From assembly GCA_907163375.1 (NCBI GenBank), contig CAJQUW010008745.1, positions 1-64,000 of the forward strand: DNA of 64,000 nucleotides, written 5' to 3'. The notes below the pieces were generated by a model. The model was not told the origin of the DNA, did not search any database, and was given only the letters and a program-made list of their open reading frames with translations. Of the stretch, positions 1-64,000 are shown piece after piece. A program made the position numbers and the translations under genes. Positions within the stretch are counted from its first letter, which is position 1. The number at the start of each line of letters is the position of its first letter. The stretch is from Prostheceraeus crozeri. Its lineage: Eukaryota; Platyhelminthes; Polycladida; Euryleptidae.

Positions 1-500
1 GAAATGTTTTAAGATTTACAAGTTAGACTAAGCGTGCTACTATTTCCAAATGAAAATGTATACATGGTTAAATCAACCACTTAACCCCATCCGTAGTCTA
101 ACAAGCTCTTTACACATGGATCGCAGTCGATTGCTATCCCTGTATCAGAAGTGTAAGCTATCTTAATTTTATTTGACACTATTTCATCTATCATCATCGT
201 CCATATGAAATGTTTTAAGATTTACAAGTTAGACTAAGAGTGCTACTATTTACCAATGAAAAAGTATACATGGTTAAATCATCCACTTAACCCCATCCGT
301 AGTCTAACAAGCTACTCTTACACATGGAAACGCAAGTCGATTGGCTCTATCCCTGTATCAGAAGTGATAAGCTATCTTCAATTTTATTTGACCACTATTT
401 CATCTACCATTATCAACTACAACACCACCCATATTGAAATGTTAAAAGATTTGCAAAGGTTTAAGCATTTAAGCGTGCTACTATTTCCAAATGAAAAAGC
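1..500 (+). repeat. Three-copy tandem repeat overlapping a coding region
   Basis: A unit starting gaaatgtt(t/a)(t/a)aagattt recurs at 1, 207 and 436, so the period is 206 then 229 nt. Copies 1 and 2 are very similar, with scattered indels. The unit contains the stretch that is open in frame at 256-573; the first copy is no longer open. It looks like local duplication of a coding segment followed by decay of the upstream copies. Confidence 0.8.
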
Positions 501-573
501 TATAACTGGTTTAAATTATTCACTAAAGCCCATTCAAGTAAGTCAGTATGAAAGCAAAGATAATACGAAATAA
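256..573 (+). CDS. Hypothetical element protein, possibly N-terminally incomplete
   Basis: An open frame of 105 residues rich in Ser, Thr, Tyr and Leu, with no domain I recognise. It is built from the tandem repeat that precedes it, and the residues after about 60 match the translation of the decayed upstream copies, so the original gene may have been longer or duplicated. Its TAA stop (571-573) lies inside an AATAAA poly(A) signal (569-574). The next gene converges on it from the minus strand with the same stop/poly(A) overlap. This compact style matches other genes of the element, which is why I assign it to the element and not to the host. Function unknown. Confidence 0.4.
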   Translation: MKKYTWLNHPLNPIRSLTSYSYTWKRKSIGSIPVSEVISYLQFYLTTISSTIINYNTTHIEMLKDLQRFKHLSVLLFPNEKAITGLNYSLKPIQVSQYESKDNTK

Positions 574-582
574 ACATTTATT
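569..582. terminator. Convergent poly(A) signals overlapping two stop codons
   Basis: AATAAA at 569-574 on + overlaps the TAA of the upstream gene. TTTATT at 577-582 gives AATAAA on the minus strand and overlaps the TAA of the minus-strand gene. The two transcripts would end within about 10-30 nt of one another. Confidence 0.55.
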
Positions 583-1066
583 ATGGCATGTATTTTAAAA
601 GGTATTCATCGTCAATATCGTCCCAGAGTCTGACTTCACATAGATCACAAAAACAGTTGAGCTGCTTTAAACGTTCTTCTGCAGCGTCCCTCACGTTGTA
701 AATGTACGCCCACTCCGCCACGGTTCGCGGTTGGGAGTTAGGGGTGTACCACGACCCATATTTGATGCAACTGGCGACTTGCTGGTCATCCTCCATCACA
801 TCGTCAGTATCGTAAAAAAAAAAAACATATGAGAAAAAAAAAGATACTGTCCTCCCTCACGCCTGTTAATTCGGGACCACTCCTTCTCACATACACTCTC
901 CTCTTTCCTCGTCCGCTGGTAATGATTACTTTCGTATATTTTCCAGTCGGTACACCTTCTCCACCTTCGCCTTTCTTGGTGCATTTGGTGTAACGAGCGC
1001 CTTTGGTGTTGAGCATGGAGAGGAGAACTCCAATGCGGTATTTGGTGTTGTTGGAGGGCTTGTCAT
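581..1066 (-). pseudogene. Small conserved-looking element gene, broken or spliced
   Basis: Three minus-strand pieces look like one gene: a Pro/Ser/Thr-rich start (ATG at 1066), a Gly/Lys/Arg-rich middle (about 965-865, with the segment YVRRSGPELTG) and an acidic Cys-containing C-terminus (796-581, with CFCDLCE near the end). Between the first and second there is a change of frame near 950-980. Between the second and third lies a pyrimidine-rich stretch (about 805-860) preceded by a GTGAGG that could be an intron donor. The C-terminal 72 residues read as real protein (TVAEWAYIYNVRDAAEERL). It diverges from the polymerase gene across the left promoter region. I do not know its function. Confidence 0.4.
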
Positions 1067-1125
1067 GTTGACTGTGAATAATGACTTTGAAATGTTTTCT
1101 AATTTCTTAAGTATAACACAAGCAG

Positions 1126-1171
1126 CCAATCAGAATGAACATCCAATGAATGAAGAGAATGAAAGTATATA
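1126..1171 (+). promoter_or_regulatory. Left-end promoter: CCAAT, CCAAT, TATA
   Basis: CCAAT at 1126 (followed by CA), CCAAT at 1143 (followed by GA) and TATATA at 1166. Start-to-start distances are 17 and 23 nt, exactly as in the promoter at the other end of the element. The polymerase ATG is 179 nt downstream of TATA. CCAATCA/CCAATGA are NF-Y-type sites; that NF-Y acts here is inference. Confidence 0.65.
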
Positions 1172-1344
1172 CAGCAAAGTGATATCCGTATCATTTCACT
1201 CTGTCTTTGAGACGCATAATTGAACTGTTCTCTGACGAATTCTGTATTTGAGGCGTACAAGTGAACTGCTCTTTAGTGAATTTCAAATTTGAGTGAAGTC
1301 TCTATCTTGTTGAAGTATCAAGCTTAAACATAATTTCGTTCAAA

Positions 1345-1414
1345 TGGTAAGTTGAAAATTTCCTCTCTCATCTCACCTCAAACGTGTCACTAATAGCATC
1401 TTCCACAATTTCAG
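1345..1414 (+). other. ATG-only first exon and 67-nt intron of the polymerase gene
   Basis: ATG at 1345-1347 is followed at once by the donor GTAAGT. A branch-point-like CACTAAT (1388-1394) and the acceptor TTTCAG (ending 1414) complete an intron of 67 nt. Exon 2 begins GCATCAACT, giving Met-Ala-Ser-Thr. The gene at the other end of the element has the same layout. Confidence 0.7.
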
Positions 1415-4400
1415 GCATCAACTTCATCACCAACACCCTCCCTTCTCGAGGAAAGTTTAGAGTTGTTGAGTCAAGGTAGGTTGTAACAATACACTGAGAC
1501 TTTAACAGAGATGAAAGAATGATTTCTCTTTCAGGTGATACCAGTTCCATCTCGTGCGAGTACATCTAAACATTGTCGCGGGAATGTGACGATCGGCAAT
1601 GTGTGACTGTGGACGACATCTTCACGAGGAAGCGTGATCTCATCCGGACACATCAAGCGAGGTGTTTTGTAGGGACTAAGCCGGCATCAATCTCCGAAGG
1701 TAGGGATGATTCTGTTAACGATGTCTCCTTTTCTTGCGATTTATGCATTCAGTCTTTCGAGACACGTTTTGAACTATCTTCGCACAGACTTCAACATACA
1801 CACACGAACGATACCTACACCAACGGTACCTCCTCTATCCGACTCACTGAGGTGTCCATAAATAATTTAGTGAGGAACTACCAGATGGACTCCTCAGAAA
1901 CCATTGCTAACTTTGAGGAATGGTTTCATCAAAATTCATCATTGATAGAAGCGCTCTTCAACAATTTAGACAATTTTTGAATGAAGGCGCTCATCTATCT
2001 TAAAATAAAATATGTAAAAATCGACCACCATACTGGACAAATAATAGAGAGGTTTGAGTTTCACATACCCTCCTCTCCTGCAACCGAAGTTGTAGACTGT
2101 GAGTCTTGGATAAATTTTCATATCCAAGGGTTAAAATTAAATATAGATAAATTTAACGAGCGTGATAGTGGACTCGTTTTTGATGGTATTGAGACCGCTA
2201 TGATCAAAATCAGTTTATTAGGAAATCATAGCGGTCGAGGCTCCTTTAAACTTCCGAAAAATTTAAGAAATAAAGCAGCAGTCATTTCTGTAGATTGCGA
2301 ATCGCAATGTTTTAAGTATGCCGTCCTCTCCATTCTCCACTATAATGATGTGCAGAATAGTCGATACCGCAAGAGTAAGTATCAACAGTGGGAGAATGAA
2401 TTAAACTTCGATGACTGTAATAGTGACGATATGAAAATTAAAGATATAGAAAATTTGAAAAATTGAACAACATCAAAATAGTTCTCCATGTTTGGGAAAA
2501 GGGATTGAAGGGTGTGCGCTACAACTCGCGTTCGAGTTGTTATGAACGTACAGTAAACCTGTTATTAGTAAAACAGGATGATAGTGAGGAATGGCACTAC
2601 TGTGGTATTCCCAAAATCTCTCGCTTATACCACCACTTAGAAAACTCTAGTAGAGAGTTATATTACTGCGACAGATGTATTCGCCACTTTAGGAGGAAAA
2701 CTAAATTTGAAACTCATTACGAATGGTGTAAGCGAGGTAAACTGCAAATGGAGCGCATGCCCAAAGATAAGGAGTTTTCATATAGAGAGAATGGTGATGA
2801 ACTAAGTCCTCTTCGTGTCATCTATGCTGACATCGAATGTTATATCGATGATAACATCCATCGACCAGCAGCCATTTCCTGCTATGAAGTATGGCATGAT
2901 CACTTTAGGGGTAGGCAAAATAAAATGCGCGTCTGGCAAGGTGAGGATTGTATTTACCAATTCCTACAATTCCTCGAACAGGCTGTAAAATTTCAACAAA
3001 AACATGATGGTGAACTCTATCGCAGATCATTGCATATGACAGCAGATGATCAAGCAAAATTTGATAGTTGCAACGTTTTGCCCCAAATGTAGGAAAACAT
3101 TTGACGATGATAAGATTAAGAAAGTGCGCGACCATGATCACATCACTGCTAAATTTAGAAAACGCACTCTGTTCAAAATGTAATTTTTCGCTGAGGATGA
3201 AGCGGCGTACATTACCCGTCATTTTCCACAATTTCAAGGGCTACGACAGCCATATGATAATAAAAGGAGGTTTAGGTCAAATGAAAGAGTGGAAGCTTGA
3301 TGTAATAGCGCAAACGAGAGAGAAGTTTATGGCCATGACAGCAAAAGTGCCTGTCGATAAAACTAAAGAAAATAAGACGGTCTATTTTGATATAAAATTT
3401 TTAGATTCCTACCAATTTATGACTGCATCACTGGCCTCTCTCGTGCAAAATCTAAAGTCTCTTCCACTAACACAAAATCTTAAGAAACAATACCCAAATC
3501 TAACCGATGAAGTCATCACACGGAAAGGAGTCTTTCCATATGCATATTTTGATGCGATTAGTAAACTCGGCGAGACTTCTCTTCCGCCCATAGATAAATT
3601 TAAAAATGATTTGACCGGCGCAGAATGTAAGACCGAAGATTATGATCATGCACAAGATGCATGGATAAAATTTGACTGCCATACATTTGGTGAATATATG
3701 ATTGCCTACCTTAAGTTAGATGTATTTTTGCTGGCTGATGTATTTCAGGAGTTTCGACGAGTGGCATTAGAAGAAGATAAGTTAGATCCCGTCCACTTTG
3801 TCAGTCTACCAGCCATGTCATTTAAGTCTGCTTTTAAAATGACTGGTGAGACCATTCATCTCTTACAAGATCCAGAGATGTATAATTTATTTGAGCGAGG
3901 AATTCGCGGTGGTCTCACATTTGTAAATAAACATAGGTTAAAATCTGAAACAGTAGGTAATGATCATACCCATCTGAAGTATTATGCCAAAATAATTTGT
4001 ATGGTAGTTCATTATCCAAACCGCTACCTCACTCTGAGTTTAGCTGGTTAGATGATAGTGATATTCAACATTTCTCCAACCCTTCTAACATACTAGCAAT
4101 TCCAGATGAAGGTGATTGGGGATATTATTTTGAGATAGATCTAATCTATCCAAATAATATTAAACATAAAACCGTAGATTTTCCACTCGCACCCGAATCA
4201 GGTGAAGTGAGCAAAGATATGTTTTCCGACTTTATGAAACAATTTCATAAAGATTTAGAATCATGTGGACAACCCGACTATAAGCCTTGCCGCAAACTTT
4301 TGCTCACTCAATATGATAAAGAAAACTATCTAGTCCACTTTAGCATCTTAAAATTTTATTTAGAAATGGGCATGATTTTAAAAAGAGTTCACCGCATTAT

Positions 4401-5334
4401 TAAATTTAGACAGAAAGCCTTCCTCAAGCCATATATTGATAGCAACAGCCAGAAACGTGCACTAGCCCAAAATAACTTTGAAAAAGATTTCTATAAATAT
4501 AAGAACAACAGTCTATTTGGTAAGACGATGGAGGATGTTAGAAAGCGCGTAAACTACAAACTAGTTAATGATGATCAAAAGTATCACAAATTGACCTCAT
4601 CACCTCTATTCATCGATAGAGACATAATCGATGAGGATCTTGTAGGTATTAAAATGATAAAATCTGAAGTTGAGTTGTGCAAACCCATCTATATTGGTCA
4701 AGCTGTTCTAGATTACTCCAAGCTTGAAATGTATCAACTCTTCTATAAAATACTAAAACCGTGTCCTCTCGTAAAAGAGGTTCGTTTGTTGGGTGGTGAT
4801 ACAGATAGTTTCTTTTTAGGTATTACCACTCAAAAAGATTTAAATTTCAATGAAGTAGGAAAATCTTTAGAAAGATATTTTGATACATCAAATTATCCTG
4901 CTGATCATCCACTCTACTCCATCAAAAATAAGGCAAAACTTGGCTGCTTTAAGGATGAGACAGCAGGGAAGGAAATAGATGAAATGATTCTCCTCCGTCC
5001 AAAAATGTATTCTATGAAATTAAAGGATAGCGACGATAGTATTAAGCGTGCTAAAGGCATATCAAGATCATTGGTCTCTAACATGAAACATAAGAATTTC
5101 AGGAAAGCCTATAGAAATAAAAATATAACGTTTGTCAATATGACAATCTTAAAATCTAAGTCGCATGAGATCAAAACTCATACTTTTAGGAAACGGGCGC
5201 TTTCAGCATGGGAGGATAAGAGGTGCTGGTTAGAACACAACATATCTCTTCCACATGGACATCCTGACACAAACATACCACCACCCAAAAGAATTAAACT
5301 CACACTACCACATTCAGGAGACGTCTTAGCATAA
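1345..5334 (+). pseudogene. polB: Protein-primed family B DNA polymerase of the element, inactivated
   Basis: Replicative polymerase of Polintons. Visible parts in order: ATG exon, exon 2 (1415-1475), probable intron 1476-1534, a C2H2 finger (about 1735-1800), the N-terminal domain (1981-2460), Exo I with the Asp-x-Glu pair (about 2821-2845), Exo II (about 3217-3260), Exo III YLKLD (about 3709-3725), motif B with NNSLFGKT (about 4503-4530) and motif C GGDTDS (about 4792-4809). Breaks: in-frame TAA 1567-1569, TGA 1978-1980, and frame changes near 2455-2463, 3075-3085, 3165-3180 and 3985-3995. The last falls in motif A, where the catalytic aspartate position reads tyrosine. With so many lesions the product cannot be an active full-length polymerase. 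Family identity is certain; exact lesion points are approximate. Confidence 0.9.
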
Positions 5335-5640
5335 TCATCCTTAACTTAGTATTTTGATGTTGATTTCTGTAGATAAACATTGTTGTTTTATGTATCGCAT
5401 GAGATTGTTTTTTTCCTTGTGAATATGTGTCCACATCTGTACATTCCCCATGTGATGACTTTTCCACTGAAAGACATTTTTCCTATCCCTGTATATTTCC
5501 ACCCTTCACGAAGTAAAAAGACTTTTTGTATATAACAATGTTTATTGAAGTGCGCTCATGTATATATTTTCAGTGGATGTTGTATAAAGTCTATTCCTTC
5601 ACATTCATGTACATATTTCAATAAACATATCACAATGACT
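5335..5640. terminator. Overlapping convergent 3' ends
   Basis: No gene. AATAAA on + at 5620-5625 serves the polymerase transcript. TTTATT at 5541-5546 is AATAAA on the minus strand, serving the minus-strand gene that ends at 5641. Because each signal lies beyond the other, the two 3' untranslated regions would overlap by about 80 nt. Confidence 0.5.
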
Positions 5641-7161
5641 TCACTTTGTTTTCCGAAACACTAACGTTATGAGGGATTTAGTATCTTTCACATGGATGCA
5701 CTCTTGTAAACCATTGGTAATTTTGATAGCAATAGAGGGTATAGTTTGTTTGACGACGGGATGATAGAAAATAGATTCAAACATCTTCTCGACTATTCCA
5801 TATGAAGCGTCTTTATCATGAATGAAATCACGTAAAATGTATTCTTTTTTCTCACCAACAGAAATAGGTAGAATCAAATCACTTTGAATGTAAAGGTGCT
5901 GTTCATGTTTATCAAGTGTCATTGGTGTTTCTATACCAATCGTATGCGCAGCAGCAAACACAGTTTGTAGCATTGAAAAACCAAAGAGTTTTTTCAAATT
6001 TTTACTCAATTGACATTGAATGTCATCACCCAGTTTCAGAACAACGCGTTGATTTTCAATTGAAAACGAAATGTGGTGTGTCTTTACATCATATTTACTT
6101 TTCATCACATGCTTCAACTTCTGTTGTATATAAGGATTTACTACATGAATGAAGCTTTCAACTGTATGATATAGACGCGGCATTATATTGATAGCAACTT
6201 TAGATTCTTCATAAGACTGGTAAATTTTCTTGATGCGATCGCCATAGATGTCCACCCACCATTCATCATTAACTGAATCAGCTTTAGTGTGATATTCATG
6301 AGAAGCATACACCACACCGCTTCCAATAATAGGTGTATAATGTCTTACAAAATGACGCAAGGTTGGAGAGAAATAAACTGTAAGTTTGTCATTATATTTC
6401 TGAATAACCAACTTATTTTTGTCCGCCATAATTTTCTCTCCATACTTCTTACCCACAGTCTCATTCCATCGTTTTACTAACTCAATAAGTGATAAAGGTT
6501 GAACACCACGCTTTTTCAAAATGATGCGTTCTTCGCATTCTACAACATCTTCATCAAATATTTTAAATCTATAATGAAATTTGTTGATTCGATTTGAATA
6601 AACTTTTCTAACATTTGCAGTAGCAATTGACGTTAGATGTAGTCCATGACCAAAACCGAGATGCGGATAGAATTCACTATCCAACCTCAGCGTAAGACCT
6701 TTAGTAAAAGAATGAAAGCGGAGGAACTGTCTCCCACTCCAATGATAGATAGTAAACTCATAAGCTTTCTGATTTTTATTCTTCATGATGGAAGTATTAC
6801 CACTGTTGAATGCCTTAATAATTTTCTCATTCCCAAATGGCTCATAAGAATCTGATTTTATCTGAATCCATTCATAGTTCCACTTTCCATCTGATGTTAA
6901 ATTGTATGGGAACTGGAATGCATTATTCATCGTTATTCCATCATGGGTGCGAGGAGTCAATATCATTTCTTCCAAATCATTCACATTCTGAATATTGCTA
7001 TCATAGCAAATACTAGAAACGCCAACCTCCCATTCACCTTCTAAATGCAGTGGGCGATTTAATTCTACTCGATAGTCTGATGGTTTATTTTTGGGAAATT
7101 TATTCATAGAAGCATTACTGGGCAAGTAGATTAGAAACGAGTCCTTATTTTCACTTTCCAT
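5641..7161 (-). CDS. Polinton virion-type protein, paralogue 1
   Basis: A 506-residue protein (ATG at 7161; an alternative ATG lies at 7191). The N-terminus carries the motif LPSNASMNKFPKNKPSDYRV followed by a GEWEVGVSSICY segment, which I know from large uncharacterised proteins of animal Polintons that begin with SNAS and continue L.G.WEVGL..I.Y. It is paralogous to the next gene (7201-8598) over its full length. In such elements it sits among capsid genes, so a structural role (minor capsid, penton or fibre) is likely but inferred. No signal peptide or membrane segment. An ATGCAAAC motif lies 32 nt upstream of the chosen start and overlaps the stop of the upstream gene, which supports the 7161 start. 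Confidence 0.75.
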   Translation of the reverse strand: MESENKDSFLIYLPSNASMNKFPKNKPSDYRVELNRPLHLEGEWEVGVSSICYDSNIQNVNDLEEMILTPRTHDGITMNNAFQFPYNLTSDGKWNYEWIQIKSDSYEPFGNEKIIKAFNSGNTSIMKNKNQKAYEFTIYHWSGRQFLRFHSFTKGLTLRLDSEFYPHLGFGHGLHLTSIATANVRKVYSNRINKFHYRFKIFDEDVVECEERIILKKRGVQPLSLIELVKRWNETVGKKYGEKIMADKNKLVIQKYNDKLTVYFSPTLRHFVRHYTPIIGSGVVYASHEYHTKADSVNDEWWVDIYGDRIKKIYQSYEESKVAINIMPRLYHTVESFIHVVNPYIQQKLKHVMKSKYDVKTHHISFSIENQRVVLKLGDDIQCQLSKNLKKLFGFSMLQTVFAAAHTIGIETPMTLDKHEQHLYIQSDLILPISVGEKKEYILRDFIHDKDASYGIVEKMFESIFYHPVVKQTIPSIAIKITNGLQECIHVKDTKSLITLVFRKTK

Positions 7162-7193
7162 ATTATTCACATTGGAAAAATATATTAGCATAC

Positions 7194-7201
7194 GTTTGCA
7201 T
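7194..7201 (-). promoter_or_regulatory. ATGCAAA motif upstream of 7161 gene
   Basis: ATGCAAAC on the minus strand, 32 nt before the start codon and overlapping the preceding stop codon. Confidence 0.4.
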
Positions 7202-8598
7202 TAACTCTTCATTCGGAAATGGAGTGTGATACTTGTCACAGCATCTTTATGAAAAGGAATCAACGCACCAGCATCGTCATAAATGGCAATATCAATTTGT
7301 GGGATGTAGTTTGATTTCAGCTTTGTATAATGCACTTTCTTGAAAGTATGCTCAGATAAAATACTGCAGCTCTTTGGCTGGTATGGTATCATTGCTAGCA
7401 ATGGAGCTTCAACATCTCCCACACGTACATCTTCACCAATATTGGAATATATCTGAAAATAGTTAATACGACGCGATAGCGACATGTCTGCGCTAGCTTT
7501 GGTTACAGTACCACTTTTAAAGATATTTTGGTCAAAACCCAAAATGTCCATTAGAGTTTTATCCATAATTAGTTCAATACCTTTTCCACTTATAGTGAGA
7601 GACAAAGTACCTTCTTTTTCAGAAAATGAAATATGTTGCTCATTAATCACTTCATTTAAATAATCTACAACCAATTTAACCGAAGTAATAATGCGAGGCA
7701 TCAACACTCTTGTTTCATGTAAGAAACCACCAAAAGGCTCTACACACTTTCTGTATAAAGATACGGCCCATTCTGTATCAAATTGATTTGGCCTTTCACA
7801 TGGTAAATGTTGCATATCAGATTTTCCATGAACAGCTGCAGAACGATGTCGTAAGAACTGATGAAAATCTTTTGAACAAACTAATACTAGATCATCATCA
7901 TTTAATTTGCTTATTGCAATATGATTAGATGATTTGATATAAGTCAATGTTGCCACTTGTTTACCATCAACTCGAAGGAGATAATTAAATTTCTTCAATA
8001 ATGTTTCAGGAGTCATGTTTGTCTTTCTTGGCTTAATCACAATCTTCTTCACCAACGTCTTCTCATTTCTTGGAATAAGATCTACATAATAAGCTTCCTC
8101 TCGATATATTAACTGTTTATGACCACTTATGTGGTAATTAACGTTAAAATTATCATAGCTTGTTAAGGCGCTAGCGAGGTAGCCTAAATCATTTCTTAAA
8201 CTTGGACTTAAACCAACAATCCAATCTTTCTCAACTACATGATGTACATAATTATAATCATCATTGTGCGGAGTAAATTGGACAATATGTTTACACGCTT
8301 TATTCAAGAAATCATATATAAACTTTTTACATGATAAGAGATCTTTCTTTGACCACTGTGGAATGTATACTCGGCACCCCTTTTCACATTGATAAGCAGC
8401 TGTACGCCTCATATTAATAGTCATCACCTCATGATCAAAAGTATAGACACAGTTGCTATAAACAAGTTGAGTGACACCCACTTCCCAATTCCCATTTAGC
8501 TGTTGTGCATGATCAATGGGAGTAGAAAAGAGTGCGGCTCGATTACTAGTAAATCTCTTTGTAGCCGCATTGCTAAGCAAAATATGATAAAACGACAT
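7201..8598 (-). CDS. Polinton virion-type protein, paralogue 2
   Basis: A 465-residue protein starting at the ATG at 8598; the open frame continues a few codons upstream only through a TTG. The start MSFYHILLSNAATKRFTSN and the segment NGNWEVGVTQLVY match the SNA..F / G.WEVG..x.Y pattern of its downstream paralogue, and conservation continues along the chain. It belongs to the same Polinton structural-type family; the role is inferred from neighbours (capsid, protease, ATPase) and not from a known fold. The gene is intact. It is divergent from the + strand cassette that starts at 8634, with only 35 nt between start codons. Confidence 0.73.
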   Translation of the reverse strand: MSFYHILLSNAATKRFTSNRAALFSTPIDHAQQLNGNWEVGVTQLVYSNCVYTFDHEVMTINMRRTAAYQCEKGCRVYIPQWSKKDLLSCKKFIYDFLNKACKHIVQFTPHNDDYNYVHHVVEKDWIVGLSPSLRNDLGYLASALTSYDNFNVNYHISGHKQLIYREEAYYVDLIPRNEKTLVKKIVIKPRKTNMTPETLLKKFNYLLRVDGKQVATLTYIKSSNHIAISKLNDDDLVLVCSKDFHQFLRHRSAAVHGKSDMQHLPCERPNQFDTEWAVSLYRKCVEPFGGFLHETRVLMPRIITSVKLVVDYLNEVINEQHISFSEKEGTLSLTISGKGIELIMDKTLMDILGFDQNIFKSGTVTKASADMSLSRRINYFQIYSNIGEDVRVGDVEAPLLAMIPYQPKSCSILSEHTFKKVHYTKLKSNYIPQIDIAIYDDAGALIPFHKDAVTSITLHFRMKS

Positions 8599-8633
8599 TT
8601 TTATATTGCTAATCTGCAACTTTGCATAACATC
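8599..8633. promoter_or_regulatory. Very short divergent intergenic region
   Basis: The 35 nt between divergent start codons at 8598 (-) and 8634 (+) hold ATGCAAAG on the minus strand (8620-8627), 21 nt before the minus-strand ATG, and an AT-rich TATATTG stretch. It must serve as promoter for at least the minus-strand gene. Confidence 0.45.
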
Positions 8634-8990
8634 ATGAAGACTTGGATTTTGGACTCTCTACAATATATCAGAGTTGATCGTGATGGAAACGTACATTTCA
8701 AAAATTCTCATGGTCATACATCAAGAGGTATTACATTAACATGGCGACAATTTGTCAACCTCAATGATATCATGAGGGATTTGGAATATTTTGAAACATT
8801 AAGATTCATCTCCTTGGGTGATCAAGTTTGGCTTCAACATTACAGAAATGAAATTCAAATCTACCATTCTCATTCCGCAAACTGTTTCTCATTTCGCAAA
8901 TACAATTGGGAGAAGTATAGAAGATACATACATCGCTCCATCATGACATTTATTCGTCGTGAGTTCATCGCCCTACTATGCAAATCTTAA
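8634..8990 (+). CDS. Small protein of a tandem pair, PC4-like appearance
   Basis: 118 residues from the ATG at 8634; upstream codons are open only through a TTG. It aligns along its length with the first about 108 residues of the next gene (shared LDSLQ, NV.FK, IM.DL.YF, WEKY.R..HRSI). Within the protein, the stretch around VHFKNSHGHTSRGITLTWRQF and the later stretch around IQIYHS...FSFRKYNWEKY look like two divergent repeats of strand-turn-strand-helix. The pattern strand, basic Gly, ITLT, Trp-containing helix recalls the PC4/Sub1 single-strand-binding fold, but this is only a resemblance by eye. The gene lies just before the TBP-like gene, so a role in transcription or DNA binding is a reasonable guess. 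Confidence 0.5.
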   Translation: MKTWILDSLQYIRVDRDGNVHFKNSHGHTSRGITLTWRQFVNLNDIMRDLEYFETLRFISLGDQVWLQHYRNEIQIYHSHSANCFSFRKYNWEKYRRYIHRSIMTFIRREFIALLCKS

Positions 8991-9012
8991 TCAGATATGA
9001 TTACCACGCACC

Positions 9013-9663
9013 ATGAGTTGGAAATTAGATTCCCTACAACGTATTGAAACGGATCATGATCGAAACGTCTATTTCAAAGATTCAACTGGAAATGTGAGAA
9101 GAGAGTTTGCTTTATCTTATCGTCATTTTCAATCTCTACATCATATCATGAAGGACTTGAAATACTTCTATATGAAAAGACATTCACGTATTGGAAATCG
9201 CATCTGGCTGCGCGTCAACAATCGGCGAATTCAACTCTATCATTCCCAACTTCATACTAACTTCACATTTCATCAAGGTAGTTGGGAAAAGTATAAAAGG
9301 AAGGTACATCGCTCAATTTACTCATTCTTTCATCATGAAGCGCCATCGCTACACCATCGTCAACATTCTCCGTCGCTTCAGACTCTACACCAAAATCGAT
9401 CTCACAACATTACGCCAACAGCTTCCAAACAGCAAGTATTACCCGGGCCGTCCTCAAATGTTAGTGGTGAAGATGAACAATTCACGGAATCTTCAACTCT
9501 TCCCAAATGGGACTGTACAGATTCTCGGCGCCCTTTCTCATTCATCGGCGCAGTCAATGCGCTTAGAGCTACAAAGACTACTACGTCGGATATGGAAGAG
9601 GGAGAGGTGTGTGATGTCGAATCTGACTGTGGACAATATGGTGATCTCTACTCAATTGAGTGA
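9013..9663 (+). CDS. Second copy of the tandem pair, with overprinted tail
   Basis: 216 residues from ATG at 9013, 22 nt after the stop of its paralogue. Residues 1 to about 108 are paralogous to the 8634-8990 product. The tail (about 109-216) is polar and low in hydrophobics, with Ser/Thr/Gln-rich and acidic stretches, and has no counterpart in the paralogue. That tail lies entirely over the TBP-like gene (9335 onward) in a different frame. Either the protein really ends in a disordered overprinted tail, or the original stop has been lost. The N-terminal half is well supported by paralogy; the tail is uncertain. The PC4-like idea applies equally here. Confidence 0.55.
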   Translation: MSWKLDSLQRIETDHDRNVYFKDSTGNVRREFALSYRHFQSLHHIMKDLKYFYMKRHSRIGNRIWLRVNNRRIQLYHSQLHTNFTFHQGSWEKYKRKVHRSIYSFFHHEAPSLHHRQHSPSLQTLHQNRSHNITPTASKQQVLPGPSSNVSGEDEQFTESSTLPKWDCTDSRRPFSFIGAVNALRATKTTTSDMEEGEVCDVESDCGQYGDLYSIE

Positions 9664-9880
9664 CAGTCTATCATTTTTGAAGATTCGTACCAGCAGTTAC
9701 AGTTTGTGTTATGAACCCGAACTTTTTCCTGCAGCTCTCATTAGTTGTTGGTTGCCTGTGCATGTGGCAATCTTTCATAATAGTAAAGTGATCATTACTG
9801 GACTAAAATCTCATGAACAAGCAAATATGATCCTAGACTATCTCATTGAGTATGTACGTACCCAGCGGATTGTAAAATAA
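9335..9880 (+). CDS. TATA-binding-protein-like factor
   Basis: A 181-residue protein from ATG 9335, the size of a bare TBP core (about 180). Two repeats are visible, residues about 6-86 and 97-177, each with the TBP order: IVN/NMV strand, helix, YxPxxFP or YYPGRP turn, hydrophobic strand, F..(G/S)K strand, TG turn, C-terminal helix. Residues 126-132 are YEPELFP, the hallmark of TBP repeat 2, followed by VAIFHNSKVIITG. Of the four DNA-intercalating phenylalanines, three are present (F56, F131, F147); the first is replaced by proline (P40). No acidic N-terminal region. The open frame extends upstream to 9191, but the homology starts at this ATG. It overlaps the preceding gene by 329 nt in another frame. 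TBP is not among the usual Polinton genes I know of. Confidence 0.85.
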   Translation: MKRHRYTIVNILRRFRLYTKIDLTTLRQQLPNSKYYPGRPQMLVVKMNNSRNLQLFPNGTVQILGALSHSSAQSMRLELQRLLRRIWKRERCVMSNLTVDNMVISTQLSDSLSFLKIRTSSYSLCYEPELFPAALISCWLPVHVAIFHNSKVIITGLKSHEQANMILDYLIEYVRTQRIVK

Positions 9881-9912
9881 AAAACAATTTTTTCCAACAT
9901 GATGTTTTTATT
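9876..9912. terminator. Convergent poly(A) signals overlapping two stop codons
   Basis: AATAAA 9876-9881 on + contains the TAA of the TBP-like gene (9878-9880). TTTATT 9907-9912 gives AATAAA on minus and overlaps the protease TAA (9908-9910). The arrangement is identical to that at 569-582. Confidence 0.6.
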
Positions 9913-10369
9913 TCAAATCATGATAGAACTTACAAATCATTTTTTCATTAGAGGATGGATTACATGAAAAGTTTTGAATAATAGATGCAAATCGAGATAC
10001 ATGTAAACGTTTTAAGATGAAGTACAGTACAAAAGCACCACACGTTGATGAAAGTGGATGTTGTAGTATGCGTTCATTTCGCTGATATTGACGCGTATGT
10101 TTTCTCAACCACTGCTGTGTTGGTATATTTGGAGGTTGAGCAAGAGAGTCAAATAGTTCACCACGTCGGTCTTCTCCAATAAAGATCGCTTTCCAATGCT
10201 CACCGCCTAAATTCTGTGAATGAGTGTTTAGCACAATAAAGATGGGATAGTGATTTACTGCAGGTGGTAAGGTATCGAGTGAATAGACATTATCGAAAGC
10301 TTTCAACGTCGCTTCGTCTGCATTACGCTGCACTTTAGTCTTAATATCGTCAGCAGTCAACCAACTCAT
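9908..10369 (-). CDS. Adenain-like (C5/Ulp1 clan) maturation protease
   Basis: 153 residues. Cysteine protease that in adenoviruses and Polintons cleaves capsid precursor proteins. The catalytic set is visible: His58 in GGEHWKAIFIG, Asp74 in ELFDS, Gln103, and the nucleophile Cys110 in SSTCGAFVLYF; the Gln-to-Cys spacing of 7 equals that of adenovirus protease. The gene is intact and somewhat shorter than adenain (about 200). Its ATG overlaps the TAA of the capsid gene (TAATG), so the two are probably expressed from one transcript. Confidence 0.92.
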   Translation of the reverse strand: MSWLTADDIKTKVQRNADEATLKAFDNVYSLDTLPPAVNHYPIFIVLNTHSQNLGGEHWKAIFIGEDRRGELFDSLAQPPNIPTQQWLRKHTRQYQRNERILQHPLSSTCGAFVLYFILKRLHVSRFASIIQNFSCNPSSNEKMICKFYHDLK

Positions 10370-11646
10370 TAACGATTATACTGAAGAATCACGTCACGAT
10401 ACTTTGTAATTTCAATATTTGAATCGAAGACTGCATAAATTAATACATTGATCGTCTCAGGTAGTGTTCTTTTGAACGTCAAATCCAAACGAATATTATG
10501 AGGCACGTTCGCTTGACGATAGGGTGCACTAATATCGCTGTCAGCAGTTAAATCAAATGCATAAATAGTATATCCACTCTTAAACTCTTTCATAGTCAGT
10601 CCGTTGGTGTCATCCGTATTGTAAAAGCCAAAAACATCCATAAAATCAACATAACTGCGCATAAATTGATCTGAAGCAAAATCTGGTTTGTAGGGTGGAC
10701 CAGGATGACTCACACCATTTACACGTAAAGCAATTTCACTTAACTGATTGTGTTTAAAATTGAAAGGATTCTTCTTTATATTACCATTAAATGCATCATT
10801 TTCAACCATTGCCACCATGAGGAGCTTCGGTGCTTCCGATGGAAAGAGGCCATCTTTCATGAAACTCTTTTGATCTTTCGGAATTGTAAAGGTGAGAAGC
10901 TTTGTATGCTGAATGGGGTAAATGGCATTTTGGCGGTTAAGGCCTTCAGCATGCCCTCTAATGACACTTGGATTCGGTACTACTCGACGAATGTAAAGTG
11001 CAATATCTTCCACATGAATTCTAAAATTGTCAACTTTAGCAAATGCATTCAGCGCAAATTCAGGCTTATTCAATGTCAGCTTGAGTCGCATGCTGGTATT
11101 ACACAGTAAAAACTTTGACTGTCTAAAGAAGTCTAAATTCAGCGGACCATATAGCTGACATACTCTACTATCTTTAATCATAGCAGATCGCTTTACAAAG
11201 CCACTGTTTGTTTCAACATCAAATTTTCCTGCTTCATCTCTGTACCATCCCATGGCTTCCATATGACTTTTTTGTGCTGCTGGATGAAACTGTGATACAT
11301 GATTGAAATATGATTTATAGGGATAATCGCTTTGACCACCTTCCACTTGCTGCTCTCCAATCGTTAGAGAAACATCACGAAGTAATGTAGTCAATGGTAA
11401 ATTGTTCAGTCCAACTTTATGTGCATCGTCAATAGCAGTTCCATCTGCTTGCTGAATTCTAAACCTCAAATCAAGCATCGCATAACTCAAATCTATGTAG
11501 TCATCACTACCACCAGGAATAACAAATTCAATGGGGCCAGCATTCTCAGCTGTTCGAGGATGATAATCTACAATACTTGAACTAAGAATATCTGTCTGTA
11601 TGGCTTGTTGATCGAACAAACAAAAACCGGAAGTTTTACACTCCAT
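10369..11646 (-). CDS. Major capsid protein of the Polinton type
   Basis: 425 residues, intact. It belongs to the F54H12.2-like family of animal Polintons, regarded as the double-jelly-roll major capsid protein. Family features seen: an N-terminal FDQQAIQTDILSSSIVDYHP, then GPIEFVIPGGSDDYIDLSYAMLDLRFRI, a middle QSDYPYKSYFN segment and the C-terminal strand-rich RLDLTFKRTLPETINVLIYAVF. It starts 2 nt after the stop of the basic protein gene (11649) and overlaps the protease start, forming a tight capsid, protease unit. No separate ATGCAAA motif precedes it, which fits co-transcription with the upstream gene. Confidence 0.88.
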   Translation of the reverse strand: MECKTSGFCLFDQQAIQTDILSSSIVDYHPRTAENAGPIEFVIPGGSDDYIDLSYAMLDLRFRIQQADGTAIDDAHKVGLNNLPLTTLLRDVSLTIGEQQVEGGQSDYPYKSYFNHVSQFHPAAQKSHMEAMGWYRDEAGKFDVETNSGFVKRSAMIKDSRVCQLYGPLNLDFFRQSKFLLCNTSMRLKLTLNKPEFALNAFAKVDNFRIHVEDIALYIRRVVPNPSVIRGHAEGLNRQNAIYPIQHTKLLTFTIPKDQKSFMKDGLFPSEAPKLLMVAMVENDAFNGNIKKNPFNFKHNQLSEIALRVNGVSHPGPPYKPDFASDQFMRSYVDFMDVFGFYNTDDTNGLTMKEFKSGYTIYAFDLTADSDISAPYRQANVPHNIRLDLTFKRTLPETINVLIYAVFDSNIEITKYRDVILQYNR

Positions 11647-11648
11647 GA

Positions 11649-12104
11649 TTAGAAGTTATAGCAGCGTCGTCGTTTAGCGCCTGATGAATGATTAGAGCCT
11701 CTGCGACGTTTGCGTGAATGCCTTTTGACTGAAGATCGCACCTTACCAGCTCCGCGATGTTTCCTCCTTCCTTTATTCATTCGTTTAGGTGATTTCTTTC
11801 CTTGAGTAACACCAGCAATGGTCTGCTTCAATGTTTTTAAACCGCGTTCCTTCCCACGATTCAACAAACTGCTCTTGAAACTTCTACCTCTGGAAAGATC
11901 ACTAGCAACATCACCAGCAAAGCCAACGGCATTACTTAAAACATTTCGTTTTAAAGATCTACCGACATTGGATATGAGAGGTGCTACAACAGATTTCAGT
12001 GCACCAAGTATGCTACCTCCACGTTGGCGGCGAGCACCGATGTAAATTTGTCCTCCGCCACTTACATAGGAGGGTCGTGAATAAAATGAGGCAGTTGGAT
12101 TCAT
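11649..12104 (-). CDS. Basic Gly-rich minor virion-type protein
   Basis: 151 residues. N-terminal Tyr/Gly-rich segment (SGGGQIYIGARRQRGGS), an amphipathic hydrophobic helix region (about 30-75, LGALKSVVAPLISNVGRSL), then a strongly basic C-terminus (about 105-150, Lys/Arg-rich). Proteins with this build are standard in Polintons next to the capsid gene and are compared with adenovirus core or membrane-lytic proteins (pVI/pX). The GG sites in the N-terminus resemble protease cleavage sites of the adenain type, but I did not map them. It is preceded by ATGCAAAG 30 nt upstream and is the first gene of the apparent unit basic protein, capsid, protease. Confidence 0.72.
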   Translation of the reverse strand: MNPTASFYSRPSYVSGGGQIYIGARRQRGGSILGALKSVVAPLISNVGRSLKRNVLSNAVGFAGDVASDLSRGRSFKSSLLNRGKERGLKTLKQTIAGVTQGKKSPKRMNKGRRKHRGAGKVRSSVKRHSRKRRRGSNHSSGAKRRRCYNF

Positions 12105-12134
12105 AGCTCAAACCCTAAACATTGTTAGTTACAA

Positions 12135-12142
12135 CTTTGCAT
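12135..12142 (-). promoter_or_regulatory. ATGCAAA motif upstream of 12104 gene
   Basis: ATGCAAAG on the minus strand in the 41-nt gap after the integrase stop, 30 nt before the start codon. Confidence 0.42.
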
Positions 12143-12145
12143 GAA

Positions 12146-13366
12146 TCACTGTCGATCACTTAGATGAAAGATGTCGGCACGACGCATCCAAGAGTTCATA
12201 CTTGAAGGATAACCAGCCCATTTAACAAGACACCATTCTTCACCTTGCCGTTTTTTACATCGAATGATTTTCTCTACCAAATATGTTTCACTTTCAGTGA
12301 CTACCTCAATCTCATCGCGGTAAAAGCTACCCTCAATTTCTTCATTATCGTAATCTTTCAACTTGTAGGTGGTCGGAGAGTCTTTTTGATTAATCCTTGA
12401 TACTGTAAATACCTCCTCTGTCCAATTCGGAAGGTACCCTTTAGCAAAAACACTTTTCACTTTTGAGATACGAACTTTATCGCCAATTTTCACATCACTT
12501 TTCACATGAGTGCGTTTACGTTGGAATGATTCGCGCACTTTATCTACATTGTCAGCATTTACATCTACTGGTCTGAGTCCAATAGAACGATGGATAGAGT
12601 GATTGTAGGCATGGAGTGTATCTTGTAGAACCTTTGTCCAATTTTGTGTCAAGTTGGCAGTAAAATGTCGCCACAAGCGATTTTTTAATGTGCGATTAAA
12701 ACGTTCAACGAGTGCAGCTTTATAAGCGCTCTTTACACTAAACAACTCAATGTCATGCCTCTCAAATAATCTTGTCACATGCTGATTTTCAAACTCTTTT
12801 CCTTGATCACTCTGAATTCTTTTTGGAATGCGACCTTCTCGAAAAATTGTTTGGAATGCTTTTGCTACTCCTTTCCCTTCTTTAGTTTTTAAAGGTTGAG
12901 CCCACGCATAACGCGAGAAAATATCAATGACGGTTAAAATAAAATTATTGCCCGAGTTATGTTTTGAAATGGAGGCAACATCGCACAAATCTGCTTGCCA
13001 CTGTTCATCGATGTCATGAACAATATAATGGCGGGTGCGGTACTTCTTTTTCGCTTGTTTGTGGAGTGTATAGGTAGCCTGACCCTTTAACCATCGTTTC
13101 ACTTGTGATTGTGGAAGACCACTCGCTTTTGATAATTTCTTGATAGATGCAAATCCTGCCGGATGTTTTACATCATAATAGATTGACTTCAAACGTTCAG
13201 TCGATGACGGCTGACTCTTTTTCCTCCTTCTCATCTTTTTTCTTTCTTGCCTTTCTACATTTACAACAACTGCAGCATTTAGCTTTAGCGGTTTTGCGAT
13301 CGTGTTCACATTGCTTAGGGGTTTCATTATGAGAGCTGGCGCAGCAAGTGCAAGTGACAACGACAT
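12146..13366 (-). CDS. int: Retroviral-type integrase with chromodomain
   Basis: 406 residues. Catalyses strand-transfer insertion of the element. After an N-terminal basic stretch (40-52) comes the Polinton-type helix-turn-helix region (58-100, HPAGFASIKKLSKASG...VKRWL), then the DDE core: Asp126 (QADLCDV), Asp187 (IQSDQGKEF) and Glu221 (ALVERFNRTLK). A chromodomain-like module ends the protein (about 360-400: VEKIIRCKKR...CLVKWAGYPSSMNSW), with the aromatic residues expected to hold methyl-lysine. All catalytic residues are present. The first about 55 residues are not typical of the family and overlap a Cys-rich frame (13197-13412), so the true N-terminus may be different. Confidence 0.93.
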   Translation of the reverse strand: MSLSLALAAPALIMKPLSNVNTIAKPLKLNAAVVVNVERQERKKMRRRKKSQPSSTERLKSIYYDVKHPAGFASIKKLSKASGLPQSQVKRWLKGQATYTLHKQAKKKYRTRHYIVHDIDEQWQADLCDVASISKHNSGNNFILTVIDIFSRYAWAQPLKTKEGKGVAKAFQTIFREGRIPKRIQSDQGKEFENQHVTRLFERHDIELFSVKSAYKAALVERFNRTLKNRLWRHFTANLTQNWTKVLQDTLHAYNHSIHRSIGLRPVDVNADNVDKVRESFQRKRTHVKSDVKIGDKVRISKVKSVFAKGYLPNWTEEVFTVSRINQKDSPTTYKLKDYDNEEIEGSFYRDEIEVVTESETYLVEKIIRCKKRQGEEWCLVKWAGYPSSMNSWMRRADIFHLSDRQ

Positions 13367-13412
13367 TCACCTCTGGCGGCTCATTACATGGCAAGCAACA
13401 CATCTGCTTCAT
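13197..13412 (-). CDS. Cysteine-rich frame overlapping the integrase start
   Basis: 71 residues from ATG 13412, 2 nt after the preceding gene. It has about 13 cysteines in pairs (MCCLPC, CTCC, CCSCCKC) followed by a Lys/Glu-rich tail. The reading relates to the integrase frame by +1. Two readings are possible: a real small zinc-binding protein overlapping the integrase, or the true N-terminal zinc module of the integrase, now separated by a one-base shift. Cysteine clusters this dense are unlikely to appear by chance out of frame. Confidence 0.45.
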   Translation of the reverse strand: MKQMCCLPCNEPPEVNVVVTCTCCASSHNETPKQCEHDRKTAKAKCCSCCKCRKARKKKDEKEEKESAVID

Positions 13413-13413
13413 A

Positions 13414-14106
13414 TTAATAGTCTGAGAACATGTATTTCCTAGGAGGAGCTGTTTTACGTTTTCCTTTTACCAGTTTTAGTGGCGATGTAGATCTACGTCG
13501 AGTTCTTCCTCTTGTTTGCTTAGTGAGTGTGGGAGGGGATGTAGCAGGTGACGTCTTAAACCAATTTGTTGGCATTTTCATCGCCTGAAGCATTGGAGTA
13601 GTAGCCACTGTTGAATCAAGTTCTTTCAATGTCTCATTATTTAAAGCAAATTTTGGCACATTATGCTTTTTCAATAGTTTAAGAAAGTATGACCAACCAG
13701 GTGGAACATAGCCCTGACGGCGCTTTCTACGTGTCGCATACTGAATCAAGTCTTCATAACGTGAAGCATCAATCACTTTATTTTCATCTGTAATGATTTC
13801 TCCTCTATCATTTACATTGAGATGGGGCTCAATACTATTGAAAAGAGATATGGCATGTGCGCGAGATGCTAAAGGTGTAGCAGTCGATACAGAGTCACGC
13901 ATCTTATTCTTCAAGTTTTTCAATTGCTCAACAGTTTCCGATTGTAATAATACAGCACGATGTGGATCTTTGATGTGAACATTTTGCTGATAATCTATTT
14001 CTTTCCTATACATTTGATTTGCAAGAGGTTGCTTTACTTGCTGCATGGCAGTCACTTGTACATATTCATCCTGAGGAATAACAATCATGCGAGAATAAGA
14101 ACTCAT
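13414..14106 (-). CDS. Conserved Polinton protein of unknown role (MIVIPQ family)
   Basis: 230 residues from ATG 14106 (an internal ATG at 14088 gives the family-typical start MIVIPQDEYVQ). I recognise the type from animal Polintons: an N-terminal I(V)PQ.EY.Q motif, a helical middle with QSETVEQLKNLKNKMRD, a small globular part with YVPPGWSYFLKLLK, and a basic Ser/Thr/Arg-rich tail. Usually adjacent to the ATPase and thought to be virion-associated; the function is not established. The 3' end of the ATPase gene overlaps its start by 4 nt, suggesting one transcript. Confidence 0.65.
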   Translation of the reverse strand: MSSYSRMIVIPQDEYVQVTAMQQVKQPLANQMYRKEIDYQQNVHIKDPHRAVLLQSETVEQLKNLKNKMRDSVSTATPLASRAHAISLFNSIEPHLNVNDRGEIITDENKVIDASRYEDLIQYATRRKRRQGYVPPGWSYFLKLLKKHNVPKFALNNETLKELDSTVATTPMLQAMKMPTNWFKTSPATSPPTLTKQTRGRTRRRSTSPLKLVKGKRKTAPPRKYMFSDY

Positions 14107-14720
14107 AGTTTGTAGATAATCATGGGAGTTTTCAAAATATCACTTCGAAATCTAAATTCTTCCGGACACTCTTGCGTAAAGTCAATGAATAAGTAACCGT
14201 ATGGTTTTTCAGTAGCTGCTTGAAAAATTTCAATTAAGGCTTTTGATCCTCTGGGTGCAACTTGTCGCGCTAAAATTTCAAATTGACTTTTATCTCGCGG
14301 ATTCTTGAAAATAGCATAATAGTGTGTATTCAGGTTTCGTGTACGAGCTTCTTTTCCATCAGGAAACAAATTTTGTGTAATATAGATGATAAAACACCTT
14401 TTATGGTGTGCTGCGCGAGTGAACATATCTGTAACATCTTTTGAATTCTTACTTTCTTTTAATAAATCATCCAATACAACAACATCATTAGACTGAAGTT
14501 TATCCACTGGAATAATTCCTTCATGTCGAATAAAGTTGCGACTTTGCAATTCCTGAAACAGCGACGGTTGATAAATACCATAACACCAAATCACTCGATT
14601 GATAGGTTCCTTAAACAACTCCCTTCTTTTATCCAATAAATTCAGCGTGAAAACAGTTTTACCTGCATGAGATGGACCTGATACAGTCAGAACTTTATCA
14701 CATTGAAGTCTGAAATCCAT
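14103..14720 (-). CDS. FtsK/HerA-type genome-packaging ATPase
   Basis: 205 residues from ATG 14720. The open frame goes on upstream to 14768 but only through a TTG, and the family starts near MDFRLQ. Walker A GPSHAGKT (15-22), Walker B VVVLDD (80-85), and a sensor-like YITQN segment further on. In Polintons this ATPase pumps DNA into the capsid. Length is typical. The ATGCAAAT motif at 14742-14749 lies between the upstream stop (14752) and this start, supporting the shorter start. Confidence 0.9.
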   Translation of the reverse strand: MDFRLQCDKVLTVSGPSHAGKTVFTLNLLDKRRELFKEPINRVIWCYGIYQPSLFQELQSRNFIRHEGIIPVDKLQSNDVVVLDDLLKESKNSKDVTDMFTRAAHHKRCFIIYITQNLFPDGKEARTRNLNTHYYAIFKNPRDKSQFEILARQVAPRGSKALIEIFQAATEKPYGYLFIDFTQECPEEFRFRSDILKTPMIIYKL

Positions 14721-14741
14721 TTTATTACTTTGAGACTCAAC

Positions 14742-14749
14742 ATTTGCAT
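14742..14749 (-). promoter_or_regulatory. ATGCAAA motif upstream of the ATPase gene
   Basis: A perfect octamer ATGCAAAT, 21 nt before the ATPase start and 3 nt beyond the preceding stop codon. Confidence 0.42.
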
Positions 14750-14751
14750 AA

Positions 14752-15108
14752 TTAACGCTTAGAGCCAAAGATATTTCCCAATAGGTTGCCCACGGCAGGA
14801 GCTATCATTGGAAGTATTGCTGAAAGGAAACCGCCCTTTTGTGTTAGAGTTTTCCTCTTTCTTTGAAGGGCGACTTTAGGATTGGAGATGAAACGCAATT
14901 TCGTAGCATATCGCTTAAGTAACTTTCGTTGTTTTGGTGCTAATTTCTTCGTCCTCAACTTCCTCACATGAGAAATAATTTCACAAATGAATTTATCGTT
15001 AGCATGTCGTATAGCATTGTATCGCTGATTTGCTTTCATTCGTCGGAGAGCTTGAATGGCTGAAGAAAACTTTTGACTTTTACGTTTCGTCATTTTACGT
15101 TTCGCCAT
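14752..15108 (-). CDS. Small basic protein with hydrophobic C-terminus
   Basis: 118 residues: Lys/Arg-rich over the first 90, then GGFLSAILPMIAPAVGNLLG, a Gly-bounded hydrophobic helix, and a short basic end. Animal Polintons regularly carry such a protein, and the build resembles adenoviral core and membrane-active peptides that are freed by the viral protease after Gly-Gly. A virion or membrane-disruption role is an inference from build and position next to the ATPase. Intact. Preceded by an octamer motif 38 nt upstream. Confidence 0.7.
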   Translation of the reverse strand: MAKRKMTKRKSQKFSSAIQALRRMKANQRYNAIRHANDKFICEIISHVRKLRTKKLAPKQRKLLKRYATKLRFISNPKVALQRKRKTLTQKGGFLSAILPMIAPAVGNLLGNIFGSKR

Positions 15109-15146
15109 TTTCCGTGTTAGTCTTTGCTAAAACCTATCTTTACCAC

Positions 15147-15154
15147 ATTTGCAT
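15147..15154 (-). promoter_or_regulatory. ATGCAAA motif upstream of 15108 gene
   Basis: ATGCAAAT in the 51-nt gap between the RING gene stop and the next start, 38 nt before the start codon. Confidence 0.42.
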
Positions 15155-15159
15155 AGGTA

Positions 15160-15483
15160 CTAACTATTGCGACATAAGTGACAATCGAAATGAGCAATGT
15201 CACAGTGGTTACATTGGCAAAGTTGAATGCAATTACGTATGAAACAGCGTTGACAAAAAGCATGCTTACATCTCTTGAAGATGCGCTTTTCATTTCCATC
15301 CTTTCGCTTACATACATCGCAACACATAGTTTCACCGTTACTGATGTCTATAGCAAGTCTTTTTGAAGATATGAATTTGCTAGCCTTTTCTAAATAATAG
15401 ACGCATGTACAGAAGGAATATACTTCGAGAGTGAGCAGACATAGCTCGAAAACCAGTTGTGCTACAATCAAGTACCACTGCAT
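15160..15483 (-). CDS. Membrane-anchored RING-finger protein
   Basis: 107 residues from ATG 15483. An N-terminal hydrophobic helix (about 3-30, LIVAQLVFELCLLTL) could be a signal anchor. Residues 54-104 form a RING-like zinc module: C55, C58, C72, H74, C77, C80, then CQCNHC and CHLC. RING proteins usually act as E3 ubiquitin ligases; that activity is not shown here. The start lies 3 nt after the stop of the polymerase-N-domain gene, so the two probably share a transcript. A second RING-like frame occurs at 16567-16767. Possible roles are modification of host factors or late membrane events; both are guesses. Confidence 0.6.
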   Translation of the reverse strand: MQWYLIVAQLVFELCLLTLEVYSFCTCVYYLEKASKFISSKRLAIDISNGETMCCDVCKRKDGNEKRIFKRCKHAFCQRCFIRNCIQLCQCNHCDIAHFDCHLCRNS

Positions 15484-15485
15484 TT

Positions 15486-15896
15486 TCAATTTTTCTTTAT
15501 GGAAAGTTGAATGTGAATATCTGAAATCGCTTCAATCACTAGACTGCTACCATGATGGTTAAATGCGTTAAGACGTTCAGCAATTTTTATCATATGTCTT
15601 TTAAAAAATTCTTCGGGGTGATCTACCACTTCCATTGAATAAGAAGCAAAATGGAAAGAGCGACTTTCCACCTCTTCCTTTCCAAAATGACTAAACTTAA
15701 TTTTCGCAACTAATCGCGCCATGACAATGCTATCAGAGAATGTATTCATTAACTCTAGAAATAGAGTGCTAGCATCATCTACCACTGCTTCGATGTCGGT
15801 CTCATCTTTATGAAAATTTATCACATAATCTTGAACAGCTCCTTTTAAACTTTGCCTATGAAAACGTAATGTTCCGCAGTCGTTTGAGAAAGACAT
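15486..15896 (-). CDS. Stand-alone homologue of the polymerase N-terminal domain
   Basis: 136 residues. The segment from about 58 to 132 (VAKIKFSHFGKEEVESRSF...FNHHGSSLVIEAISDIHIQL) lines up with the N-terminal region of the element's own polymerase (1984-2230), sharing the strand, hydrophobic and F..F.s....v..he.W/F...I..l...I..fn..gS..v...i....I.. pattern. In many animal Polintons this domain occurs only fused to PolB. A free copy may be a replication partner or the product of gene duplication. Function unknown. The ATGCAATG motif lies 23 nt upstream. It is the first gene of a two-gene unit with the RING protein. Confidence 0.55.
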   Translation of the reverse strand: MSFSNDCGTLRFHRQSLKGAVQDYVINFHKDETDIEAVVDDASTLFLELMNTFSDSIVMARLVAKIKFSHFGKEEVESRSFHFASYSMEVVDHPEEFFKRHMIKIAERLNAFNHHGSSLVIEAISDIHIQLSIKKN

Positions 15897-15919
15897 GATC
15901 GCCCTTTAACTAACCCATC

Positions 15920-15927
15920 CATTGCAT
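15920..15927 (-). promoter_or_regulatory. ATGCAA variant motif upstream of 15896 gene
   Basis: ATGCAATG on the minus strand, 23 nt before the start codon. This is one base off the motif seen upstream of the other genes. Confidence 0.35.
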
Positions 15928-15983
15928 GAAAACAACAACTCTTCTCATAGTAACATTTATTGAATAACGGTAACAAGCATGCA

Positions 15984-16514
15984 TTATAAATCAATGGTTT
16001 GAAAGAGATAAAATAGATACAGCTGATAACTATCATACAGCGAGCAATGATAACCATACAGGACTTTGGCAGTGTTGAGGTAAGGAGGAAAGAAGCATTG
16101 GTTATGAACGTAGCTACTACAACGAACAGACAAAATAGGAACACACAAATCCTTAAAACGTTTCGTGACTTCATGATAATGTTGATTCACTCTACTATCC
16201 CAAGGCGGGAGCAAAATATCATCAATGATTAGATTGGGAAATACTTTCCTCTCCTTACCAGGATTATTACAAAAGATGCGTATAACATTGAAAGCAGCTA
16301 ACCATCGTTTAAAGTCAATAAGAAGAGCACTCTCACAAGAAAAGCCATAGTCTTGCAAATATTTCAGATTAAGTCCATGAATGTGTTTTCTCGCCCATTG
16401 ATCAACATTGGGATCACAGTTGGCATGTTGATGATAGACACTAACAATCTGATATGTCCAATTGTTCATAGCAATAGCACTGAGCTCCTGTACAGGTTCA
16501 CCCTCACAATCCAT
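15984..16514 (-). CDS. DnaQ-like (DEDD) 3'-5' exonuclease-type protein
   Basis: 176 residues from ATG 16514. The start MDCEGEPVQELSAIAM gives the Asp-x-Glu of exonuclease motif I. WARKHIHGLNLKYL and IFCNNPGKE fit the following conserved blocks, and a CHSLYDxYxLYLFY-type motif (YHCSLYDSYQLYLFYLF) ends the protein as in a family I know from invertebrate repeats. The first beta strand expected before Asp2 is missing from this start, yet the six codons upstream read A-S-I-I-I-F in frame, directly after a TTTTAG acceptor-like site (ending 16533). So the real gene may have a short upstream exon, like the ATG-only exons of the end genes; I could not place its donor. Likely a nuclease; the role in the element is unknown. 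Confidence 0.6.
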   Translation of the reverse strand: MDCEGEPVQELSAIAMNNWTYQIVSVYHQHANCDPNVDQWARKHIHGLNLKYLQDYGFSCESALLIDFKRWLAAFNVIRIFCNNPGKERKVFPNLIIDDILLPPWDSRVNQHYHEVTKRFKDLCVPILSVRCSSYVHNQCFFPPYLNTAKVLYGYHCSLYDSYQLYLFYLFQTIDL

Positions 16515-16566
16515 AAAAATGATGATAGAAGCCTAAAACGGAAATTTACACATCTAAGGAAGCGTT

Positions 16567-16767
16567 CTATAACATATTACAAAATGAAGAATTACATCGA
16601 TGCTTTTCACGACAAAATACACAAATGATATGATGGCAACGAAGAAGTAAAATGTATCTAATAAGACCACGTCTACGACACTCAAAGCACATAAGCGAAT
16701 TGTCATAGGGTAGAGTTAGGAAAGGACTAGTAATTCTCCTTCTTTGATTTGCGTTTTGATGTAGCAT
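16567..16767 (-). CDS. Small RING-like protein
   Basis: 66 residues from ATG 16767, overlapping the 3' end of the spliced early-type gene by 41 nt in another frame. The C-terminal half has CFEC, then RCHHIICVFC, then a final C....C, the core pattern of a RING finger though the last zinc pair is incomplete. The N-terminus is basic. It resembles the RING gene at 15160-15483 in the C..C...RC.H..C..C arrangement. It may be part of a spliced product. Function unknown. Confidence 0.4.
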   Translation of the reverse strand: MLHQNANQRRRITSPFLTLPYDNSLMCFECRRRGLIRYILLLRCHHIICVFCREKHRCNSSFCNML

Positions 16768-17502
16768 TCTTCTCCGACTTGCGCTTCGTACCACTGCTGT
16801 TAAGGATTTGATCAATTATGTCGTCCACGTTGGGTGGTTTCGGAATATATAAAATGGATTCCATATGCATGGAGAGAGAGGCTATTTTATTATCCTTGTG
16901 TCGACCATAATATAGCCCATTCACTTTGAAAAGGATATCCCAAGTACCTTCTCCGAGCTCATCACATCTGATGGGTATTGAATGATCTCCATCCTTCTTA
17001 TAGTAAGTACACCAATGTGATACCGGTAGGCAAATGTGATTACCATCCCAAATCTTTCTATAGGGAGTATCCTTGTCATCTCTCGCCTTCCACTCTTGAG
17101 CAAGAGGAGTAGGAATGTCCATATTTAATGTCACGTACTCCTCAATAATATCAAGTTGGTGGCGAATGTACGTACTCACGAGGATCAGTATGTAGTCCCC
17201 ATACTGATTGTGCATTATCTTGACATCCGTGGAAGGGAGCATTCCCGTTTGGAGTACTACGCTATGATCATCATAACGCAAGGCTTGTTTAAATTTACGC
17301 TGTAGCGGTGTAGGATTATGTACCTTGGATGTTTCTTCCACTGGCCTCAGTTGTAGATGATCTGACCGTAGCGAACCTTGTAACGTTTGACCGCCATTTT
17401 GTCCTACTAGTGCAGCAGATGGAGTAGATGCCTGAAAATGAAAAAAGATTGTATTAAGTTTACGTTCAAGGGAGGAGAGGGAGGGAAGTAGCGACTTACC
17501 AT
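16727..17502 (-). CDS. Right-end spliced early-type gene, function unknown
   Basis: CDS is ATG at 17502-17500, an intron 17499-17432 (GTAAGT ... TTTTCAG, 68 nt), then 17431-16727, giving 235 residues. Without the intron the frame has no ATG: the Met at 17341 would be a GTG. The protein starts Met-Ala-Ser-Thr-Pro, like the polymerase (Met-Ala-Ser-Thr-Ser). A globular middle contains GEGTWDILFKVNGLYYGRH and a Lys/Ser-rich basic tail ends it. I do not recognise the family; a single-strand DNA-binding OB-type fold is possible but unproven. Its position at the element end and a promoter like that of the polymerase suggest an early or replication role. Confidence 0.65.
17432..17502 (-). other. ATG-only first exon and 68-nt intron at the right end
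   Basis: Reading on the minus strand: ATG (17502-17500), donor GTAAGT (17499-17494), pyrimidine-rich body, acceptor TTTTCAG ending at 17432, next exon GCATCTACT. Same layout and nearly the same length as at 1345-1414, with little sequence identity between the two introns. Confidence 0.75.
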
Positions 17503-17600
17503 TTTAGTTGGGTAATAGAACAGGGAACTAGAGAGAGAAAATGTGCGTCCGTCACTCGTGTGATTCAACGATGGAATGATTCTCACTGTGGAAGGCTCGC

Positions 17601-17648
17601 TATTTATAAAGAAATGCTTGATTCTCATTGGATGATGATCCTCATTGG
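17601..17648 (-). promoter_or_regulatory. Right-end promoter: CCAAT, CCAAT, TATA
   Basis: On the minus strand: CCAAT beginning at 17648 and at 17631, TATAAATA beginning at 17608. Steps are 17 and 23 nt, identical to the left-end promoter. Both CCAAT boxes are followed by GA. The start codon lies 106 nt downstream of TATA. Confidence 0.7.
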
Positions 17649-17662
17649 ACAATAACATCAAG

Positions 17663-18640
17663 CTGATTCCAAATCTGGTCTCTGTTTTCCAATCCGATGC
17701 TTCGTTTTGAAGCTAGAGCCCAAAACGTCCCAAATTCTAACTCTGTCGTTTTTCACCAATGTCCCAAAATCTTAAATGGCGTCTCACATCTAAACGAAGA
17801 CAGATAGGAACAAGCCGATTGTTTCACTGAATTTGTCTCACTCTTAGCTTTCAAACGAGCTATCGCACGACAAAATCCGTCCACTGGAAGCCAAAATCGA
17901 AGCAAGCTGTCCAGAGGGGGGGGGACGTCAGCCGAAAATTTTTTCTCTCCGATTTCGCTGGAAACATCCTTCCTAACCCAAAATTTCACGTAGATTCCGA
18001 ATCTGGCCTCCGTTTTCTCATCCGATGCTTCGTTTGGGCGCTACACACCAAAACATCCCAAATTCTAACTCTGTCGTTTTTTCGAAAAATGTTGAAAATT
18101 TTTTCTCTCCGATTGACTTGAAACTCACTATACAGATAAAGAATTTCACGCTGATTCCAAATCTGAAATCCGTTTTCCAATCCGATGCTTCGTTTTGAAG
18201 CTACAGCCCAAAACGTCCCAAATTCTAACTCTGTCGTTTTTCACCAATGTCCCAAAATCTTAAATGGCGTCTCACATCTAAACGAAGACAGATAGGAACA
18301 AGCCGATTCTTTCACTGAATTTGTCTCACTCTTAGCTTTCAAACGAGCTATCGCACGACAAAATCCGTCCACTAGAAGCCAAAATCGAAGCAAGCTGTCC
18401 AGAGGGGGGGGGGGACGTCAGCCGAAAATTTTTTCTCTCCGATTTCGCTGGAAACATCCTTCCTAACCCAAAATTTCACGTAGATTCCGAATCTGGCCTC
18501 CGTTTTCTCATCCGATGCTTCGTTTGGGCGCTACACACCAAAACGTCCCAAATTCTAACTCTGTTAAAATTTTGAAGAAAAATTTTTTCTCGCCAATTGC
18601 CTTGAAACTCACCCTACCGATGCAGAATTTTACGCTGAAT
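17663..18640. repeat. 488-bp dimeric satellite, two copies
   Basis: The unit starts ctgattccaaatct at 17663 and again at 18151. Each unit has two related halves of about 240 bp: both contain atccgatgcttcgttt and cccaaattctaactctgt. The unit also carries a run of 9-11 G after gtccaga. A third partial copy begins near 18630. The array begins only 15 bp beyond the outer CCAAT box of the element's right-end promoter. No gene. Confidence 0.85.
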
Positions 18641-18666
18641 CCGAATCTGGCAGCCATTTCACCATC

Positions 18667-18765
18667 CACGACAACCTAGACGGTCGCCCACGTCAACCTA
18701 GACGGTCGCCCACGTCAACCTAGGCGGTCGGCCACGTCAACCTAGGCGGTCGGTCACGTCAACCC
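18667..18765. repeat. 22-bp GC-rich minisatellite
   Basis: Four full and one partial copy of a unit cacgtcaacctagacggtcg (c/g)(c/t), starting at 18667, 18689, 18711, 18733 and 18755. The last base pairs vary between copies. Confidence 0.85.
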
Positions 18766-18788
18766 ATACGAGACCAACACATCCGAGT

Positions 18789-18975
18789 CTCACACTCTGT
18801 CGTTCCAGAGGGGGGGGGGAGTCAGCGAACATGTTGTGAACCCACCTGGCCGGCACACCACGACAGACTCTGTCGTTCCAGAGGGGGGGGGGACTCAGAC
18901 CCGAAGCACCACGGCGGCCGACCACGACACTCTGCCGTTCCAGAGGGGGGGGGCGCCGGTCGAGTGTTTGTCACT
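18789..18975. repeat. G-run repeat, three copies
   Basis: Three copies of ctctg(t/c)cgttccaga followed by 9-10 G at about 18790, 18868 and 18931, with diverged spacers of about 60-75 bp. The same ccaga plus G-run occurs in the preceding satellite, so the arrays share an origin. Confidence 0.7.
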
Positions 18976-19051
18976 TGCTTACTACTCTAATGTTTTTGGG
19001 TTTCCTGATTTACTGAGCACGGTGATGAAAAGAACTTCTCCACATTGCAGG

Positions 19052-20055
19052 CTATACACCTTCTCTAATTGAAGAGCAAACAATTGACGTTATAGGTCCG
19101 GCCCATGTCTGGCAACAGTCTTTCCAAATCCAATTAGGAACACCGTCAGGTCCTAGCGATTTGTGCACTTTAATATCGCTCAACATGTCTTCAAACATGT
19201 CAACGGACTTCACTGTTGGGAAAATGTGATCAGGAATAAAATGATCATCGTTCTCATTATAAAAAACAGTTTTATTCAAAGGTTCAATATCTTCAGTAAC
19301 TGATGCAAAGAAGTTATTGATTGATTCGATGAAAGATTGAACATTGCCGTTGAATTGATTTTGAATGAAGAAATTCACACTAGTATTGTCATTCTTGGAA
19401 TTTTTGCATATAATTGATTTCAAATTTGTCCACCACTTTTCGAGTCTTCAACGTAGTTCGCTTTCAAACTTTTCCTAATGCTTTGTCTTTTTCTTGTAGT
19501 GTGTATAAAGAACCGTATTGCCATCATGCCAATGTTTATCACGCAATTCTGTCACCCATGGTTTCGACTCGCTAAAATATAATAAAAAATCTGAAATTTT
19601 CTTTGACAAGTGTTGGCCAATTAAACGAAGTTCCAGTTGATCTGACATAGTGCATTCACAAAGTTTACTTCGTTAGTATGACTTTGACATCTTTTCACCT
19701 TAAAAGTTGGCTGCAGAGACGATTGAGTAAAAATGGGTAATGCCAAAATAACATTGTGATCCGAAGTTGCAATCGGTGGTAACACTTTAACTTTTGAATA
19801 CATGTCCGGCATGTTGGTGAGAAATAAATCAAAAATAGCATTTTTTCGAGTTGGTGCTTTGGCAAGTTGCTCCAAGCAAAAGGAACATTTCAAATTACGG
19901 ACATCGGCACGAGTTATTATGATTCCAAGCGATTCATGTCTTTGTTTTAAGTAATCAAGACCAGTTATTAAATGATCCACTAACTTGCAACTTGTTGTCA
20001 TTGTCGTCTTCGAAACCTCAACAATGGGGATATATAGATAGCCAACCGCTTGCAA
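19052..20055 (-). pseudogene. Truncated non-LTR retrotransposon (jockey/CR1-like)
   Basis: Two minus-strand fragments in 5'-3' order. At 20055-19621 is part of an AP-type endonuclease, with the NAIFDLFLTN motif and a C-terminal ATSDHNVI motif containing the catalytic Asp-His. At 19423-19052 is the start of a reverse transcriptase, with HKSLGPDGVPNWIWKD. The linking segment is frame-broken and the polymerase core is missing. The fragment ends near 19052. A dead insertion; the clade cannot be fixed from these pieces. Confidence 0.75.
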
Positions 20056-20339
20056 AGATTCATGTGTGCTATTCCACTGATGGTCTCAGCTACACGTTTC
20101 AGCGTATGTGGGGTGGACCTCGAGCAATCTTACTGAGAAAAATTGCATTCTCTAATTTAGAATGATGCACATGAGATTACGAGAAACATTTGAACAGCGA
20201 ATCAAGAAGATCGCTCATTCGCGAAACAAGATGTACGTGACAAATAGCTGACTTAGCAACAAGATTTAAAGAATTGTTTGCACAATGAATATACAACGCA
20301 GTTTAATCCAGGCTTTTCAACTGTTTTGCTAATGCTATC

Positions 20340-20990
20340 CTTTACAAATTTTGCAGGTACTTGTGGGTTATCTCCCTCCACGTTTTCAAATTTGTCTAAA
20401 ATCTGTAGAAATGAATCAATCTTCACAAAATTTTAGATCCACGTGTTTCAGTATATTTTCTACCCTCATGGGAAATTTGTGCAGATCGAACAAGTTCTTT
20501 TTGCATTAGAAACAATAATAATGTGAAGTTCGGCGATGTCAGCACTCAACAGCTTGATCTGACTTCGTCTGTTCGACGCATTATTGTTACTCGTGTGTGC
20601 ATTGCTCTCTTTCCGTCTTCGTCTCACCCACTGCTATTTGAAATCTTCCACGACAACTATGCTACCACACCGTTCTTAAGTTAAGCATATTAATGGAAGG
20701 CTTGTGGTCTGGGTCATTATCACTTCAAGAGTTGTTGCAACATGACTATGTTGACCTAGTGTTATCTGCTTACGTTTCAATCATCAGACGATGAGGTCAA
20801 GCGAAGTCAGATCAATTGCTGACTTCGCTACACTTCACATTATCGTCTCTTATTCAAAAAGTACTTGTCGATTTGCATATATTTTTACATGTGGGTGCAA
20901 AATGTACTCAAATACATGTCTATGAAGTTTTGTGACGAATGATTCTTTGTCACGGTTTTTACACAAATTTGAAAACGTGGGGGGAGATAG
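20340..20990. mobile_element. Long inverted-repeat (foldback) element
   Basis: The sequence from about 20345 (tacttgtgggttatctccct) returns inverted at about 20950-20990 (ggggagatagcccataagta). Inner blocks also pair: tgatctgacttcg near 20554 with cgaagtcagatca near 20803, and the cacgttttcaaatttgt blocks. Arms are near 300 bp at perhaps 75% identity around a centre near 20670. No protein coding seen. Probably a MITE or foldback transposon. Confidence 0.65.
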
Positions 20991-21667
20991 CCCATAAGTA
21001 CCAATTTGCATTCACTATCACATTCTGCGATCTGAACGCTCCAATGTCTAACTCAGAGTTCATAGCAAGCTAAATGCACACAACTACACTTAACCGAATA
21101 CGAGAACATCACATGAAAACATTATTGCTGATAAAATACAATCGGCTAATAATTTCCTCAAGCGCAGCACGTATTGTTTCTCTCACCCATACAGAGCTCA
21201 AGCTAAGAATCTCTTGGCGATGATATTATCCAATGAGAGCTCAGGAATGAGATGTCTAGCTGCGTTGCGTGAGATGGCAGAGAGATCGCAGCAAGCCTTC
21301 AAAATGCATTTTAATCGAAGAGAAATTATACAAATTTCATAACTCCGAAAGAGGAGTATAACTGTAATCACTTTAGATATGATTGGATAATTATCGCTTG
21401 ATACCCCTAATTTTCCACGTGCTGCGTTTCCAGCACGTGCAGCAGCCTAAATGCGCCACTGGATAAAACATAATAACATAAGGAACAATTTTAAACATTA
21501 TTACTGTTATAGAATAAGCAACATTGAACTGTACAGTGTACATAGATATCTCAATGCACGTGAGTTGTGCCTTCAAATCAATGGATTGCCATTTCATATT
21601 CATTTTCACTCCAACTTATTACAAATGTAGCACGCTTACATTAAAAACTTATATACAAAATAAATGG

Positions 21668-23275
21668 ATATTATCAGGGACATCTATGATTAATATAAGA
21701 TATCTAAGGGACGTTCAACTCCTATACCATGTACTGGACTGGAGGCCAGTGACTTTGGTAGACTTGATTAATGACGGTAATGTGTATCTGGATAAACCAT
21801 GGAAAAGGTGGCAAGCAATTCATTTCATTATTGCAAACTACATCAGAATCCAGCTGAATTGATTGCTGTACATACTAATTAATACGCCCGGCCAGTCTTG
21901 AAGAGAAATTGTCGAGAGAACCTGTGCAATGTACATGTACATTGTTCACACACAAGCATCGATGGTCAATTTTAAATAAATTGTGACTTTCTACATTCAT
22001 TGATTTCCCATTGCCTTATCTAAAAACTCTTCCTGTATATACTGGTGGACTTTATTCGAGAATTCAATAGCAATGAAGCGATATAAATGTGTGATTTATT
22101 TCGGCCTTGAATTGCTTAACTTTCATTAAACGAAAATTGATGGCTATTTTTATCAGTGATGCGCGAATGTTTTCATATTCACCGACGAACTTTATATGGA
22201 TTTCGTTATCAACTTAAATCCTTGTCAATGCTGTTCCTGAATTGCCCAATATGGTAGGACCTTAAAATCGTGGATAGTCATCAATCACCACCGCTTGGTT
22301 TGCTTTTTATTCAATATGAACCACTGACATCACAGTTACATATTTGTTCGTCGGAGTTTTGAATATAATTTGAAGGAACCTCAAAGGTGAATTTAACCTC
22401 ACAGGTGATGCTCCATAATCACGAGATGTCTAATAACCAATAAGAGATAAAAATATTTTTCACATCGGCAACCACTTATTTTGAGGAAGCACACTTGAAA
22501 AGACAGCACTTTTCCACCAAAATCTTGATGAAGGATCTTCCGAAGGAATGGATATTCAAGCGATTCTTGCCTAACTTTTAGCATTTTTATTAGTTATACC
22601 AATCAAATTATCAATTTTTGACGTTTCAATTTGTTTTGTGTCGGTAGATTTTCTTTAGATTTTAATCATGTCTTTTACTTGTGCAACAATGAATAAGGCA
22701 TGGACATATTGCTGCAATGATTGTAGTATCAAGTAAAATCATCACTGATCAGTTATCATTTAGTCCATGACTCCTTTGAGCAAAGGAAATAGATTATCAA
22801 AAATTTTCCAGATAGATGTCACCATTCTCCAAAAAAAAGCACTGCTGAATCGCTTTTCGCAAGCAAATCTTTTTCCAATAAGCCTGCAAATCTCACAAAA
22901 AATGAACGGAATCCACACCAATAGCCGTTTATGCAACATGCTGTAGGTGAACAATTTCAATTACTGGCAGTTGATATTGCAGCTGTTATTGACAGTTGCA
23001 TATTCTTGTGGGAGTTTTGTAATTCTTTAGTCTCTTCTTGACTGGTTCCATAATCTTCTTTCAGCAGATTCCCTGTATGAAAGCGCGCATTAGAGTACTG
23101 GATAATTGTTTACAAATTCTTTCACGGTTTTATCCAGATGTGCAAAAACTATCGTCATTAATCAAATCTACCAAAGTCACTGGCCTCCAGTCCAGTGCAT
23201 GGTATGGAAGTTGAACGTCCCTTAGATATCTTATGTTGATCATAGATGTCCCTGATATTACTAAGATCTCATCAT
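21668..23275. repeat. Inverted repeat pair, 130-bp arms 1.3 kb apart
   Basis: Left arm from about 21672 (atcagggacatctatgatta) and right arm ending about 23262 (tcatagatgtccctgat). Both contain ggacgttcaact and the palindromic core actggaggccagt in opposite orientation. The interior has no recognisable gene. These may be the termini of a non-autonomous transposon. Confidence 0.6.
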
Positions 23276-23279
23276 TTAG

Positions 23280-25119
23280 CTATGAATTACATGTTGAATC
23301 CGTATAGATGACTATGTGAACGTCCAAATTTCAGATGTCTTCCAAACTAGAGCGAAATAAGATAACTGACCTTGACTGTTGGATATAGCAGTGCATGTAT
23401 CTAAACACAAGAGAATTCCATCAAAGTTTAAACAAAGTGAACTGATTTGTCATAAATATATTTCACGAGGCCTTTCGCCCGGGAGGAAATAAAGATGGCA
23501 TGCAATGGTCCTATATACAAAATGAAAGAGAGAGTGAATTAAAGCTTTCATACTTCTACCCTGTCTGGAAGCTATGTTCATCCGCGATATCTGTCCAGTA
23601 TTGTGCATCCAAAAACAATCAGTATTGACTCACAGACTGAAATGGATTTGACTTTAATTCACTTTCTCCTTCATTTTGCCTATAAGACCATTGTACAGCC
23701 AATTTATTTCTTCCCAGAATTTTACTTGACATTGACAATTCAGTTCATTAGTTTATTAAACTATTACAAAATTGATCAAGACCACAACAAAATGCTTCAA
23801 CAGAATTCCATTAATCATAAACAAAACACCAGCACATGTAGTTACTGTAATATACCGATTCATTCACACACTTGCAAATATATTCAAATATTCTAATTAG
23901 AAAACATGTCAACAAAGTAAAAAAAAAGTGCGAAGACTGAATCAATTGAGCATAGCATTTCTTGTCAGGATTTTAAAATCAATCTGATGAGCAATCAAAT
24001 AAAAAACTGTATATGTTATTCACAGAATGACAAATTTTTTTTCACATAAAAATCATTTTCTATGACTTGCATCTTAAGAAACAATGAATTTCAAAACTTT
24101 CTAGGAATTCAAGGAACATTTTTAAATTCCAAAACTTTTCCAGGACCTGTATGAATCCTGGACGTATATTTGTAAGAGATATTTCCTCGCAAAATCGGTG
24201 ATAACCTAATAGAAACCCTCGGCTTTTATGATTATCATTCATGCCATTGCAGATTTGCAGATTAAAAGAAGTTTCTCGTTGATACTTGAAGTCGGGACCC
24301 GAAACGTCCGAGACTCAAAATTCTTGTGAATAATGTTTTTAACATTCGTAAAACTAAAGGGAGCGTGTAATTTGTCAAGTCTGATGCCAGAGATAGATTG
24401 ACGACGAAATTCGATCAGTATCAAGCATCTCTACACTTAGAATTAAAAGTTAAAATAACCCTTATACAAGCATGTGGGCTACTTTCATGGCAATTTACAA
24501 ACCTTTTCAGCAAATATTCGTTTCTACTAAGTTTTTCAAACAACCGCCGATATATGTTTCTGTCAAAATACAAAAAATTAATATCTAAATACTAATGAAA
24601 AATATATGTCAATGTTGATAACAGAACGTTCAAAACTGACAGTAATCGGCACATAAAATAGTACCAGAACGTGTGAGCATTAAAAGACTGCTGAGATTCA
24701 TGGAAAGTACAGAGCGACAACATTGGCACACCGGTTGCTGATACATTTCTTAGAATTCTTAACATCCGTAAAATAACACACACTTTGAGATTCCTGAAAT
24801 TGTTATCAAGACAATAAGACACTCAGTCTGTCTATCACACAAATTGTTAAACAACTCATTAATAACACTGTCTTGATGTTTTTGAAGTCTTGACTGTATT
24901 CTAAATACAATGGTTAGTCAATATGTCTTGCACATTTGTTTGCAAAATTCGTTTAAAAGCACTTTCAGCGATCACAATACCAAATTTTGAACAGGCTAAC
25001 ATCTGCTTCATAAAGCACAAGAGAAATCTCATTTAGCTCTCTATCACTCTCGACTACAGCTGTCATGAATCTTACTCACGAACAATCAAAGTCTGTCTGC
25101 AAGTGGTCATTCACTAAAA
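23280..25119. other. Stretch with no recognised feature
   Basis: AT-rich, only short open frames with no family resemblance. I see no repeats or exon-like signals here. Later TYW1 exons could be present but I did not find them. Confidence 0.5.
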
Positions 25120-26166
25120 ATGTTTCCGCGTCAAGAGCAGCACGCTTACGTGAAGATCGAGTTCGCAAGAAACAAGCGCCCGTGTGAAATCCATGCAGCA
25201 TTGGAAGAAGCCTGCAAGGAAGAGGCTGTTGACCGCTAGACTGTCACTCGATAGATGCAGAGGCTGAGAGACGGTGATTTGTCGATCGAAAACAAAGACC
25301 GCAGCGGCCGCCCATTATCCGCAACTGATGAGGCACACGAGGAGTGCGTTCAAAAGTTGTTGGACGAAGACAAACGGATAACTTGCGATGAAGTAGCCAC
25401 AGAACTTGGGATAAGTCACGCGTCTGCTTACAAGATTCTCACCCTCAATCTCGGTAAGCGTAAAGCTACAGCTCGATGGGTACCACACCGCCTAAAGGAC
25501 GAAGAAAAGCTTTCCCGCTACAGAATCGCTATGCAGTTGCGTCGAAGATATCGGAGAGGAGGCGAAGATTTCCTGGAAAGGATTGTTGCGATTGATGAAA
25601 CATGGATTCGATTGTACGAACCAGAATTGAAGCGACAGTCGAGTGAATGGCGAAGTCCGGATTCCCCACGCCTTCAAAAGTTTCGACGTGAGCAGAGCAA
25701 GGTTAAGCAAATGATGATCTTTGCTTATGACCACATTGGAATCATTCTTGCCGATGTCGTCCCCATTGGACAGACCGTCAACAAGGAATACTACGCCGAT
25801 TTCATCTCCAAAAAACTGAAGAATGCCCTACGGAGGAAAAGACCTTCTCTGCAGCCTCTCATTCTCCACGACAATGACCGATGCCATACAGCACAGCATG
25901 TGACTGAAACCCTGGACTCTATGGGTTGGGAAGTTTTGCCGCATCCCGCTTACAGTCCGGATCTAAGTCCACCAGACTTCAGCCTGTTTCCTAAACTGAA
26001 GGAACCCATGAGAGGCAAACGATACGCGACGTTGGAAGACTTGTCGGTTGCAGTGAAGGCCCAGATTCGATCTTTGAACAGCGAAAGGTTGGACGGCATA
26101 GAAAAACTGCCTCAAAGGTGGGAAAGTGTGATCCGCAGTAAAGACGATTACATAGCGGGCTTGTAG
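25120..26166 (+). pseudogene. Mariner-type transposase with two early stops
   Basis: Cut-and-paste transposase of the Tc1/mariner superfamily. Frame 1 from ATG 25120 runs to 26166 with TAG at 25237-25239 and 25252-25254 in the helix-turn-helix region; about 348 codons in all, the usual mariner size. The second helix-turn-helix region (ITCDEVATELGISHASAYKIL), IDETW (first catalytic Asp), LHDND (second) and YSPDLSPPDF (third) are present, with 34 residues between the last two, i.e. DD34D. Apart from the two stops the chain is intact, so inactivation looks recent. A matching 3' terminal repeat is seen downstream; the 5' one was not found. Confidence 0.88.
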
Positions 26167-26240
26167 ACGTTCATTTGTCATTGTTTTTCTTTGAATAAAA
26201 AAATCATAGTAAATTGCTTTGCTTTAAATTTCAAATGTGG

Positions 26241-26264
26241 AAGACTTGTTGACTAGCCCTCGTA
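26241..26264 (+). repeat. Candidate 3' terminal repeat of the mariner copy
   Basis: aagacttgttgactagccct followed by cgta: read inward it starts TACGAGGGCTAG, a typical mariner end, followed by the expected TA. The matching 5' end was not recognised. Confidence 0.45.
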
Positions 26265-26723
26265 TCTTAGCCTTTTTCCGTACTTTAGATAATGTTGGCC
26301 CAACCAAAAATTGTATATTGTAGGCATATTTGTAATTCGTGTGTACGACTTAAATCAAAACTTGCGATGTCTAATGTATAGGCATAGGCCCAACCTAACT
26401 TTTGATATACAAGAAGCTTTATATGACAAAACTGTTTTCTGCGGCCTTCCATTATTTGTAATATATCGATGTTGCATGCAATCTAATTTCAATTTCATTG
26501 CTAAGAGCAGTAAAAGTAGCATGGTAGCGATGTAAATCGAAAAATCGAATTCGTATGACTAGATCTATTTACGGTGTAGGCATACATAACTTTCACTAAA
26601 AAATGATATATTTTCATTATAAAGAATATAATGATATAAAATGATATCATTGCCAATCATAGACTATAACAACAGATTTCATTAATGACAAGTTGCAGTT
26701 TGACATTGATGAAAGAATCTTAC

Positions 26724-26823
26724 CGCCGTGTTGAGAAGTAGTCGTATTTTCATCCATAAGACCCAGCTGCATGACGGCTTTAGCTGATAATTTGGTTAAC
26801 CATGTGTCTATTTCCTTTCCAAC
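26724..26823 (-). CDS. TYW1: TYW1 exon 5 (end of flavodoxin domain)
   Basis: Bounded by TTGCAG (ending 26824) and GTAAGAT (from 26723); 100 nt, entering in phase 0 and leaving in phase 1. It encodes VGKEIDTWLTKLSAKAVMQL and continues to a TTSQHG segment, matching the VGKxxDxWLxxLGAxxV block and the later KHG block of TYW1 proteins. Confidence 0.85.
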
Positions 26824-27019
26824 CTGCAATTTTAAAATTTAAAGAGAGTTATATAAATTGAGTTGTCTTTCAAAATATGCTGAGCCTATTTAAATCAAAT
26901 GCTCCGTGGTAGTGTCACACGACACTTCCAAATGATGTCAACTTCTTTTGTTATTCTATGACATACATGGATATACATGTAGAACATGACATTATCAAGC
27001 AGCATTATAGCAAAACAGT

Positions 27020-27075
27020 AGTGCGTCCTGGTGTTAGGGTACTCACTCTACGTCCGGAGATTTTGGTTTGAACCT
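27020..27075 (+). repeat. Possible tRNA-derived SINE head
   Basis: ggtttgaacc (27065-27075) resembles an RNA polymerase III B box, and tggtgttagggt upstream a weak A box. No flanking repeats recognised. Weak. Confidence 0.2.
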
Positions 27076-27689
27076 TCGTCGAGTCAAACCTAAGCCATTT
27101 GAATTAGGTGCACTCTGCATCCTTGTTAAGCACTCAGCACAAAGGAAACCCCATCACTTGGAAGACGCTCGCCGAAAGCACCTCCAAATGCAAACATTTG
27201 CTCTACATTTTACCAACTTTCCTAACAGAAATTATCAATTTGAAAATCTCAATCAAACAAATGATTGTGTTCAGATGCTCGGTATTGAAATGAAATACAG
27301 AAATACAATAGGCAACAAGCAAAGTTAGGAGAAAGTCAAGACAAAGCTCCAGGGTTGCCAAACTCGTCCAGAAAAAAATCCGGACACTCTAATGTTATAT
27401 CATCAGAGTAAATATAAACATTAATTGCCTTCTATACTTAACTGTGAATGGAAAATAATCATTATGCGTAAGATTGTCATCAATATCATGCGTATCACTT
27501 TTCCTCGTCATTCATAAATGACAGGTGATTTTGAATGAAAAATCGCGGCTTTTATGAACCCGCAATATATTCAATTAACAAATACATCAATAAATCTCAG
27601 AAACCTTGAGAATATTTCACAAATCCTTTTAACAAATATAGGCAGTACAAACCTATATAAAAATTGATCAGCGCGTCTATGAATTCTTT

Positions 27690-28560
27690 AAATTATTGAA
27701 TCAACAAATCTATAAAAAGATACATTAGTGCGCCTATGATTGTGTTAAGAATCAACAAATCTATAAAGAATACAGCGGTGTATCTATGATTGCGCTACCA
27801 GAAAAACAAATCTTTATAAAAGTACATCAGTGCGCCTATGATTGCGCTACCAGAAAAATAAATCTTTATAAAAGTACATCAGTGCGCCTATGATTGCGCT
27901 ACCAGAAAAACAAATCTATGTACAAATACATCAGTGCGCCTATGATTGCACTACCAGAAAAACAAATCTATATACAAATACATCAGTGCGCCTATGATTG
28001 CACTACCAGAAAACAAATCTATATACAAATACATCAGTGCGCCTATGACTGCACTACCAGAAAAACAAATCTATATACAAATGCGTCAGTGCGCCTATGA
28101 TTGCGTTACCAGAAAAACAAATCTATATAAATAATCCAACAGTGCGCCTATGGTTGCGCTACCAGAAAAAACAAATCTTCATAAAAGTACATCAGTGCGC
28201 CTTTGGTTGGGTTATGAATCAACAAATCTATAAAGAATACAGCGGTGTATCTATGATTGCGCTACCAGAAAAACAAATCTTTATAAAAGTACATCAGTGC
28301 GCCTATGATTGCGCTACCAGAAAAACAAATCTATATACAAATACATCAGTGCGCCTATGATTGCGCTACCAGAAAAACAAATCTATATACAAATACATCA
28401 GTGCGCCTATGATTGCACTACCAGAAAACAAATCTATATACAAATACATCAGTGCGCCTATGACTGCACTACCAGAAAAACAAATCTATATACAAATGCG
28501 TCAGTGCGCCTATGATTGCGTTACCAGAAAACAAGTCTATATAATAATTCATCACTGATA
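27690..28560 (+). repeat. 52-bp minisatellite with higher-order duplication
   Basis: About 16 units of roughly 50-57 bp with the core cagtgcgcctatgattgcgc followed by taccagaaaaacaaatct. A block starting aatcaacaaatctataaagaa appears at about 27751 and again at about 28217 with the same order of unit variants after it, so an array segment of about 465 bp has been duplicated. The array lies inside the hAT element. The long frames through it are a by-product of the repeat and not genes. Confidence 0.85.
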
Positions 28561-28694
28561 GACAAATGATCACTATAAATAAAAACACGTCAATTATAAA
28601 CAATCTAGCTCACTGAAATCTGTCCATAAAAACAATCCGATAGAAAATTCTTCTTTGGCAAAAACAATTCTTTAAATAGTCTAAAAATTTACGT

Positions 28695-30507
28695 TCATGA
28701 TTCTTCATCATCACTAGCACTATCGTGCTCATATGATTGGAAGTATCGCCGGGATGAGCTTCGAGCTAAGTCGATGAGGGACTGAGTTACTGAAAAATGT
28801 TGTAATCCATCGATATTTTTCAAGTGAGATCGCACTCGCCGGATACCGTTCAGAGTTTCGGGTTGGAGACGATTTCTCTCCTTTGTGACTACAGCTGCAT
28901 TTACACTAAATCCTCTTTCCTCAGCAGCATTGTGTGGCTGAATACAAAGCAATGCCTGCACAAGAACTTTGATCATCGGATATTTGTGCTTTTCGAATAT
29001 AAATAATAATTTTTTTGAAAATTTGAACAAATTTTTTGAATATAAATTCGAATAAGCATCTAGCCGTTCTTCTTTGAGTGGCTGAATATCATTGTTGATT
29101 GCCAGCTGCTTCCATTCCTCGATTAATGGTTGCATGTCATCAACTTTTATTGTGGGAATGAGACCTGCAAGAAACGTCAAGTTTTTCAATTTTGTTGTCT
29201 TGTCCTTATCCGACTGAAACGTGCGGTTTTGTGGACACAGCAATGTCAACTTTCGCCACAAACGCATGTGTTCTTTTTGATCAAGTTTGAGATTGCTCAT
29301 GGTTGCGTGGAAAGCCTTCAAATAAGAAGCCTTCGCTTCGAGTTTGAAATGGGTCATTTCGGCAGACTGCAAATTTTTCAGACATAAACGTTCGGTTCGG
29401 TGGCCAATGTCAACGTCTGATGAGTGATTTTCAGGGGCCGTGCTTGATATTGAAATCTTCGACACGACGATGTCTTCACAGACAGAAGGCAGCAAAAATC
29501 GTCCGCCTAGAGAAGCCATCATACCACAAATTCTATACACATACTCCGGCCCAATGGGATCGTCTCTCTGTAAAAATAATTGCATTTCTTGAAATAGGGG
29601 AAGTGCTTCCGATAGAAAAAGGAGGTAGATGTCTGTCTTCTTTGATGCAAATGCGCTGCGAAGTCGCTCATACCGATCATTCTTTGCCAAATATGCCAAT
29701 CCTTTTTTGGGCAAAAAGTGGACGAAATAGGTTCGAAGCGCATCAAGGAGCGTGAGAACTCGATTCACAAAATTAAATAAGGTCAAAAACCTCGTCCCAC
29801 TATGATCAATTAGTTTCAAGTTCGGTAAATCCAGCTCGTCTCGCAGAGCAGCGAATTCTTCGGATCTGAGAACTTGCCCTTTGAAGAAATTTCATGTCGA
29901 GTGGAAATTGAAGCACTTTGAATTTCAGTTTGCCCATAGCTTTTTCCACGCAGTTGTGCAATGTATGTAGCTTGCAAGAACCAAAGTCTATAACATCCGG
30001 ATTAGAAGATGTGAACAGTTTTATGAAGGCTGTCATAACATGCGGCCCGTCGCGGTTGATGGCAAGTACGTTTTTGGCTGAGATGTTCACGGTTTTCAGA
30101 AAATTCATTTCTTCAACATGAATTATCTCAACGCTACAAAGTTTGGGTGGCGCTCGGTTTCCTGCAAGAGCCTCAATCACATCTTTCCGGTCTATTTTCA
30201 TGTAAATCGAGGTCAGGAATTCTACACGGATTCTTTGCTGATTGGAGCACCAGAAAATACCAGTCAAATCGAGCTGCTTGTACCTAGATGAATTGTTCGT
30301 CTCATCTAGGCAAAGTGTGAACAAACAACACCTTAAGGCGGCATAAAGTTCCTCCGACAGATGTGGGCCTACTGCCTTTGTGATGAGGTAGGTTGCTTTC
30401 GTTTTCCCACACGAGAAATTTGATGGTAACACATCATTAGGAAACATTTTCCTGCACTGTACATAAGCACTGTTCGTCTTCGCTGCATCAGTTTCTGAGG
30501 CAAACAC
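28695..30507 (-). pseudogene. hAT-type transposase, N-truncated and frame-broken
   Basis: Two overlapping minus-strand frames form one protein of about 600 residues. The upstream part (30507-29806) has CRKMFPNDVLPSNFSCGKTK and the CLDETNNSSRYKQLDL motif (first catalytic Asp region), and GSCKLHTLHNCVEKAM. The downstream part (29819-28695, continuing upstream without ATG) ends in the hAT dimerisation block with HNAAEERGFSVNAAVV and RVRSHL. The frame changes at about 29885-29895, and a stop interrupts the N-terminus near 30516, where a BED zinc finger would be expected. A dead copy. Confidence 0.82.
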
Positions 30508-31161
30508 CCTCTTCTTAATTCACGTTTATATGGCGACAAACTAGTTCTTCCATTTTTTCCACAGCAACAATACCTTGAGTACAGATCAATCCATTAATGG
30601 TGGTCGTCACGTCGAGAAATGATAACGATTAGCGAAATCGAGAAATTATTTAGATTTGGCGTTATACTCTTATAAGATCAAAATTTTCTGAAAAATGAAG
30701 AATACGTTTATATACATGTATTTCAAAACATGGAAATTCATGCAAATCCGAGCTTCATTGTTCTTGCCGCGCTGCCTCTGAAGAACAGTTACGGTAGAAT
30801 GAATTCTTCTATACAATACAATTTGCAAACACATTGACAAGTCAAAATATATTTGTGCAAATCCAAGAAGTAATCTGTTTTGACAACAGCATAGTACGTG
30901 TATAAAATTACCCAAATTGGACCCTAGTAGTCTGTGAAAAAAGCAGTTTGCAAAAATGATACGGATGAATCAGCTTCAGTCCAAAGCAAGTAGTTGAATG
31001 ATTTTAAACGGGTAAAGAAATAACTGACGAACATTAGTATGGATTCGATAAAAATCCGGAAATTTGATGGTTTTGACAAAAAATCCGGACTTCAGCAGAT
31101 TCTATCAAAAAATCCGGACATCAGCAGATTCTGTCAAAAAATCCGGACGTATGGCAACCCT

Positions 31162-34100
31162 GAAGCTATTATAGATAAAAGTTTTCAATCATGCACTTAG
31201 AAGCGATGTAGAAGTGGATTTTGGTGCGTCTTAATATTGGGACTAATAAAACACAGCACATTACTCCACTATAAAATATTGCTGAGAACCACAAATTTCA
31301 GCAGCAAAAATCGGTTATATCCGTGGCGTAGACTATTGTTGATATTGCGGTAGTGTTATTATCATCAATCAACATGTCACGTATTGAATGAAGAATGATG
31401 TCGATACTGCTAACCGCAATTTCATTTTGCAGCAAATGTCCTAGCCATTGATAGTTGCAGTTGGCATACCCACGTATAAGCATTGAGCATTAGACAGCCA
31501 AACACAAATACTATCGAGTAGGGTGTTTACATAGGTGCACCGGTTATTTCTTCTTGCGACGGTTATCGGGGCCGGTGCAGCGAAGGGCCTGAATTTCGAT
31601 CAATTTGACATTTTGGTGCACTGTTTCAGTTTTAATTAATTAATTCTATCTTATATCTTCGTCACAGCAATATGGAGATTTAAGCAATACAATTAATTTA
31701 ACAAAGACAGCATTTTTAATCTGGGCCACTTACTAGTTCTGGACTTTTAATTTCTGTATCATGAAAATCATACTTTATAAAAACCATGGCTATAGCATAA
31801 TAATCGACGCATTTCCTGATGCCTTCAGGTAGGGTAATATTTTGTCAAATTTCTTATCTTCTAACAGGATGTATATTTTCACGTTCCGATTTAGTTTAAA
31901 TAAATCCCACTAGAACTATGATAGAGGTGCGAGTAAAAAGTAAGATGAAAATGACTCGCAAGTATTGGCAAAATATGATTATGCTAGCCTATGTAAGTCC
32001 GCCTCTAATTCTACTGCAGCATCAATGGAATTTTCCAAATACCTTTTACAATTTGTTATGAAATTTGGATGAACAACGATCAGCATGGTCATGCCTCGTG
32101 AAAAATGAAGTGAAACCCTTTCAGACTATTGGGATCTCTCCAACAGCAAAATAGCACATCTGTCGTCAATAATCTAAATTTTCAAAAAGTATCAAAATGT
32201 GAAATAATGCATAATACAAACAAAAAAGGCCGATAATTGCAACATCCAATGGGAAGTTACAAGCCTCCACTTCCCACTTCCACAATACATAAGTACAATA
32301 AATATATTCATGCAGTTTTCATACTGTCTTACAATGGGATTACTATGGAGACCTCTTACAGTGGGGGGCCTAATCCTACTTAAGGATTACAATAATGTTT
32401 CACTTTGAAATGTTGTGCGCTGATGAAGGACATGTAATCCAACACTCATCACTATAGTACGCAAAGGAATTTCTTCAATACCTACTATGGATCCACTGCT
32501 GAAGTCTGTTGACGGAGCCTAGGCAACGAACATGTCTTCTGGGAGTCATAATATCTGCGAAGTTGTATTCTTGTAAAGACGACAGCACAGCATGCACTAT
32601 CAATTTAAACTTTGTCAAAAAATGAACACGAGACAGTGAGTAGAAGACGAGTATTTGTTAGACAACAACTTTCAACATTGAATTTCAATTACAGCACTTA
32701 ACTAACTTAGCTCAGGCGTGTTTTCATTTAATTGCAATGAGAAGAGTTCTGAAGGTGTCAATGATGTAAGAAAGGGGAGCAACTATTGTAACATATATTG
32801 AAGATCATGAATTGTCAGATATATGTCTCACTTCATAACTCTTTTGAAAATTGAAAAAACTTGCGGCGGATGTGCTTTTGGATTTGTTTTCACTAAATAT
32901 ATCATTAACAAAAGGTGGGCAAATAGAAGTTGCCGTTGTTAGACATTTACGAAGTGCATAATAGTTGTTGTCGAAATCCAAATTTCAAATGCTGCGGTAC
33001 TTTCTTCATTTCAGTAATTTATCGTGTAACTTGACTATTTTAGATTTTCAAAGGATAAAAGGCTGCATGATACAACAAAGCGTTAATTGATAAAAAAAGT
33101 AAATCTAATAATATAAGTGTCAATAATAATAGGCTTTATCAAGGTCAACGAAGTCTCCTCTAGCGCTTAGCACAATATTTGTCAACAACCTGCCTCGCTA
33201 TAAAAATGGGATCGGCAGTACCCCAACCAGACACACACAAATTCGAACTAGGTAAAATCTAGCTCTATATGAAAGCTAATTCTCCAACATTCCTTTGAAT
33301 ATTTAATTCCATTTTCTCATTGAAAAATTGATCAACAATAACTATTGGACAGACATGCAGAAATGTTGTTTTAAATAATATTTTGGGACAAAGCAAGCAT
33401 TATTAGTTATGTAATATCGCAAATTCAAAAGTATTCCTTTATGTTTCATGAATAACATCAATGCAAGATGTCCTAGCTGAACCACGACCTCATAATTCGC
33501 TTTCGGGATACTTATTAATTCTAATAAGGATGAATTACTAAAATATAAGATGATTGTTCTCTTTGTGAGATATCACAGTATCCTATAAAAGAAAAACGTT
33601 TGATATATAATATTACGCATGTGTTCCGACAATTGCTTCAATTTTGCCTGCAGTAAATACTTCAGCGAGGCTAGTAGCTCAACATCAATCGAGACAACGC
33701 CCATGAGATAAAATGTCAGAGCTTATGGCAAGTTCGTCAGTTTTTGAAGCCTCGCAGGTGGATTTTATCAAGATTATTGCTTTTTTCTCACGTCTGTTCA
33801 GATGAAAATGCTAAATTACATGAATTCATCAATGGCTTCTTAAAACCGTAAAGCAAGAAGCGTCTAATTAATTCATTGCTGCTAACGTGAAATGTATATG
33901 TTACTGTTGCTGAAACCGAGGACTAACCCAGGACAACTTCTAGGGCAGTTTTAACCCGCTTTCCGTCTAGTTGGCAATAGGTGTGCTAAATGCGAATTTT
34001 CAATTTTTCAAAAATTAAAAATACATAATATACAATCAATCACGACAAATTAGCATATTAGGCAGCATTCTGACCGCAAGTTGATATAACTTGTATGTGC

Positions 34101-36096
34101 TCGCGCCAAACTTCTACACAAACACATATGTTGCTGAAGACCTGATGGTTGGCATGGCTTCATGGATAGCATTTACTATTCATTTACCCCTATTTGATGC
34201 AATAAAAAAGTCAAAAAGACTGCTAAATGACCTACTTTGAGAAAATGGAGTTTATCGACGACATCAATGCATTATAAAAATATATTGTTTACACCAACAT
34301 TTCAAACAGCAACCTTGTCATCAGGACCCCATAATGTGACAGTAGCGAAAATAGTGAGCGACAGTCTAGTCATCGCAAATGGATGCAACAGCGGATGACT
34401 AAGAACACAAACCTAATAATTTCAACTTTAGTTTCAAAAATTAGTGTGTGTATAAATCTTTTTTCGTTGTGAAGATGTGAAATACTAGGTTGATGTCTGG
34501 TGCGGGTTATCTTACTAGTCAGTATTAGCGGTGGTAGTTCGCACTAAGTCTGAGTTCCTCGTCATCCGTTTTTCTGCATCATTTTTCATGACTGGAATAT
34601 CGCTCACTGATGAAGGATCCTGAAGACTCTGATGATGGAAAGAAGCGGTATAGAAATATTGCTGCTAATTAATTAAATTAATTTTTATGATGAAGAGATA
34701 TCATCGACAAACTCCTTTTTCTCATTCTGCTTAAAGACGACGAACAATGTGATGTTTGCATAGCCTACTTCATGAAGCCATTGTTGTGATGATCAGATGA
34801 TCTATCACAACATTCCTATTTTATTATACGCCCCTTATTCACATCATCTCAAGTTCAAGAATTTTTTTTATTCAGTGGATTGTGACAAAATATTTATTCG
34901 TTTTCTCACTCATCCCTCCTCTACACATGGCAAGAAGTCGCTTTAGCAAACTAAGAGGCTGGAAAGACTTCATAACTCTCACAAAGTCACAGCCCATGGT
35001 AAGATCGGTGGTGCTTCTCGAGGAGAGCGGATTCACACCCTCGAAATTCTGCATTAGAGGTGTGCATTCGGGACACGGGTTCCGGTTACGTAAAAAAACA
35101 GAGATGCAACCTCGACCTCGTAGACCTCGATTACGTGTATTCTTCGCTGTCTCAGAACAAAAACATCGTATCTGATATAGTCCTTAATCTCAGAGAAATG
35201 GCTCTGATCCTTGAAATAAATCATGAAGCAAATAATAGGCTAGTTCATGCATGTACAATGTGTAGATTATATGCGTATCTTCAGAATAAAAATTCTAGTT
35301 CCACTAATTTCTTATTCATGTAAATGTCAGATATTATGATATTGCAGCAAGCCTGTGTGCATTTTCCATAACTTTGACTCAAATGACGATGTTACGACCA
35401 TTTCTTCAGTAGTTGGTGCCATTTTAAAGAGAAAACTTTATTGAAACAATGATGAAGCTCATGACATTTGCACGATGTTTGCTTAACCAAATAAAACATC
35501 ATTAATGGATTGTAGTTCACATTTTGAAATGACAGTGTTTATTTTTGTTAGACTATTCATTCGGCAAGTTACCATTGAATTTTCTTATTCTTTACATTCC
35601 ACTCTCGACTTGAATTTGTCGATGATTTTTAGAAAGGCACTCTGAACGGAAAGTGCACTAGATTGGTGAAGATGTGCAACGTTTAGATAGTCAACTGTGG
35701 ATAACGACGATACCCCTATCGATGTACTTTAATCAGCGGCACTCGGCTACAAAGCAGAGGTACATGCTGACTGGCATTCAAAATGCTTCGGACATGGATT
35801 ACACATGGATGCGCATCCAAAGACATGTTCGTGGAAGAACCTAGGATATAAGCAAATTTTGATGGAAACAATGCAATATCAAATTCATTGGGAGAGCATC
35901 AACTAATAATTAGAAACTCAACTGACAGTTTAGTGGCGGTCATCTAAAATACGCTTCATTTATTTTGTGAAACTACATGTACACTAATATATAACTTCTT
36001 GAAACGTTTCATTCAATCTGTAATATACACAAGAGCCTCGACAACCTTCATTTCGGCAGATCTAAGTAATGTGAAGGTGATCATACAAGAACTCAC
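31162..36096. other. TYW1 intron sequence, no gene seen
   Basis: Part of the 9-kb intron between exons 4 and 5. No recognisable coding sequence. Near 34600-34660 a stretch (ctgatgaaggatcctgaaga, then a gatggaaag) recalls tails of retroelements, but too weakly to name. Confidence 0.45.
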
Positions 36097-36282
36097 ACGA
36101 TTAAAATCGTCCTTGTAAAATGAATTTCCAAGACCGACAACAGCATAGCGCAAATCTTGTAGATGACTGGCGCCAACACGAAAATCGAAAGCTGCTTCGC
36201 TTAACCATCGATGAAACCATCTTCCAGACTCAGGCGGTCCTCCCTCAACGTAGGTTGAAATGATGAAAATGCACAAATCCAT
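36097..36282 (-). CDS. TYW1: TYW1 exon 4 (flavodoxin domain core)
   Basis: Acceptor CACTACAG ending 36283, donor GTGAGT from 36096; 186 nt, phase 0 at both ends. It encodes 62 residues with FIISTYVEGGPPESGRWF and RYAVVGLGNSFYKDDFNR, the two best-conserved FMN-domain blocks of TYW1 (ATYTDGxPxES and VFGLGNSxY). Confidence 0.92.
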
Positions 36283-37678
36283 CTGTAGTGGAATGGCAAA
36301 TATTAGAACTGCATCATTGAATAAAATAAGTGCCCGAAAGTATAGCAAGCAAATTAAATCAATTTTTTGTCATCGTGTTATAAAAAATGGCTTGTTATGT
36401 AAGCACTTTCATAAATTACACGAATCCCTTATCGTACATCTTCTCGCACTCAATTATGCATGAATATAGTAATTTTATAACTAGCCCAGTATACGAAGAT
36501 AAACTTTCTGTTCATTAACAAACCGGCAATAACAGACCATAAGCCATCAAAATATTCCGAAGAATTAGTACTTTCTCGAGCTGATTTTCTGATCAAATGT
36601 AAGAAACATCGTTGTCCATTTATAGGTAAAATTATAGATTCATTTCTGGATGGCTCAAATAAATTCACCCGAAATAAACAAAATGTCTAGTTTGAGTGCA
36701 AATATAAATTAATGAGCTTTGCAGATTAACTACTAAATCTACTAAAATACTACTAAATATGTCTTGAGAAATAGTGCGCATTATATCGAAAAACACATGC
36801 AAGAATTAGAGAGGGCCCACGCAGACAACACAGGATGAGGATTTACTATTTCCATGAGTTAATGAAATTTCGGTACGAAGTGAGCTATGAGTATGCAGTT
36901 CACCCACTCGGACTCATAAAAGATTCAACGCAGCAAAGTGTGTCAAGTTAAAAAATTTAAAAAAAACAAGCTACCGACTAGTTAATTTTCTAAAAGGTGC
37001 AAAATATGATTTGAAAGAACATTATTATATCCTAAAATGTCTAAAAATTTTAAAAGTACTTACTAAATGGACAAACAACGGTTCTCCTCTCCTCATGTGT
37101 AATGAATTGTCGAGTAAGTCGTTCTGTTCAAATCATGCTTATCACATATATATTGAAATATTATATTTAACAGTCTGCCCATTCAAATGATAAGAGGACA
37201 GGTCTGTTTCCAATCAAAATATCAGATCTACCTAACACAGCGGGATTACTTTATCCAAAATCTACCAGGTGTACAAGAGAATTAATATTAGTTCCTTAAG
37301 CTAAAACGTGAAATAAAATTCTACAAAATATGCATCCAAATTATTTGACTATTTTTAATGAGTCATCAACAGAAACTTGGTCAGGACGATCGAGTTTCGA
37401 CCGCTAAATCCTGGACGCTCAAGCACGACCAAGCGCGGTCCTGTACATTTAAGATGCACAGCCTCAAAAGTTAAATTTATAGTATAGAAGAATTAGCATC
37501 TATCAAAAAAAAAAGTCGCTAGTGACTGAAATGTACCTCAGGCATTTGAAAGAAGGACAGAGTCCAGCCAGTAGAGACATTCGAAAATACAGTCCAGTAT
37601 AAAGATTTTATTTTATTGACCGTGTCATTCTTTTCAACAAACTATTTTGGTCAATGACGAAGATTATCACTAGTATTT

Positions 37679-37681
<3 letters not shown>

Positions 37682-37734
<53 letters not shown>
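37682..37734. repeat. (TA)n microsatellite
   Basis: About 26 uninterrupted TA dinucleotides. Confidence 0.95.
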
Positions 37735-37735
<1 letters not shown>

Positions 37736-37987
37736 GTTTTGGTGAAATATCTTCTTTTGTAACTAGAAGTACTTTTCGTTTCACGGCGAACCGATCATCA
37801 TACGACTTAACAAAGGGAGGGATACAATTTTTGAATTTTTAAGTCACTCTGATATAAATTCAACTATTAGGAATTCATTGAAGCTAAGTTATGCAGAAAA
37901 TGTCACAGATGGGAAAACATAGATATTTTATAGATAGAAAACATAGAATTTTCACTTGATGGAGGAAGGTTGAAATTTTTTCCTATG

Positions 37988-38293
37988 TCAGCAGGTTGAT
38001 ATTATTTCATTCCTTTCGTTTAGCATGTTTCTGTTGTATTCTGTTAGCATGTGACATTTTTCTGCTTGGCATAATAAACAAAATCGTGCACCACTTTTAC
38101 ACCTCCTTGATTTTTCCAATGTTTCCCATTTGACTGTAAAAGATTTAATGTTTTCTTTCAAGGAACAGGTATTATATACATTATATATAGTCCCATTCAT
38201 ATGAAAAATCACGCATAATAGCCTACAGATAGACAGTTCAAAACTGCTTTTCCCTCTGCATTTTAGCAGAAAATCATTAACTTGTTTGTTCAC
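37988..38293 (-). pseudogene. Retroelement C-terminal fragment (GIY-YIG or PLE-related family)
   Basis: 101 residues whose end reads WETLEK...CLLCQAEKCHML...LNERNEIISTC. I know the pattern W.IL...y......C.LCl.EK..I.......LNKR.EL.S.CRH from the C-terminal part of reverse-transcriptase proteins common in invertebrate repeats. Only this end is present and the frame stops before the final His-Arg. A fragment, not a gene. Confidence 0.45.
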
Positions 38294-40202
38294 TCGTTCA
38301 GGTTGCGTTCAGTTTGATTCACAAAAGTGGAGTCGAGCTCTAAATTTTTATTAGGGTTCGAAGGTTGAAGGTTGGGTCTGCTCGAATCAGGTTGACGTTC
38401 ATGGTATCAACACATCTCTAATTCATGACAACACTCGGCTGTCATTTTTCATTTCCTTGGTTCTCTACTACACAAATTAATTGTAGGAATCAACAAAAAA
38501 TCTACCTCCAAAGAACTAACTTGAATGCATAGAAGAGATCAACGAATCGTCGACAGACGATCGTTGACGACAGAAAATCGTCATACGATTTCTACGATGA
38601 TTATGTGCTGCGGTGAATTTAGTGGGATTACTGTCCACCTGTCAGAAACGAATGTCGACCATGAATCAATCATGATCTTACATCAATTTAATAAATATCG
38701 TAATACCCATCAACTCATATCAACCAGATTTCGCTTTTATTCACCCAAGGTCTCAAAAAATAAAATATGGACGCCTGAGAAGTGAGCATCAGTACAGCTA
38801 CATCATAGTAACCATTAACAACCTAAATAATTACTGAATTTCATTCCCCTCCTACAAATTCCTAGTTTACCTGTTTAAATCGATAGCAAAACATTGCAAA
38901 GTTGGTTTTTGGTAAAAGTAATGATGTTAACGTGTAGCAGATAGATTTCATTACACGGAGTCTCGATCAGCCTTATTAGTAAACATATACGAAAATATGG
39001 CGCTCATATAATTCAACAACATTTGGCACAATGTCAGCTGTATAAGGTAACAGTTTCACAATGTTCACTGCTACAATGAAAAGACAGATAGCCAATTTTA
39101 TTGAGATTTATGTATTCCGTGAAGCAGAACCCTTACATTTTTTCATTATTTTTTATTTATCCATCCCTACCGGAAATAGGCCTACGCGGAGCCATGATTG
39201 CTATACATTTAGACTCCCAAGGCAGTTGAGGGATCTCAAACTCATCAATTACCGTTGTGCAAACTTTGTCAAAAGTTTATTTTTGTTGTTCAACTATAAA
39301 TATAAGGATAGCTTTCATCTTGAACATTGATTCATGCCGACATGTTCATGTAGGCCAACCAGTCACGCGCGATCATGTGCGAAAGCAAAAATTCGCACTT
39401 TGCGATCCAATAACGCAGCGCACATACACGAGAATAATGTAATTGTAAACAACTATAAATGAATTTCATGTAGTATGTACCATCATGGACATGCACAGAA
39501 TCATCTTATATCATTTTTGACAGGAATTTCTACATCCTCTGAGACCTGAGGGGTCTAGTCTACCTTGACTTGTCTACCATTGGCTGATACAATCAATAGA
39601 AATGAAATATCACATGCAGGATTGCTGGCGAAAATGATGATTTTACTTGGTCATGAGCCGTTGATATGTCCTCAGTATGAAAAGTGAAATAAAAAATGTG
39701 ACTCCGGGGTCCACTGGAGGCTGAACAACATGATGTGTCTGCTACATGAATTCAAAGAACACTATCCAACTTTTGAAGTGAAAAAGTGTGAAATTATACA
39801 CTTTAAAACCCATTCAAAAATTGAGCATTAGAAAATGGTCGACCATTTGTGACAATTTATTCTTTACTTAAAAGACATAAAAATATACGTCATTTTTACA
39901 GATGATTTATTACAACCAGAGCTTCCAATAGAACACCGGCAAGAAGAATAAATATGAAATGGAACCCGGTGGTCGTATTGGGAGAAATACAGCAACTATG
40001 TTTAAAATCAATCACTTATGCATCTACGCTCTTAATGTTGCGAATGAAGATGTCAAATATTAAGAATGAAGAGGAGGTGTAGAGGAAAGCTCTGACAACA
40101 TCCACAATATTGTTACAGATCCACCGAGATACTTTCATCACAGCGCTCGATAATTTGAAATGTCATGCAGATTTCGTACATGCATTAACCTATTATGCAG
40201 TC

Positions 40203-40330
40203 TCCGTGGCACAGTGGTTAAGTACTTGGCCTAGTGATCTTTTGGTCCTTAGGTCGAGACCCCAAAGTGTCATTAAGGTCGGCCGGATAAAGAGTACCAC
40301 AACGGGCCAGAAAAGTCTGACTATGTAAGC
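40203..40330 (+). repeat. tRNA-derived SINE-like sequence
   Basis: tggcacagtgg (40207-40217) matches the RNA polymerase III A box and ggtcgagacc (40252-40261) the B box with one base missing, at tRNA-like spacing. The downstream part is unique to me. Confidence 0.5.
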
Positions 40331-40604
40331 ACCGTCCAAGATCCAGTACGGGGAGTAGTGACGTTAAAGCTTCATCATTAACAAGAACCCGGGCTTTTGG
40401 GAGTAGTCCAGAGAAGTCTGGTAGAATGAGCTTTTACAATGAATTCAGTACATATAATTTGTTAATTTGAAATTTTTTTCATTAAATCTTCATGCTACAA
40501 TATTTTGACAGGCTTTGCTGGCCGCAATTTCAATCGCTTACTCGATGAAATTGTCCACAAGAATTTGTCAATGTTACTACCGATTGCCATTTTCAACGAA
40601 GGTG

Positions 40605-40665
40605 GATTACACACGTCATCATCATCATCATAATGCCATCGCTATGACGACATTATACATTCATC
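40605..40665 (+). promoter_or_regulatory. Conserved leader element, copy 1
   Basis: acgtcatcatc repeats followed by gctATGACGACAtta. ATGACGACA starts at 40644, 69 nt before the start codon of the Cys-rich gene. It opens an 18-codon upstream frame that ends with TAA 13 nt before the main ATG, in the same frame. Confidence 0.5.
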
Positions 40666-40712
40666 AGTCACAAAATGCTAGGAGGTTAAATGACTTATAA
40701 TTCCCACCAGAA

Positions 40713-40940
40713 ATGGCGGACAGTGAAGTCAAGAACGAGAAACCAGTGACTAAATCATCCGGGAGTCTACAATCACAACTAAGTCTTGACAGCACGACGG
40801 GGGAACCGAGACCAAGGCAGCCAACGCGTCAAATGTGTCTATTGGATTACATTAACATGTATCTTTGCTGCTGTTGCGATTGCTTTGAAGTAAAAGAGGC
40901 GTTTCCTTGCTGTGAAACGACTCAAGGAAAACGGTCTTGA
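40713..40940 (+). CDS. Small cysteine-rich protein, copy 1 of 3
   Basis: 75 residues. Family layout, seen by aligning the three copies: an acidic N-terminus starting M(A/E)D, then K.VTKS..SL.SQLS(I/L)DS.T.EP.PR..T.Q, then a hydrophobic-cysteine end (here MCLLDYINMYLCCCCDCF) and a second cysteine cluster followed by TT. The Ser-rich region could be phosphorylated and the cysteine cluster palmitoylated or metal-binding; neither is shown. No signal peptide. I do not recognise the family. The DNA around the three copies is unalike while the protein is conserved, which argues for coding. It lies on the + strand inside a TYW1 intron. Confidence 0.7.
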   Translation: MADSEVKNEKPVTKSSGSLQSQLSLDSTTGEPRPRQPTRQMCLLDYINMYLCCCCDCFEVKEAFPCCETTQGKRS

Positions 40941-42227
40941 CAAAACCTACTTGCGTTGGCTCAAGTCATAAAGCGCATGAGGACGGCAACGATAGATCAA
41001 TTAATTATCAAATTCCTCGAAAGTGCCTTGTAAAATGTAAACATCTGCGAAATGTTCACCGCAGCACTCTAGAGCTGCACACGCTAAAAACACCAACTTC
41101 GCACCGAGAAATCTTATAGAATATTGTGGTCCACATTTTGTCGTCTTTCAGATTCACCGTATCCCGACAAGCTTTTTTCAGAACTATTATGTCTTACTTC
41201 CATCGGTAAGCAGTGAAAGTAATATGATACTCCAAAACAGAGTTTGCAAACTGATAGATTCACAGCGTCACTGGATAAGAGTGAACATGTTGCTTTTCCT
41301 CGACAAGACTGTCTATGCCCAGTACCTTGTCTAACGCCCCGCAGTGCACCGAGGGCCGCAAGGCAATGTTTTCAGCATAGTTGAATTCGTAGTGTGAGAG
41401 CCGGGCCTCGGCTACAAGAGTGTGTCAGGAAGGAAGGAGTAATCGTTTATACAAAAGTATTGCCTTAAGAAAGGGTCTGGACCCGAAGCGGCGACAGAAA
41501 CCGTGTCTATTCTTTACTTGATATTATCTTGAGTATCATAAATTTTTATATGCTTGGATAGAATACACCACAATAGCATATTTTTTACTTCGTGTTATCT
41601 TGCGGATTGGAGAACGTCATCAGTCCTCATTAAGACTACTTCAATTAATAATTTGAATTAGTAAGCATTATATTCTATTATAAATGGCTGCTGGGATGAT
41701 TTTCATCATCGTATGAGAATGAATTTTTTGGGAGAGAATTTTGATTTGCTTTTGATTTAAGAGATCGTACTCCCACCCACTGCCATAAAATACTTATACG
41801 TTCATTCATAATATGTTATTTTCATTTTCGAAAGTTGGACGCATACTTAATTTAATCAACCTGACAGTTTGCAATATTGAGAAATTTAGCTGATTCGTAA
41901 ACAAACTCATGTCATCAGTGAATGTCAAAATTGTCTTCTACTCTTTACAATTTGACATGATGGACTTGTCCTATGCGCGCTTTCTGGGAAATCTCAGGTC
42001 AATGAGGTCTCCGCCCCCTCTCAGATGGCTCATGCATTGACTCAGTGTTGATGTAATTTTACCGGAAATATCTTTTGATTTTTGAACGCTTACGATTATG
42101 GAGAAATAACTGATTATCCCTTGCTTCTAAGCTGAGCTACTGGTTTTCACTGAACACACTGATCTGCTTCCCTCATTACATGAAATCTTCTTTCTTTACG
42201 TACTGCAATTTCAATGCAAGATTATTT

Positions 42228-42290
42228 ATGTCACCTCCATCATCATGTCATCACCATGACGACAATGCCAGCCATTAAACGCAACAGACT
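42228..42290 (+). promoter_or_regulatory. Conserved leader element, copy 2
   Basis: tcatcatgtcatcaccATGACGACAatg; ATGACGACA starts at 42256, 67 nt before the start codon of copy 2. Here the short upstream frame is in a different phase. Confidence 0.45.
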
Positions 42291-42322
42291 TAAAGGTCCG
42301 ATTAAAGTTGTCACCAGAAGTC

Positions 42323-42553
42323 ATGGAAGATGGTGAAGGCGGAAAAGAAAAATCAGTGACTAAATCCACTCAGAGCTTAGATTCACAACTCAGCATTGAC
42401 AGTATGACAAGGGAGCCGAAGCCGAGAAAACCAACTTCACAACTGTGCCTCTTGGATTTCATACTCCAAACCCTTTGCTGCTGTTGCAATTGCCCTCAGT
42501 TTGAGGAAACCTGTCCATGCTGTAAAACAACGCCAAGTACGAACTACGGTTAA
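42323..42553 (+). CDS. Small cysteine-rich protein, copy 2 of 3
   Basis: 76 residues from ATG 42323. The frame is open upstream to 42308 only through TTG, and this ATG aligns with the starts of the other two copies. It carries KSVTKSTQSLDSQLSIDS, EPKPRKPTSQ, the cluster LCLLDFILQTLCCCCNC and CPCCKTT. Closest to copy 1 in the cysteine region. 1.6 kb downstream of copy 1; same strand. Confidence 0.7.
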   Translation: MEDGEGGKEKSVTKSTQSLDSQLSIDSMTREPKPRKPTSQLCLLDFILQTLCCCCNCPQFEETCPCCKTTPSTNYG

Positions 42554-44339
42554 TCTAAGGTAACGTGTGCATTGTGGTTTCCCACGGAGATGGATTCACT
42601 TGCGTCTATTTGTGAATTATTCTAGAATGGACACGACCCTCCCAGCTTGCTTGAAATGGTAGCAATTGTAAGAGATTGGTATGAAGATTCGTCTCCCTGG
42701 ACAAGTAGGCCCGATGCATGAGTAATTCGCATCAGAGAACACACGAACCTCAACAGTCAGATTTACAAAGCGCTGAAAGGAAAATTGACTTTATTGTCCC
42801 TTGTATTCAGGACAACTGATTGAAGACATCCTACTTCGGAAACCGCAGCTTCGTTATGCAAAGTAATGGCAGGGCAAAACAATAGCAAATGGAAAGCAGT
42901 AAACAGCATCAAAACCACCTTTCTATGGCTTTTATCCTGATACTTATTTTATTGATGCGCCCGATGGAACAGTAGCAAAATATTGCATTGAAATTAATAT
43001 CTACTTGATAAGTGCAAGCTACCCCACTGAGTGTTGCATTGGAAAGGCACAAAGTGGACCAGAATCATCTTAACCACCTTGCTAGATATTCGAAGAATCT
43101 TGAAGCTGAACGCAGATAACTTGGAGTGACATTGACAATGAATCCACAGGGCATCACAAAATTCGACACAAATCAAGTGGTGATGAAACTGTCGTTCAAT
43201 TTTTCTGAAAAAATTATAAACTGGCACAATTCAGCCACAGTGCAGATGCGGTATGTAAATTTTCTTAAAATGGTGCGTGTGTGCGATGCATTCATGCATG
43301 TGAATTCTTTGTGCACGATGAATGATGTGGTCATGCGTTGTCAATTGCAATTGCAAATAGAATTGATTCTAACAATTCCGTTGATTTTCAACTTTTGTAT
43401 TGTGTTACTTCTTTGATTACATATTCATGATCATAAATCGTATTTTGAACGTCTGAATAAAAATATTGGTACAGAATTTGACCTCTTATATTGGAGTCTA
43501 CCAGTGTTTTGAAACCCAGAAAGGTTGTGATAATGCTGAGCTTCGAATCTTCTGGAAATTAATATCCTTGCCTTATCATTATCTACTGCTTTTCCCGATT
43601 CAACTTTGCACATTATCTCTGTGTCAGAATGAAGATGATTCTTTGACAAATGTTTTTAATAGCATAGGACAGTCCAAATCAGCAATGTACTTTTGCAGAA
43701 TTTTATGAGTAAGATGGGCATTTTAGTGATTTTCACAGCATAATTATCCGAAACACAGGTAGCAATTGCGCAACGGATTTTACGAGCGTAATATTTCTTC
43801 AAATCTTCAAATTCGTATCACTCTGCCAAGCAAAATATTCTTCATGCTATGGCATGGATAAGAAATCAGCCGAATTATATTCGAAATATTTAATCGTGAA
43901 TCTGCACATTTGCACTTATTTTAATGAGATGCTCGCATAGTATAATGAATATAAATAAGGTTCAGCAATATATTTATAATCAACTTATCAAAAATCTGCG
44001 GAGGCAACTTGCGTGAATTGCACGATGTCAACATCATTTGAGAAGTAAATGCCCACATGCATTTAGAAAGCAGGCTTCATAACTAACTAAAAAGAATCCT
44101 GAAAGCAAAACTTTCAAACAATATTCATAAAAAAATAAAATCAATTTATGTCTCGAAGATAAAAAAAGTCTGATGGGTGCATCACACTAAAGAAGCGAAT
44201 AAATTTTTCCACAAAACTATGTTGCGGTGATTCGCTTTTGATGCAGCTGGAGTCGTGCAAACCTTTGAAAATCATCGATAACGACAGATCAGCGTCGGCA
44301 GCAGATCTATTGCTATATTTACCCAGCATATTATACAAT

Positions 44340-44385
44340 GAGGACGTCACCATTAAGTCGTCATCACTATGACGACATTGTCAGT
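44340..44385 (+). promoter_or_regulatory. Conserved leader element, copy 3
   Basis: gacgtcac ... gtcgtcatcactATGACGACAttg. ATGACGACA starts at 44369, 69 nt before the main ATG. The frame is open into the main protein, so this copy could make a 23-residue longer form. Confidence 0.5.
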
Positions 44386-44437
44386 ACACAGAAAAATAGA
44401 ACCCACAGGCATTCATCCTTTGATTTCTAACGCAGTC

Positions 44438-44680
44438 ATGGCGGATGGTGGACAGGATCAAGACAAGGCCGTGACGAAATCGTCTCAGAGTCTTCGTTCT
44501 CAGTTGAGTATTGACAGTGCTACTGGCGAGCCGAAACCTAGGACGGAGACAAATCAAATGTGCTTCTGTGATTATTTGACGCTTATATTCTGCGGTTGTT
44601 TCATGTATTGTGAAAAACATTGCCCTTGTCAGACGACTCAAGCTCCACGGAATAATAAAGTGACATCGAACTCTCATTGA
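44438..44680 (+). CDS. Small cysteine-rich protein, copy 3 of 3
   Basis: 80 residues from ATG 44438, chosen by alignment with the other copies (an in-frame ATG at 44369 would add 23 residues). It has KAVTKSSQSLRSQLSIDS, GEPKPRTETNQ and the diverged cysteine end MCFCDYLTLIFCGCFMYC followed by HCPCQTT and a longer polar tail. Two of the four consecutive cysteines are replaced compared with copies 1 and 2. Most divergent of the three. Confidence 0.7.
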   Translation: MADGGQDQDKAVTKSSQSLRSQLSIDSATGEPKPRTETNQMCFCDYLTLIFCGCFMYCEKHCPCQTTQAPRNNKVTSNSH

Positions 44681-47333
44681 AACTGATCAAGCAGCCGTCA
44701 AAGGAACTACATGGATGATGCATGCAAAGACATGCTCCTGCTATGTCCCAATGCTCACCGCATGATACACAGAGAATATTGCATTGAACAGGAGAATCTC
44801 CTTGAAGCTGCAGAGTTGACTCATATCAATCGGACTGCAAATCATCGACTGTTACAAGAAAGGTTCCACAAAAATGTGAGGGCAATTGAAACCCGTGCAG
44901 AATCTAGATAAGGGATCTATCTATTTTCATTGATTAATGCTTAACCATCAACTAAATTACGAAGCAAAGGCCTCAACGAATGAAATTCAAATCAATTATC
45001 TGCTGACATCAGACTAAGTACTTGCATTTAAAAATAGTGAAATCCGTCGTAAGCTCCTGCAATCATGAATTGCAAAAGTGAGATGAATTCATGGAGGAAT
45101 TGCATTCATAAAGAGCAACACTGCTCTTCCTTCTTTGATAGTATTACTCATTGACTAAGTCTCATGCCAGGTCACCCCAAGACACCAATTAGTATCCGAA
45201 CGGGTTCCTGTCAATTGTCTGATTTTTGCTTCAGACTTCACGGAACAGGAAGTTATACATGCTATAACCCTGAAAGTAATTAGAAAATCGGTTTCAATGA
45301 CCATCTCAATTATGAAAGACAACTTCATCTAAGCGGAGTGATGTCCCAAAAGAATTTTTAAGATTTTCTAAATAGTTCAGAACTTAAAGTGCCTGAAAGA
45401 CAAATTGTTGACGATATAATCCAGGCTGTAGAGAAATGAGGGGTGCTTCCCAGCAGCCAAGAATTTATGCGGAAAGAGTAAGTAGATGAAAGTTAAAGGA
45501 TTACCCATTAAACACACAATTTTCTACAGAAATATGCTCCATTCAATCAACTTTTCTGATGGCTTTGAAATTTTGATCTTTAGTAAATTATTGAAAATAA
45601 AATGTTTGTTTTCTTTTTTCAACGTAGAAACATTTGAAAGAGATCTCAACAATGACCTTCATAATGAAAATATAATGAGCCAAGTTACAGAGTAAAGACT
45701 ACCATTAATAACCATCGGTGATTGCTATACAGCGACAATTTAGGTGAATCATCTAAAATAAATTTTTTGCCAAAATTCCGGATATTTTGTAAGAACACCT
45801 AAATCACCTCAATATTGTCATAACGACAAAAACTTGCCATTTGATTAACTCATCTACTCACATTGGAGAATATTGAGAAAATCGTGGTGACGAATTACTT
45901 TTATAATCGGAACAATGAAGACATTGATGAGTGATTCTGGGCAGTGCCGCATGTTTCTAGTCATAGTTTCTTATTCCTTTATATGCATTAATAGAGTTTA
46001 TATTGCATTTGAAAGACGAGTAATTTTGATCTGTTTGACACATACACAATCGTACAATTAAATTATCAATACACAATTTGAAACACATATAGGCCTACTT
46101 AGTTGTATTTGTTTGATCTGTGTGGGTGTTATAGCTTGAAATAAAATAGTTCCGAATCGCGATTAAATCTAGGACTTACTTGTCATTTTCTTTTCCCTAA
46201 TTCTTTTTTTAAACTTATACGTAGATTATTGTCGCAGTATTTGTTTACAAATTAGCTTCCGAAAAAAGCAATATTCATGAACATTAACAAAACACACAAT
46301 CGCTCTCAATGAATCTAGATATTTTAATGGATTTTTGATTAAATATGCAATTCACATAAATTCACCTCAATATGCAACCTAAATTTTCAATATTATTCAA
46401 CTTAAAAAACGAAAATGACAAAAATTTTTACTTAAGATGTCGGTGTCTAGTAATTACCGACTGATCTAAGTTTCAAGAATTCAGCAAATAACACGACCGG
46501 AAATTCCTGATTGGGCGAAAGGCTAATCATTACTATCATCTTCACCAAATAATCTCTCCAAAGGTTACTGTCGTCGATGTATTGAAGTTAAATTCGCAAA
46601 CGACAGATCTGCGTCCAGCTCCTTCGGTGGTCGATCTTACAATACAAAGATCTACGAACTTCAAAACATCGACGACCGTTAGCTTTTGGGAGCTTTTGCT
46701 GCACTTTTTTGTAGAAAGTCATCATGACCTTCCGTCATCTGGTCAATTTCATTACAATCATCAGCTATCATAAATAGCAAAAATTCAAATAAAAACAACC
46801 TAATTCTGGCAAAAAATTCCTTTACGTCACACTCGTGTATCAATGTGGTTTGTGCATTTTCAGCTTCTTATCGATGTATTGATGATGATCTCTTTATTGG
46901 TTTATTTATCTCTTTAATGCTTTAAGAAATTGGGCTTTCATTCATTATTTTCAGCTTACGTTTTGTTCTGTATCTTTTTTGATGTATTCTATTAATGGCT
47001 CGATCACATCGAAAAATGGCTTGCCTGATGTACTTTCGAGGGGAAATGAACTCCAGCATTTATTGTCCTTATCATCCAAAACCTCAACCACCGGTTTGCA
47101 ATCCTCCAAAGAATTTAGAATACAAATATAAGGTAATTTACATTAAAATCTTTCTTATTTTTGAACCAGAATTGTGATTTTTGTGATTGATTTAATTGTT
47201 GAATCTAATTTTTGTGATTGATTTCAAAGTTGAGATACTGACGTTTCCGGGTATCAGGAACACATCGTCTATATAATAAATAGTACTACGGTCATAAACT
47301 CAATTATCTTATAAGCGCCTCAATAACTCAATT
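44681..47333. other. TYW1 intron 3, central part
   Basis: AT-rich with only short open frames. A 66-codon frame at 44711-44911 lies just after copy 3 of the Cys-rich family, but its sequence resembles nothing I know. No repeats recognised. Confidence 0.4.
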
Positions 47334-48111
47334 ACCGTGTGTCCGTAAAGTCTGAAAAATTTAAAATTCAAATGTTTTCAGAAGTGAAAGAAGTGGAGCA
47401 AAACATTCACTCACACGTTTTAAGTCATTAAGACAATATTATGAAAATATTTTTAGTTAATGTCTATCTCGCTTTATAAATTATAGAGATCATTTTAAAA
47501 AAAAACTATATAATCCAATTTGAAAGACTTTATTCAAAACTACCGCCATCAACTTCTCTCAAACAATCAAGTCTAATACGGATATTGGACACTGCAGCTG
47601 ACAATTCTTGCGGCGTAACACCTTCACAGACTTCTATAACTCTATAACTTCTGTAACGTATGACGTCACATGACGCTGCAATCAAACAAAAAAGTTTTTG
47701 AAAGACCAAAAATCATTGCCTGAGACAGTTTCACTAAGACATGTTTGGCTTGGCTTAAGAATGATGTTCACTCACCTGTTCAATCGAAGGAGGATTTGAA
47801 GAGAAGAGTTATAGAAGTGTGTGAAGGTGGTACGCAGCAAGAATTGTCAGCTGCAGTGTCCAATATCCGTATTATACCTGATTATTTGAGAGAAGATGGT
47901 GGCGGTAGTTTTGAATAAAGTCTTTCAAATTGGATTATATAGTTTTTTTAAATGATCTCTATAATTTATAAAGCAAGACAGACATAAACTAATAATATTT
48001 TCACAATATTGTCTTAATGACTTAAAACGTGTGAGTGAATGTTTTGCTCCACTTCTTTCACTTCTGAAAATATTTGAATTTTAAATTTTTCAGACTTTAC
48101 GGACACACGGT
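47334..48111. mobile_element. Foldback element derived from a transposase 3' end
   Basis: Starts accgtgtgtccgtaaagtct and ends with its inverse, agactttacggacacacggt. Arms of about 315 bp (to about 47650, and from about 47797) are nearly identical inverted copies; the centre is about 150 bp. The right arm and part of the centre, read on +, encode a transposase-like C-terminus from about 47737 (TCLAWLKNDVHSPVQSKEDL, then LKRRVIEVCEGG, ending at TAA 47917-47919). So the element is an inverted duplication of the 3' end of a Tc1/mariner-like transposon. Confidence 0.75.
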
Positions 48112-50147
48112 TTATAGCACACAAGTCATATAAGCAGGTTAACACAATTTCTCATGTCTAAAATTCAAACTTATTTCTGTTTTGCTTGTAAGATCAGTGT
48201 TTAAGCAGTACAATGTAAGACCAGCTTACTTCTCACAAGGCACTTCACCCCATCAGAAAGCATGACGACGGATATGAGTGATAATTAAACACCAAGACAT
48301 TCTTGACAAAACGTTGAGCACTCTCTAAATACATGTACTTCGTTATGCGAATTATGTACACGTTATGTGCACAGCTGCAATTTCATTTGCCAGTTGTACC
48401 TCATAATGAAATATGCGTTTGACTTATAGAAAAACCTCTACAAAGAGAAGCGCTTCCTCAGGGGTGAGAATCAGGGTTGATCAAAACCCAATTTCATCCA
48501 CCCGAGATAGGTGAAATCTAATGAAATCATTTTTACAAACTAAGTTCTTATCTTGAGTGCCTATGAGCAAATGACAGAAATGAACAGCATCGATGAGGCT
48601 GATGATTGTGCATGGTGTTCAACGCGTTTCCCGATCCAATGTCCATTGTCAATCTATGTGCCGCTTTGTACGATGAATGGATTGACAGGTAATAAGTAAA
48701 TATCAATAAAGTAATCATACAAAAAGCTTATGATTATATTTATATTCTTTGTTGATGCCCGATATGACAATGAAAAACAACGATTTACACTGTATGCTTC
48801 ATCATCCTCGAAAACTTCGTCAAGTGCCTGGAACACCACGATGGGAGTGCAATCATTCAGATGCGATGGCTGACAACAGTCACCAAAATGGCACACTTTA
48901 CAACAATGGCACACTCGCAACACGCAGACTTCCAGCTTACAAATAGAGTAGTAAAGGATTATAACCCACTCGTTAGCTCATTCATTAGTTTTCTTGGTTC
49001 AATCATTTTGATGACAAAAGTTTCAGAAATTAAATAATTAGACACTTCTTGTGATTAGACATCATTTCAGCACAAGTCTAAAATAACCGGAAGCCTCCTA
49101 ACTTGCCAAACCCGGAGTGAATATGGAAAACCTCAAGTTGGATAAAACCAAGTTGATTTTAATGAACAACTCTGATGACAATGCAAGAGGAAAAAAAATT
49201 CATAAAAAATTTCAATAGAGAGGCCTAAATGCGCGAAACTCAATACGAAACATTAGTATTACCAATATTAATCTAAATGTGTGGCATTAATCAACAATTA
49301 ACCCTCGTCCAATACGAGAGCGTTTTTCGCCCCCCTGGCGAAATTTTAAATATTTTCTGAACCAAGCAAGCTATGGCCACCAGATTTCTAACAGCTTACT
49401 TTCTACGTATATATGCAACTTTTGACTGAAGCATACTAAATTTAGCACAATGCTTTTGGCGTGAGAGCTATTTTAAAATTTGAATGTTCGGAATATTTTG
49501 GATGATTTCAGTTTATATTCATTTCTAATGTATATTGCGGCATCAATTCTTGATGAAATAAGTTGAGATTCTTCCTATAAATATAGAGATATTCACAAAT
49601 GCAAAATCTTTGAATCAGAAATCATCTGCTTATTATGTAAGGATGTCTGAAATTTGAATTTCAAATATGAGTTTTTATTATTTCTGCATCTGATCAGCAA
49701 GTTTAGAAATTTTTCAGAGTCATGTTGCTTTTAGAATCATTGTGTCAATAAAAGTCACGGAATTGGATTGTTTCTTCGCCTTCACAAACTAAATACTAAA
49801 ATCGCACATTTTAGTGATATTTGAGTTGAACTAAAAGTTTGAATTATTTGACCTCATCTAGTACAATGATGTAATCTTGGAGCGATAAATAATCATCGCT
49901 TTATTAACCACCTAGACCAGACCTTTCAATTAAAGCATGGTTTATTAGCTTCTGTTGTCATTTTCCATTTCAAATAGTGAACCAATGGAAATTCGTTAAA
50001 AATTGGCGTTTTTTACCTTTGACCTCCACCTCAGCCCAGAGATGACCTTAGAAATAAAACTGACGCTATTTTTCTGAATCCCTATTCAATGCCTATTGGA
50101 CTGATGTGTGGTTTGGCAAAATTGGTGCAATGGTTTGGGAGATCATC
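48112..50147. other. TYW1 intron 3, no feature seen
   Basis: Only short frames of no recognised type. Confidence 0.4.
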
Positions 50148-50174
50148 GGGGGGGGGGTTCTCCACCCCCCCCCC
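50148..50174. repeat. G10-loop-C10 perfect hairpin
   Basis: Ten G, a seven-base loop (ttctcca), ten C. It can form a pure GC hairpin or, on either strand, compete with G-rich structures. Possibly prone to length change. Confidence 0.9.
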
Positions 50175-50773
50175 ACTTGGGCGCGTTCGGAAAAACACCT
50201 CAGTGGGGCGAAAGTTAATCCTAGGCATGAAATCTGGACGAGCGGCAAGTCTCAAACACTGCAATACGCTATTGGTCAGAAATCTTATTCGTTATCGATG
50301 TTCTTCAAGGCAAAGGAACACGATTAATTTTATGTAAATGCCCGAAAGAGATTACAAATGAGATAAAAGCGAATGAAATTCAGCACTTGATGCAATCATG
50401 CTCCATTCCTCAAACTACTTTTACAGCAGCACTACACAGTAGTATTAGGAAATTTGAATTTTCTGAAAAACTGTTAAAAGATTGGGTTATGAAAGGAAAT
50501 ATTATTGCCTGAACGTAGCAAAGATATGAAATATATGCATAGGTGACTCACTAAGAAAGCATGCACTTGGTAAAATACATTATTTAAAAACCTGAAACAA
50601 ATGCGAATGTATGAAATCTTTCAAATATGCATCAAATACTAAAAACATCAAGATCTCTCAAGTTTCAATGTGCCTTATTCTATTGTATTTCCTTTGGTTG
50701 ATTCGTACATAAGTATGCATTCAGCAATTGGAACTTCAACTCCAGTATTCAGAGACACTTCGTATATTCAGTG

Positions 50774-51483
50774 AAGGGATGCGGAGTCGGAGTGGGAGTC
50801 CCAGAGACCTATCATTTTCCCGGAGTCGGAGTCCTATGAAATGATAGGACTCCGGACTCCGGCCTATAACTAGACCCGAAATATGATACAAACAAATTAT
50901 TTATCCTCGTATGTAGCTGTCACTGTTTCAACTTTCTCCGTCAAAAAAAATACAGACAGCAATGTATGCAAAGTTTATAATAGTTGAGGGAATGAACCGT
51001 GATAGTGAAAAAGGATTCTCGTTTCATTTGGCGATCTAGTAGAGAAGACAAGCCTTCCTAGGCTCGATCACACATACGCACCAAAGGTCACATCGGAGAC
51101 AAAAGTAAAATATTTACTTGCTCGAAAACATTACCTCTTACCTTAACGTCAATCGTGTGTCATGGCTCCTCCAAAGTGCATGTTAATATCGAAAGTGTGC
51201 TCATTTTTGAAGGATTGGGGATTCTCCTGCCTGGTAGAGACTGGAGAAAAACCGTGTGAAGCACACACCAACAATTGATGTGCAAAGTTGGTAAACTTTC
51301 ATGGAAAATGATTGATTTGATACAGCAATGATCACTAAAATCAGGCTCTGGTAAGTCTATAATAATCTATGATGTAGGTCACCAGAACTAAAGCTGGTAT
51401 AATTCCCACCCGGAGTCGGAGTCCTATCAAACCCTGGTGTCGGAGTCAGAGTCCTATCAAAGTGATAGGACTCCGCATCCCTG
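50774..51483. mobile_element. hAT-type MITE with 8-bp target duplication
   Basis: Ends aagggatgcggagtc and gactccgcatccctg are inverted repeats, and both ends are extended by iterated ggagtcggagtcctatca units. Flanking octamers attcagtg (50766-50773) and attcagag (51484-51491) differ at one base. 710 bp, no coding capacity seen. The octamer duplication and GGATGC-type end point to hAT. Confidence 0.78.
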
Positions 51484-52129
51484 ATTCAGAGGCACCATTC
51501 AGCATTCTTGAGGCACTGACTGCAGCAAAAATTAAATCAAAATATTACACCGAATTGTCAGCAAAATAATACTGGCAATTAAAAAAAGTAAAAAGGTGGC
51601 ATCATTTATATATTTTTTCCTTGCTTAATACCTGACATTGTAAACTGTCATTCCACTAGAAGATAATCTTCACTTTGGTAATTTATCGCCATAACTAATA
51701 ACGTTTCATAATGCCTTTTTCAGTCGTAAATCACAAGAAAGAAAAACTACTCGATAAGCACCATTTCCTAAAGAAAAGTCGCTTTCACATTGGTTTCATG
51801 AATTAAGCCATCTATAGGTTAAGATGTTTAATCAAAAAAACATTTAGAATTATAAATGAACTGCTATGTTTTGTCATATTACAGCTCGCCCCAAAGGATA
51901 ATCATCACAAAAATTGTATAAAATCACATAACCTGCAGACTATACCAAAGAACATGGCATCATCACTTGAAAAGTAATAAAGTTTCTTTCAAGTTGAGTT
52001 ACTTTCACTGCACTGATGAGATTTTGACACTCTACATGGCAGGGTAGGATCTCAAAGTACTTCCCTATGAACACAAAGACAAGACGATCTGATGCCTCTG
52101 TTATGGCAACAATGCATGCTTCTTCTCAC

Positions 52130-52348
52130 CTCTTTGTGTAAGGACTCCTCTGGATCGTAGTCTTTCATATCTTGGATGACACAATTAACTTTCCATTGGC
52201 GACACAAAGTCGCTAGCTTCAAAGCAAGTCGTTGAGCTGTTCCTGTCTGTGTGGCAAAAAAGATCTTCACTCTTTGCTGTCTGCTTACATCGTTCTCACT
52301 GTCGCTGCTTTCTTCTTCGGCCATCTTCGCATCAGAAATTTGAGCTTT
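52130..52348 (-). CDS. TYW1: TYW1 exon 3 (FMN phosphate-binding loop)
   Basis: Acceptor AATTGTAG ending 52349, donor GTGAGAAG from 52129; 219 nt, phase 0. Encodes 73 residues: an acidic linker (EEESSDSENDV) then RVKIFFATQTGTAQRLALKL, the TQTGTA phosphate-binding loop of flavodoxin-like domains, and DMKDYDPEESLHKE. It corresponds to the VKIFYGSQTGTAKG and LKEYDPDD blocks of vertebrate TYW1. Confidence 0.92.
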
Positions 52349-52878
52349 CTACAATTGAAAACAAATCATTCAATGTACTGATAACCATCTTTATTATCGT
52401 CTGATATCATAAGCTAACAGAAAGCTTGTTGATGACTTTGTTGAATAAGCAGGCACTTACAGGTGTTGGAAACACCTTTACGGGAAGCTTATTCCACAAT
52501 ATTGTTCTATGAAAGAAACATCCCTGCCAACAATCGTCCACATTATCAGGGCGGACGTGCTCATTAGCGATGAGCCTGGCGTCTCAGGGAAATATATATC
52601 TAATATATTTCGACATTTCTAATGATTTGGTATATCACAACATATTCAAGATGGAGCAACTTTACATGAAGGCAAGTTGAAGCCTAATATAGACTATGAT
52701 AGCACTCTCCGATGCTTAATACTAATAGGTGCTAGACATATTCCGCAATCATTTTGGTAAAAATAATCTCGAAAAAGTTGTCTTTTTAAGAGATAATGGC
52801 GCCGTAGCTTTGTTAACAAAATCAAGCTCAGAAAAAATGGTTCAAAAAGCAAATCTCAATAATTATCATTCAACTCAC

Positions 52879-52971
52879 CTGATTCACAGAGCGCACACTG
52901 CGTGAAATTTCTTGATCGGTTAAGGCTTCGCCATTCGCTTTCCTTTTCTCCACGGATTCCATGAAGGCCAT
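52879..52971 (-). CDS. TYW1: Probable TYW1 exon 2 (linker)
   Basis: Acceptor TTTGCAG ending 52972, donor GTGAGT from 52878; 93 nt, phase 0 at both ends, matching exons 1 and 3. Encodes 31 residues (MAFMESVEKRKANGEALTDQ and a Ser/Arg-rich end) in the variable linker between the membrane segment and the FMN domain. Assignment rests on splice sites, phase and position, not on sequence conservation. Confidence 0.6.
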
Positions 52972-54995
52972 CTGCAAATTTACAATATAGATAAGGATAT
53001 AAGAATGCGAAAAGGATCTTCTCAATTTTAAAAAGCATTTTTAAAGCAACAAATTCGAAGAAAAATTCCCCAAGGCTTTGATCGAAAGTTATTTCCCAAA
53101 TTAAAAATAAGTAAACCACACCTTGACGGGTCTTCAACGTACATCCCCTTCTCGCGGTCAATGGTGAAACCGTCGACTGTTAGATGGTGCTGGACGCCAA
53201 GCCGATGGCCCGACAATGTGTGCTTTATTTCTCCATAACTTAAAAAGAACTTACGACCATAACTTTGAGGTATTTGATAACAGTTGAACCTTCTCTAGAG
53301 CTATCACAATTACCACTCAAAATATTCAAGATATGTATTGCTAATCTTCAACCACTAGAAACTCATGACATTTCAAATATACTTAGTTGCTCATAAAACA
53401 TGGTCGTGTATTTTCTTACTCTTTTCTCTCTTACATTTAGATCACTTCCAGTTCGAGCAAAACCATAAAATCTGACTATCATTTGGCAACGCTTTAAGTA
53501 ATCAATTCAGGTTTCACGTTAAAAGATGCAGCTTCTTGGCATGTGTGGGTCTCAATTTATGAAAAACGATACATCTTTAACGCACTGCGGTCGCTAGACC
53601 ATGCCTACATTATCAATGATTTTATTATGTAAAGGACATTCCGGCTCTATCAAAAGATTTAAAAAAAGTCATTATTGTGTGATGACCTACCAGAGATCAT
53701 TTTCATTATGACTGCAAGTAACTTCTTAGTGTTCGACCTATAGCATTGTAAAAACTGATGAAAAGTTAGGTTTCAAGTAAGCATTTTCAACGCCATGTTA
53801 ACATTCGTCAATCGAAAGGAGTGTTAATCGATATAATTGAACCATGCTTTGAAGCAGGATTGGAATTAGAAAGATATTCATGTATTCATCTCTATCTGAC
53901 TTTAGAATCAAATCATGGAGATACAAACACATCCTTCACCATAGACGAATACTACTGCTATAATCAATAACAAAATAAAAATTTCATCCGGAATGACCTA
54001 CTTCGATAGTATTAGCATATTTTTCTAAATTCTATCAAGTTTTATAATCATTGTTGCAACTTTACAAATGCATTGATTTTGGGACAGTATTTCACTTTTC
54101 GCAATCGAACAGTTTGCATTCGGAAGATTGTTTGAAATTAACCAGCTAGCTCTCAGCTCATCATCCGAAAGTCCATATAATTTATCATCTAATTATTTGT
54201 GATGTCAAAATTTAAGAACTTTCCTTATTCTCGAAATCCTGCAGTGAATGAGTGACTTTGCTTCGGAGTGGAGGCGAGTAAAATTCAGCACCACATCACT
54301 GCACTCAACATCATGATATTTTCACACCGGTATGTAATTATCGGCTCATTATTAAGTCTACGACGAAACATCTAACAGCTAAATTTTCTATTCATTGTAA
54401 TATGACTTTGGTCATGATGATAAATATTTACTCATCCGTCAAAGCTTTTCATATTATCTAATTTATCATAATCCGCTGCGAAAGAAAATTGCGCTGTATT
54501 TTAACTTTCCTAAAGATAACACCGACTCTTCTTATTTTGCTAACCAAACAATAAAAGAATACACAGCTTACTACGGACGTCCTATCTTTAATCTAGATTT
54601 CACGAATAAACCCCAATGGTCTAGATGAATGGCTACCGCATGACAACAAAATAATCTTTCATTCTAACCTTCCGGGGAAATTGAAAATTAAGATTTTAAA
54701 AGTTTAACCCGCCACCGCCATCGCTAAGTGAGTCATATGCTGAAAAATTCAGGGACTGACTAAACGGATTAAAAAAACCCTCAATTAATCTTAACCTCCA
54801 GACAATCCGCTTTCTAAGCCCATCCTCTAAACATGGAGCGCTTAATGCGATTTCATTATAATTACTCGACGTAAAACTTCAAAATTAAAATTCATAAATG
54901 ATGACTTTTGCGTACCACATTGGATTTTGATTTATATTATTATCGTATTTGTCATGAAAATAATGCAGTATCAAACACCAAAATTTAACACGTAC

Positions 54996-55136
54996 GTGCA
55001 TATTTCTTCGAATATTCCTTGTTCCACGTCGTTGCCCCAGTAACCAAATAGTTATGACAGTGCAAATGACAACCGTTAAGGTTGACACCATGAAATTGAG
55101 TGAGAACATGTTATCAAATATGTCCATGAAAGTCAT
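54996..55136 (-). CDS. TYW1: Probable TYW1 exon 1 (membrane anchor)
   Basis: 47 codons from ATG 55136 (a second in-frame ATG at 55127) to the donor GTACGT at 54995, phase 0. Residues about 13-33 (NFMVSTLTVVICTVITIWLL) form a transmembrane helix, followed by a basic RRGTRNIRR. Vertebrate TYW1 also begins with a single membrane segment before the flavodoxin domain. Assignment is by position, phase and topology. Confidence 0.6.
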
Positions 55137-58100
55137 GACTGATCTAAAAATAAAGAGTAAGGTTGCTTGAAAGGACTATTTTACCTTAAGAAATAAAAAA
55201 AGGCGGATATACAGTCATCTCTCACTTTATTCATCAAATGAACTATACGTGTGCAATGAGCATGAAAAGCAAGCACTCATGAAAGCAAATGAAAATATGG
55301 TATTCGTAAAAACACCGCTTTATTACTGATATTGTTACTTATGTGTATTGGAAAGTTGATGTTGTGCAAGAATTCAGGGTTCAAAAATGAAATTTAAAAT
55401 TTTTAAATGCCTTAAAGCAAACTTCAAGTTTATATCATGTTCAAAGACACCACTGGTCATTAGGCTGAAATATCGTCGCATTATAAAAAGTTGCATTATC
55501 CTTAATGGTTTCCCACATTTCTCCTTGATCATATGTCAAACCAAGGTATCATGTTACGAAAAAAATGATGCTCTTTTTCTACTTGTTCTACTTTGCATTT
55601 TCTTCTTTTATATAATTATTTTTGCGTCGTTTTCTTCAATATAGCAGCCTATCACAATGATAGACAACCGCATAAGTTGCTTTGATGTCAGAAAAATAAC
55701 TCCTTTAATGAATAAAGTTTGCTATTCGTGAGTTGAAAATTTATGTCATGTCTAGGCCTGTATAATAGGCAATACTTCGGGTGGCTTGATGGAAATGCGA
55801 CCGGAATAGGGTCAATTTGCTTATGTCGAACCATTGTGCTATCATTGTTGATTCAAATTAAACGATAATTCATTACTATATTTTCAAGACTAAAGGACTT
55901 CAGGTGTGAAGTTAATTCGATTACAGAATAAAAGGGTTCTGCTACATTGGTCGTCAAAGTGAGTTACTTTCAATGTCGCATTTACCCCCAAAATTAGACT
56001 GGGTAATCCATTTAGTTGACACTCGTGTGATTAATCGTCCGATTATTTGCCGATCAGTGAACTTCCGGAAATTTTGCCAATTTTCGATAGAAGTGACTGA
56101 TCGGAAGAAAAGATTTCAATTTTTTGGATCGAAAATTTCCCATCTTTTTACGGGTACCCTGTATGCTGGACTAATAATCTAAATTTAAACGTTTTCTTTT
56201 TATCATTGTGATACTTGAAAACAACAATGCTTCCAAGGACTTAATTTTCACATAAGCAAAGCAAAGGATGTTGAAAAAGAGATTCAGAATGGCTTAATAA
56301 TTAGTTGGTGCACTTTATAATCACTTACTTTCTTTTAACTAAATCGGTGCAAATCTCAAGTTCGACCTGCGAATCAATTGGTGGTCACATCTCTAGTTTG
56401 TCCGACCTTCATTCAGCTTTCCTAGAACATTTATTTTTTGCAAAAGAAACTTTTAATCAATTTGTTCTCATTTCCAAGCATGGCACAGCCTCCTTACTCA
56501 AGCACAATCAATATTTTCTGATTTTGTCCTGTACCGTCAACATGGTGTATCTTACATTTTGTATTTCAGGGCAATTCCACGAAAAAAACGACCCGGAGAG
56601 AAAATTTTTAATCGCATTATTTTCTCTCATTTACGTGCATTTTCTAATTTGGATATCCGAGGCCATTAGGAATCGCGAAATTTTTCGTTTAGACACACTT
56701 CCATTAAAAAATCTAATTTGAAAACATCTGAATGCTCTCAAAATAAAAAATTAAATTCCTTTGAATTTTTGAAACAATGTAAGTAGTGTTACAAATGAAG
56801 TTTTATGCCAATACGACGTTATAGTATTGATGATACTCTTTTGTCGAAGCTCAAACAATATATTTTGTAAATGGCTCAATTTCTTCAGATTTTTTCAAAA
56901 TAGCATGAACCTTGGTATAAATGTTCGTTCGTGACCAAATTTTTATTATTTTTCTATCTCTTGCTGCATCAATTTTATCTAGCACACATTTGTTCATATG
57001 TAAATGAAATCTTAGGCTAGAATTTGATTGAAATTTGACTGAAATTTCATTTTGAGGGATTACTATTTGCGACCGTCGGATGCAAAGAGATGAGTGTTCG
57101 TTCGTGACTGAGCTATTATGTTCGTTCGCGACTTGACAACAATTTCAAAATTATCCTACCTGAACTAGGAATATTCCTTATCTGAACATTCCTGAAATAG
57201 GAATAAACTGTGAAAACACCTTTCTGGTAACAAAAAGGACAATATATCAATTCAGCAGAGCATCAAAAATAATGAATAGGCCTACACGCAGCATGAAAAT
57301 GCAAAAGTTTTCATGGTCATTTCAGAGATGAAAAATATGCCAATCACGATTGTCTATTGTATGATGTCCGATTTCTGTACACATGCAACATCATTGGTTG
57401 CATCAGAAATCCTGCATAATGATTGCGAACATTCCTTGAAGAACAGCATCTCACAATCATTGTCAGCAAAATCATTGGTTCAATGACGACTGGTGCTAAC
57501 ACGAGAGGTAACCATGTCAGCGATACGACAATCGTTGGTAATTGGTAATAATACAACACATTGGTAATTGGCACAGACGATTGAGAATGGCAGTTGAAAT
57601 AGTCGCTGATTGCCTAGGACTATCCACTGATGATCCTGAACAACGGTCATCTTTGGCACGTTCTCAAGAGTATCGAACTGTAACTCGTGATGAGTGCAGT
57701 AAATGTCACCGGACAACACGATTGTGCCTACATTACTGTTACACTCGTTTGAGCGAACTGTTGAGGACTCTGCACCTGATAACGTCTCGAGCAAACAGTC
57801 CCAAACCATCCGCTTTGCAGAAGCGTCGACACAGTCAACACATCCTGAACCATGAGCCGTCGCGACGAAGTTCCAGCCTACCTGTTAATTTCTCGGAAGA
57901 GATATGATGAATTTCTCAAACAATACTTCTTCGCCATTTCAGCTCGAGTCTTGCCCATTTTTCGGTCACGAATCACATTGTAGAATCTGTTCTATTGTTA
58001 TACACGTCTCACCCATCAAATTCATGGGACGCACAGGACTACTAAAAATGGCGTAGCTTATACCCATGCTTCATGGGAAAATCCTGGATGTTTAAAATAA

Positions 58101-58185
58101 CCTACTTCTTTTTCCCAATATATAAATCTGCTCTCTTACTATAAAACAGTGATGTCGTGGGAAGCTCAGGGCTTCTTAAAAAATG
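55137..58185. other. Region upstream of TYW1, no gene recognised
   Basis: Should contain the TYW1 promoter. A 138-codon frame at 56305-56721 (+) has hydrophobic stretches but no family resemblance. A repeated phrase gttcgttcgtgac occurs at 56923, 57096 and, with one change, 57120. Confidence 0.4.
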
Positions 58186-59279
58186 CTTAACTCAGGGTTT
58201 TTTTAAGGTTTCGTTTACCCGCCCACTCCCAAATTCTACCCGCCAATCTAAAACAAAGCAAAACAAGGCTTGTAGATCTTTCTTTCAATTTCCTTTCCAG
58301 CTGTAAAAAGAAAGAGGAAACAAAGTTGCATCTTTTGAACATTCAGCAAATTAGAGGTGGTGGTACAATATATGCCTACATGACGTACATGCACTAAAAT
58401 GTGCACAGCAACAATTGCTGGATAAGAAGGAGAGGAACAGTGGAAAATTGTCTCTCGAACCTGCAGTAAAAACATATATGATAAATGCATAATACACTAC
58501 ATGATTTCACAGTGAATATGGCAAACTGCAATTTATGTAAAGACAAATTGCATTCTGCAACGTCAATCCTCATCGACAAGAGCCAATTGATGATCAACGA
58601 AACAGTGCCGCATATCAATGAGAAGTGAAGTTAAAGAATGTAAATAACCGTTGATAAGTGATGAATGTGTTATTTGCACTGCAAAAGTCTGCAAATTGCT
58701 TAGTTGAGTCATGGATGATGAAAAGTTGTGTTACAATTATTACTTAAAAATTGAATATGCCTAGTTTCTCTTTAACGATCGAAATTTATTGTCAACTACG
58801 TATAGGGGGCATACATACATGTACTGTACAGTTGTACACCTCCATAACTTTCAGTGATACAAATTCTATAAATGAAGTAAGCTATGTGAGACAAGAAAGC
58901 ACCACTGCGAATGTATTTCTTCATTCGCAACCAGTAAAATTTATTTTGGCATGGTCCACTACATGACTACATAGTATTTCTGTTTTGATAACTTCCTACT
59001 TTTAAATGCGTGTGAGTGAAGGAAAGTTTTTGTACTTGTTAACTTGACGATGGTTGTGAATCGCATAATCGAACATAAATAGGTTTCGTATAGATTATTC
59101 ACACCTGAAATAGGGTTGAGTTTAATAATTTTTAAATTCGAATTATGCGAATAATTCGAATTATTCGACGTATGTGAAAAACAGCAGTGACTGACATGGA
59201 CAGTGGTCCGAGTTGACATCCGAAATTTTACCCGCCAAAATCGGGCGCGTATATCGCCTTAAAAAACCCTGCTTAACTC
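58186..59279. mobile_element. hAT-type non-autonomous element with perfect 8-bp duplication
   Basis: Target duplication cttaactc at 58186-58193 and 59272-59279. Element ends agggttttttt-aagg and ccttaaaaaaccctg are inverted repeats, and both ends then carry acccgcc blocks (ttacccgccc near 58217; tacccgccaa near 59230). About 1.08 kb between duplications; no transposase seen. The perfect duplication suggests a young insertion. Confidence 0.82.
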
Positions 59280-62200
59280 ATATTATCCATGTTCATGTCA
59301 AAACATTGATTTCTTAAAGTAAGGCCTAGCCTCTCCGCGCATTTATCCACCTAATACGTATATCTGTTCCCATCCTGGAATACCAGTAATAGAACAACAA
59401 ATGTGTCAAGAGAATATCTTGAATACTTTGAAAATAACTTTCATTCAAACAATTAAAACATTGAAGTATGCGAAAATTAAACTTAACCATGAGTCTTGTC
59501 CTTGTAAATTTGTACCAGTGTGACTGACTTTCGTGAATCAAATTGTATCTCGAAAAAAGACGACGGATGCAATAGATATTCATTAGATAACACGAAAAGA
59601 ATGTTAAGAGATTATCTATTAACTTCATCTTTATATTAAAAAAATGTGGGACGCGCTTGTGACTGAAATCTTTTTCGATCATGAAGTTGGAGCAAATGTT
59701 CGTTCGTGAGCGTACATCTCGAAAAGTGTGAGCAGCTAGCGATGAAACGATTCTGGATTTCTTTGCAGTATTCAAGCTGATTAAATAGCATGCCAGTCTA
59801 TTCAACTATAGGAATCTTTGTAATGATGCATTCAGAACTTTGGAGGTCATGGAGGCTTGTATTTTTAAAAAGAATCACGTACTTTAGCGGTCGTTCGTGA
59901 CCAAAAATTCACTTGTATTTTAAACTATCATATACTCATTTTTATATTGGTTTGACTAGTGGTTTATAAGTTATAGGACCATAGCAGCCAATTATAGTGA
60001 AATTTGGCTACCAACTGCTCATTATCTTTGGAATGACAATCAGAAATGTAGCGAAATATCCTACAAAGTTAGCTCGTAACTGCGTGGAATTGCCCTTCAT
60101 ATTTTTCTTTGAAATGTCAAAAAATACAACATTATGTCACGTTGTTTTGAAATTAACAATTCAAACAATTAGTACAATGCCATAACACGATATTTTTCAG
60201 TCTTCTGTCTTCCTCAAAGCTGTAGAATGCAGGCTCTTTAGGATCATCCGCTTTGTCTGAACACTTGTATACGCAGCACTGTTCCATTTCAGTGATTTTG
60301 TGAATGTTCAGAGAACATAAACGTGTCATCCTTTTAAATCTCTCCGTGCTCGTTGTTCGTCTGTTAGCTGATTCGTCACGAAATATGCTAGCAGTGGCGT
60401 ATCAGATCATCGGGAGATATGACGTCATCACGCTTCATTAAGTTCATGGATGCGGCTAGCTGAGGAATTAGATAAGCGTTTAAGTTTAGTTAGCAAGATT
60501 GACTAGGCATTGAATGAAGTAGTAATTAAGATGAGGTTGAAAATTAGACCGAACTACACCTTTAAGGTCCAAGCTTCGACAACCTTAATGAACTACCCGC
60601 TTGGTGGCACTTGCAGGGTACGTCCTCTGGATACGGTCACTTCAACATCTTGACGACGGTAACCAAGCAATCAGCAGGGAGAAAGCCATTCTTCAGCAAA
60701 ACCGGGACTAAAAGGTTCACTAAACTTCTTCAGGAAGACCTATCTACGAGGCAACTCGACAGAAATTCTCTACTGCCTTGGTAGGTTGATTTCAAAAGGA
60801 TGTGAGTCCACCCCATACAGATATGATTGACGGCAAGAAGGGAAACCGTTCGAAAAATGCTTGCTGCAATTCACTGATCTTGAAAGCATTGAATCGGTCG
60901 GCATTTTACACAGTGATGGCTACCTACAGACTCTCGTCACACAAACATGAGGTTGAGGGCGCATCGGCAACCCCGGCCTGATGCGACAGGTGCGAATAAG
61001 GGTTCATTTCGGGGTCCTCTGAATGAGGGACGATCTGTAATCAGTAACCAACAGCGAAGAAACTAGAGCGATTTCATTCATTCAATGGTCATGTTGATCA
61101 ATCTCAGTGTGGTTTGAGAAAATCGACGTAGTTTTCTGCCGGCAGAATATTGTTTAATGAATGACCCCCTTTGATTCGGGACTGCGGGAAAGTCTTCTCA
61201 AATATTGACTTCATTGAGCGCAAAGTACAGAAAATCAATCACATGTGGAACTATCTTTCACTACCGCAGGAATATTTGACCACTGCAAGCTCATGGTGGC
61301 ATTGATGACTACTGACACATTCAACGGACTTCGCTTTTATGAAGACGATAAATACGGCACTACCGTACAACTTAGATGAAGAGTTGTAGAGAGAAAAATG
61401 GAAATAAACACTATTCACTGATTTGCGACCAGTCATAACTTTCGACAAAATAACGGAGCATAGAGACCAAACCGCAGTGGAACTGTGTATATGTTAACTG
61501 CGGTACTCTACCATCATAATGTTGCCCTCTAACCTAAGGGCATGATCAACAGGCATGTAGTTTTAGAAGCTATGGGGGGCTCAGGCTAAAAATCAAAGAT
61601 ACAAATTCAATGGTTGGATGAAGGCGAAAAATACTGGCCTTTCGTGATCAGGTCCTCATCTTTGGGCTACAGAGGTATTAATTAATTGATCTGTGGTGAA
61701 CTTTTGCATAGGATGAGATTGCAAGCATGTTAAGAACCTATGGGTGGTTCAGGATGAAAATCAAAGAGACAAAAATTCTGTTGCTGTTTTCATCATTTTG
61801 GACGTTGACTTTTAACAGCTTTCGGGTGTTTGTCAATTCTACATATTACCCTGTTTAACTCAACCGAGTCTTAAGTGCAGCTTGTCAAAACCTCACTTAG
61901 TAGATTCAATGACAAAAACAGCGACACATTCGAAATGTAGACGAAATCTTCATTCGCTGACACTAAAAGTCAATCGCTACTTATCACATAGAAAATTTCC
62001 AAAATTGCATAAAGCTGATGCTGCTTTCGATTCTGAAATCATCACAGAGTAGCTCTAAAAAAAATTCAACATCCAATTCTTTAGCATGGTGCGTAGAAAA
62101 TCGTGACATTGTTGACAGCAGCTATGAAGCTGTAAACCAATCACTTGTCGCTGACTATTTTTTTCGTAAACTTTTATAATAAAAATTGCATATGCTGAAG

Positions 62201-63849
62201 TGGCAGCATGGCTATATTTTTCAATAAGTGTAATAGTTCATGTAACATAAACTTTTTATCATCAAACACACAAAAATTGGACACTGTAATATATTGTTGT
62301 TCCCTATTTGTTGATATCATATCGCAGGAAAATTGTCAAAAAAGCGACTCTTCTCTCAAATAATTCTTTAGGCAAATTTCTGGTCGATATTTCTACTGTT
62401 CGGAATCTTTCATGTGATTTACCCATCCTCATGCACAACAAGTTGATACTTGACAAAACATGAGCTGGTTCAAGTGACACATCAATCTAAGCGTAAATCA
62501 CCCTGATTTATAAGACATCACGGGCAATGCTACTACGCAATGCAATATGGAAGAAAATTAAAACGAATAAATCTACAACTAACAACCGTATCACAAGTAG
62601 CATTTTAAAACATAAAATATTTTGCAAAGACAATATAATTAGCATAGACATCGAACAACAACAACTAGGTCTAGACCGGACAGCTCATATTTGCTTCATT
62701 AAAATTCGTGGCAAGGTCATTTGGTCGACCAAGAGAGGCTTTAATTCAGAATTTTGTTTTAAGTCATCAAATTAGCTGTACGCCAAGTCAAGTTTTCGTC
62801 AGTTCTTGGAACTGCGATTTAGTTAATTCTTCAAAATAATACACAATATCTTGATTATGCATGATGAAATCAGACACCAGCGGTTTTTGTGTTCTGTCTT
62901 GCTCTCATAATTGCAAAGTTTCTTTTGGGTGCAAGTTTCCTTCGAATATTTGCGTGACTTACTTGGCTACTGCAATCAGATATATATCAAGATAAACATA
63001 TCGGAGTATAAAGATTGCTGAGTGCCAATATTGACTTCTTGTTTTTTCTTGCTTAAACTTTGCTTGGTTTTGCTTCGTACCTTTTGGTTCTTCTTGGAAA
63101 TGTAATGATTTCTCATGCAAATCAAACTCGTAAATATAAAATAGAAATCATCAACACCAAATAATGAAGCGGTCAAATGATTTTTCATAACTTTGGGTGT
63201 TTCGGAGTCGCTTTTATCTAAAAAATGAGCTATTTTTACCGGCCTATCCGGTGATATAACCACTGCCACTCTTTTGACTACTCAGTTTTTGTGATTATCT
63301 GAAATGACTCGGCGTTGTTTGGTCACTTACCCACTTGTCAATGTGCTTGCAAATTCATGTCAAGGATTCGTGATAATTTCACAGCTTGCAATTCACGCTT
63401 TCTGAAAAGCAAAACGCCTCACACTAGACAGGAGGTTCACTGTTGCGGTCTGATAATTTTTAAGTAGACCAGAGGTAACCAGAATACTAATGAAAAAAAT
63501 ATAAGCTGAATAAAATGAAATGAATTCAGAATTGCCACCCAGATCAAAAATCTAGAACCGGGAAATATTCCGCTATCACCCTGTATTTCCCGAAGTCATA
63601 CTAAATCATGTCCACTACTACAAACAATAATCGCAGGCTTTTATGTAATTGTACATGTACAATTCACAGTATTGCTACTTAATTCGCGCACTGAATGAAA
63701 AAATGGAGAACGAAGTACTTATATAAAATAAAATAAATATTAATGATGCCAATTCATGATAGAGAGATAGCTTTCATCGTAATTGTTAACCAAAATTCCA
63801 AGCTGATTGTGCATGCAATTTTATTTCTATTATAGGGTGTCCCATTAAT
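59280..63849. other. Stretch with no recognised gene
   Basis: Only short frames. gttcgttcgtga recurs at 59698 and, as gtcgttcgtgacc, at 59890. The part from 60560 to 61500 is less AT-rich than its surroundings and may be an old repeat, but I could not identify it. Confidence 0.4.
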
Positions 63850-63871
63850 TATATATATAATGGATATATAT

Positions 63872-63931
<60 letters not shown>

Positions 63932-63949
63932 ATATAATATATATATAAT
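63849..63949. repeat. Interrupted (TA)n microsatellite
   Basis: About 100 bp of TA repeats with TAA and ATGG interruptions. Confidence 0.9.
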
Positions 63950-64000
63950 GGAATAACATTGTATCCATTACATAGGTGTATTGCTTTGGAATGATTCATA

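Follow-up and report, generated by a model that had tools for sequence, protein, structure and literature searches.

A Polinton-type element of the flatworm Prostheceraeus crozeri encodes its own TATA-binding protein (TBP), at positions 9335..9880 on the plus strand of the window (the whole stretch of 64,000 nucleotides analyzed here). Few promoter-recognition factors of eukaryotes and archaea are as conserved as TBP. From the sequence analyses below, it appears close to certain that the protein is a TBP and that its gene belongs to the element. The protein is likely, we infer, to be the element's own promoter factor. As for its mode of action, we consider it probable, at about 0.58, that the element TBP directs host RNA polymerase II (Pol II) to late or element-specific promoters via a box, ATGCAAA, with host TBP starting the TBP gene itself.

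The gene is a single uninterrupted frame. Translation of the plus frame agreed with the 181-residue product given in the first-pass annotation, in which it had been read as a TBP with two repeats. The Pfam profile PF00352 (TBP) matched the protein in two stretches, with an E-value of 7.6e-21 and a score of 74.2 bits (cut-off, 22.9 bits); both TBP repeats are therefore present. The AlphaFold model, calculated from an input of 61 sequences, had a pLDDT of 95.5 and a pTM of 0.85. When this model was compared with the PDB by Foldseek, ranks 1-44 were all TBPs or TBP-containing entries (best E-value, 2.9e-12), and the sequence identity of the element TBP to these 44 matches was 20-27%. Searches of the PDB sequences gave the same family: phmmer listed 35 entries for the element TBP, all TBPs or TBP fusions (best, 2.8e-14), and the 61-row profile also listed 35 (best, 9.8e-25). 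Profile search and fold prediction had been named beforehand as the analyses on which the identification would fall. A TBP match and a two-repeat saddle were both obtained, and the identity was further borne out by the conserved residues.

The conservation of individual residues was counted in an alignment of 61 rows, consisting of the element TBP and 60 relatives; the assignment of its positions to TBP and yeast numbering is our own assumption. The string YEPELFP, which had been noticed in repeat 2, sits at residues 126-132. Three of the four intercalating Phe residues are kept, as had been claimed: F56, F131 and F147, which are found in 61, 60 and 61 rows, respectively. The first is replaced by Pro40, and Pro occupies this position in 57 of the 58 rows that have a residue there. 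The pattern F..(G/S)K...TG, which had been ascribed to both repeats, holds for repeat 2 (FHNSKVIITG) and not for repeat 1 (FPNGTVQILG), which is without the Lys and has Leu for Thr. This Leu64, in place of the minor-groove Thr, is shared by 55 of the 61 rows, and T155 is kept in 60 of 61. Of the paired Asn residues, N101 is present in 61/61 rows and the Asn at position 10 in all 49 rows with a residue there. In the stirrup, which we take to contact TFIIB through the counterparts of yeast E186, E188 and L189, Y126 is kept in 56, E127 in 60, E129 in 61 and L130 in 54 of the 61 rows. Since the profile and the fold both place the protein among the TBPs, three of four intercalating Phe residues are a variant of the TBP family and give no ground for exclusion from it. 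The changes in repeat 1 (Phe to Pro and Thr to Leu) are likely to be the basis of an altered DNA preference. Taken together, the canonical half and the consistently altered half suggest a TBP that would be able to hold TFIIB and would prefer a different DNA site.

The element itself is, by its predicted type B DNA polymerase (PolB) and its predicted integrase with a chromodomain, a Polinton, in which protein priming of PolB is putative. The first part of PolB lies at 3068..4051 (plus strand; PF03175, E-value 1.2e-10). The second part, at 3997..5334 (plus strand), is in another frame in the window copy and has no Pfam match; it was assigned from its location and because it is homologous to sequence on the PolB side in other copies. 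The two parts appear in one frame at locus L023, a member of group 3 described below. A predicted open reading frame for a 516-aa protein follows on the minus strand (5641..7191), and next to it lies the gene for a 472-aa protein (7201..8619, minus strand; start used, ATG 8598), the N-terminus of which is related to the 516-aa protein. Beyond the TBP gene and convergent with it is a gene for an Ulp1/adenain-like protease (9908..10369, minus strand), whose matches to PF02902 (E-value 0.0013) and PF00770 (E-value 0.044) were both below cut-off. The putative major capsid protein of 425 aa (10369..11646, minus strand) has no Pfam match, and its recognition as a Polinton major capsid protein is our assumption. 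A basic protein of 151 aa, a putative virion protein (11649..12104, minus strand), heads the run of 151-aa, capsid and protease genes. The integrase (rve) with its chromodomain is encoded at 12146..13366 on the minus strand (E-values 1.2e-10 and 1.3e-6), and a putative packaging ATPase at 14103..14768 on the same strand (PF04665, A32; E-value 0.022, below cut-off). A small cysteine-rich protein, RING-like by eye, was noted at 15160-15489. No RNA polymerase gene was recognized among the element open reading frames scanned; transcription of the element must therefore depend on host Pol II.

Upstream of TBP lie two small genes on the plus strand, OrfA (122 aa; 8622..8990; start used, ATG 8634) and OrfB (216 aa; 9013..9663), the latter overlapping the TBP gene in another frame. 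OrfA and OrfB are tandem paralogues, and the overlap of OrfB with TBP recurs in element groups 2 and 3. In a predicted model, the N-terminal part of OrfB weakly resembles PUR/Whirly domains; OrfB may thus be a nucleic-acid-binding partner of TBP.

Part of the predicted right terminal inverted repeat was located at 17763..17931. The matching left repeat, observed in copy L059, falls outside the contig, before its first position; the window copy is therefore truncated there. Between end stretches of copies L059 and L062, inverted matches of 95-97% were obtained, which point to terminal repeats. The element size estimated from copies is roughly 20 kb. Direct repeats at 17658-18667 and 1-533 (92% and 83% identical) correspond to both element ends, inside or adjoining the terminal repeats, and several contigs end there. 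Near both ends of the gene region an ATG is directly followed by GTAAGT (1344-1352 and 17494-17502), an arrangement that suggests spliced first exons of two inward transcripts.

The genome searched comprises 2.05 Gb in 14,165 contigs. Its cytochrome oxidase gene reads open for 612 codons with the invertebrate mitochondrial code, whereas with the vertebrate mitochondrial code the longest frame stays within 250. At least 150 matches to the protein were found, and 150/150 were scored as identical over 181 residues without stops; the number is a lower bound, as 11,886 candidates had passed the first look. In all 30 of the 3.5-kb stretches compared around identical TBP matches, agreement with the window was 99.1-100%. 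Copies so nearly identical indicate that amplification was very recent and that the amplified element carries TBP. We further inspected 25 element loci, comprising L004-L008, the best matches beyond the host genes, and L009-L028, picked from the 150 TBP-domain matches listed. Other Polinton genes were found in the same stretch as TBP at all 25. The proposal of a Polinton-type element with its own TBP is thus upheld by PolB and integrase in the element and by the Polinton genes adjoining TBP at every inspected locus. The observation also extends further than had first been described.

These 25 loci fall into four sequence groups with three gene arrangements. Group 1 is window-like and contains 12 loci with 81-97% identity in TBP; in one of them, L021, an insertion of about 1.7 kb interrupts the TBP copy (L021:3406-5697). 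Group 2 contains three loci of about 42% identity, in which TBP is convergent with the protease and the capsid gene comes next, as in the window. In group 3, with nine loci at 41-45% (L024 in two pieces, 55 and 38%), TBP is convergent with PolB. Locus L009 stands alone at 40%; its TBP is convergent with the protease, but the genes for the 472- and 516-aa proteins share the strand of TBP. The host has a separate TBP gene of its own, split by introns, whose pieces L001 and L003 were found on a single contig; the first of them scored 256 bits against a PDB TBP. A second host gene, L002, was read as TRF2-like. Among the 150 TBP-domain matches listed in the genome, four rows represent these two host genes; nearly all listed matches therefore lie outside them, which is relevant to annotation. 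The gene at 9335..9880 codes for a diverged TBP and is a member of the element's own set of genes.

In the protein database, 60 relatives of the element TBP were found among 99 candidates, with identities of 34-81%; they are metagenomic and known as proteins alone. An identical protein at no fewer than 150 places in the genome, together with these relatives, indicates that the open reading frame at 9335-9880 is not due to chance. In a tree of 44 rows, the 39 element and metagenomic rows were split from the five cellular rows with support of 100/100. For the capsid protein, 494 database relatives with uninformative names were found among 2238 candidates. The smaller number for TBP may mean that TBP is present in only some Polintons or that it diverges faster. 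No TBP-bearing viral contigs were found in IMG/VR with the TBP (P0001), its alignment (A1), capsid, PolB or integrase as queries, and a tblastn search of the phage collection with P0001 found nothing. Contigs of the same size were considered as linkage of TBP to capsid (P0016/P0158, 7106; the OrfB relative P0065 and capsid P0075, 7709); this was rejected, since about one such coincidence would be expected among thousands of pairs by a rough estimate.

Selection was analyzed mainly between the window and L028, which are 81% identical, L028 having one in-frame stop. The dN/dS of TBP was 0.26 (0.20 in the overlap with OrfB and 0.32 in the rest), compared with 0.16 for the protease and 0.16 and 0.08 for pieces of the capsid gene. 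For OrfB it was 0.38 overall, 0.23 outside the overlap and 0.70 inside it. Between groups 2 and 3 the dN/dS of TBP was 0.24-0.43 at a dS of 1.0-1.6, which is near saturation. Values between copies within group 3 ranged from 0.31 to 1.09, as expected from decay of single copies after insertion. TBP is constrained, less tightly than capsid or protease.

Sequences of 150 bp before 18 gene starts were then read for promoter boxes, the starts having been chosen prior to any motif being seen. When both strands of the 16.4 kb between 1301 and 17700 are counted, the heptamer ATGCAAA is present eight times, and six of the eight occurrences lie in sense less than 70 bp before a gene start (six of the 18 starts), where 0.28 would be expected. 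On the plus strand it is found at 8978..8984, 35 bp before OrfB. The other five are on the minus strand, at 8621..8627 (29 bp before the 472-aa gene), 12136..12142 (38 bp before the 151-aa gene), 14743..14749 (29 bp before ATG 14720 of the ATPase gene), 15148..15154 (46 bp before the 118-aa gene) and 7195..7201. The last is 40 bp before ATG 7161, the second Met of the 516-aa gene, and 10 bp before its first ATG, 7191. The six distances (29, 29, 35, 38, 40 and 46 bp) would suit a core promoter whose leader is very short. Among 2000 random sets of positions, drawn without matching for base composition or intergenic location, none was as extreme as ATGCAAA (k=6 or k=7), and 35 matched the octamer TATGCAAA. 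The density of the heptamer is ordinary, with eight in 16.4 kb of the element versus 17 in the other 44 kb, and its placing alone is unusual. We hold the mechanism and the reading as a late box with reduced confidence, because the heptamer is no denser than usual and the choice of Met decides one of the six distances. A further caveat is that ATGCAAAT is similar to the POU octamer.

Comparison with other copies showed how far the box is kept. In L028, the four promoter copies of ATGCAAA that are covered keep 28/28 core bases, with 11 to 20 of 20 bases kept in the flanks, and the copy at 9985, off gene starts, keeps 5/7. At the site of the 516-aa gene, the flanks are as conserved as the core (19 and 20 of 20). 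In the parts of the elements covered, ATGCAAA was absent from L009, L063, L006, L008, L020, L023, L024 and L027, and was present but off the assigned starts in L004, L005, L007, L016, L017 and L018. Within this coverage, the window's lineage (the window and L028) is the only one that has the box at gene starts.

Within 100 bp of the 18 starts, TATAAA was found only before TBP (-43) and before the 472-aa gene (-7, too close), besides a box at the right end. The box before TBP, TATAAAAGG (9292..9300, plus strand), lies 43 bp upstream of the start codon, inside the OrfB codons for YKR. This box also codes for the conserved residues YKR of OrfB and may therefore be kept for the sake of that protein. 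Of the 14 copies tested (L027 left out), 11, from three of the four groups, have TATAAAA 43-47 bp upstream of the TBP start codon: at 43 bp in the window, L028 and 6/8 group-3 copies, and at 46-47 bp in 3/3 group-2 copies. It was missing in L016, L018 and L009 among these 14. The canonical TATA box at the right end, TATAAATA (17601..17608, minus strand), precedes the ATG at 17502-17500 that is followed by GTAAGT.

The placing of the promoter motifs lends indirect support to the suggestion that the element TBP acts at the element's own core promoters. These observations could be combined as follows. Host TBP would start the right-end transcript and the TBP gene at the canonical TATA boxes (17608, minus strand; 9292, plus strand). 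The element TBP would then bind ATGCAAA before the capsid run, the ATPase gene, the 118-, 472- and 516-aa genes and OrfB, and its kept YE-x-E-L stirrup would recruit host TFIIB and Pol II at these boxes. The outcome would be a late or element-specific class of promoters that host TBP serves poorly. A stronger form of this proposal, which we hold only tentatively and consider somewhat doubtful, is a self-contained core-promoter system, composed of a TBP with a re-tooled repeat 1 and a private late-gene box, TATGCAAA, and switched on by host TBP.

There are other possible interpretations of these results. The element TBP might serve host-type TATA boxes, thereby raising dosage or escaping TFIID and repressors, with some other factor using ATGCAAA. 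In agreement with this interpretation, neither repeat 2 nor the TFIIB-contact residues depart from the canonical form, a canonical TATA box precedes TBP and another is found at the right end, and in sister groups with TBP no ATGCAAA was seen at assigned gene starts. However, repeat 1 has lost one intercalating Phe and the minor-groove Thr family-wide, and TATAAA was found at just two of the 18 starts, in one of them too close; we consider this interpretation rather unlikely. It is also conceivable, with a low probability, that the protein is an inhibitor that sequesters host TFIIB or sits on promoters of the host and so lowers host transcription during replication of the element. The kept TFIIB-contact glutamates and the altered DNA-facing side of repeat 1 would suit such a role, but the conservation of three intercalating Phe residues and both paired Asn residues would be needless for a pure sponge, and the positioned box at gene starts would be left without explanation.

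Since cellular TBP also serves Pol III (the PDB matches include Pol III complexes), the protein might instead act with Pol III factors of the BRF type, or in replication or packaging, and not at Pol II promoters. GTAAGT, however, directly follows both terminal ATGs, a pattern seen in Pol II transcripts that are spliced, and neither a tRNA gene nor an Rfam family was detected in the 64-kb window; the probability of this interpretation seems very small. Finally, transposons can, as is generally known, acquire host genes, and stops occur in L028 and in several group-3 copies, so that one might regard the gene as a recently captured, functionless copy of host TBP. This is already contradicted, and we give it hardly any weight: the host TBP is intron-split and distant, the cellular rows separate at 100/100, the dN/dS is 0.26, and TBP is present in four element groups with relatives elsewhere at 34-81% identity.

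The preferred reading, in which the element TBP would direct host Pol II to its own promoters through ATGCAAA, can be compared with known systems. In the open-access literature searched, no report of TBP in a Polinton, Maverick or adintovirus was found. The accessible text of PMC4028283, PMC11071308, PMC11071296 and PMC8363768 makes no mention of TATA or, where this was asked, of TBP. The present element shares PolB, integrase, protease-like, ATPase-like and capsid-like genes and putative terminal inverted repeats with Polintons/Mavericks and adintoviruses, and differs from them in its TBP gene. New here is the positioning of ATGCAAA before six of the 18 gene starts of a TBP-bearing Polinton. 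With cellular TBPs and TBP-related factors the protein has in common the two-repeat saddle, the core length, the YEPELFP stirrup, three intercalating Phe residues and the paired Asn. It differs from cellular TBP in that Phe is replaced by Pro and Thr by Leu in repeat 1 throughout the family, its identity to the 44 PDB TBP matches is 20-27%, and it falls in a separate clade from the five cellular rows.

The nearest comparable mechanism is that of the TBP mimics of herpesviruses (KSHV ORF24 and EBV BcRF1), which, according to PMC4893493 and PMC12529657, also combine a nuclear DNA element, host Pol II and an encoded TBP-like protein. As described, late genes of beta- and gamma-herpesviruses have a TATT box that is used by the viral TBP mimic and on which host TBP is weak (PMC4893493). 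KSHV ORF24 is without the TFIIB-contact glutamates, named there as E184 and E188, and needs all four Phe residues (PMC12529657). In herpesviruses, as far as these texts describe, the variant box stands at late promoters, whereas in the present element a candidate variant box is found in one lineage. The present TBP also differs from ORF24, as described there, in that it is a free 181-aa core with normal profile scores, has the TFIIB glutamates and has Pro as its first Phe. The five partner proteins of ORF24 named in that text have no recognized counterpart in the present element. TBPs are also on record for mirusviruses (PMC10132985, PMC12768974), Megavirus chilensis (PMC11464507) and CpV-BQ1 (PMC12085832), and TBP is described as sporadic in putative mirusvirus-derived elements of Cymbomonas (PMC10675990). 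These are, by description, likewise TBPs from eukaryotic DNA viruses. The genomes of mirusviruses and giant viruses run to hundreds of kb, and some encode an RNA polymerase or a TFIIB of their own, whereas the present one is an animal element of roughly 20 kb.

A constrained TBP in a just-amplified animal transposon-virus provides a compact test case for the joint change of a TBP and its DNA box, and may help to explain how early and late expression could be ordered in Polintons. If the stronger form of the proposal is true, a very small element would re-specify the starts of host Pol II, having evolved apart from the TATT-box system of herpesviruses, and protein and box would possibly co-change lineage by lineage.

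Several features elsewhere in the window are also worth recording. A transposase (matches to PF01359 and PF13358) and a hAT-type remnant (PF05699, E-value 3e-5) lie outside the Polinton, at 25255-26166 and 28695-29819. A tandem array of 52-bp units with 16.5 copies occupies 27703-28554, and an inverted repeat (about 310 bp; identity, 94.5%) is found at 47334-48111.
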